Shown: piece after piece, positions 1 through 35,105 of the stretch
How the letters are laid out: each line of letters begins with the position of its first letter
How positions within the stretch are numbered: position 1 is the first letter of the stretch
From: Crocinitomicaceae bacterium
GTDB lineage: Bacteria > Bacteroidota > Bacteroidia > Flavobacteriales_D > Crocinitomicaceae
Assembly: GCA_014762645.1 (NCBI GenBank)
Contig: JABURP010000027.1
Location: 1-35,105, forward strand
Reading direction: 5' to 3'
Length of the DNA: 35,105 nucleotides
Translations under genes and position numbers: made by a program
The notes under the pieces: generated by a model
Seen by the model: the letters and a program-made list of their open reading frames with translations, nothing else
Databases searched by the model: none
What the model was told of the DNA's origin: nothing

Positions 1-160
1 ATTGGTTTCTGTGATTTATACAAACACGCGGACATCCATGTGTTCCCGCCATAGCAGGATTCAAATAGATGGGGTTTGCATAGAACTGTGTGAATTCAGG
101 GTCCTGGGATAATCCCTGGAATGAAATCAAAACGACACATAATGTAACTATCTTCTTCAT
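1..160 (-). CDS. PorP/SprF family type IX secretion membrane protein, 5' part only
   Basis: Reading left from an ATG at 158-160, the first 53 residues are visible and the gene leaves the window. A signal peptide (MKKIVTLCVVLISFQGLSQ) is followed by DPEFTQFYANPIYLNPAMAG, the start typical of mature PorP/SprF proteins (their hallmark is DPxFxQ...NPxxxNPAxAG). Family members are outer-membrane beta-barrels tied to type IX secretion and to anchoring of surface proteins or gliding adhesins. The start lies 10 bases after the stop of the anti-sigma/barrel fusion gene (171-1922), so the two are almost surely cotranscribed and this may be that protein's partner. A GAGG sits just upstream of the ATG. 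The family call is firm although the barrel itself is outside the window. Confidence 0.85.
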   Translation of the reverse strand, partial: MKKIVTLCVVLISFQGLSQDPEFTQFYANPIYLNPAMAGTHGCPRVCINHRNQ

Positions 161-170
161 ACTCCTCATT

Positions 171-1922
171 TTATCTAATACCTCTTACGTTTTTTGATTT
201 ACCATTAAATCGTATTGTCAGGTTATGTGATCCTAACGATTCATTGGTCAGGGCTGTTTTTGTTTGATCATACTGGTAAGCCAGTTTGAATTTTTCAAAT
301 TTTAATCCGATAGATGCGGTAAAGTCCAGTTTGTGTGATACAGACCCCCCGAAAGTAAACTTATTAACCCGGCATGATGCTCCTGCCCATAGTTCTTGTC
401 TATCACCATATTGTTCGTAGGCTGCAAAAGGACTCAATGACAATTTCTTATTATTTGATAAATAGTCAAACCCTACAACACCTGATAATTTTAATGGGGC
501 AGAAGTTGGGGTAGCATATCCTTCTTCGTTGTACACATTTTCATAATGACGGCTTAGATTCTCGGCACTAAACCCAGCAAAAAACCATTTCGTATTAAGT
601 ACAAACCCTAAGCCATAGTCTTTGTACCATAATTGCTGTTGTCCCTGCATTTGTTGAGCAGCTGGTGTGTTGAGAATTCTTCCTCTTTGCAACTCAATGC
701 CAGACTCCGGATCTAATTTGTTTCCATTTGCATTTAATGCACCCAGGGTCAATTTAACAGCAGGTTCAAACACTATGTTCTTGCCAAGTATGATTTTAGG
801 AGAGTAAATCAAACTCATGTTATAATCTCCAAATTGTCCATATTGGTAATCTTTAGCATTCAGCACAACTCCAACACCACCTCTCATGCGGTAATAGTAG
901 TTATCAAAAGACATGGTTAATTCCTGAGAATTTTGACTTGAACCAAACCACTGATTTCTATAGTTAATCTCTGTTCTTGGTGTAAGCATTCCTCCTGCAA
1001 ACCCAGGGTTTGATGCAACAATTGAATTGTTTGGCAACAGGTAATCCGGATCTCTCAGGTTTGTTAAACCAACCGGATAATCAAACATCCGTTCAATTTT
1101 CCTGACCATTTTCTTGAATTTACTCCCTTTCGGTGCTTTATAACCCACGTCAATATCGGCCATATCAAAATTCAACTCAGAGTCATCAGGATTACCCTGA
1201 TATTTAGACGTATTTTCTGTTCCTTCATACTTGACGACTTCCTGGTCGATAGCTTCCTGATGTGTTTCAGGGTTGGTTACGTCAGAAGGGTTCTGAAACT
1301 CGTAGTTGAAATCATCATTGATTGAAAGATTATCGTTTGTGTAATTACTATTTGTTTCAAGCGAATTGGTATTATCCGAATTACTAAGCGATCCATTTTC
1401 CAGCTCTTCAGAAGTAACATTACTTTCTACGCTAGTATTATTTTCATCATTTAACGCAATGTTTTGGTGGATCTCATTGGCAACTACGCCATCATTGTGT
1501 GCAGAAAAGTGAGTACCTTCTTCAACTAAGTCAGTATAATTTTCATCAATTACAGGGGAGATCACATTCTTATTATGAATATCTTCTTCAGCTACAACAT
1601 CTTCTGATCCGTTAAATCCATTTATTAGAGAATCAGACGACTGGGTAAAGTACATAACAGATGTTCCTACAAGCAACAAGGCGACAGCAGCAGCGGCATA
1701 ACCATACCAACCGGCAAGGACTTTTCTGTCCTTTTCAAGTTCTTCTGCATGTGGATAAACAAAGTCTTCATTTTCTATGAAGGCATTGCTCCATGCGTCA
1801 ACTTCAGTTTCGTACTGTGGATTCTGGATAAGGAAATTCTCGAACGCTTCTTTCTCTGCACCGGAAAGATTGCCTTCTTTATAATCGAACATCCATCTGT
1901 CAAAATTCTCAGGAATATTCAT
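171..1922 (-). CDS. Trans-envelope anti-sigma factor fused to a PorP/SprF-like outer-membrane barrel
   Basis: 583 residues in three parts. Residues 1-70 are an acidic, helical cytoplasmic domain like the short anti-sigma domains encoded after Bacteroidota ECF genes (FDRWMFDYKEGNLSGAEKEA start). One membrane helix follows at about 73-92. Residues 95-265 are a linker rich in Asn, Asp, Glu, Ser and Thr with no obvious fold. Residues 297-573 look like a PorP/SprF barrel: NPGFAGG, then YRNQWFG, GGVGVVLNAKDYQYG, YSPKI, LWYKDYGLGF, FAGFSAENL, and the closing KLAYQYDQTKTAL...SLGSHNLTIRF, matching the family's last strands. It overlaps the ECF gene by 4 bases (ATGA-type coupling) and is followed by another PorP/SprF gene. 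The fold suggests a protein crossing both membranes, like the dual membrane-spanning anti-sigma (Dma) proteins described in Bacteroides. The sigma-inhibiting role is inferred from gene order and topology. Confidence 0.8.
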   Translation of the reverse strand: MNIPENFDRWMFDYKEGNLSGAEKEAFENFLIQNPQYETEVDAWSNAFIENEDFVYPHAEELEKDRKVLAGWYGYAAAAVALLLVGTSVMYFTQSSDSLINGFNGSEDVVAEEDIHNKNVISPVIDENYTDLVEEGTHFSAHNDGVVANEIHQNIALNDENNTSVESNVTSEELENGSLSNSDNTNSLETNSNYTNDNLSINDDFNYEFQNPSDVTNPETHQEAIDQEVVKYEGTENTSKYQGNPDDSELNFDMADIDVGYKAPKGSKFKKMVRKIERMFDYPVGLTNLRDPDYLLPNNSIVASNPGFAGGMLTPRTEINYRNQWFGSSQNSQELTMSFDNYYYRMRGGVGVVLNAKDYQYGQFGDYNMSLIYSPKIILGKNIVFEPAVKLTLGALNANGNKLDPESGIELQRGRILNTPAAQQMQGQQQLWYKDYGLGFVLNTKWFFAGFSAENLSRHYENVYNEEGYATPTSAPLKLSGVVGFDYLSNNKKLSLSPFAAYEQYGDRQELWAGASCRVNKFTFGGSVSHKLDFTASIGLKFEKFKLAYQYDQTKTALTNESLGSHNLTIRFNGKSKNVRGIR

Positions 1923-2407
1923 ACGAGTATTGTTAGATCTTTTAACTGTTTCTTTATTTTGTTTCGGGCCCTAAACAGATAGACTTTCACCTGTGCTTCA
2001 GAAAGCTCAAGGATCTCCCCTATCTCTTTATAATTATATCCTTCAAGGTCTCTTAGAAGGATAATTGATTTTTGAACCGGTGGTAATTGTGCCAAACACT
2101 TTTCGATCACCTCTTTCATCTCGTAAGTTTTTGTATGCGACTCAGCCGTTTCCGGAGAAGTCATATGCTCTACATACATCAGCTTACTTCTTTTCTTAAT
2201 GTAGTTGATCATGGCATTGTGTGCACATGTAAACAACCAGGCTTTCACCTTAGCTGGCTCAACCTTTTTTCGGTTCTTCCATAGTTTTTCAAACACATCC
2301 TGAACAATATCACTGGCATCCTCTTTGTTTTGCAGGTACTTTAGCGCAAATCCATAAAGTCTCCCAGAGAATTCTTTAACGGCGATATTGTATTCTTTTC
2401 GGTTCAA
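1919..2407 (-). CDS. ECF (sigma-70 family) RNA polymerase sigma factor
   Basis: 162 residues, a normal ECF length. Region 2 spans about 10-75 (FALKYLQNKEDASDIVQDVF, then KLWKN and AWLFTCAHNAMINYIKKR) and region 4 about 100-155 (LPPVQKSIILLRDLEGYNYK, EIGEILELSEAQVKVYLFRA). It should direct RNA polymerase to a small regulon when released from its anti-sigma factor, whose gene overlaps its 3' end by 4 bases. The only plausible start is TTG at 2405-2407: the frame is closed upstream by a TAG at 2411-2413 and the next ATG lies inside region 2. There is no Shine-Dalgarno sequence before it. The regulon cannot be read from this window. Its operon partners suggest that it responds to the state of an outer-membrane PorP/SprF barrel. 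Confidence 0.93.
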   Translation of the reverse strand: MNRKEYNIAVKEFSGRLYGFALKYLQNKEDASDIVQDVFEKLWKNRKKVEPAKVKAWLFTCAHNAMINYIKKRSKLMYVEHMTSPETAESHTKTYEMKEVIEKCLAQLPPVQKSIILLRDLEGYNYKEIGEILELSEAQVKVYLFRARNKIKKQLKDLTILV

Positions 2408-2497
2408 ATACTATGGTTTAAATCAATCTTGGTCCCTTTTCAAACAGCTAAAACAAACTAACTACTCTAAAAGTTACACTCGTCTCTAAATTTTTTA

Positions 2498-2520
2498 ACG
2501 AAATATTACGTACAAGTTAC
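2498..2520 (-). promoter_or_regulatory. Possible ECF-type promoter upstream of the sigma factor gene
   Basis: On the minus strand GTAACTT (2520-2514) is followed 13 bases later by CGTTA (2500-2496), which resembles an ECF -35 (AAC core) and -10 (CGT core). It would give a leader of about 80 bases and allow autoregulation. A second GTAACTT at 2477-2471, in the same orientation and 43 bases away, lacks a matching -10. This is a weak pattern match only. Confidence 0.25.
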
Positions 2521-2602
2521 GAAAATTCAGAGAATTCGGGTTATTTCATAAAATATTTATACTATTTTAGTTCAACGTAATAACTACTTATAACATTCAC
2601 TA

Positions 2603-4366
2603 ATGGAAGTAAAACGATTATTTGACATCCCTTATTATCAAAATGAGAAATTTCCTCAAAAAAATGCCCTTGTGGACAAAATTGATGGGAATTGGGTAGA
2701 AATCTCCACTCAAGAGTATATTAACCGCGCCAATTCTGTATCAAGAGGCTTAATAAAACTAGGCATTCAACCCGGTGATAAGATTGCTTTAATCTCAAAT
2801 AATCGTTCTGAATGGAACATTTGTGATATAGGCATTCAACAAGTAGGCGCAATCAGTGTTCCAGTATATCCAACTATTGATTCAGACTCATACGCCTATA
2901 TTTTTAATGACGCTTCTGTAAAAATTTGTATCGTTTCGGATCAGGAACTTGCAGATAAAGTCACTGCTATTGTACCACAAGTTGCCACGTTAACAACGGT
3001 TTACTCATTTATTGAGTGCAAAGGCACAACACACTGGTCTGCACTTCAGGAACCAGAGGATGGTGCACTTGACATGGAAATACAAAAACGCAAAGAGCAA
3101 ATAAAAAACAGTGACCTTGTAACGTTGATTTATACCTCCGGAACAACAGGAAAACCTAAAGGTGTTATGTTAACTCACAACAATCTACTAAGCAACGTAA
3201 AAGCTTGTGAACCAAGACTTCCTGTAGACAACTCGGCAAAAGCTTTAAGTTTCTTACCTGTTTGCCACGTTTTTGAGCGAATGTTGCTCTATTTGTACCA
3301 GTATACTGGAGTATCCATCTACTTTGCAGAAAGCCTCGATACAATTGGTGATAACTTGAGAGAAGTCAAACCCAACGTATTTACAGCCGTTCCGAGATTA
3401 CTGGAAAAAGTATTCGATAAAATTGTTGCCAAAGGTGAAGACCTGACAGGAATTAAGCGCAAATTATTCTTTTGGGCCCTAAAACTAGGAGAAGAATATG
3501 ATGTAAGAGGTAAATCAGGGTGGTATAAATTCAAACTCAGCATTGCACGTAAATTGATCTTTTCTAAATGGCAAGAGGCTCTAGGAGGCAATGTAGAAGC
3601 AATAGCTTGTGGAAGTGCGGCGCTACAGCCACGTTTAGCAAGAATTTTCCTCGCCGCTGATATTCCGGTTATGGAAGGATACGGTTTGACTGAAACATCT
3701 CCGGTAATTAGTGTGAACTGGAAAGATACCAACCAAATTTATATTGGAACTACGGGTACGGTTATTGACCAGGTAACCGTTAAAATAGCTGAAGATGGCG
3801 AAATACTGGTAAAAGGCCCTAATGTCATGATTGGTTATTATAATCAGCCGGAAAAAACAAAAGAAGTTATTGATGATGAAGGTTGGTTCCACACAGGAGA
3901 TATCGGAACATTTGTTGATGGAATTTACCTGAAAATAACCGATAGAAAGAAAGAAATTTTCAAAACTTCCGGAGGTAAATATATTGCACCGCAAGTAATG
4001 GAGAACAAGTTCAAGGAATCACGGTTTATTGAGCAAATCATGATAATTGGTGAAAACCAAAAAATGCCAGCAGCTTTTATTGTCCCTGATGTTGAATACT
4101 TTAAAACCTGGGCAAAGCAGAAAAAAATTGAATTAGGTGGTACTTATGAAGATATTGCCTCCCATACCCTGGTCAAAGAACAATTAGAGAAAGAAGTGGA
4201 ACACTTCAACAGTTTCTTTGGAAAATGGGAGCGTGTCAAACGATTTGAGATTTCACCTCATCCATGGACCATAGAAAGCGGAGAATTAACACCAACTATG
4301 AAACCGAGGAGAAAAGAAGTCATGGAATCTTGCAAGCACTTATTTGATAAGATTTATAATAGCTAA
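2603..4366 (+). CDS. Long-chain acyl-CoA synthetase (AMP-forming)
   Basis: 587 residues of the ANL (acyl-adenylate-forming) superfamily, close in length to bacterial FAA1/FadD-type long-chain fatty acid-CoA ligases (about 560-600). The ATP/AMP signature YTSGTTGKPKGVMLTH lies near residue 175. The A5 motif GYGLTETSP lies near 358, the A7 motif GWFHTGDIG near 426, and the A8 hinge DRKKEIFKTSGGKY near 446. It activates fatty acids with ATP and CoA for lipid synthesis or degradation. No signal peptide is seen, so it is cytoplasmic or membrane-associated. It is transcribed alone, divergently from the ECF operon. Its stop shares a CTAA with that of the convergent nadC gene. The exact chain-length preference cannot be read. 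Confidence 0.93.
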   Translation: MEVKRLFDIPYYQNEKFPQKNALVDKIDGNWVEISTQEYINRANSVSRGLIKLGIQPGDKIALISNNRSEWNICDIGIQQVGAISVPVYPTIDSDSYAYIFNDASVKICIVSDQELADKVTAIVPQVATLTTVYSFIECKGTTHWSALQEPEDGALDMEIQKRKEQIKNSDLVTLIYTSGTTGKPKGVMLTHNNLLSNVKACEPRLPVDNSAKALSFLPVCHVFERMLLYLYQYTGVSIYFAESLDTIGDNLREVKPNVFTAVPRLLEKVFDKIVAKGEDLTGIKRKLFFWALKLGEEYDVRGKSGWYKFKLSIARKLIFSKWQEALGGNVEAIACGSAALQPRLARIFLAADIPVMEGYGLTETSPVISVNWKDTNQIYIGTTGTVIDQVTVKIAEDGEILVKGPNVMIGYYNQPEKTKEVIDDEGWFHTGDIGTFVDGIYLKITDRKKEIFKTSGGKYIAPQVMENKFKESRFIEQIMIIGENQKMPAAFIVPDVEYFKTWAKQKKIELGGTYEDIASHTLVKEQLEKEVEHFNSFFGKWERVKRFEISPHPWTIESGELTPTMKPRRKEVMESCKHLFDKIYNS

Positions 4367-5223
4367 ACTTTAAATTCAGCTTTCAAACTCATATCTATGC
4401 TTTGGTAAGAATGTGTCAAAGCACCAGAAGATATGTAGTCAACACCTGTTTCGGCATATTTTCGAATGGTTTTTTCGGTGATGCCACCTGAAGCTTCCGT
4501 CTCAAATTGATGTCGGTCAATTAGTTTCATGGCGTCATAAATTTCGTCAGGTGTGAAATTATCCAACATAATACGGTCAACATCTCCAACTTCTAACACT
4601 TCTTTGACCTCATCCAGATTTCGGGTTTCCACCTCTATTCGCAGATCTTTATTATTCTCACGTAAATATTTGTTGGTTCTCAAAATCGCATTTCTTATTC
4701 CACCGGCATAGTCTACATGATTATCTTTAATCATGATCATATCGTACAGGGCGAAACGGTGATTTTGTCCCCCTCCTATTCGCACGGCCCACTTTTCCAT
4801 TAACCTCACACAAGGTGTTGTTTTGCGTGTATCGATTAATTCTGTTGGGAGATCAGAAATTAATGAAGCCAAATGGTTTGTTTTTGTTGCTATTCCCGAC
4901 ATGCGTTGCATAAAGTTTAACACCAAACGTTCAGCACTTAAAATAGAACGTGACGGCCCCTCGACGTGGAATGCAATATCACCCGGTTTTACATGTTCAC
5001 CATCAGATATAAGAATATTCATGTCGAGTTTTCTATCGACACGTTTGAATATGAGCTTTGCCAGTTCGATACCGGCAAGTACACCTTCCCCTTTTACTAT
5101 TAATTGGGCTTGTCCTGTGGCTTCTGCAGGAATTGTGGCTAATGATGTGTGATCACCGTCACCGAGATCCTCTTTTAATGCAAAATCGACAATTTCAAGG
5201 ATCTGAGATTCATCTGGTATCAT
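4363..5223 (-). CDS. nadC: Nicotinate-nucleotide pyrophosphorylase (quinolinate phosphoribosyltransferase)
   Basis: 286 residues, the usual NadC length. It converts quinolinate and PRPP to nicotinate mononucleotide, CO2 and pyrophosphate in de novo NAD synthesis. Diagnostic segments are EDLGDGDHTS near the N-terminus, the active-site stretch DTRKTTPCVRLMEKWAVRIG followed by GGQNHRFALYDMIMIKDNH, and EVETRNLDE, IMLDNFTPDE and EASGGITEKT in the barrel. The ATG at 5221-5223 is 6 bases after the stop of the response regulator gene, so the pair probably forms an operon. No functional reason for that pairing is evident. The 3' end overlaps the convergent acyl-CoA synthetase gene by 4 bases. Confidence 0.96.
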   Translation of the reverse strand: MIPDESQILEIVDFALKEDLGDGDHTSLATIPAEATGQAQLIVKGEGVLAGIELAKLIFKRVDRKLDMNILISDGEHVKPGDIAFHVEGPSRSILSAERLVLNFMQRMSGIATKTNHLASLISDLPTELIDTRKTTPCVRLMEKWAVRIGGGQNHRFALYDMIMIKDNHVDYAGGIRNAILRTNKYLRENNKDLRIEVETRNLDEVKEVLEVGDVDRIMLDNFTPDEIYDAMKLIDRHQFETEASGGITEKTIRKYAETGVDYISSGALTHSYQSIDMSLKAEFKV

Positions 5224-5229
5224 AAGCTG

Positions 5230-6399
5230 TTAACTTGAGGTCACAAAATTCTTCACATCTTTATCCGTAATCTCCGAATCACATAAGATGATAAGACGTT
5301 CGACAATATTTCGTAACTCACGAATATTCCCTGTCCAATTTACTTTTTGCAGTGCTTTAAGGGCTGCATCTGTAAATTTCTTTTGAGGCATACCATGTTC
5401 CTTACACAGCACCTCAATAAAGTAATTAGCCAATAGTGGAATATCATCTGTACGTTCGTTTAAAGAAGGATTATTAATCACAATCACAGAAAGCCTGTGA
5501 TACAGGTCTTCCCTGAACTGCCCTTCTTCAATCATTTTCTTAATATCCTTATTTGTTGCAGCTACCACTCTTGGATTTACTTTAATATCCTTTTCTCCAC
5601 CAACTCGTGTAATCCTGTTCTCCTGTAGGGCCCGTAAAACTTTAGCTTGAGCAGATGCACTCATATCCCCAATCTCATCAAGAAATAAAGTTCCTTCACT
5701 GGCCAATTCAAATTTCCCTTTCTTCTGTTTCACTGCAGATGTAAACGCCCCTTTTTCGTGGCCAAAAAGTTCAGATTCAATTAGCTCTGAAGGAATTGCG
5801 GCACAATTTACCTCAATAAAAGGACCTTTTTTGCGATTACTCAACTCATGAAGTTGTCTGGCTACCAGTTCTTTTCCTGAACCATTCGGACCAGTAATCA
5901 TAACTCTGGCGTCAGAAGGTGCTACTTTGGCTATCATTTCTTTAATTTCCATGATCGCCTGAGATTCACCAATAATACTTGAATCTTTCGCCTGTTTTTT
6001 GATTTGTGTTTTCAGCACTTTCGTCTCTTCAACCAGCTCAACCCGCTCCATGGCATTTTTGATGGTTACTAAAATCCGGTTGAGATCCAGTGGCTTTTCA
6101 ATAAAATCGTACGCACCACTTTTAATCGAATCAACAGCTGTTTCAATGTTACCGTGCCCAGAAATCATTACGATTGGGGTTTCCAATCCATCATTTTTAA
6201 GTTTGGTCAATACTTCAATGCCATCCATCTGAGGCATTTTGATATCACAGAAAATAACGTCATAGTTATTTGCTTTGGCCTCTTTCACACCTGCAATCCC
6301 ATCTTCCACGGTCTCCACTTCATAGTTTTCAAATTCCAGGATTTCCTTGAGGGTTCTTCTGATACTCCTCTCGTCATCAATAATCAAAATCTTCGGCAT
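5230..6399 (-). CDS. Sigma-54-type response regulator (REC-AAA+) lacking a DNA-binding domain
   Basis: 389 residues. A receiver domain (1-120) has the acidic pair D8/D9, phosphoacceptor D52 ([13 protein letters not shown]), S80 and K102. A short helical linker follows. The AAA+ core (about 142-375) has Walker A GPNGSGKE (170-177), [13 protein letters not shown] with the sigma-54 loop at 217-222 (GAFTSA instead of GAFTGA), and Walker [11 protein letters not shown] near 236-245. A region with the sensor-2 motif GNIRELRN is present. The protein then ends about 25 residues later, with no Fis-type helix-turn-helix. NtrC proteins are about 470 residues, so the DNA-binding domain is absent, as in FlgR of Helicobacter. 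It may act on sigma-54 polymerase from solution. No kinase gene is adjacent. It precedes nadC by 6 bases. Confidence 0.92.
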
Positions 6400-6551
6400 A
6401 GTACGCAGCGATTTAAAAGAAATTAAAGAGGGATAAAGATATAAATTTTAACGGTTCAAATCTGACCTGTATATTTTTTACGAAAAGAACTGTATTTCCT
6501 TGTAAATCCCCTGATTTATAGGTAAATTCACGGTCTCTAAACTATGTATTC

Positions 6552-9500
6552 ATGAAATTGAACCTATTTGCGCGGATAGCGCTTGCTCTGGTTATCCTCA
6601 TTACCAGCAATTCTTTCGGACAAGAGATTTTAACAGGAAAAGCTGCTATGGAGCTTTACCCAAATGCTCAAATGGTGCGTACCGGCAAACATTCGGTAGC
6701 ACCTTCCTTTATTAAGTTTTATGAAGCTAAAGCGATAGATCTTGATCATTTTACGGGTTGGGCTTCTAAAAATCTGGAACTTGATCCTAATATGGGCTTT
6801 AAATTGCTGTCTACTGAGCGTGATCAACTGGGACAAGTACACTACAGGTATCAACAAACTTATTTTGGAAAGCCTGTTGAAGGAACCATGTGGATACTGC
6901 ACACAAAGGGAGACAAGATAAACTCCATGAATGGGTTGATATATCCGTCCTTAAACGTAAGTAACAATGCAGGATTAGCTGAAAATACTGCCATGAATAA
7001 AGCGGTTGATTTCGTAGGAGCAAACACCTACAAGTGGGAATTACCTGAAGAAGAAGCACACTTAAAACGAGAGCAAAATGATCCCAATGCTACTTACTAT
7101 CCACATGGAGAACTTGTATTTGTGAGTGAAGGAGCTGCTTTAACTCCGGAATCGTTTCGACTTGCCTATAAGTTTAACATCTATGCACATCAACCTGTTT
7201 CACGGTCTGAAATTTATGTAGATGCCTCCAACGGTTCTATTTTATTCACAAATGAGGTCTTTCACCATGCAGATGCTGTGGGTACTGCCCAGACTGGATA
7301 TAGCGGTAGTCAGACTATTACTGCAGACAGTTTTGGAGGTTCATTTCGTTTACGCGAATCAGGAAGAGGAAACGGTATAAATACCTATGACATGAATACC
7401 GGAACCAGTTACGGCGCTTCCGTTGATTTTACAGATAATGATAACCTTTGGACGAATGCCAATCCGGAATTGGATGAATATGCAACTGATGCGCATTGGG
7501 GTGCTGAGATGACTTATGATTATTTCTGGTTAGAACACAATAGGAACAGTATTGACGGCAATGGTTTTACTTTGAACAGCTACGTTCACTATGATAATAA
7601 CTATGCCAATGCATTTTGGGATGGTCAACGCATGACTTACGGAGATGGCAATACCACCTATAATCCGTTCACAGCAATTGACATTACGGGTCATGAGATT
7701 ACACATGGATTAACGAATTTTACAGCGAATTTGGTTTACAGTGCTGAATCCGGTGCACTTAATGAGTCTTTCTCAGATATTTTCGGAGCTGCCATTGAAC
7801 AGTATGCCTTACCTACAAACTATGACTGGCTTATGGGTGAAGACATTGGAGCACCTTTAAGATCAATGTCTGACCCGAACAGTATGGGAGATCCTGATAC
7901 TTATTTTGGGAATAACTGGGCAAGTCTTACAGGACCTGACAATGGCGGGGTTCATACGAATTCAGGTGTCCAGAATTATTGGTTTTATCTACTCGTAGAA
8001 GGAGGAACCGGAACGAATGACAATGCTGATAACTATTCGGTGAATGGTATTGGTTGGACAGAAGCCGGTCAAATCGCATTTAGAAACCTTACCGTGTATA
8101 TGACACCAAGCTCAGATTTTGCAGAGGCAAGATTTTATGCCATTCAATCTGCAATTGATCTTTTCGGTGGATGTACACCTCAGGTTGAATCATGTACAAA
8201 TGCATGGTATGCCGTAGGGGTTGGACCGGCTTATGTTGCGTCAGTTGTAGCGGATATGAACGCACCGATCACGGCATCCTGTCAGGCTCCTTTTACCGTA
8301 GACTTTTCTAACCTAAGCATAAATGGAACTACGTTCCAGTGGGATTTTGGAGATGGAAACACTAGTACATCACTAAACCCAAGTCATACATATAGTGGCT
8401 ATGGTTCTTACACTATTACCTTAATAGCAGATGGAGGATCGTGTGGCATTGACACAACGGTTTGGCCCAACTATGTTGACATTGATACAGCAAATGCCTG
8501 TATCGTAACCATGCCAACATCCGGTTCGGCACCAGTACAAAATGCCTGCTCCGGAACGCTACATGATAGCGGTGGACCCACTGGCGATTATGGTGCAAAT
8601 GAAGACGCTCAAATTACTATTTCTCCTATTGGAGCCGCAACCGTCGATATTAATTTCACTTTCTTTGATGTTGAAGCCGGACAAGCTGGATCGTGCAATT
8701 ACGACTATGTAGAAGTGTATGACGGACCCAATACCTCAGCTCCTTTAGTAGATACCTACTGTAACAATAATGTTCCAACCGGTACAATTTCATCAACTGG
8801 ACCGGATATCACGATTGTATTCCATTCCGACCCGGGTGTAGAAGATGCCGGATATGAAGTGCAGTGGAATTGTGTTTTACCTACCGTACCACCTACAGCC
8901 AATTTCATCTCAAATGTAGACACCACTTGTAATGGAGAAGTGATGTTTACAGATATCAGTACCAATGGACCGAATTCCTGGTATTGGGACTTTGGGGACG
9001 GAAATACTTCTAATCAACAAGATCCAACCCATAACTACTCTGCCAATGGATCTTACACCGTGAAATTAGTTGCATCAAATACCAACGGAGCTGATTCTGT
9101 CATTTTTACAGATTTGATTTTTGTGGATTTACCTACGGCGCCAACCGGTAATGGTGCAAATATTTGTGAAAATAATACAGCCACATTATCGGCAACTGGA
9201 ACTGGGTCAGGAGACCTTGACTGGTACGACCAACAAACAGGCGGTACGTTAATTAATACAGGAACTTCATATACTACTCCTTCCCTGGGAGCAACTACAT
9301 CTTATTGGGTAGAAGAAAACATTCCGGGACCAATTCAAAATCTGGGTCCTGTTGATAACAGTTTCGGAGGAGGAGGTTTCTTTAACGGAGACCAACATCT
9401 TATGTTTGATGTTACTTCTCCTGTAACACTCAAAACGGTTAAAGTTTATGCCAATGGAAGTGGAAACCGATATATTGAATTGAGGAACTCATCAGGAGTT

Positions 9501-10727
9501 GTCGTTCAATCGGCCACTATATACATCCCGGATGGAGAACAGGTAATTACACTTGATTTTGATCTAACCGTAGGTACTGACTGGCAATTAGGCACACAAC
9601 CAAACTCCAATCAAGATTTGTACAGAAATAATTCCGGACCCTCTTATCCATATACGGTTGGAGGTGGTGAAGTCACCATTACACAGGCCAGTCCTGGGAC
9701 AGGCTACTATTACTTCTTTTATGACTGGGTGATTCAATCGCCTGGCTGTACTTCTCCAAGAACAGAAGTTATTGCAACCGTATCACCAAATGCTGATGCT
9801 ACTATTACTCCTGTTGCTCCTATGTGTTCATCCGATTCGCCGATTACGCTAACAGCTGCTGAAACCGGTGGAACATGGACAGGGACCGGAGTGAGCGCAA
9901 GTACGTTTGACCCATCAATTGCGGGAAATGGCACACACACTGTAACGTACACAATACCTGGGATGTGTGGAGATTCGGACCAAATAGATATTGTTGTTGC
10001 GGACAGTTATGATGCAACGATTAATGCACCAGCAGCTACCATTTGTGATACTGATGTACCACTAACATTAACCGCTGTTGATGGAGGTGGAGTTTGGTCA
10101 GGCACAGGAATTACTAATGCAGCCACAGGTGAATTTGACCCAGCAACCGCCGGTGCAGGAACACATACGATTAGTTACTCTATTGCAGGCTCTTGTGGTG
10201 ATGCAGACACGATTGATGTCGTGGTAGAGGCAACACCGGATGCAAGTATAACACCGGCCGGACCATTTTGCAGCTACGAAGATCCTTATCAGTTGATAGC
10301 TGCAGAACCTGGAGGTACGTGGTCAGCAGATTGCGGCACTTGCATAAATGCTACAACCGGTGAATTTGATCCAACTGCAGCTAACACCGGTACATGGACG
10401 ATTACTTACACAATCTCCGGAAACTGCCTTGCAACAGATGTGATCAGTATAACTGTTGATGATTGTCTCGGAGTGGATGAAAACACCAATGCATTTTCTA
10501 TCTATCCTAATCCTTCAGACGGTAACTTCGTTGTGCAATTTGATAACTTTTCGGAATCCTACATTGTTGTAACTGACATTGCGGGTAGAATTGTATATAA
10601 ATCTGCAGTGCTTTCAGACAAGGTCAACATAGACCTTTCTTCAGTTGCTGGTGGAACGTATTTCCTAACCGTATTGAATAACGACCTCACGCTAACGACT
10701 ACAAAGAAAATTCAGATCTTGAGATAG
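6552..10727 (+). CDS. Secreted M4 (thermolysin-like) metalloprotease with CUB, PKD and Ig-like domains and T9SS sorting tail
   Basis: 1391 residues. Signal peptide 1-24, then an FTP/PepSY-like propeptide to about 235 and an M4 catalytic domain to about 560. The zinc site is HEITH (H381, H385) with E405 in NESFSD, exactly 20 residues on as in thermolysin. The catalytic His is H468 in DNGGVHTNSG. Next come a PKD domain near 575-640 (WDFGDGNTS), a CUB domain near 670-775, a second PKD domain (783-857), an Ig-like segment (860-927) and an unassigned beta-rich region to about 1070. Three repeats of about 75 residues follow (GGTWTGTG / GGVWSGTG / GGTWSADC). The tail 1313-1391 (FSIYPNPSDGNFVVQFD ... 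KKIQILR) is a type A T9SS C-terminal domain. It is presumably released or attached at the cell surface for protein degradation. Confidence 0.95.
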   Translation: MKLNLFARIALALVILITSNSFGQEILTGKAAMELYPNAQMVRTGKHSVAPSFIKFYEAKAIDLDHFTGWASKNLELDPNMGFKLLSTERDQLGQVHYRYQQTYFGKPVEGTMWILHTKGDKINSMNGLIYPSLNVSNNAGLAENTAMNKAVDFVGANTYKWELPEEEAHLKREQNDPNATYYPHGELVFVSEGAALTPESFRLAYKFNIYAHQPVSRSEIYVDASNGSILFTNEVFHHADAVGTAQTGYSGSQTITADSFGGSFRLRESGRGNGINTYDMNTGTSYGASVDFTDNDNLWTNANPELDEYATDAHWGAEMTYDYFWLEHNRNSIDGNGFTLNSYVHYDNNYANAFWDGQRMTYGDGNTTYNPFTAIDITGHEITHGLTNFTANLVYSAESGALNESFSDIFGAAIEQYALPTNYDWLMGEDIGAPLRSMSDPNSMGDPDTYFGNNWASLTGPDNGGVHTNSGVQNYWFYLLVEGGTGTNDNADNYSVNGIGWTEAGQIAFRNLTVYMTPSSDFAEARFYAIQSAIDLFGGCTPQVESCTNAWYAVGVGPAYVASVVADMNAPITASCQAPFTVDFSNLSINGTTFQWDFGDGNTSTSLNPSHTYSGYGSYTITLIADGGSCGIDTTVWPNYVDIDTANACIVTMPTSGSAPVQNACSGTLHDSGGPTGDYGANEDAQITISPIGAATVDINFTFFDVEAGQAGSCNYDYVEVYDGPNTSAPLVDTYCNNNVPTGTISSTGPDITIVFHSDPGVEDAGYEVQWNCVLPTVPPTANFISNVDTTCNGEVMFTDISTNGPNSWYWDFGDGNTSNQQDPTHNYSANGSYTVKLVASNTNGADSVIFTDLIFVDLPTAPTGNGANICENNTATLSATGTGSGDLDWYDQQTGGTLINTGTSYTTPSLGATTSYWVEENIPGPIQNLGPVDNSFGGGGFFNGDQHLMFDVTSPVTLKTVKVYANGSGNRYIELRNSSGVVVQSATIYIPDGEQVITLDFDLTVGTDWQLGTQPNSNQDLYRNNSGPSYPYTVGGGEVTITQASPGTGYYYFFYDWVIQSPGCTSPRTEVIATVSPNADATITPVAPMCSSDSPITLTAAETGGTWTGTGVSASTFDPSIAGNGTHTVTYTIPGMCGDSDQIDIVVADSYDATINAPAATICDTDVPLTLTAVDGGGVWSGTGITNAATGEFDPATAGAGTHTISYSIAGSCGDADTIDVVVEATPDASITPAGPFCSYEDPYQLIAAEPGGTWSADCGTCINATTGEFDPTAANTGTWTITYTISGNCLATDVISITVDDCLGVDENTNAFSIYPNPSDGNFVVQFDNFSESYIVVTDIAGRIVYKSAVLSDKVNIDLSSVAGGTYFLTVLNNDLTLTTTKKIQILR

Positions 10728-10733
10728 ACATTT

Positions 10734-11693
10734 ATGAACGAAATAATATCATTGATCATTGTAGCTGCGCTATGTATTTTCTGGATTTTCTTATTTGGAA
10801 GAGCGTTTTATCGATCGGTTGCTAACCGAAAAGAAGCAGACCCACATTCCGGTCGCATTGTAACTGGAAAGATTATTTCATCCACTTCAAAAGGCGCAGG
10901 CCCTTTGAAAACAATGTCTATCGTCGTAGAATTCCCTAATTTTTCAAATGCAAAAGTCCGGGAAACCTTCAATTTTAAGGATACCAAACCCAGCCAAAAC
11001 AGATACGAAGAAGGTAATTCTGTGCAGTTGGTGCTACGAGAAGATGATAAAAACGGACCTTCAGTAGAATTATCGGGGGCACAAAAAAGAGGCTCAAACC
11101 TGGCTTCATTCATCTTCTTTGTTTTTACGGCTGGTGCTATTTATGGTACTTATGTGCTTTATGAACTGGTAGACCAACAAATTGATGGCAATTGGAACAA
11201 TATTGATCAACTTCAAATACAGGAGGGATTAGCGCTTACTGGGGGAATTTTTATTCTCACATTGCTATTCATGCGATTTATCTTTAAAAGATTTGGATTA
11301 TTCCCGAGTAAGGAAAGTATCAAATCAAATAAAGAATTGAAACTTTATGGATTATCCGCTACAGCTAAGGTTACCAATGTTCAAGAAACCGGGATGAAAA
11401 TAAATAACAATCCGGTAATTGAATTTCATTATGAGTTTGAGGATCAATTTGGTACTTCACACAAAGGTAAAGACCGAATGGTAATGGGAATGATTGAATT
11501 AGCCAATATTGGTGATATTGAGCAAAAAGACGTCATATATCTCAAGGATGATCCAGGTAATTCAAGAATTTCTGATGCTATGCAAAAAGGAATGATGACG
11601 GGTTGTATGAAGCTGATTTTCCTACAGATGACTCTGGTTTTCACTGGAATAATAATAGGAATGTTTGTCAGCAGTTTATTAAATATGTCCTGA
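10734..11693 (+). CDS. Multi-pass membrane protein with two DUF3592-like domains
   Basis: 319 residues. Hydrophobic helices lie near 4-24, 121-146, 164-185 and 292-316. Between them are two similar soluble beta-rich segments. The first, about 43-113, starts GRIVTGKIISSTSKGAGP. The second, about 203-285, starts GLSATAKVTNVQETG and contains VIEFHYEFEDQFG. The layout resembles DUF3592 proteins, whose role is unknown, but the match is by pattern only. The gene starts 6 bases after the protease stop and is probably cotranscribed with it, though nothing shows a joint function. Expected location is the inner membrane. Confidence 0.75.
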   Translation: MNEIISLIIVAALCIFWIFLFGRAFYRSVANRKEADPHSGRIVTGKIISSTSKGAGPLKTMSIVVEFPNFSNAKVRETFNFKDTKPSQNRYEEGNSVQLVLREDDKNGPSVELSGAQKRGSNLASFIFFVFTAGAIYGTYVLYELVDQQIDGNWNNIDQLQIQEGLALTGGIFILTLLFMRFIFKRFGLFPSKESIKSNKELKLYGLSATAKVTNVQETGMKINNNPVIEFHYEFEDQFGTSHKGKDRMVMGMIELANIGDIEQKDVIYLKDDPGNSRISDAMQKGMMTGCMKLIFLQMTLVFTGIIIGMFVSSLLNMS

Positions 11694-11729
11694 AGCCCCA
11701 ATATTTATAGCATTTTTTCCAACTCTTAC

Positions 11730-11761
11730 TTGAATTCTACCGTCAACATGTCGTAACTTTG
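11730..11761 (+). promoter_or_regulatory. Bacteroidota housekeeping promoter (TTG-N21-TAACTTTG)
   Basis: TTG at 11730-11732 and a perfect TAnnTTTG box (TAACTTTG) at 11754-11761 are 21 bases apart, within the range known for the Bacteroidota primary sigma factor. The expected transcription start falls at or next to the GTG codon at 11766, so the following lipoprotein mRNA would be leaderless. Confidence 0.6.
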
Positions 11762-11765
11762 TATT

Positions 11766-12458
11766 GTGTACAGGATTTCACTCACATATTTTATCGCGAT
11801 TGTTTTTATTCTTGCGGGGCTTAACGCTTGCCAGCCTGAACCTGAAGTTCCGGATCAAAGCAAGATTTATACTTCCTATCTTTTAAATTATAATAGGACA
11901 GAAGACAAAACAACTGCGAAAGCTACATTTTACCTGAATGAGCCCAGCCAAACCAACCAACAAAAGCTTGAACTGACACACCCAGCAACGGTTAACTATA
12001 ACAACGAGGAACTAATCTTTAATTCACTGGATCGCGTTTATAAAAAAGAATTTCTAGGACTTGTTCAGGGATCATTCAATTATAAAAATTATAATGGAGC
12101 GAATTATTTAAACAGTATCTCAATGGTTGATTCTGTTGATATTTATAGCTCTACGGACAGTGTTTCCATGCAAAGTGATTACTATTTTGAAGTCATAGGT
12201 AATCCACTTGCCTCAGACGAGGTTGTTAATGTATATGTGGAGTCTATTAACAGTGGGGAATCCTATACATCTTCATTTCAATCAATTTCTGGTCTTACCG
12301 TTCAGGTGAGTAGTGCTCAACTTACATCATTAGGAGCAGGTGAGACTTTGATAATTGTCAATAGGAGATTGGAGTACACAAATAACATAAATACCCCAGA
12401 TGCCGGAGGTTTAGTTGCGGTTGAGTATACGGTTCAGTATACAGTTGTTATCTATTAA
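11766..12458 (+). CDS. Lipoprotein of unknown function
   Basis: 230 residues with a lipoprotein signal: hydrophobic stretch to about residue 20, then the lipobox LNAC (Cys22) and an acidic, proline-rich QPEPEVPDQ. The rest is rich in Ser, Tyr, Asn and Thr and looks beta-stranded (for example VNVYVESINSGESYTSSFQS). No family is recognised. The start has to be GTG at 11766: an in-frame ATG at 11748 runs straight into TAA, and no ATG follows before the signal peptide. A promoter box ends 4 bases before this GTG. The stop shares TTAA with the convergent DUF2130 gene. The lipid-anchored Cys is followed by no Asp. Confidence 0.8.
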   Translation: MYRISLTYFIAIVFILAGLNACQPEPEVPDQSKIYTSYLLNYNRTEDKTTAKATFYLNEPSQTNQQKLELTHPATVNYNNEELIFNSLDRVYKKEFLGLVQGSFNYKNYNGANYLNSISMVDSVDIYSSTDSVSMQSDYYFEVIGNPLASDEVVNVYVESINSGESYTSSFQSISGLTVQVSSAQLTSLGAGETLIIVNRRLEYTNNINTPDAGGLVAVEYTVQYTVVIY

Positions 12459-13723
12459 TCGTCATCCCCTTCTTCCAACAAATTATTGCTATCCAAATCC
12501 AACGATTCAATTGTTTTAACAGAGGAGCCAGCTATACCTTTAACAGATCCGTAAAGATCGATAGTATTCATGATCACCTTCTCTATTTGCTTTTCACGAT
12601 CTTTCCAGATGCGTTGCATAGCTCTTTTTTCACGATCCAGTTCTGATTTCAATGAAGTAAATCCTTCTACGATAGCTTCAACCTGATGCCTAAATTCATT
12701 TCCTGTAAGATAAGAGTACAGCATTTGCATCTTATCACCCTTATTTTCATTAGAAGCACGCGTAGCATTGATTTTAATTAAGCCATCTCGTAAAACAACT
12801 GCCAGGCTTTTGTATTCAAGAAAAGAACACACCCACACACCGTCTACTAGCGTAAACGTGGACTGATCCTTTGGTAAGGTTTGTGTTACCAAAACCGCGA
12901 CATCTGCTCCGGCTGCCAACATATCCGATTTCAGCTTCGGAATCCAGTCTCCTGCGAAATTTTGCGTGCGTTTTGATTCGTAAATAATCTTTCCACACTC
13001 TTCCTGCATTTTGTTGACAACAGTTTGAATACAGTCCGCACCGCGGATACCTTTCGAAACCTCCTCTACCCGATCAAACGGAAACAACTGACTTAATTCA
13101 TCTTCAATGGCTAATTCCTGAACTTCTCCCTGCAATTGCATAGAACCTTGCTCCTGCTTGCGTTTCATATCTTCGGTCAACTTCTTCTGATCATCTAATT
13201 GCTTTTGAAGTGCTAACAGTTTAAGCTTGTTCTCTTCCTCTGCAAGTTTTTTGATCTTTTCTTTTTCCTGTAATAAAATCTCATTTAAGCGCTTTTCCTG
13301 CTCTGCTTTAATCTTATCTGTCAATTCATCCTTCTCCCGCTTCAGTTTCTCAATCTCGGCTTTAGACTTGTTTAGTTCCTTAATCTGCTCTGATTTCTCT
13401 TTTAGTTCAGTAGTAAGCAATTTGAGCTGATCTTCCTGCTCTTCGCGAATCTTCGTCTTTAATTTAGTCTCTAATTCTGTGCGTTCTTCTTTTAGCTTTT
13501 TCTCTAATCGTTCCTGAAACAATTCGTTTTCTTTACGCCTGTTTTCTTCAAAATCGGCCTTTAACTTTTCCAGATCAGCCTTTTTCTTCTCAACTTCCTT
13601 ATTCTTCTCAGCAAATTCAGAAATGTACTTCTTCTTTAATTCTTCCTCTAATTGATGAGTCAGAATATCATTAATATCTATTTCAGTACCGCAATTCGGA
13701 CATTTTACTTTTGATTCGCTCAT
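12455..13723 (-). CDS. DUF2130 protein: coiled coil plus nuclease-like C-terminal domain
   Basis: 422 residues. The N-terminus has a half zinc-ribbon (CPNCGTEIDINDILTHQLEE). Residues about 25-215 are a long, highly charged coiled coil. The C-terminal domain carries the DUF2130 signatures: FPFDRVEEVSKGIRGADCIQ near 215-232, GKIIYESKRTQNFAGDW near 245-262, and GADVAVLVTQ. The order Asp (GADCIQ), then ExK (ESK), then a conserved hydrophobic strand fits a PD-(D/E)xK nuclease core, which is inference. The function of the family is not established. The ATG is at 13721-13723, 40 bases after the end of the 138-residue gene, probably in the same transcript. It is cytoplasmic by composition. Confidence 0.88.
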   Translation of the reverse strand: MSESKVKCPNCGTEIDINDILTHQLEEELKKKYISEFAEKNKEVEKKKADLEKLKADFEENRRKENELFQERLEKKLKEERTELETKLKTKIREEQEDQLKLLTTELKEKSEQIKELNKSKAEIEKLKREKDELTDKIKAEQEKRLNEILLQEKEKIKKLAEEENKLKLLALQKQLDDQKKLTEDMKRKQEQGSMQLQGEVQELAIEDELSQLFPFDRVEEVSKGIRGADCIQTVVNKMQEECGKIIYESKRTQNFAGDWIPKLKSDMLAAGADVAVLVTQTLPKDQSTFTLVDGVWVCSFLEYKSLAVVLRDGLIKINATRASNENKGDKMQMLYSYLTGNEFRHQVEAIVEGFTSLKSELDREKRAMQRIWKDREKQIEKVIMNTIDLYGSVKGIAGSSVKTIESLDLDSNNLLEEGDDD

Positions 13724-13763
13724 ACTTCTACTTTTTGACCAAGAAAAGGCTTTAGTCCGTAAT

Positions 13764-14180
13764 TTATTTACGTTTTTTCGTCACGAAAATCTTATTGCCC
13801 TCCATGGTGATAACCCATGAATTGTCAAAGATTCTTGGAAGATACCGCAGGTATAACTTGGTCCGTTGAGAAAGCTCCGTGTCTTCGCCTTCTTTATACA
13901 CACCTGTAAATTCATACACCTGGGTATTGGGGTGTTTCTCACCATACATATCAATAATGGTGATTATGGTACGCATTACCTTGAACACATCTCCCTTATT
14001 CGTAAGTGCATATTCCTCTCCTTCGTATTCCTCATTTAACACTCCAAATGCGATCACTGCGTGTAAAATATTTTCTTTTTTACGCGCAAACCTTACTTCA
14101 TATTCCACTCCGTAATCAGTAGTAAAGTGATAAACCTGACCGGTAGGAATATTTGGTTTTATGATCTCGTAGGTATCCAT
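13764..14180 (-). CDS. Conserved-looking small protein of unknown function
   Basis: 138 residues with no signal peptide or membrane helix and an alternating beta/alpha pattern. Notable segments are GVEYEVRFARKKENILHAVI, VFKVMRTIITIIDMYGEKHP and a basic C-terminus (NKIFVTKKRK). I do not recognise a family. Its style resembles small proteins found in Bacteroidota accessory or phage-derived loci, but nothing else here supports a prophage. A perfect TAnnTTTG box lies 11 bases before the ATG (14178-14180). It is followed after 40 bases by the DUF2130 gene, so it may be functionally linked to that predicted nuclease. Confidence 0.7.
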   Translation of the reverse strand: MDTYEIIKPNIPTGQVYHFTTDYGVEYEVRFARKKENILHAVIAFGVLNEEYEGEEYALTNKGDVFKVMRTIITIIDMYGEKHPNTQVYEFTGVYKEGEDTELSQRTKLYLRYLPRIFDNSWVITMEGNKIFVTKKRK

Positions 14181-14191
14181 TGATCGGAGTC

Positions 14192-14199
14192 CAAATATA
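14192..14199 (-). promoter_or_regulatory. TAnnTTTG promoter box upstream of the 138-residue protein
   Basis: Minus-strand TATATTTG, a perfect -7 box, ends 11 bases before the ATG at 14180. No clear TTG -33 element is visible at the expected distance. The predicted leader is about 5-7 bases. Confidence 0.45.
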
Positions 14200-14291
14200 A
14201 TGTAAACTTGATAATAATTTACGCTGTAAAAAACAGAAATTCATCCAGATATAATCAATTATTCTAATCCTTGAATTCCTAAGCACCGGCA

Positions 14292-15383
14292 TCATTTAAA
14301 ATATCTGAAATCCTGACCTTTCTTAATTGCTAATAAACTTTCATAGATCAATCTAATACCGTTTTCCACATCAGATTTGTGAGCCATTTCAACTGTTGTA
14401 TGCATATACCTAAGCGGAGTTGAAATTAACACAGATGGCACACCTGCATTTGAGTAGGCAAAAGCATCTGTATCTGTGCCGGTTGATCGGGAAGCAGCTG
14501 CTCTTTGAAAAGGTATTTTCTTCTTTTCTGCTGAATCGATCACCAGTTTCAAGAGATTATTCTGAACTGCAGGCCCATAAGTTAAAACAGGACCTTCACC
14601 TGATTTCAAATCGCCTTGTTGAATCTTGTCAATCATTGGGGTGTTTGTATCATGACAAACATCTGTAACAATTGCCGCATGCGGTTGAATCTTCTCCGCA
14701 ATCATTTGAGCACCACGCAAACCTACCTCTTCCTGAACAGAATTGGTAATATACAAACCAAAAGGCAATGACTTCTCATTCTCTTTAAGTAGCCGGGCCA
14801 CTTCAGCAATCATAAATCCGCCAATTCTATTATCCAGGGCTCTTCCAACAAATCTATTCTTGTTCATCACCATGAATTCATCTTCAAAGGTTACAACACA
14901 TCCCACGTGAATCCCAAGTTTTTCTACTTCTTCTTTATCACTGCATCCAACATCCAGAAAAATATTTTTTAAAGTAGGTGGTTGTTCCTTGTTCCCATTC
15001 CGTGTATGTATTGCAGGCCATCCAAAAACACCTTTAACAATTCCTTTATCTGTAAAGATGTTCACTCGTTTTGATGGGGCTATTTGATGATCTGACCCTC
15101 CATTTCTCCTCAAATAAATGAATCCATCCGAATTGATATAATGTACAAACCATGAAATTTCATCAGCATGAGCCTCAATTACAACTTTATACTCAGCTTT
15201 TGGATTTACAATTCCAACAACAGTTCCATAGTTATCAACCCAATAATCATCAATAAAAGGTTTTACGTAGTCCAGCCATAACTTCTGTCCATCTTTCTCA
15301 AAACCAGTCGGTGATGGGTTATTGAGATAATTCTCTAAAAATTGTTCACTTGATTTTTTTATAATTGCCTTCTTCTTAGCCAT
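14292..15383 (-). CDS. M42 family metallo-aminopeptidase
   Basis: 363 residues, typical of M42 (glutamyl aminopeptidase / FrvX-like) enzymes. These are cytoplasmic dinuclear-metal exopeptidases, usually forming dodecameric shells. The metal-site motifs are in order: AHADEISW (H72, D74), RALDNRIGG (D184), the catalytic and metal glutamates QEEVGLRGAQ (E218, E219), VTDVCHDTN (D241) and the final His in YMHTTVEMAH. No signal peptide: the start MAKKKAIIKKSS is basic and cytosolic. It diverges from the TPR/PorE-like cluster with only 74 bases between starts. A 111-base gap separates its end from the 138-residue gene, and I see nothing definite in it besides the promoter of that gene. Confidence 0.93.
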   Translation of the reverse strand: MAKKKAIIKKSSEQFLENYLNNPSPTGFEKDGQKLWLDYVKPFIDDYWVDNYGTVVGIVNPKAEYKVVIEAHADEISWFVHYINSDGFIYLRRNGGSDHQIAPSKRVNIFTDKGIVKGVFGWPAIHTRNGNKEQPPTLKNIFLDVGCSDKEEVEKLGIHVGCVVTFEDEFMVMNKNRFVGRALDNRIGGFMIAEVARLLKENEKSLPFGLYITNSVQEEVGLRGAQMIAEKIQPHAAIVTDVCHDTNTPMIDKIQQGDLKSGEGPVLTYGPAVQNNLLKLVIDSAEKKKIPFQRAAASRSTGTDTDAFAYSNAGVPSVLISTPLRYMHTTVEMAHKSDVENGIRLIYESLLAIKKGQDFRYFK

Positions 15384-15457
15384 TTTCTTATTTTAGTACG
15401 ATAATTGCAATATACCCATTAAAAGTATAAATTAGCAGCTTAATAACGCCGTCAAAT

Positions 15458-16558
15458 ATGATGAAAATAATCACATTTTGTATATCACTATTCCTACTTA
15501 CTTTAACAAGTCTTGCACAGGAAGATAAAAAAGTAATAGAAGGAGGAGAAGTAGATAAGTCAACCATGGATTCTCTTGGTTTAACTGATCCTGTAGTCCA
15601 GAGAAAATATAACGAAGGAGTTAAAATGCTGACTTCCAAAAACTACCAGCAGGCAGTAAATGCATTTACGGAAGTCATCTCAAGGGATAACACTTATACC
15701 AATGCTTATTATAACCGTGGTAAAGCCCACAGGGGATTAGGCAATACGGATGAAGCAGTTGCGGATTTTGAAAAAACTGTGGCAATGAACCCCACTAATC
15801 ATGAAGCAAGTTATCTCAAAGGACAGACATTAATGGAAGCCGGGCGATATGACGAAGCGGCTATCGCTTTTAAACAGGCGGCTACGACAAATACTTCAAA
15901 AGAAACCTATGCTTATTACCAGGGGGTTGCTGAATTTCAAGCTGGGAACTATGAAGCTGCTGTAAAGGCATTTGATGAAGCAATCAGACGAAAAGCGGAT
16001 TATGCCTATGCTTACAACGACAGGGGATCTGCTAAAATGCAAATGGAGGATTACGACGGCGCTATCCGTGATTACCAAAACGCAATTAAGTACGATAATT
16101 ATCTGGCTTTTGCCTATAATAATCTTGGGTCGGCATACAAAGCAAAAGAAGATTGGGCCAATGCTGAAAAATACTACACTGAAGCCCTAAAAAGAGATCC
16201 AAAATACTATGTAGCTTATAATAATCGTGGATCTGCAAAATATGCTCAGGGCAAATATCAGGAAGCATTAAGCGATTACTCAAAGGCACTTGAAATCAAT
16301 CCTAAATACGCACTTGCGTATAACAATAAGGCTTCTGTCTATATTCAAACTAAAAACTATGAAGAAGCCGTAAAAAACTGTGATAAAGCCATTGAAATTA
16401 ATCCAGAATTTATGGAGGCCTTTGTAAATAGAGGGATTGCTAAAGAAATGCTCAAAGACCTTGACGGAGCCTGTGCCGATTGGCAAGACGCCTTTATTTT
16501 GGGTTCTGAAAATGCCGAAAACTATGTAAATGGTCCGGCTTGTTCAAATGATAATTAA
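15458..16558 (+). CDS. Secreted TPR-repeat protein, first copy of the TPR/PorE-like module
   Basis: 366 residues. A signal peptide (about 1-21, ending SLAQ) is followed by about nine TPR units from residue 48 to 350, for example NAYYNRGKAHRGLGNTDEAV and AYNNRGSAKYAQGKYQEALS. The C-terminus DGACADWQDAFILGSENAEN is nearly the same as in the second copy (18776-19810). It lies 18 bases before the PorE-like gene and is almost certainly cotranscribed. TPR proteins act as scaffolds, so a periplasmic partner for the OmpA/PorE-like product is the natural inference. Two ATGs, 15458 and 15461, are possible starts. Codon use looks like that of its neighbours. Confidence 0.85.
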   Translation: MMKIITFCISLFLLTLTSLAQEDKKVIEGGEVDKSTMDSLGLTDPVVQRKYNEGVKMLTSKNYQQAVNAFTEVISRDNTYTNAYYNRGKAHRGLGNTDEAVADFEKTVAMNPTNHEASYLKGQTLMEAGRYDEAAIAFKQAATTNTSKETYAYYQGVAEFQAGNYEAAVKAFDEAIRRKADYAYAYNDRGSAKMQMEDYDGAIRDYQNAIKYDNYLAFAYNNLGSAYKAKEDWANAEKYYTEALKRDPKYYVAYNNRGSAKYAQGKYQEALSDYSKALEINPKYALAYNNKASVYIQTKNYEEAVKNCDKAIEINPEFMEAFVNRGIAKEMLKDLDGACADWQDAFILGSENAENYVNGPACSNDN

Positions 16559-16576
16559 GAAAAGTATAATAAGAAA

Positions 16577-18658
16577 ATGAAGAAAATAAGTCTTGTAATA
16601 ATACTTGCTCTTGTAGCTGGATTGTCTTTTGGACAGGATGTTCCTTTTGACAAGAAGCTTTTTAAGGACCAAAAAGATGAGTTTAAGGATGCCTTGAAGC
16701 ATTACGAAAACGGGGATGATTATAGACACGGGTTTCCACCTGATTATATGAAAGCCGTTGCTGAATATCAACAGGCGTATAAATTCAACCCGAAAAGTGC
16801 AGATTTGAACTACGCTATCGGTATTTGCTACTTCAATTTTGATAAATACCAAATGAAAAAGTATTTTGAAGCAGCCTATAAACTCAAACCTACAGTTGCT
16901 CCGGATATACTCTATTACATTGCTATATCTTATCACATTGAAGGGGAATGGCAAAAAGCCATTGACCACTACAACAAGTTCGCTTCCAGTGTCAATAACA
17001 ACCCTGATATGCAGCCATTGAAGACGGATGCTTTCAAAAAAATTCAGGAATGTAAGAATGGAATGGAGTTGGAAAAAAATCCAGCACGTGTTTGGATCGA
17101 TAATGTTGGTGGAAAAGTAAATTCTAAATATCCGGATTATGCTCCTGTTATTTCTGCAGACGAAGCCGTGATGGTATTTACAGCAAGACGTCCGGATGCA
17201 GAAGATATGGCACCAGATGGAAGAGGATATTTTGAAGACCTCTATATTACAACTAAAGAAAATGGTGAGTGGACCAAGGCTAAAAACATGGGTAAACCCT
17301 TGAATGTTGAAGGACAACATGATGCCACCATTGGTATCTCTCCTGATGGTCACCAACTCTTTGTTTATAATGATAAAAAAGGGAACGGAGATATTTACAT
17401 TTCTTCTGATGAAGAAGGTTCCTGGTCAAAACCTGAGCAATTGGGTAAAAACATCAACACGGATTATCATGAGCCGGATGCTTCTCTTTCGTTTGACGGT
17501 AAAAGACTGTATTTCACGTCGAATAAACCTGGCGGATACGGTCAACATGATATTTATTATGCAGACTGGGATGAAGATAAAGAGAGATGGGGAGAAGCTA
17601 TCAATATTGGAGATGTTCTGAACACACCATATGAAGAACGATCGGTATTTATTCACCCTGATGGTGAAACTATGTATTTTGCTTCGACAGGGCACAATAC
17701 CATGGGTGGATATGATCTCTTTTATTCAAAACTGGTAGATGGGAAATGGCAAAAACCAGTTAACCTTGGACCTCCACTAAACACTCCGGACAATGACGTA
17801 CAACTGGTGGTTGCTGGTAACGGTAGATATGGTTACATGTCATCTTACCGTGAAGGAGGATTTGGAGAAAAAGATATTTACTTAATTACTTTTCTCGGCC
17901 CTGAAAAACTGCCAATGTTATCCAATGAAGATAACCTGATCGCATCCATTGCCAAGCCTGTTAAAGAAAAGATCAAAGAACCAGAATTAGTTAGTGAAGG
18001 TTCTAACATGGCCATCCTAACAGGAATTATTCGGGACGACAAAACTAAAGAACCTCTGAAAGCGCAGGTTGTGCTTGTTGACAATGAGAAGAATGAAGTG
18101 ATTGCCGAATTCCAATCAGATGCCAATACCGGAAAATATCTTGTATCTCTTCCAGGAGGGTCAAACTATGGTATCGCCGTAAAAAAAGACGGTTACCTCT
18201 TCCACTCAGAAAACTTCCAAATACCAGAAGCAAGTGGATTTAAGCAATATAAAAAAGATGTTGATCTCAAAAAAGTGGAAGTTGGACAGTCTATTGTGTT
18301 AAGGAACGTTTTCTTTGACTACGCCAAGTATTCACTGCGTGATGCTTCCATTAATGAGTTGGAACGATTGATTAAACTTCTAAATGACAATCCAACTATG
18401 CGTATTGAGATTTCTGGGCATACGGATACCAGAGGATCTGACCATGACAATCAGGTATTATCGCAGAACAGAGCGAAATCCGTAGTAGATTACCTGATTG
18501 CACACGGAATTGATAAATCACGACTGGAGTATGCAGGTTACGGTGAAAAGCAACCACTAATTCCTGACAGTGAGATTAATAAAATGAATTCTAAGACGGA
18601 AAAGGAAGATGCTCACCAGCAAAATAGACGGACGGAGTTCAAGATTTTAAGTATGTAA
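16577..18658 (+). CDS. PorE-like protein (TPR, PD40 propeller, CRD, OmpA domain), first copy
   Basis: 693 residues. Signal peptide 1-19. TPR-like helices span about 40-160, and a PD40/WD40-like propeller about 185-440 with repeated SPDG / SFDG / HPDG blades (ISPDGHQLFVYNDKKGNGDI, LSFDGKRLYFTSNKPGG). A carboxypeptidase-regulatory-like domain spans about 480-550, and an OmpA C-terminal domain about 573-693 with peptidoglycan-binding residues D617 (GHTDTRG) and R632 (NRAKSVVDYL). This domain order matches PorE of the type IX secretion system, which binds peptidoglycan and the PorP-PorK/N ring in Porphyromonas. Unlike the PorE lipoprotein, no lipobox Cys is visible here. It could be a paralogue serving a particular PorP/SprF rather than the core T9SS. 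Confidence 0.88.
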   Translation: MKKISLVIILALVAGLSFGQDVPFDKKLFKDQKDEFKDALKHYENGDDYRHGFPPDYMKAVAEYQQAYKFNPKSADLNYAIGICYFNFDKYQMKKYFEAAYKLKPTVAPDILYYIAISYHIEGEWQKAIDHYNKFASSVNNNPDMQPLKTDAFKKIQECKNGMELEKNPARVWIDNVGGKVNSKYPDYAPVISADEAVMVFTARRPDAEDMAPDGRGYFEDLYITTKENGEWTKAKNMGKPLNVEGQHDATIGISPDGHQLFVYNDKKGNGDIYISSDEEGSWSKPEQLGKNINTDYHEPDASLSFDGKRLYFTSNKPGGYGQHDIYYADWDEDKERWGEAINIGDVLNTPYEERSVFIHPDGETMYFASTGHNTMGGYDLFYSKLVDGKWQKPVNLGPPLNTPDNDVQLVVAGNGRYGYMSSYREGGFGEKDIYLITFLGPEKLPMLSNEDNLIASIAKPVKEKIKEPELVSEGSNMAILTGIIRDDKTKEPLKAQVVLVDNEKNEVIAEFQSDANTGKYLVSLPGGSNYGIAVKKDGYLFHSENFQIPEASGFKQYKKDVDLKKVEVGQSIVLRNVFFDYAKYSLRDASINELERLIKLLNDNPTMRIEISGHTDTRGSDHDNQVLSQNRAKSVVDYLIAHGIDKSRLEYAGYGEKQPLIPDSEINKMNSKTEKEDAHQQNRRTEFKILSM

Positions 18659-18723
18659 ATCGAAAACCGGGAATCTCACTTCATTTTATTGAGCGATTCT
18701 AATCACACACTTATCGCCTAAAA

Positions 18724-18756
18724 TTGTCGTTTTATGCGGGAAAAATTATAAATTCG
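18724..18756 (+). promoter_or_regulatory. Candidate promoter for the second TPR/PorE-like module
   Basis: TTG (18724-18726), 22 bases, then TAAATTCG (18749-18756), one mismatch from TAnnTTTG. It would give a leader of about 15 bases for the ATG at 18776. It lies in the 117-base gap after the first module, the only sizeable break in the cluster. Confidence 0.35.
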
Positions 18757-18775
18757 CGTAAATATACCAGAGCGA

Positions 18776-19810
18776 ATGACAAGGCTTTTAGTAATTATAC
18801 TGTTCATACCATTTTTTGCCAGTGCTCAACCTAAGTACAATAGCGAATCCAGAAAACTATTCAACAGGGCCACTAAAGAGTACAATGATGGGAAAATCAC
18901 GTTGGCATTAGGGTTATTTGAAGAGTGTGTTGCTGCAGATGCAAGGCACGCAGAAGCCTATTTAAATATTTCGACCATTCTTTACGATCGCAACCAAATG
19001 GGGGATGCGCTAAAAAATGCCCAAAAAGCATATTCAAATAATAAATTTAACCCTGCCATCTACGCGCAACTCGGAAAATGCTACTATCAGGCCATGTTGT
19101 ATGATAGTTCGGCTTATTTTCTGGAAAAAGCGGTTGAAATGGGTCACGACAATCAATTTGTTTACATCTACGCAGGTAAATCGTATTATGAGATGACGGA
19201 TTACGCAAAAGCCATATCCTATTTTGACAAAGCAATTGCAGCGAATGCTAATAATCCGGTGAGCTACAATTCTCGCGGTAAATCCTATTTTATGCGTGGT
19301 GAGTATGACAAAGCCGAAGCAGATTTTGAAAAAGCGCTTGAACTGAACCCTCAATCTGTTGGGTTGTACTCCAATCTCGCTAACTGTGAGTTAGAAAATG
19401 ATAAACCGGATGAGGCTCTTGAACATATTAAAGCAGGAATGGAAATAGCGGATGATGACGGTAAATCCAGATTATTGTTATTACTGGGCAATTATTACCA
19501 CAAGATTGGAAACCTGGAGCTTGCTATGGAAAACTTTAATAAGGCCTATGATTTAGATAGAAACAACGCTCAAATTCTAAACAACCAGGCAGCTGTTTAC
19601 CTGGATCAGGATAATTACGAAGCTGCAATAGAAAGATGTAACCTTGCTTTGGAGATTAATCCTGAAATGATGGAAGCGTATTTTAACAGAGGAATTGCTA
19701 ATGAGATGTTGAGAAAGGTAGAAGATGCCTGTTCAGACTGGGAGCAAGCTTTTATACTTGGTTCCGAGCAAGCTGAAATTTATCTCAACAGTGCTACTTG
19801 CAATGAATAA
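18776..19810 (+). CDS. Secreted TPR-repeat protein, second copy of the module
   Basis: 344 residues. Signal peptide MTRLLVIILFIPFFASAQ, then TPR units to about residue 320 (AYLNISTILYDRNQMGDALK, SYNSRGKSYFMRGEYDKAEA, NNQAAVYLDQDNYEAAIERC). The end EDACSDWEQAFILGSEQAEI aligns with the end of the 366-residue copy, so the two are paralogues. Internal repeats are more diverged than in the first copy. It is translationally close to the second PorE-like gene. It probably acts in the periplasm as a partner of that protein, which is inference from paired gene order seen twice. Confidence 0.85.
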   Translation: MTRLLVIILFIPFFASAQPKYNSESRKLFNRATKEYNDGKITLALGLFEECVAADARHAEAYLNISTILYDRNQMGDALKNAQKAYSNNKFNPAIYAQLGKCYYQAMLYDSSAYFLEKAVEMGHDNQFVYIYAGKSYYEMTDYAKAISYFDKAIAANANNPVSYNSRGKSYFMRGEYDKAEADFEKALELNPQSVGLYSNLANCELENDKPDEALEHIKAGMEIADDDGKSRLLLLLGNYYHKIGNLELAMENFNKAYDLDRNNAQILNNQAAVYLDQDNYEAAIERCNLALEINPEMMEAYFNRGIANEMLRKVEDACSDWEQAFILGSEQAEIYLNSATCNE

Positions 19811-19814
19811 GGAA

Positions 19815-22052
19815 ATGAATAAATTACTTACATTATTGTTTTTACTGTTGTCTGGGCTATCCTTTGGACAGGAAGAAGACGTGCCTTTTGATAAACGTCT
19901 TTTCCCAAACCAAAAGGAAGCGTTTATGGATGCCGTGAAAGAAATCAAAGAAGGGGACTACCACTTTTTTGACGGAACCAGTAGTGATTTAACATTGGCG
20001 TTACGACATTACCTTTATGCCCAGGATTTTAACCCCTATTCCTCTGTACTGAACTTCAAAATTGGTGTTTGCTATCTTAATTCTAATCACAAATTCAATG
20101 CGCTAGAGCATTTGAAATTTGCATATAAGGTAAACCCTGATGTAGACGAGAATATAAAATTTTATCTTGCCCAGGCACACCAGTTAGCTGGTGAGTTTGA
20201 TACGGCTATTTATTATTACCAGGAGTTTAAAGACCAAATCAATCCTAATGATCAAGGACAACGGGCCTTTATCAATAAAAAAATTCAGGAATGCAGAACT
20301 GGCCAGGAGTTGAAAGAATCACCAATACGAGTATGGATCGATAACCTGGGAGATAGCATTAATACAGAATATCCGGAGTTTTCACCTGTTATATCAGCAG
20401 ATAACCGTGTACTATTTTTTACAGGTCGGAGACCGGATTCTGAAGGTGGGAAGAAAGATCAGACGGGCTTCCATTATGAAGATGTTTATGTCTCCAAACG
20501 AGAGTACGGTGGTGATTGGCAAACCTCTGAAAATATTGGTGATCCTGTAAACACAGAATCACATGATGCTACAGTTGGTCTTTCCCCAGACGGTAAATCA
20601 CTGCTAACCTATAAAGGAATCAACAGTAAAAATGGGGATATTTTCATAACCAAGGAATTGGAAGATGGTACCTGGGCCGAACCCGTATCCATTGGGGACA
20701 ATATAAACACCAAATACCACGAATCCTCGGCGTCGCTCTCATTTGATGAAAAGACCTTATTCTTTGTATCGGATCAACCTGGAGGATTTGGTCAGCATGA
20801 TATCTACGTTTCTTACTGGGATGAAGAAAAATCAGAATGGGGGAAACCATACAACCTGGGACCTACTATTAATACAGAATTTGAAGAAAAAGGTGTATTC
20901 TTCCACCCGGATAATAAAACACTTTATTTCTCTTCTAACGGACACAACAACATGGGTGGGTTGGACATCTTCAAAACAGAATTTAACAGTGAAACAGGTG
21001 AATGGTCCGAGCCAGAGAACATTGGGTATCCTATCAACACACCAGATGATGATATCTATTTTGTGGTAACAGGTAACGAGCGATATGCTTACTACTCTTC
21101 TTTCCGTGAAGATGGTTTTGGTGAAAAGGATATCTATCAGATCACTTTCCTTGGTGAACGTAAAAACTCACTTTTGGCAGATGCTGATTTAATGGATACT
21201 GAATTTTTGGAAGAAGAATCTTCGGACTTGGCTACATCTGATGGAACCAGTCATACGGATAATAACACTGACAATAACCAGAATAACAATCAGAATAATA
21301 CTGATAACAATCAGAATAACACTGATAATAACAATCAGAATAACACCGACAACAATCAGAATAATACTGATAACAACCAGAACAATAATACGGAAGACAA
21401 GAACCGTAACATGATCATCAAAGGTCATGTGAAAGACTGCAAGACATCCAGTGGTATTCAGGCAAATATTGTAATGGTAAATAATGAAACAGGTGCCAGA
21501 AGGGAAATCACATCAAATCCTGATGGGTCTTATGAAGTTATTGTAGAAGCTGGAGAAAGTTATGCGTTTACAGTAAGTAGTCCGAGCTATAATATCGATT
21601 CCAAGTCTATTTCAACGACACGTAAAGATAAGAACACGGAACGTGTCGTGAACTTCGAATTATGCCCTCCATCTCAGGGAAGTACGTTTACCTTAAGAAA
21701 TATCTACTTTGATTTTGATAAATATGGTTTAAGGGATAAATCCGTTGCTGATCTGAATTTATTAGCGCAGGTTATGAAAGAAAATCCTAATATGATTATT
21801 GAATTAGGTGGGCATACAGACACACGTGGCTCTTCTGAGTACAATGAAATTCTATCCTTGAACCGTGCTAAAGTTGCCAAAGAGTACCTAGTAAAAAAAG
21901 GAATTGATCCTAAACGAATTTATGTACGGGGTTATGGTGAAAAAGAACCGGAAATCCCGGATTCGGAAATTGCCAAGCTTCAGGGCCGTAAAGCTAAGAA
22001 TGATGCACACCAGCAAAATAGACGAACGGTGGTTACCATTATTCGCAACTAA
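19815..22052 (+). CDS. PorE-like protein (TPR, PD40 propeller, CRD, OmpA domain), second copy with Asn-rich linker
   Basis: 745 residues from ATG 19815. An ATG at 19803 would overlap the TPR stop and only lengthen the signal peptide. Signal peptide MNKLLTLLFLLLSGLSFGQ. The domains match the first copy: TPR-like region, PD40 propeller (LSPDGKSLLTYKGINSKNGD, LSFDEKTLFFVSDQPGGFGQ), regulatory-like domain (IKGHVKDCKTSSGIQANIVM) and OmpA domain (IYFDFDKYGLRDKSVADLNL, GGHTDTRGSSEYNE, LSLNRAKVAKEYL). The difference is a linker of about 45 residues made almost only of Asn, Asp, Gln and Thr between propeller and regulatory-like domain (bases 21258-21392). It should tether an outer-membrane or T9SS assembly to peptidoglycan. 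A terminator follows at 22080-22111. Confidence 0.88.
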   Translation: MNKLLTLLFLLLSGLSFGQEEDVPFDKRLFPNQKEAFMDAVKEIKEGDYHFFDGTSSDLTLALRHYLYAQDFNPYSSVLNFKIGVCYLNSNHKFNALEHLKFAYKVNPDVDENIKFYLAQAHQLAGEFDTAIYYYQEFKDQINPNDQGQRAFINKKIQECRTGQELKESPIRVWIDNLGDSINTEYPEFSPVISADNRVLFFTGRRPDSEGGKKDQTGFHYEDVYVSKREYGGDWQTSENIGDPVNTESHDATVGLSPDGKSLLTYKGINSKNGDIFITKELEDGTWAEPVSIGDNINTKYHESSASLSFDEKTLFFVSDQPGGFGQHDIYVSYWDEEKSEWGKPYNLGPTINTEFEEKGVFFHPDNKTLYFSSNGHNNMGGLDIFKTEFNSETGEWSEPENIGYPINTPDDDIYFVVTGNERYAYYSSFREDGFGEKDIYQITFLGERKNSLLADADLMDTEFLEEESSDLATSDGTSHTDNNTDNNQNNNQNNTDNNQNNTDNNNQNNTDNNQNNTDNNQNNNTEDKNRNMIIKGHVKDCKTSSGIQANIVMVNNETGARREITSNPDGSYEVIVEAGESYAFTVSSPSYNIDSKSISTTRKDKNTERVVNFELCPPSQGSTFTLRNIYFDFDKYGLRDKSVADLNLLAQVMKENPNMIIELGGHTDTRGSSEYNEILSLNRAKVAKEYLVKKGIDPKRIYVRGYGEKEPEIPDSEIAKLQGRKAKNDAHQQNRRTVVTIIRN
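21258..21392 (+). repeat. Degenerate 21-bp repeat coding an Asn/Gln/Thr/Asp linker
   Basis: In-frame degenerate units of about 21 bases encode NNQNNTD-type heptads inside the second PorE-like gene. The units are built from AAC/AAT, CAG, ACT and GAT codons. Copy number could change by slippage in steps that keep the frame. The first PorE-like gene has no counterpart. Confidence 0.8.
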
Positions 22053-22079
22053 GTGTAACGCATAACTAATAATATTTCT

Positions 22080-22111
22080 GGTCTCTGCTTTAAAGTTTGG
22101 GACCTTTTTTT
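22080..22111 (+). terminator. Rho-independent terminator after the second PorE-like gene
   Basis: GGTCTC (22080-22085) pairs with GGGACC (22099-22104, one G-U pair) around a 13-base loop, followed by seven T. It lies 28 bases after the PorE-like stop and ends 10 bases before the GH3 start. Confidence 0.65.
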
Positions 22112-22121
22112 ATTGATAGAC

Positions 22122-23204
22122 ATGAGAATAATAATCCTTATATCCTTTGTTTTACTTACTCCCCTGTCCTTTGGACAACAATATGAATTAACTGACTTCT
22201 TTACCTATGATGCTCGTTTAGAGCAAAAAGTAGACAGTGTTTTTGAAACACTAAACGACTCGAGTAGAGTAGGTCAAATGATTATCCCTGCCGCAGGTAG
22301 ATTAGGGAAATCACAAGAACACCTGAATAGCCTCATTAAGAGGAATTATATTGGAGGAATTCTTTTGCTCAACGGAACCAAGGAAGGGTTTACTACAATG
22401 GTAAAGGATTTCAACACACTCAATAAGGAACATAATGGATTGCCCATGCTATATTCTGCAGATGCAGAACCTAGTTTGATTGGTTATAAAATTAAAAATT
22501 GTAGCCCGGTAAAAAAGGCCAACTTGATGGTATCTCGTGAAGAAGTAAGAAAGTTTGCCTTATCTATATGCAACGATTTGAAAGATATCGGCATTAATTA
22601 CAACTACGCTCCTGTAGTAGATATGTCTCCGAATGAAGTAATTTCTTATCGGGCATTTGGAAATGATCCGGATACAGCTCAGGTGTGGTCAAAAGTCTTT
22701 ATTGAAGAAACCCAAAAACAAGGAATTGTAGCAACTGCCAAGCATTTTCCCGGACATGGTTACGTAATTGGAGACACCCATAAAAAATTGGTATATATCG
22801 ACGGTGAAATGAAAGAAGTAAAGAACTACATACCTTTAATCAATGCGGGTGTTTTATCAATTATGGTTGCACATATTGCCGTTAAAAATAACCCTGAATA
22901 CAACACCAATGACCTGCCGTCATCCGTGTCTAAAAAGATTGTGACTGATTTGCTAAAAAATGAAATGAATTTTAAGGGGCTGGTTGTGACGGATGCTATG
23001 AACATGGGCGGTGTAGCATCTATACCGGATTGTGAATTAAAAGCTGCTCAGGCCGGTTGTGATTTAATTTTAATGCCGGTAGATGAAGTTAAAGCATTAA
23101 ATGATATTCATGCTGAAACGGTGAAAGACCCGCAGTTCAAGCAGCAAGTGTACGCTTCCGTTCGAAAAATCATCCGCTTAAAGATTTGTTTAGGGTTGAT
23201 TTAA
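22122..23204 (+). CDS. Glycoside hydrolase family 3, beta-N-acetylglucosaminidase-like (NagZ type)
   Basis: 360 residues from ATG 22122. A TTG at 22113 is in frame but overlaps nothing useful, and the ATG gives a clean signal peptide MRIIILISFVLLTPLSFGQQ. It is a single-domain GH3 enzyme. The acid/base loop and substrate motif KHFPGHGYVIGDTH carries the Asp-His dyad typical of NagZ-like enzymes. GLVVTDAMNMGGV carries the nucleophile Asp. The expected role is removal of N-acetylglucosamine from peptidoglycan fragments or other glycans in the periplasm or at the surface. Its position after two peptidoglycan-binding PorE-like genes fits an envelope role, but a terminator separates them. The stop shares TTAA with the convergent lipoprotein gene. 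Confidence 0.9.
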   Translation: MRIIILISFVLLTPLSFGQQYELTDFFTYDARLEQKVDSVFETLNDSSRVGQMIIPAAGRLGKSQEHLNSLIKRNYIGGILLLNGTKEGFTTMVKDFNTLNKEHNGLPMLYSADAEPSLIGYKIKNCSPVKKANLMVSREEVRKFALSICNDLKDIGINYNYAPVVDMSPNEVISYRAFGNDPDTAQVWSKVFIEETQKQGIVATAKHFPGHGYVIGDTHKKLVYIDGEMKEVKNYIPLINAGVLSIMVAHIAVKNNPEYNTNDLPSSVSKKIVTDLLKNEMNFKGLVVTDAMNMGGVASIPDCELKAAQAGCDLILMPVDEVKALNDIHAETVKDPQFKQQVYASVRKIIRLKICLGLI

Positions 23205-23776
23205 TGATATTTAAGATCAAATCTTCCCTGAGTTACCTTAACCGATAAACCTGTTGTATCCAGGTGCAGTGTATCATTAAATACAACACTATCAACCTGT
23301 GTTAAAGTAAATGCGAAAATTCCGGAAATGATCTTTTTGCTCGTGTTGTGATAAGTAACATCACAATAATATGAAGAATCACCATCCTGAAAATAATATG
23401 AGCTTGGATTAAGTGGGTTATAATATTCGACATCTGAAAAGTCTACATTTTCAGAAACTGGATCTAGTTGAAAAGTCATTTTTAAGTCATGATTTTCCAA
23501 CGAACCATAAAAACCTGCCAAATTATTGGGATCTGAATCTATTATTATTAGCTCATTATTTGTTACGTAACAACTATCTCCATGATCACGCCATGTTTTG
23601 GCTATATAACCGTTATTGCTATTGGATTGATAATTCAGCGGAAATTCTACATAATAGCCAATAGTGTTGAGTCCCTCATGTGTTTTTGCCGGAAGTGGTC
23701 CTTTCTCCTCTTCACATGACATGAGCAAAAAGGTCAAACTAATGAATAACCTCCATTTTAAGGTCAAATCTTCCAT
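23201..23776 (-). CDS. Small lipoprotein, paralogue of its upstream neighbour
   Basis: 191 residues. The signal WRLFISLTFLLMSC contains the lipobox, followed by EEEKGPLPAKTHEGLNTIGY. The C-terminus VKVTQGRFDLKY matches that of the upstream lipoprotein (IRDGRFDLK), and both have an SG.F(E/A)F-like strand about 45 residues before it. The pattern 'PxxTxxGxNTFGxxV ... GRFDxxY' is common in small Bacteroidota lipoproteins annotated as DUF6252-like; no function is known. The start at 23776 overlaps the upstream gene by 38 bases. A TTG at 23767 is the only alternative before the signal peptide. The conserved Cys of the TFGC motif is replaced by Tyr here. Confidence 0.8.
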   Translation of the reverse strand: MEDLTLKWRLFISLTFLLMSCEEEKGPLPAKTHEGLNTIGYYVEFPLNYQSNSNNGYIAKTWRDHGDSCYVTNNELIIIDSDPNNLAGFYGSLENHDLKMTFQLDPVSENVDFSDVEYYNPLNPSSYYFQDGDSSYYCDVTYHNTSKKIISGIFAFTLTQVDSVVFNDTLHLDTTGLSVKVTQGRFDLKYH

Positions 23777-24224
23777 CTCTAATCTTTATTTTTTTATTTA
23801 ACACATTCGAAAAAACGTCTAGCTCAAACTTGCCTGACACTACCTCTTCATCAGTATCTAAACGAGTTATCTCCAGATAATTGAGCTCGCCTCCTTTCAC
23901 TCCGTATGGATATCTATAAATAAACTCTTCGCCGGTACTATCAAAAGCATAAATACCTTCTGTATAAAGTCCGTTATAAACAAACATTCGGAAATAGCGA
24001 CCCTGAAAATCATTTGATAGATTTAGATAACCATCTGTTTCATTGTACACTACCGCAGGTTGCTTCCGTGCGATATACGTTTGATCATCTATATAACATC
24101 CGAAAATACCTCTTCCTCTTTGTGTCTCATTTGGTAGCCTTTTGTTACCAGCTTTAATCTTTTCTTTTCTACACGATAAAAGGGCAATAAGGATTAGACA
24201 AAGTATTGGGTAAATGAATTTCAT
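23739..24224 (-). CDS. Small lipoprotein with TFGC/GRFD-type domain
   Basis: 161 residues from ATG 24222-24224, giving the signal MKFIYPILCLILIALLSC with lipobox LLSC. An ATG nine codons earlier would spoil the short n-region. The mature part has ETQRGRGIFGCYIDDQTYIA near its start and ends with KIRDGRFDLK plus a short MEVIH tail. This is the same architecture as the downstream gene, so the pair is a tandem duplication that has diverged widely. It probably sits in the outer membrane, facing the periplasm or surface. Function unknown. The upstream 90-base gap holds the terminator of the aldolase gene. Confidence 0.82.
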   Translation of the reverse strand: MKFIYPILCLILIALLSCRKEKIKAGNKRLPNETQRGRGIFGCYIDDQTYIARKQPAVVYNETDGYLNLSNDFQGRYFRMFVYNGLYTEGIYAFDSTGEEFIYRYPYGVKGGELNYLEITRLDTDEEVVSGKFELDVFSNVLNKKIKIRDGRFDLKMEVIH

Positions 24225-24262
24225 ACTCTTTAATACGGAGCAGAAATTCAATTGGTTGGAAA

Positions 24263-24290
24263 TAAAAAACCACTCTGTAGAAGAGCGGTT
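24263..24290 (-). terminator. Rho-independent terminator of the aldolase gene
   Basis: On the minus strand AACCGCTCT (24290-24282) and AGAGTGGTT (24276-24268) form a stem with one internal mismatch and a 5-base loop, followed by a T-rich run. It lies 24 bases after the aldolase stop. Confidence 0.7.
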
Positions 24291-24314
24291 TAGAGTATGT
24301 CGGTAAGCCTTTAA

Positions 24315-24971
24315 CTAACCATTCCCTTTGGCATAATCTGCCAGGAACTTCTCAAGACCTATATCTGTTAATGGGTGTTTCAACAAGCCCGTAATAGAAC
24401 TTAAAGGTCCAGTCATTACGTCTGCTCCAACTCTTGCACACTCAATTACATGCATAGTGTGTCGAATAGAGGCCGCCAGTATTTGAGTTTCGAACATATA
24501 ATTATCGTAAATGGTTCGAATATCTGCTATCAATTCCAGTCCATCTGAAGAAATATCATCCAAGCGCCCAACAAATGGTGATAAATACGTAGCTCCTGCC
24601 TTTGCAGCCAAAATAGCTTGCCCGGGACTAAAAACAAGCGTACAGTTTGTTTTGATCCCTTTATCTGAAAAATACTTAATGGCTTTAATCCCATCTTTGA
24701 TCATTGGAACTTTAACCACAATATTATCATGAAGTGATGCCAGGTACTCTCCTTCTTTAACAATTCCTTCAAAATCTGTGGCAATAACTTCCGCACTAAC
24801 ATGTCCATCAACAATATTGCAGATGTCTACGTAATGCTGGATGATGTTGTCTTGCCCTGTAATTCCTTCTTTTGCCATCAAAGAAGGGTTTGTAGTTACC
24901 CCGTCCAGAATACCAAGATCATTGGCTTCTTTGATTTCGTCAAGGTTTGCTGTATCAATAAAAAATTTCAT
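24315..24971 (-). CDS. fsa: Fructose-6-phosphate aldolase / transaldolase (TalC-FSA subfamily)
   Basis: 218 residues from ATG 24969-24971, the normal length of the short transaldolase subfamily, and the start [20 protein letters not shown] is canonical. A start 16 codons earlier would add an unlikely basic extension and cover the promoter region. The Schiff-base lysine is K87 in NIVVKVPM. Other signatures are [36 protein letters not shown] and [11 protein letters not shown]. It acts in the non-oxidative pentose phosphate pathway or as a fructose-6-phosphate aldolase. Sequence alone does not separate the two activities. It is transcribed alone, with its own promoter box and terminator. Confidence 0.94.
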
Positions 24972-24993
24972 AGCGCTCTTTCTAAATTCTTTA

Positions 24994-25001
24994 CAAATAT
25001 A
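24994..25001 (-). promoter_or_regulatory. TAnnTTTG box upstream of the aldolase gene
   Basis: Minus-strand TATATTTG, 22 bases before the ATG at 24971. A TTTG at 25020-25017 is 15 bases upstream of the box, slightly short for a -33 element. Confidence 0.5.
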
Positions 25002-25137
25002 GCGTGATAGCAGCTTCAAATAGAAAATGTTATTAACAAATCTGTCAAATTATCCTACTCAAAATGATTACTCTATTCACTTGATGTCACAGCAATAAAC
25101 TTTAAGTAAAATGACCGGTATACATGTCAGCCACATG

Positions 25138-25608
25138 AATACCTTTTAGTTCAGAAGGTGCAACAGAAGCTACGTCGAGGGCAAACAAAAGGTGGAAGCT
25201 TTAAATTTCAAAGCAGAATTACAATTCGACTGTTTAACCAGAAATTCATTGGTAATAAAAAGAAAAAAGTCCCTTTGTGTTTGTTGGGTTTTGTTTTGAT
25301 GGGCAAATTATGCAAAAAAAGTTGGAGATGAACACCTTTTGGTTCTGCAGGCGTAGCAGTAGCTACGTCGAGGACAAAACAAAAGGTGGAAGCTTCAAAT
25401 TTCAAAGCAGAATTACAATTCGACTGTTTAACCAGAAATTCATTGGTAATAAAAAGAAAAAAGTCCCTTTGTGTTTGTTGGGTTTTGTTTTGATGGGCAA
25501 ATTATGCAAAAAAAGTTGGAGATGAACACCTTTTGGTTCTGCAGGCGTAGCAGTAGCTACGTCGAGGACAAAACAAAAGGTGGAAGCTTCAAATTTCAAA
25601 GCAGAATT
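25138..25608. repeat. Tandem array of a 194-bp non-coding repeat, about 2.4 copies
   Basis: Copies run 25138-25330 (193 bp, diverged in its first 60 bases), 25331-25524 (194 bp) and 25525-25608 (partial). Outside the diverged part, copies 1 and 2 look identical over more than 100 bases. Each copy opens with a hairpin-forming segment: CACCTTTTG (25333-25341) pairs with CAAAAGGTG (25380-25388), and inside it GGCGTAGC (25350-25357) pairs with GCTACGTC (25362-25369) around the loop AGTA. AACACAAAGGG at 25631-25641 is the inverse of a segment in copies 1 and 2 (25271-25281, 25465-25475). The period is not a multiple of three, so the open frames across it are not a repeat protein. No transposase or known element was recognised. 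The 25000-25137 stretch before it holds only the aldolase promoter region. Confidence 0.85.
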
Positions 25609-25648
25609 TGAACAGCATAAAAACTCAATAAACACAAAGGGATAAAAT

Positions 25649-25752
25649 AAAAAAAGGGTAAGCTACCCGTATCGCACCGCTACAACCGCCTACCCTTGCT
25701 ACATTCCTGTCCTGGGGGATTCAGCAGGAGCTGGTCGTACGGGACTTACCCG
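25649..25752 (-). ncRNA. ffs: Signal recognition particle RNA (4.5S-type)
   Basis: On the minus strand the 5' GGGTAAG and CCCGTA pair with the 3' TACGGG and CTTACCC, closing a hairpin of about 100 bases. The apical part CCCCAGGACAGGAATGTAGC followed by AAGGG has the SRP hallmark: a GGAA tetraloop on an ACA/TGT stem between the asymmetric AGG and AGCA internal loops that bind Ffh. The sequence AGCTCCTGCTGAATCCCC is typical of Bacteroidota SRP RNAs. The closing stem followed by seven T serves as the terminator. A promoter box 6 bases upstream sets the 5' end at about 25752. Confidence 0.92.
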
Positions 25753-25757
25753 AAGCA

Positions 25758-25765
25758 CAAAGTTA
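25758..25765 (-). promoter_or_regulatory. TAnnTTTG promoter box of the SRP RNA
   Basis: Perfect TAACTTTG on the minus strand, placing the start at about 25752, exactly where the SRP RNA closing stem begins. A GTTTAT about 18 bases upstream is the only -33-like sequence. Confidence 0.65.
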
Positions 25766-25802
25766 GTTAAAATAATATTGATAAACGGCAGAAAAACCGG
25801 GT

Positions 25803-26813
25803 TTATCCGTAATTTTCGATCATCTCCTGAACAATAGTCTGAATCTCTGTTCTAAAGCTCTTAGGCTTAACAACTTCTAATTGCGAACCGTGGGAAAGAA
25901 TAGTTCGTTTCAGTTCTTCAGAAATCACCACGTTCATCTGGTAAGTATCCCGGTTTTTACCTTCTTTAATTAGTTCCTGGCTTTTGTGTATGGGTTGTTC
26001 CTGAAGATATTTTGAACCTATTTTATCCACTTTAAACACCAGATTTACCGGATTCTCCTCTTTTGCCGTAATGCCAATAGAATGTTCAAAATAAACATCC
26101 GGATCAAAATCAAACTGATCTAAAAAATATTCTTCCGTCACCTTTAATTCAGACATTCTTGCCAAAGCGTATGTGATAATTTTCTTCTTATTCGTGTCGT
26201 AGCTGATCAAGTACCAACGATTCCGATATTCTTTTAAAAGAAGTGGTAAAACCGTTCTTTCCTTAAATTTTCCTGAATTATAATTTGTATACCCAAAGTG
26301 TACCACTTTCTTTTCCTTAATGGCCTTTAGGAGTTCAGGAAGCATATCATTCCCTTGTGATTTTGGCTGAGATTCGAACTGTACAAAATTATTGACTTCT
26401 TCATCCGTGGGGTTATTTGAAATATGCACACGGTCAAAAATTTTGTCAATCGCAAAACCGAACTGATCAAAAATACTGACATCTCTAAACTGCATTAAAG
26501 TATTGGCAGCGAACTTAATGGCCTCAATATCTTCTTCAGACAGTGGAATTTTATCAATACTGAAATGTTCATCTTCATAGAAATACCCCTTCTCTTTTTT
26601 GCTGTATTTAATTGGTGCATCAAACTCCATTCGCATGGCAAACATATCCTTTTCAATAGTCGAGTCACATATGTCTGTCCCTTCAACACTGCCGAATATA
26701 GCCTCTTCACAAGCTTGCCGTAATTCTTCCTTGGTTGGAAATGGTTTGTAAGGATTTCTGAGAGCTCTGTCTATAACTCTGTACCTTAATTGTGCATTTT
26801 TGATTTTGGACAT
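25803..26813 (-). CDS. WYL-domain transcriptional regulator
   Basis: 336 residues. The N-terminal part (1-75) is helical with a probable winged helix-turn-helix (PFPTKEELRQACEEAIFG, then ICDSTIEKDMFAMRMEFDAP, close to the 'STIxRDL' pattern of such domains). Residues about 160-235 form the WYL domain with VHFGYTN and YRNRWYLISYDTNKK (the WYL triad). A C-terminal extension (WCX-like) ends in RTEIQTIVQEMIENYG. WYL proteins sense nucleic acids or nucleotides and often control DNA-damage or defence genes. No defence gene is adjacent. It diverges from the NlpC/P60 gene with 48 bases between starts, and could regulate it or itself. Confidence 0.88.
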   Translation of the reverse strand: MSKIKNAQLRYRVIDRALRNPYKPFPTKEELRQACEEAIFGSVEGTDICDSTIEKDMFAMRMEFDAPIKYSKKEKGYFYEDEHFSIDKIPLSEEDIEAIKFAANTLMQFRDVSIFDQFGFAIDKIFDRVHISNNPTDEEVNNFVQFESQPKSQGNDMLPELLKAIKEKKVVHFGYTNYNSGKFKERTVLPLLLKEYRNRWYLISYDTNKKKIITYALARMSELKVTEEYFLDQFDFDPDVYFEHSIGITAKEENPVNLVFKVDKIGSKYLQEQPIHKSQELIKEGKNRDTYQMNVVISEELKRTILSHGSQLEVVKPKSFRTEIQTIVQEMIENYG

Positions 26814-26851
26814 TTGTTACCAATTAATTTTTATAAAGTTATAAAACATAT

Positions 26852-26859
26852 TAATTTTG
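26852..26859 (+). promoter_or_regulatory. TAnnTTTG box directly before the NlpC/P60 gene
   Basis: Perfect TAATTTTG ending 2 bases before ATG 26862 and 8 before ATG 26868. The expected transcription start (about 26864-26866) favours the second ATG and a nearly leaderless mRNA. No clear -33 TTG is seen. Confidence 0.5.
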
Positions 26860-26867
26860 TTATGGTT

Positions 26868-27368
26868 ATGAAGATTTTGACTTTCATATTCTTCGTCTCT
26901 ACATTCCTGGTTTCTAAAGGATTTAAAACTGAGTCTAATTATGTGACTCGTGATATTTCAAAAGATGAACTTTGTTTGCGGGACAGCATTGTGGATTATG
27001 CCCAGTGTCAGCTAGGTATTCCGTACGTTTGGGGGGGCACATCAAACAAAGGGTTTGATTGTACCGGTTTTGTGTATTATGTCTTTAAAAGATTTGGAAT
27101 TAAAGTATCACGCGCAAGTTCTGGATATGAGGATTTTGGAGAAGCCGTAGACCTTAAGGAATCACGGCCGGGTGATATCATGCTGTTTACAGGAACAGAT
27201 CCATCTAAAAGAAAAGTAGGACATGCCGGAATAATCCTTAAAAATGAAAATGGGCAGGTTGATTTTATTCATAGTTCATCCTCTAAAAAACACTTTGGTG
27301 TGACTATAACTCATTATAATGAAAGTGGATATGTCAAACGATTCCTTCGCGTAATAAATGTGATTTAA
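26868..27368 (+). CDS. Secreted NlpC/P60 cysteine peptidase (cell-wall hydrolase)
   Basis: 166 residues from ATG 26868. ATG 26862 adds two residues, and an ATG at 26790 would overlap the divergent WYL gene. Signal peptide MKILTFIFFVSTFLVSKG. The NlpC/P60 fold follows: LGIPYVWGGTSNKGFDCTGF with the catalytic Cys, KVGHAGIIL with the catalytic His, and FIHSSSSKKHFG with the third polar residue. Such enzymes cut gamma-D-glutamyl-diaminopimelate bonds in peptidoglycan stem peptides. It is a single-domain enzyme without SH3 domains. Its stop overlaps the start of the next lipoprotein gene by one base (TAATG), so the two are translationally coupled. Confidence 0.9.
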   Translation: MKILTFIFFVSTFLVSKGFKTESNYVTRDISKDELCLRDSIVDYAQCQLGIPYVWGGTSNKGFDCTGFVYYVFKRFGIKVSRASSGYEDFGEAVDLKESRPGDIMLFTGTDPSKRKVGHAGIILKNENGQVDFIHSSSSKKHFGVTITHYNESGYVKRFLRVINVI

Positions 27369-27976
27369 TGAAACATTTTTTTTCCTCATTACTTTTATTA
27401 ACCTTTCTGCCAGGTTGTGGTGAAAACACTTCGAACACTACGATTCCAACAGATTCAGGAACATTAAAGGAAAGTGAAATGATGGATACCTGCGAATGTA
27501 AAGTGTTGGATACAGATACTACGGGGATGCACTATCTCAATGATAAACCTTATACAGGAACTTGCATTAATTATTATCCCGAAACCCAAACCAAATACAT
27601 TGAAAAGAGCATTTTAAATGGCAAAATTCACGGTAAAGTAACCTATTACAGTAAAAAGGGAGATGTTTTGATTGAAGAAGTTTATGAAGCGGGAAACAAG
27701 AAGCGGTCCGGGAATGTGGACGTACTTACCTGCCAGTGCTCAGAACTTGAAAAACAAGAAACACATTACCCAGCTGTACCTTACCGGTATTTATTGGATG
27801 ATATTCCGTATACGGGAACATGTGAAGAATACTATCCGGATTCTGACCAGTTATATATGCGGGTTAGCTATAAGAAAGGAGTGTTGGATGGACACACGAT
27901 TTACTACAACAAAGACGGCTCTACATTGCTAATTGAGCGCTATGAAAATGGCGAACTTGTGCGTACAATCCACTAA
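27368..27976 (+). CDS. Lipoprotein with two MORN-variant repeats
   Basis: 202 residues. Lipoprotein signal MKHFFSSLLLLTFLPGCGEN with lipobox PGC. The mature protein has two repeated blocks of about 75 residues, each with a Cys-x-Cys (CECK, CQCS), a DxxPYTGTC turn, a YYPxxxxxY strand pair, a DG/HG hairpin (GKIHGKVTYY, GVLDGHTIYY) and a closing IE.YE.G. These are MORN_2-type repeats, common in Bacteroidota lipoproteins of unknown role. It is coupled to the NlpC/P60 gene, so it could bind or restrain that hydrolase at the outer membrane (inference). Its stop shares CTAA with the convergent 483-residue gene. Confidence 0.82.
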   Translation: MKHFFSSLLLLTFLPGCGENTSNTTIPTDSGTLKESEMMDTCECKVLDTDTTGMHYLNDKPYTGTCINYYPETQTKYIEKSILNGKIHGKVTYYSKKGDVLIEEVYEAGNKKRSGNVDVLTCQCSELEKQETHYPAVPYRYLLDDIPYTGTCEEYYPDSDQLYMRVSYKKGVLDGHTIYYNKDGSTLLIERYENGELVRTIH

Positions 27977-29424
27977 TTAGCCTTAATCAGTTGTCCTGAT
28001 TCGTCTGCCTTTATACTCTCTTTCTTATGATGCCCAAATAGATTATAGAACTTAATTGCTTTCATAACGCTTTCAGGCACATCATCTTCCCAATCAGGCT
28101 CATTCTTTTTGATCTTAGCCAAAACTGTATCCGACTGTATGTGAAGTAGATTTTTGTCATAGCTACCGTAAGCGGCCAATTTATTGTTCGCCATCATGTA
28201 ATCCAACAAACCTTGTAAATGATCCGGAACTTCGAATTTTGAAAGGTCATAGATCTCATTTGAACCCTTTTCCAGTGCAGGGTAAACGTACATCTTTACA
28301 TTGTGACCAAAACCACGACCAAATGCTTCTAGCAACCCTCCATTTAAGGTTGCATAATACTTTTCATCAAAGATGGTTTGCAAAGTATAAACCCCCAGAA
28401 GAACACCAATTTTTCTTCCTTTTGTAATATGAGAAATATACTCAATCATCTTATAATGCTTGAGGTAGTTCGATATCATCACTGTATATCCCATTGAACA
28501 TAATAGCTCAGCTCTGTCAATAAAGTCTTTATCCGAAATCTTACCATCTGCTGTCAGATCCTTCAAGGTAAGTTCCAAAAGTATACACATGTTATCCTTG
28601 TCAACCTCTTCTTCTTCAAGATACAATTTTGTGCCCTCCTCAATAACGTCTACGTGAACTTTGGTCATTGGTCTGAATCGTCCGCGCATCAGAAGTACAT
28701 CCTTTTTATATAAGGCCGTGTGAGGTTGTAACACCGCTCCCGTCTGATCGAACATAGTTGCGTCTGTCAGTCCCTTTTTAACAAGGTTAAGGGCTACGAT
28801 TCGATTGTCTACATGCTCAAAGTCGGGTCCCATTACACGCAACATGTCTATTTCGACACGATCGCGGGGTAATCGGTGAGTTAAGCCTTCAAGGAATTCA
28901 TCTATATTATCGCGTTCAAAAAAACAAGCGTAAATCAAATTAACACCCAGGATTCCCAAAGCTTCCTGTTGTCTCTTATGGCTTTGATCGTGCATTTTTA
29001 CATGCAATACCAACTCATTGGGTTCTTTTCCTACTTCTAACTGCAATTTTAACCCTATCCAACCTTGTCCCTGATTGGTTTTATGATAATTGAGGGATTC
29101 AACCGTATTGGCAAATGCAAAAAAACGACAGGTCTCTTGTTTTTCATGAAGGGTTGTTGACATATTCGAATATTCTGTCTCCAACATTTGAATCAACCGT
29201 TCTTCGCAAACATATCGCGTACAATCTCCGTAGAAAGTATCACTGACCTTCATGTCATAAGCGGAATGAGTGTAAGCAATTGTCCCGGAAGACCCTCCAG
29301 CCTTAAAAAAGTTTGCTGCTACCTCCTGCCCTGCTCCGATCTCTGCGAATGAACCATAAATATCATTCGTTAAATTTAGCTTCAACGCTTTTTCTTCAGT
29401 TGTTAATCTTCTATTCTGCGACAT
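27973..29424 (-). CDS. Conserved protein of about 480 residues, function unknown
   Basis: 483 residues with no signal peptide or membrane segment. The start RRLTTEEKALKLNLTNDIYG, followed by SFAEIGAGQEVAANFF, and the segments RFFAFANTVESLNYHK, GWIGLKLQLE, ALGILGVNLIYACF and MRGRFRPMTKVHVD belong to a family widespread in bacteria. As I recall, it is often mislabelled as nicotinate-nucleotide adenylyltransferase or TonB-dependent receptor; neither fits this sequence, which lacks the HxGH nucleotidyltransferase motif and any barrel. It has a proper promoter (TTG-N18-TAATTTTG) and a strong Shine-Dalgarno (AAGGAG, 29435-29430), unusual in this window and suggesting efficient expression. Cytoplasmic; role not known to me. 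Confidence 0.82.
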   Translation of the reverse strand: MSQNRRLTTEEKALKLNLTNDIYGSFAEIGAGQEVAANFFKAGGSSGTIAYTHSAYDMKVSDTFYGDCTRYVCEERLIQMLETEYSNMSTTLHEKQETCRFFAFANTVESLNYHKTNQGQGWIGLKLQLEVGKEPNELVLHVKMHDQSHKRQQEALGILGVNLIYACFFERDNIDEFLEGLTHRLPRDRVEIDMLRVMGPDFEHVDNRIVALNLVKKGLTDATMFDQTGAVLQPHTALYKKDVLLMRGRFRPMTKVHVDVIEEGTKLYLEEEEVDKDNMCILLELTLKDLTADGKISDKDFIDRAELLCSMGYTVMISNYLKHYKMIEYISHITKGRKIGVLLGVYTLQTIFDEKYYATLNGGLLEAFGRGFGHNVKMYVYPALEKGSNEIYDLSKFEVPDHLQGLLDYMMANNKLAAYGSYDKNLLHIQSDTVLAKIKKNEPDWEDDVPESVMKAIKFYNLFGHHKKESIKADESGQLIKAN

Positions 29425-29450
29425 CCAATCTCCTTTTTTTTTTGAGAGTT

Positions 29451-29479
29451 CAAAATTAATAATTAACTAAGGTTTACAA
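29451..29479 (-). promoter_or_regulatory. Promoter of the 483-residue protein gene (TTG-N18-TAATTTTG)
   Basis: On the minus strand TTG (29479-29477), 18 bases, then a perfect TAATTTTG (29458-29451). The leader is about 20 bases and contains an A-run and AAGGAG before the ATG at 29424. It is the best match to the full Bacteroidota consensus in the window. Confidence 0.7.
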
Positions 29480-29558
29480 GTATTTAGAGCGATTAATTAG
29501 GCATTTTCTCGAAGATTGGTTGAATATGAGTGACGAGTTACATCACAGGATTATAAGA

Positions 29559-29593
29559 TTGTTATTTAGAGCAATATTTAATGATTAATTTTG
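29559..29593 (+). promoter_or_regulatory. Promoter box directly before the CoA-transferase gene
   Basis: Perfect TAATTTTG (29586-29593) ending 5 bases before ATG 29599; TTG at 29559-29561 is 24 bases upstream, slightly long. The predicted transcription start is at the ATG itself. This argues against the in-frame ATG at 29581, which would lie upstream of transcription. Confidence 0.55.
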
Positions 29594-29598
29594 CCAGT

Positions 29599-30666
29599 AT
29601 GAAAAGTCCTCTTGCTGATCTTAAAGTTCTCGAGGTAGCCAGTGTTTTAGCTGGTCCTGCAGTAGGCATGTACTTTGCTGAGCACGGTGCAGCTGTAACT
29701 AAAGTAGAAAACAAACTCACCCATGGTGATGTAACTCGTTCCTGGAAATTACCTGAAGAAGATAAGGACCTAAATATATCTGCATATTACTGTTCAGTAA
29801 ACTGGCACAAGAGATGTTTATTTTTAGACCTGACTGACCCCAACGATCGTCCGCAGCTGGAAGAGTTGATTAAAGAAAGTGATATTTTGATCGCGAACTT
29901 CAAATATGGTGATGCCGAGAAGTTTAAATTGGATTTTGAAACGGTCAAAACATTAAATCCTACTATCATCCATGCGGAACTAAGTGGTTTTGGTTCACGT
30001 AACCAACGTGTTGCTTATGACCTGGTGTTGCAGGCTGAAACTGGATTTATGTATATGAATGGGACCCCTGACTCAGATCCGGTTAAAATGCCCTTGGCCA
30101 TGATTGATATTTTAGCGGCTCACCAATTAAAAGAAGGAATTCTTGAAGCGTTGTTGACAAGGTCAGTTCATCCTGCGGCTTATCACGTAGAAGCTTCATT
30201 ATATGACACCGCCTTAGCGACGCTCACAAATCAAGGGACAAATTATTTAATGGCACATCATATTCCTCAGAGAATTGGCAGTAAACATCCAAATATTGCT
30301 CCATACGGGGAGATGTTCAAAACTAAAGACGGGAAAATTCTAACACTTGCCGTAGGTAGTAACAAGCAATTTGAAAAGTTGCTAAATACCTTAGGATTAG
30401 AGATACAGGATAGGTTTTCATCTAACAAACTACGTGTAGAGAACAGGACAGAACTAGCTCAATTTTTATCGGATAGCATTCAAAAATGGAATGGTCAGGA
30501 ACTCTGTGATAAGCTCAATGCTTTATTTGTACCTGTGGCCTTAGTAAAAGATTTGAAAGAAGTTTTTGAATCTGAAGAAGCGCAAAAATTAATACTTGAA
30601 GAAGAAACAGAAGGAGTGATGACCAGAAGGGTAAAGTCCTCAGTTTATACGTTGAGCAAAGGTTAA
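29599..30666 (+). CDS. CoA-transferase family III (CaiB/BaiF) protein
   Basis: 355 residues from ATG 29599. The start MKSPLADLKVLEVASVLAGP is the canonical family III opening (LxGxxVLExxxxLAGP), with AEHGAAVTKVE as the next conserved strand. NWHKRCLFLDLTDP and IHAELSGFGSRN follow. The catalytic Asp is probably the one in MPLAMIDILAAHQ. DTALATLTNQGTNYL and IAPYGEMFKTKDGKILTLAV complete the pattern. These enzymes move CoA between carboxylic acids, or racemise 2-methylacyl-CoA in a related group. The length is nearer to the racemases (about 360) than to formyl-CoA transferase (about 425). Substrate unknown. The stop shares TTAA with the convergent membrane protein gene. Confidence 0.88.
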   Translation: MKSPLADLKVLEVASVLAGPAVGMYFAEHGAAVTKVENKLTHGDVTRSWKLPEEDKDLNISAYYCSVNWHKRCLFLDLTDPNDRPQLEELIKESDILIANFKYGDAEKFKLDFETVKTLNPTIIHAELSGFGSRNQRVAYDLVLQAETGFMYMNGTPDSDPVKMPLAMIDILAAHQLKEGILEALLTRSVHPAAYHVEASLYDTALATLTNQGTNYLMAHHIPQRIGSKHPNIAPYGEMFKTKDGKILTLAVGSNKQFEKLLNTLGLEIQDRFSSNKLRVENRTELAQFLSDSIQKWNGQELCDKLNALFVPVALVKDLKEVFESEEAQKLILEEETEGVMTRRVKSSVYTLSKG

Positions 30667-31265
30667 GATTTTCTTCGCCATTTTTTCATCCTGTCATTAA
30701 TGTATCTCAACAACAGTTTTGCCTCTTTTTCTTCCAATCTCCTTCCAAAGGATTTTTTCTTGGTTTTATATTCAAGAAAGAGAGCATCCGATCCTAATGA
30801 CCAGTAAGCATTATTAAGAAATTGGTTTAATGAAGTATCATCCCCCTTCTCATACCGCAATTTCTTAATGTTTTCGAAAAAGAACCGGTGCGATTTACCA
30901 TACGACAAAATGGAACGTTTAACCCACAATCCTTCGGTATCAATCATTATTAATTCCTTTCCAAAAAGATACCACAGCATAGTTTTTAAGGTAACGTACT
31001 CGAAATAAAACCAGAATCCGGTGAAAATAGCCAGGTAGATTATCTGCTGTTCTCTGATATCCTGATCAAAATTCTCACCAACCTTTAACTCATTGATCCC
31101 TCCAAAAAAAAGTAAATAGATCACATACAATCCTGCAAAGGAAAAACATACTACCCAGGAAATTAACAGAATATCTTTCCACAGTACACGCTTTGGTAAA
31201 ATAACCACGGTTGAAGACTTTTCGTGGTCTTCCATACTGATTCTATCCCCAATTTTTTTTGCCAT
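30663..31265 (-). CDS. Two-helix membrane protein of unknown function
   Basis: 200 residues. Two hydrophobic helices lie near 30-55 (LLISWVVCFSFAGLYVIYLL) and 73-95 (IIYLAIFTGFWFYFEYVTL), followed by a basic cytoplasmic domain. That domain contains ELIMIDTEGLWVKRSIL and FENIKKLRYEKGDD and ends KKWRRKS. The layout (hairpin, then a small beta-domain with a 'W.KR' strand) resembles bacterial PH-like or DUF-type membrane proteins, but I do not assign a family. A perfect TAnnTTTG box lies 7 bases before the ATG at 31265, so the mRNA may be leaderless. Its 3' end overlaps the CoA-transferase gene by 4 bases. Confidence 0.72.
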   Translation of the reverse strand: MAKKIGDRISMEDHEKSSTVVILPKRVLWKDILLISWVVCFSFAGLYVIYLLFFGGINELKVGENFDQDIREQQIIYLAIFTGFWFYFEYVTLKTMLWYLFGKELIMIDTEGLWVKRSILSYGKSHRFFFENIKKLRYEKGDDTSLNQFLNNAYWSLGSDALFLEYKTKKKSFGRRLEEKEAKLLLRYINDRMKKWRRKS

Positions 31266-31272
31266 TGTTGCG

Positions 31273-31280
31273 CAAATTTA
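31273..31280 (-). promoter_or_regulatory. TAnnTTTG box directly before the two-helix membrane protein gene
   Basis: Perfect TAAATTTG on the minus strand, 7 bases before ATG 31265. The only TTG upstream is 12 bases away, too near for a -33 element. Confidence 0.45.
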
Positions 31281-31302
31281 ATGCTTCTATGACAATTTCA
31301 TG

Positions 31303-31343
31303 TAAAAAACAAAAATCCCGACCAGGATTACCAGTCGGGATTT
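31303..31343 (-). terminator. Rho-independent terminator of the 1058-residue cargo gene
   Basis: AAATCCCGAC (31313-31322) and GTCGGGATTT (31334-31343) form a perfect 10-bp stem with an 11-base loop. On the minus strand it is followed by a T-rich run. It lies 19 bases after the cargo stop codon. Confidence 0.88.
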
Positions 31344-31362
31344 AATCAAATGCTTTGTACAG

Positions 31363-34300
31363 TTACTTTAGTACAGTAACGTGACCCCGGAATTCATATT
31401 TTTTATCCGTGTAGGAATCTTTTGCTTCAATTACCCAAATGTAGGTTCCATCCTGAACAAGTCCTCCATCACCATAATGCCCATTCCAAACTCCTTCAGC
31501 ATTATAAGATTCCCAGATTATTTCACCCCAACGATTAAAGATGGTCAGATGGTAATCATATATATCAATACCGGCAATATAGACTCTCCAGGAATCATTA
31601 GCTGCATCACCATCCGGTGTGAATATGTTAGGCGCATAAAGTAATACGTCGTTTACAATTGAGACTACAACTGTTATTGAATTTGTACATCCTTCATTCG
31701 TATTTACGGTCAGTGTTACCGGATAATCATTCGCAATCCCTTCTGGAAAAACTACAGTCGGATTTTGATTATTTGAAATTCCAGGTAATACTCCAGGGCC
31801 GAATTCCCAGTACCAGGATACAACATCTGATGATGAATAATCCGTAAATTCAATTTCCGTATCAAAAATCGTTGAAGGATTTGGATGATGCGTAAAGTTC
31901 GCGGTTGGGTTTTCGTATACAGTAATGTACTCATAAATTGTAGTATCCTCAATACAACCAGCAGACGTAACTATATTCATAGTAACATCATACGTTCCAG
32001 GATTTACAAATTGATGTGTAACGCTATCTAGTCCGTTTGCAACAATTACAGTTCCATCTGAGAAACTCCATGTCGTTTGCTGAAGTGAACCGTTTGATGT
32101 ATTTTGAAAAGTAACAGTAAAAGGTTCACACCCGGAATTCTCTAATGTAGAAAAACTTGGTATTACAGGTGCAGGTTCAGTAATATTTAAGCACTCCGTG
32201 TCAGTGGTAGGACAATCATCTGACATAGTAGCACAAACAACCATAGTACCCGTGGAAACGATATCGATTGTGGAGCCAGTACCTAATACATTTCCGCCAG
32301 TTTCCCAAGTGTAAACCACGTTTCCAATTCCGTTAACACCATTAACTGCTGCAGTTACAGTTTCACCCGCGCAAACTGTGAAATCAGGAGAAATTGAAGA
32401 AATATCTAAAACTGGAGGTTCAACTACTGTAAATGCATCTGTCACAGAACAACCAAAGCCATTATCGACTAATACATCATAGGTTCCAGGACAAAGGCCA
32501 GTAAAGTTCCCATTAGCTTGTGTTGTTGTTCCATTGTCTATGGAGTAGTTAACTAAGTTAGTTCCTGAGAGGGTGGCTGATCCATCACATACACTAAAAC
32601 ATGACGCGTCTGCAACAACAATTGGGTTTAAAGTTGGATAATTAATATCTTCAACAAAATCATCTACGGTACCCTGACAACCTAATGCGTCTTCTATTAA
32701 AAAACTGTAATTGACCCCAGGCGTTGCAGCCCCGCATAGTCCTGTAAAGGTATTAGATGCCTGAAAAGTAACACCACCATCATCACTATATGAGTAAGGA
32801 GCAGTACCATTTGCTCCGGTTACTTGAATCTCTCCATTACATGCCTGGCAATCTGAGTTTGTTACTGAAGTAGTTCCAGTAACCTGGAAAATCTGAAGAT
32901 CAATATAAGAAGAGGACGTACATCCAGCACTATCTTTCCGATATTCGTACGATCCAGCTAAAGCTGTTGATGGAGAGATTGGCATTGTTACAGGATTTCC
33001 CATTGGATCAAACCAATTACCACCTATTTCAGGTGTTCCACCTAACCAATTGAATAAATCTTCATCTGGACCTTCAAAACAAACCATTGCTGTACTATCA
33101 GTACCAGTATCAATATTACAAGGTTGAAGGACACTACAATCTGTTCCTCCCGCTCCTCCTGTTTGTGTTAATGTAATTTGCTGTACTTGATTAGAATAGT
33201 TTGTTATTAACATTACATATACCTCACCTACCTGAGCATTTGGAATACTTGGTGTTTCATTATTCGTAGCTGAGTAAGAACAATCCACTACCCCACTACC
33301 TGTTCCACCATTTCCATAGTTTCCACATCCATTTTGAGCAGCAGTGGTATCTCCAAAGGGTCCATAAATGATGAAATCAATATCGCTCGGAGCGGACAAT
33401 GACATGTCAATAGCTCCAGCAGTACTTATTTCCAAAAAGTACCATGCTGGGTTTGGTGAGGAGAATAAACAATCATAGTTATTTCCAGGATCAACTGTAG
33501 AGGCAGGCGTTCCGTTCGAGTTGGCCGTAAAAGTTAATGCCTGTTGAGTACATATAGGTGAAAGTGTACTACAATCCGTCCCACCAGGCGCAGGTGGCTG
33601 CGGACATGCGGTAGGACATGGCCCTCCACAATCAATGCCTGTTTCGCCCTGATTCTGAATTCCATCCGTACAAGATGGTGTAGCACATGAAATTGTTGCA
33701 GTCCATCCGTCCTGCGTTACCGAACCGTCAGATGTAAACTGGAATGTTAAACAGCCATTTGAAGATGATATTGTTCCTGGTGTATTCCCACCACTGAATG
33801 GGCTACCAGTTAACTGTGGTGAACCTGTAGTAGGTCCGTCGTATACATATAAGTAATCCCATCCATTTTCTACTTGAAATTGAGTGAAATCAAATATTAT
33901 CTCATCTCCAGGCTGATCCGAACAAAAAGTAATGGTAGAGAATTCATTATTTCCATAAGTTCCCGCTAAGCCACCGGAATCATAAAATGTCCCAGAACAA
34001 GAATTGATTGTTCCTCCACTGGAAATTAGATAATCCGTACATGGATTTGGACAAGGTCCTCCACAATCAATGCCTGTTTCACCTTGATTTTGAATACCAT
34101 CCGAACAAGATGGTGTAGCACATGAAATTGTTGCAGTCCATCCTGCCTGAGTTACCGAACCGTCTGATGTAAATTGAAATGTCAGACAGCCATTTGAAGA
34201 TGATATTGTTCCTGGTGCATTTCCACCACTAAATGGACTACCAGCTAACTGTGGAGAACCTGTAGTAGGTCCGTCATAAACATATAGGTAATCCCAACCA

Positions 34301-34539
34301 CTTTCTACTTGAAATTGAGTGAAATCGAAAATTATCTCATCTCCAGGTTGATCCGAACAAAAAGTCATAGTGATGAACTCATTGTTACCATAAGCCCCTG
34401 CTGACCCCCCAGTATCATAAAATGTGCCTGAGCAAGTATTAATAGTTGTATTAGACATGTTATATGTCTGACCATAACTGAACATAGTAGATAAACCACA
34501 AGCAATTAAAGTCAATATTTTTAATCTGCTGTTCATCAT
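31363..34539 (-). CDS. Large T9SS cargo protein with duplicated CUB module, PKD domains and gliding-type (type B) C-terminal domain
   Basis: 1058 residues. Signal peptide 1-24. Two nearly identical modules of 145 residues start at C36 and C181; each is a CUB domain (CSGTFYDxGG ... YLYVYDGPTTGSPQL) plus a Cys-rich NQGETGIDCGGPCP turn. A PPC-like domain follows (about 320-465), then SprB-like repeats (about 555-690, NCQACNGEIQVTGANGTAPY) and PKD-type domains (about 790-965). The CHU_C / type B sorting domain spans about 968-1058 (LYAPNIFTPDGDAANDSW, FNRWGEIIWES, QDGTYIW, YEFRGHVTVLK). It should be exported by the type IX system and kept at the surface, as an adhesin or glycan-binding protein. 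Its ATG lies 3 bases after the stop of the 118-residue gene. Confidence 0.93.
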   Translation of the reverse strand: MMNSRLKILTLIACGLSTMFSYGQTYNMSNTTINTCSGTFYDTGGSAGAYGNNEFITMTFCSDQPGDEIIFDFTQFQVESGWDYLYVYDGPTTGSPQLAGSPFSGGNAPGTISSSNGCLTFQFTSDGSVTQAGWTATISCATPSCSDGIQNQGETGIDCGGPCPNPCTDYLISSGGTINSCSGTFYDSGGLAGTYGNNEFSTITFCSDQPGDEIIFDFTQFQVENGWDYLYVYDGPTTGSPQLTGSPFSGGNTPGTISSSNGCLTFQFTSDGSVTQDGWTATISCATPSCTDGIQNQGETGIDCGGPCPTACPQPPAPGGTDCSTLSPICTQQALTFTANSNGTPASTVDPGNNYDCLFSSPNPAWYFLEISTAGAIDMSLSAPSDIDFIIYGPFGDTTAAQNGCGNYGNGGTGSGVVDCSYSATNNETPSIPNAQVGEVYVMLITNYSNQVQQITLTQTGGAGGTDCSVLQPCNIDTGTDSTAMVCFEGPDEDLFNWLGGTPEIGGNWFDPMGNPVTMPISPSTALAGSYEYRKDSAGCTSSSYIDLQIFQVTGTTSVTNSDCQACNGEIQVTGANGTAPYSYSDDGGVTFQASNTFTGLCGAATPGVNYSFLIEDALGCQGTVDDFVEDINYPTLNPIVVADASCFSVCDGSATLSGTNLVNYSIDNGTTTQANGNFTGLCPGTYDVLVDNGFGCSVTDAFTVVEPPVLDISSISPDFTVCAGETVTAAVNGVNGIGNVVYTWETGGNVLGTGSTIDIVSTGTMVVCATMSDDCPTTDTECLNITEPAPVIPSFSTLENSGCEPFTVTFQNTSNGSLQQTTWSFSDGTVIVANGLDSVTHQFVNPGTYDVTMNIVTSAGCIEDTTIYEYITVYENPTANFTHHPNPSTIFDTEIEFTDYSSSDVVSWYWEFGPGVLPGISNNQNPTVVFPEGIANDYPVTLTVNTNEGCTNSITVVVSIVNDVLLYAPNIFTPDGDAANDSWRVYIAGIDIYDYHLTIFNRWGEIIWESYNAEGVWNGHYGDGGLVQDGTYIWVIEAKDSYTDKKYEFRGHVTVLK
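33607..34434 (-). repeat. Two near-identical 435-bp direct repeats encoding CUB modules
   Basis: Units are 34434-34000 and 33999 to about 33607 (the second slightly shorter). Most differences are single bases, many of them silent. The period of 145 codons keeps the frame. The similarity is much higher than between other domains in the window, so the duplication or gene conversion is recent. Confidence 0.88.
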
Positions 34540-34542
34540 GTT

Positions 34543-34899
34543 CTAATTCTGTTCAATTATGTAGTTCTCATTATTCATGAAAAATTCTTTTTCCTCAGGA
34601 AGTAACGTATCAAATTTTTCTTTTGACATCCATTTTTTTCCGTATAATGATTGAATGATTTGACGCTTGCGATCAAAAAGTCTATCGAGTTTACGATTCA
34701 TTTCTGAATACCAGCCATTTGCCGTAGCAATACTATCTTCTTGTGGGTCTGATTTAACGAATTCAATTTTTACTCTGTATGCCTCAATATCAGCATCAAC
34801 TTGAACCAATTTAATAGAGTCAGCATCAGCTTGACTCATATTTTGACCCCATACGGAAACGGTGATTAAAGTAAAAAATACTAGAACAAATAACTTCAT
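34543..34899 (-). CDS. Small secreted helical protein upstream of the cargo gene
   Basis: 118 residues. Signal peptide MKLFVLVFFTLITVSVWGQ, then a highly charged helical protein (ADADSIKLVQVDADIEAYRV, SEMNRKLDRLFDRKRQIIQS) ending in a Phe/Glu/Asn-rich tail. No Cys after the signal, so it is probably soluble in the periplasm. No family recognised. It lies 3 bases before the 1058-residue T9SS cargo gene and is surely cotranscribed, suggesting a chaperone or assembly role for that cargo (inference). A TAATTTTA sequence (one mismatch from the -7 box, 34914-34907) lies 7 bases before its start. Confidence 0.75.
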   Translation of the reverse strand: MKLFVLVFFTLITVSVWGQNMSQADADSIKLVQVDADIEAYRVKIEFVKSDPQEDSIATANGWYSEMNRKLDRLFDRKRQIIQSLYGKKWMSKEKFDTLLPEEKEFFMNNENYIIEQN

Positions 34900-34984
34900 A
34901 CCCCCCTAAAATTAGTCTTTTTAATTCAAAACTAAGACGTAGGCCGTTCTTAAAAGTTGCATGAAAATGCTAATCCTAAATAAA

Positions 34985-35010
34985 AAAAGAGGGCTTGAAA
35001 GCCCTCTTTT
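34985..35010 (-). terminator. Bidirectional-looking terminator between two cargo loci
   Basis: AAAAGAGGGC (34985-34994) pairs with GCCCTCTTTT (35001-35010) around a 6-base loop, with A-rich and T-rich flanks. On the minus strand it ends the gene whose stop is at 35032 and insulates the 118-residue/cargo operon. Confidence 0.88.
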
Positions 35011-35031
35011 CTTGAGAATTAATAGTTTATA

Positions 35032-35105
35032 TTACTTCAACACCGTAACATGTCCACGGACTTTGTGTCTTTTATCTGTAGATGATTCTCCAAATTCAAT
35101 TTGCC
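35032..35105 (-). CDS. 3' end of another type B (gliding-type) T9SS cargo gene
   Basis: Only the last 23 residues and the TAA (35034-35032) lie in the window. They read QIEFGESSTDKRHKVRGHVT followed by VLK, which aligns with the end of the neighbouring cargo (DSYTDKKYEFRGHVTVLK). This is the final strand of the CHU_C / type B sorting domain. The rest of the protein is outside the window, so nothing can be said about its domains. It suggests a tandem pair of cargo genes on the same strand. Confidence 0.8.
   Translation of the reverse strand, partial: QIEFGESSTDKRHKVRGHVTVLK

Follow-up and report, generated by a model that had tools for sequence, protein, structure and literature searches.

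A candidate sensor operon of an ECF sigma factor, an anti-sigma-like PorP/SprF barrel fusion and a second porP in a Crocinitomicaceae bacterium

The window analysed here, a 35,105-nt stretch that makes up one whole contig (C69), carries at one end an operon in which an ECF sigma factor gene is followed by a gene joining an anti-sigma-like domain to a PorP/SprF-type barrel, and then by porP. What is new here is that, by sequence comparison, this porP duplicates the core porP of the genome. We give a probability of about 0.5 to the reading that the three genes form an autoregulated unit, in which the fused PorP-type barrel controls the sigma factor and PorP supply is matched to demand. To our knowledge, little is known about how Bacteroidota sense the state of their outer membrane or of their type IX secretion system (T9SS). 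The operon raises the possibility that the cell tracks part of its secretion machine and replenishes it. If this is true, dosage control of secretion machines from the outer membrane becomes directly testable, anti-sigma factors of the Dma kind extend from gut Bacteroides to Flavobacteriales, and the barrel would suggest itself as an exchangeable sensor module. An earlier note on this DNA, which was made from the sequence alone, had missed the twin of porP, the conservation of a promoter motif and the occurrence in several families.

Locus layout and spread across genomes

The reading frames of the ECF and fusion genes were as the earlier note had them, including their 4-base overlap (Table 1). 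Its placement of porP 10 bases past the fusion holds with one ATG, but with the other ATG the gap is 1 base. The porP fragment matched PF11751 over 53 aa (E 3.5e-10), and comparison of the porP contig ends of the same genome (C69, C110, C90 and C104) indicated by elimination that its missing 3' end is probably the one carried at the end of contig C104.

Table 1. Coordinates of the operon features in the window
Feature	Position	Strand	Remarks
ECF sigma gene	1919..2407	-	TTG start; GFO_1088/PG0214 family (NF058625)
Promoter-like motif TGTAAC-N17-TGTTTTA	2449..2478	-	Upstream of ECF sigma gene; exact pattern matched
Fusion gene, 583 aa	171..1922	-	Anti-sigma-like domain, membrane helix, tether predicted to be disordered, PorP/SprF barrel
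Fusion residues 1-70, N-terminal domain	1713..1922	-	Putatively sigma-binding; motif P.NIDRW.F...EGNLS
Fusion residues 68-94, single membrane helix	1641..1721	-	Hydropathy and model
Fusion residues ~95-284, tether	1071..1640	-	Asn/Ser/Glu/Asp-rich; sequence variable
Fusion residues ~285-573, PorP/SprF barrel	204..1070	-	PF11751, TIGR03519, VIA-align, junction alignment
Operon porP, 5' end	1..169	-	PF11751 and TIGR03519 on fragment; cut by contig end

A survey of ECF–fusion loci, which the earlier note had proposed, covered 39 distinct full-length fusions retrieved by their match to the window fusion, with barrels 27–64% identical to that of the window. An ECF gene was located directly upstream of all 39, with an overlap of exactly 4 bases in 36, and a PorP gene was located downstream of 37, the remaining two being at contig ends. 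The linker was 166–199 residues long in 36 of the 39 fusions, with extremes of 152 and 264. Because the upstream ECF gene is present throughout and the tether length is conserved, an artefact of a mis-joined frame was ruled out; the operon of ECF sigma factor, fusion and porP is not an assembly accident.

The fusion is also present in further families. In f24, a family outside the order, the sigma–fusion–porP trio was whole in five of the six loci read. Two divergent fusions that were checked, L053 and L055, fall short of the Pfam PorP profile, and PF11751 was matched in none of 14 control genomes (ten of them named, including Bacteroides ihuae). The fusion of G376 (family f9) had no equivalent in sampled congeners and may be binning contamination.

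Parts of the fusion

Profile search of the ECF protein gave 146.3 bits with NF058625, against a curated cut-off of 130. The anti-sigma assignment of the fusion N-terminus in the earlier note found no such match: no anti-sigma family of Pfam or NCBIfam scored above its cut-off, the best being NF052375 at a sub-threshold E of 0.025. Sequence searches of the PDB yielded no match for the fusion, the porP twin or the N-terminal profile. Conservation along the protein peaks in residues 1–20, where the most frequent residue averages 0.77, and the corresponding average is only 0.15–0.27 in the blocks spanning residues 101–260. Among 17 remote relatives of the N-terminal domain, 13 adjoin a gene with an ECF match, and the fusion N-terminus would bind the ECF sigma factor and probably restrain it.

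Hydropathy reached a peak of 1.78 at residues 68–86. The AlphaFold2 model of the fusion, whose confidence is low as a whole (mean pLDDT 50.9; most blocks of the barrel at 60–79, some lower), placed N-terminal helices at 7–49, a long helix at 59–93 and low-confidence coil up to about residue 292, and the tether of about 190 residues is predicted to be disordered. The same model contained 14 strands of at least seven residues at 316–573, together with two three-residue pieces. The PorP/SprF-like barrel claimed earlier was thus recovered both as a modelled 14-stranded FadL fold and in profile searches, in which residues 302–572 matched PF11751 PorP_SprF (E 1.9e-29; 103.5 bits, cut-off 22.3) and the fusion scored 110.2 bits with NCBIfam TIGR03519 (cut-off 90.55). 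VIA-align placed residues 294–578 onto FadL-type barrels with Z up to 21.7 (20.9 to 6h3i_F). Such a barrel would be expected to sit in the outer membrane.

Junction alignment revealed that the start of the fused barrel coincides with the start of mature PorP. As read from the alignment, the fusion has the anti-sigma-like domain, helix and tether in place of the cleavable signal peptide and conserved mature N-terminus of PorP, and it retains only a degenerate form of the N-terminal PorP stretch DPEFTQFYANPIYLNPA. The barrel is PorP-derived, and the whole fusion is not a standard PorP. Since the fused barrel shares only about 24–31% identity with the PorP twins of relatives, it need not have the partners of PorP.

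The second porP and the promoter-like motif

Core porP is located between porU and gldJ. Both porP copies and an intact fusion operon were present in 21 of the 30 genomes searched; the contig breaks in the window's own genome are consistent with such a pair. The T9SS link drawn in the earlier note therefore stands in relatives, where the operon porP copies the one beside porU and gldJ; for the own genome, it goes as far as the fit of the contig ends. The downstream gene as a mere extra SprF paralogue was ruled out, as it forms a twin pair with the copy beside porU. Among fusion-bearing genomes, G139, G151 and G003 had one porP copy and G002 had one fragment; two of these four are <90% complete.

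Comparison of the within-genome pairs revealed 73.6–100% identity between mature proteins (21 genomes), and synonymous differences outnumbered amino-acid differences in 20 of the 21, with a tie in one. The two copies were closer in DNA to each other than to their counterparts in the other 20 genomes in nine cases; this mark of homogenisation was missing in 12, six of which are close relatives in genus g11. The porP tree contained at least 15 operon-label changes on well-supported branches, against 1 for a single old duplication, and when the labels were shuffled, the number of changes was as low in 404 of 500 runs. Operon and core labels are mixed like random ones, as would be expected from homogenisation but not from one clean old split. 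In all six strongly homogenised genomes examined, blastn homology of the pair begins 3–9 bases ahead of the codon that follows the presumed cleavage residue and stops no more than 1 base from the end of the stop codon. The copies thus appear to have been repeatedly homogenised within genomes, as by gene conversion. Repeated re-duplication of porP is a possible substitute for conversion, but the conserved places of both copies argue against it. A model of the PorP twin from a two-row alignment had a mean pLDDT of 27.

Of the 39 loci, 24 were read for the motif, and each has TGTAAC followed by a TGTTTTA-like box before its ECF gene. In f24, the motif was recognized by eye in 6/6 loci with a spacing of 16–17 bases, and four of these score ≥10. 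In the PWM control, which consisted of loci without the operon, 0.2% of 4000 sequence windows, with a maximum of 12.7, and 0/150 ORF upstreams scored ≥10. The position of the motif before the sigma gene implies that autoregulation is likely. The exact motif gave 43 matches, of which 16 are the operon's own site; the other 27 compare with 9 for the reversed pattern. The operon site deviates from the exact pattern in G077, G043 and G047.

Downstream genes were read by eye in 18 regions, covering 19 exact-motif matches. Six of the 19 fall wholly or partly within an ORF, and some seem fortuitous. Outside the operon, several genes that carry the motif resemble, by eye, secreted barrels or lipoproteins of varied kinds, and the motif recurs before a small lipoprotein gene, which was picked from exact matches before it or before the preceding lipoprotein in G004, G020, G047, G011, G193 and G173. 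Among 15 other fusion-bearing genomes, eight score ≥10 before this lipoprotein or a tandem neighbour; the site is clear in five (G000, G026, G080, G136 and G021) and near the control maximum in three (G059, G070 and G031). Of the twelve lipoprotein-positive genomes, three score just 11–13, around the control maximum of 12.7. No site scoring 10 was detected in the lipoprotein loci retrieved from seven fusion-bearing genomes, G005, G006, G043, G066, G077, G138 and G051 (the scored loci do not include several more lipoprotein places in G043, G005, G010 and G138), and none of three fusion-less genomes had a lipoprotein site scoring ≥10. The motif score was <10 at all 23 core porP genes examined. 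Judged from the motif alone, the regulon would comprise the operon, the lipoprotein and some other envelope genes. In an uncontrolled count, a different pattern, TGTAAC-N15-18-CGT, was seen before core porP in the own genome as well as in 17 of the 24 upstream regions.

Proposed mechanism, alternatives and relatives

In the autoregulated unit that we favour, the N-terminus of the fusion would lie in the cytoplasm and keep the ECF sigma factor inactive. The fusion is predicted to pass the inner membrane once, span the periplasm by its tether and end in the outer-membrane barrel. The N-terminal segment of FadL-type barrels forms a hatch, and because the fused barrel begins where PorP loses its signal peptide, the tether would run directly into the hatch-forming segment. 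The trigger could be a T9SS or PorP partner or cargo that engages the barrel, or a failure of barrel assembly; either would alter the hatch segment or tether and free the sigma factor. The sensing of secretion load or barrel occupancy with no periplasmic relay, as put forward in the earlier note, is likewise conjectural. The freed sigma factor would transcribe its own operon, including the spare core-type PorP, as well as the small lipoprotein and some other envelope genes, and the net outcome would be a feedback fitting PorP supply to outer-membrane demand. Only tentatively, we picture this as a homeostat in which the tethered barrel is a decoy that competes with true PorP for a docking site or cargo; upon PorP shortage the decoy would be engaged, the hatch would pull the tether, and the sigma factor would turn on the gene-converted porP and companion lipoproteins.

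We regard it as rather unlikely that the barrel is instead a BAM client serving as a sentinel of outer-membrane assembly. Misassembly would then leave an unfolded barrel or an exposed tether to be cut, the sigma factor would be freed and general outer-membrane genes would be made, PorP being one output and not what is sensed. The varied kinds of secreted barrels and lipoproteins among the motif-bearing genes are in keeping with this, and the long disordered tether is a plausible protease target; however, neither the PorP type of the sensor barrel nor the likeness kept between the third gene and core PorP is explained.

FadL and TodX bind lipid or other small ligands. That the fused barrel likewise binds and reports such a ligand, with the divergent acyl-CoA synthetase in the same pathway, is improbable: the top structural matches are indeed FadL-family channels, and an AMP-binding synthetase gene adjoins the ECF gene divergently in the window, as it does in 20/24 other same-family loci, but the synthetase is absent in genus g22 (3/3 loci), L159 and f24 (6/6) while the sigma–fusion pair persists, and it was rejected as a part of the system. 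The fold itself says little, because PMC9143113 assigns PorP-like proteins and PorV alike to the FadL-type barrels.

Among known systems, Dma proteins are described in PMC13088901 as having an N-terminal anti-sigma domain, a membrane helix, a disordered tether and a C-terminal beta-barrel, with an ECF gene adjacent. The Dma-type identity proposed in the earlier note stands as a likeness to this description, in the four-part layout and the neighbouring ECF gene, whereas a PorP/SprF barrel and a core-PorP copy as third gene set the window system apart. No described Dma-like case with a PorP/SprF barrel was found in the literature searched, which lay mostly outside subscription journals. The fusion is like the PorP/SprF family in profile scores and 14-stranded FadL fold, but differs in having no signal peptide and in being joined to an anti-sigma-like domain. 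For PorP of P. gingivalis, PMC9143113 reports binding to PorE and to type B cargo as well as a link to PorK. In the PorXY-SigP system of the same species, PMC7712824 describes a cell-surface CTD protein, PorA, that influences an ECF sigma factor controlling T9SS genes. This resembles the proposed route from a surface T9SS-type protein to an ECF sigma factor; in contrast, PorXY-SigP as described there works through a two-component system, and its surface protein is a separate one, with no tethered anti-sigma barrel.

Contig C71 of the own genome carries a split relative, which consists of an ECF gene, a gene for an anti-sigma-like protein with two N-terminal repeats, helix and linker, and a separate barrel gene next to it; this barrel belongs to another family (PF13568), unlike the fused barrel of the window. 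By analogy, the barrel of the wider class need not be covalently attached to the anti-sigma-like part, but the single-frame fusion and its tether length are conserved across deep divergence. The C71 ECF protein scored 127.6 bits with NF058625, slightly below the cut-off of 130, and the C71 N-terminus is related to that of the fusion (hhalign E 5.4e-10 over 42 columns).

Gene order and conservation of the fusion operon

The order of ECF sigma gene, fusion and PorP/SprF gene and the 4-base overlap described in the earlier note were borne out by the open reading frames and Pfam matches in the window, which is one complete contig (C69) of a genome in 128 contigs. The profile check of the C-terminal part also agreed with a PorP/SprF assignment (residues 302–572 match PF11751, E 1.9e-29; TIGR03519 over its cut-off), and comparison of the N-terminus with anti-sigma profiles gave weak matches only. 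PF11751 occurs at 27 places in this genome, contig-end fragments included; one is a fusion.

Coordinates of the operon, porP pieces and neighboring or related features
Feature	Position	Strand	Remark
ECF sigma gene	1919–2407	-	TTG start; passed NF058625
Fusion ORF, 583 residues	171–1922	-	4-base overlap with ECF gene
PorP/SprF gene, initial 160-odd bases	1–169, after fusion	-	ends at contig edge
AMP-binding (acyl-CoA synthetase-like) gene	2603–4366	+	divergent; adjoins operon
M4 metallopeptidase with Por_Secre_tail	6552–10727	+	likely T9SS cargo
PD40-OmpA protein, first	16577–18658	+	TPR repeats
PD40-OmpA protein, second	19725–22052	+
CUB/PKD protein with CHU_C-type end	31363–34539	-	likely T9SS cargo
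porP piece, operon, 5'	C69 end		own genome
porP piece beside porU, 5'	C110 end (L130)		own genome
porP piece beside gldJ, 3'	C90 end (L132)		own genome
porP piece, 3'	C104 end (L133)		own genome; assigned to operon by elimination
Split ECF system (L129)	G000:C71:1994–4438		own genome
Small lipoprotein-like gene (L209)	G000:C71:7350–7739		motif upstream
Motif before another ECF gene (L197)	G000:C50:1099–1128

A search of 200 same-family genomes with the fusion as query returned many full-length matches, a Crocinitomix MAG being among the matching relatives, and 39 distinct full-length fusions were counted among the loci fetched for matching the query. All 39 have an ECF gene directly upstream, with an overlap of exactly 4 bases in 36, and 37 have a PorP gene directly downstream (36 by script, plus the window, counted because Pfam found its fragment); the remaining two, L027 and L034, are close to contig ends. 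Alignment of the fusions showed that residues 1–20 and the barrel are conserved and that residues 101–260 vary freely; in all but three of the 39, linker length is 166–199 residues, with 152 and 264 as the extremes. An order-wide search of 299 genomes with a ten-row profile (full-length: start ≤31, end ≥572) gave hand-counted lower bounds of at least 64 same-family genomes and at least 15 of five other families, one of which may represent contamination. Class-wide, 12 of 295 genomes matched at E ≤1e-45, four from the same family and eight from f24, a family outside the order; in all six f24 loci read an ECF gene lies upstream of the fusion, and in five of them a PorP gene follows it. TTG is the ECF start in 23 of 24 called starts, for which the script picks the first possible start, and in 6/6 f24 loci; this rare, conserved start may keep sigma synthesis low. 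The divergent AMP-binding gene is shared by 20 of 24 other family loci tested and missing elsewhere.

Fold, N-terminal domain and possible signaling

The barrel proposed in the earlier note was recovered in an AlphaFold2 model built on a five-row alignment (mean pLDDT 50.9), which predicts 14 strands at 316–573, excluding two three-residue pieces, as well as helices within 7–49, a helix at 59–93 and low-confidence coil up to ~292. The top Foldseek matches were FadL and OmpG barrels, and VIA-align, over ~250 residues, gave Z of 21.7 and below against FadL-type channels; among T9SS entries, Z was 20.9 to 6h3i chain F and 20.6 to 8gl6 chain F. Alignment with PorP places the start of the fused barrel at the mature PorP start after the signal peptide, and in VIA-align its N-terminal segment aligns with the start of the FadL chain, residue 11 onward. 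The start of the FadL chain forms the FadL hatch; this alignment suggests that the tether would run straight into a FadL-type hatch of the barrel.

Among 296 genomes from the phylum, 17, the own one included, had a match to a 13-row profile of residues 1–100. Outside the own genome every match falls in a shorter ORF (153–509 residues), and an ECF-matching gene adjoins 13 of 17 distinct outside loci. The own genome also contains a second, split system on contig C71, comprising a related ECF gene, an anti-sigma-like protein with two N-terminal repeats and without a barrel, and a separate PF13568 barrel. Thus the N-terminal domain accompanies ECF genes, and its outer-membrane partners differ between the two systems of this genome.

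The fusion shares its layout with the Dma proteins, as these are outlined in PMC13088901. By this likeness it would be placed with the Dma kind of anti-sigma factor, with the PorP/SprF barrel as the new element; no anti-sigma fusion with a PorP/SprF or T9SS barrel was found in the literature searched, which covered few subscription papers. For PorA-PorXY-SigP, PMC7712824 suggests that the state of the T9SS at the surface can be passed on to a sigma factor. Operon, architecture, fold class, twin relation and motif are computed results, whereas we infer that the fusion binds the sigma factor, spans both membranes and acts as a sensor; barrel engagement or misassembly is proposed to be relayed along the tether. 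For PorP, binding to PorE and to type B cargo and a link to PorK are reported (PMC9143113), so that, by analogy, a PorP decoy could read occupancy; assembly stress may instead be what the fusion reports. The two PD40-OmpA proteins of the window resemble PorE in domain order, as PMC9143113 describes it.

Paired porP copies

In a closed same-genus genome (G004), the operon porP is duplicated at another place in the genome, with 95% identity over bases 64–983 of 984. Among 30 genomes searched, 21 with an intact fusion operon carry at least two porP copies; the second adjoins porU in 20 and is cut by a contig start in the 21st. The gene behind this core porP was tested in two cases, with GldJ the best match in both (TIGR03524 460.6 and 450.2 vs cut-off 458.2). 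Of the genomes with no recognised fusion, G010, G012 and G014 have only the porU-linked copy, and in G013 the porP of the porU–gldJ slot (L158, G013:C28) is decayed and carries stop codons, an intact copy lying elsewhere (L157), an arrangement compatible with interchangeable copies. The assembly of the own genome breaks inside porP, as two near-identical copies would cause, leaving pieces at four contig ends that do not resolve the middle; six other loci (L004, L006, L016, L030, L035 and L050) also break inside porP, within the first 55–108 codons.

Mature twin proteins within a genome are 73.6–100% identical, with 54–79 residue differences in G020, G021, G124, G005, G173 and G193 and ≤32 in the other 15. 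In 9/21 genomes the twins resemble each other in DNA more than either resembles its counterpart in any of the other 20, and the tree requires at least 15 operon-label changes on well-supported branches. In all six strongly homogenised genomes examined, blastn homology begins 3–9 bases before the codon following the presumed cleavage residue; it stops no more than one base from the end of the stop codon. Synonymous differences outnumber amino-acid differences in 20 of 21 genomes, with a tie in one. The simplest reading of these sequence patterns would be repeated gene conversion with purifying selection.

Promoter motif and candidate targets

Upstream of the operon, TGTAAC followed by a TGTTTTA-like box was present in each of the 24 loci read, out of 39. 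The 19-position consensus was matched at 14–19 positions, lowest in L040 owing to a spacer that is shorter by one base. The exact motif occurred 43 times in 22 genomes vs 9 for the reversed pattern, 16 being the operon's own site and 27 others, and was absent from the three fusion-less genomes searched. With a scoring matrix trained on operon sites, 0.2% of 4000 control windows (maximum 12.7) and none of 150 ORF upstreams reached 10.

The exact motif also precedes a ~125-residue lipoprotein gene in several genera. This gene or its tandem neighbor has a site scoring ≥10 in 12/24 genomes, own included (score 34.8 for TGTAACTTTTACCCCCTTTAGATTGTTTAA, which lies 185 bases upstream), with scores of only 11–13 in three of these genomes; in G173 and G193 the motif stands before a preceding lipoprotein, and no such site was found in seven fusion-bearing and 3/3 fusion-less genomes. 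Tandem copies of the own-genome gene (L209) occur in several relatives; its G004 orthologue had no Pfam match. Other genes with the motif include, by eye, likely outer-membrane barrels, and one PorP/SprF gene (L203, PF11751).

None of 23 core porP upstream regions (three from fusion-less genomes) reached score 10; TGTAAC-N15–18-CGT, counted without a shuffled control, is present in 17/24 such regions and in the own genome. With the motif at the operon and a different pattern at core porP, one mature PorP seems, from these sequences, to be supplied from two promoters under different control.

Another ECF gene of the own genome also has the motif (TGTAACTTTC...ATTGTTTTA), 223 bases upstream and partly within an opposite ORF, which may reflect a sigma cascade or chance. 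The neighbor of that ECF gene encodes a 478-aa protein with, by eye, PKD-like and gliding-type C-terminal sequence.
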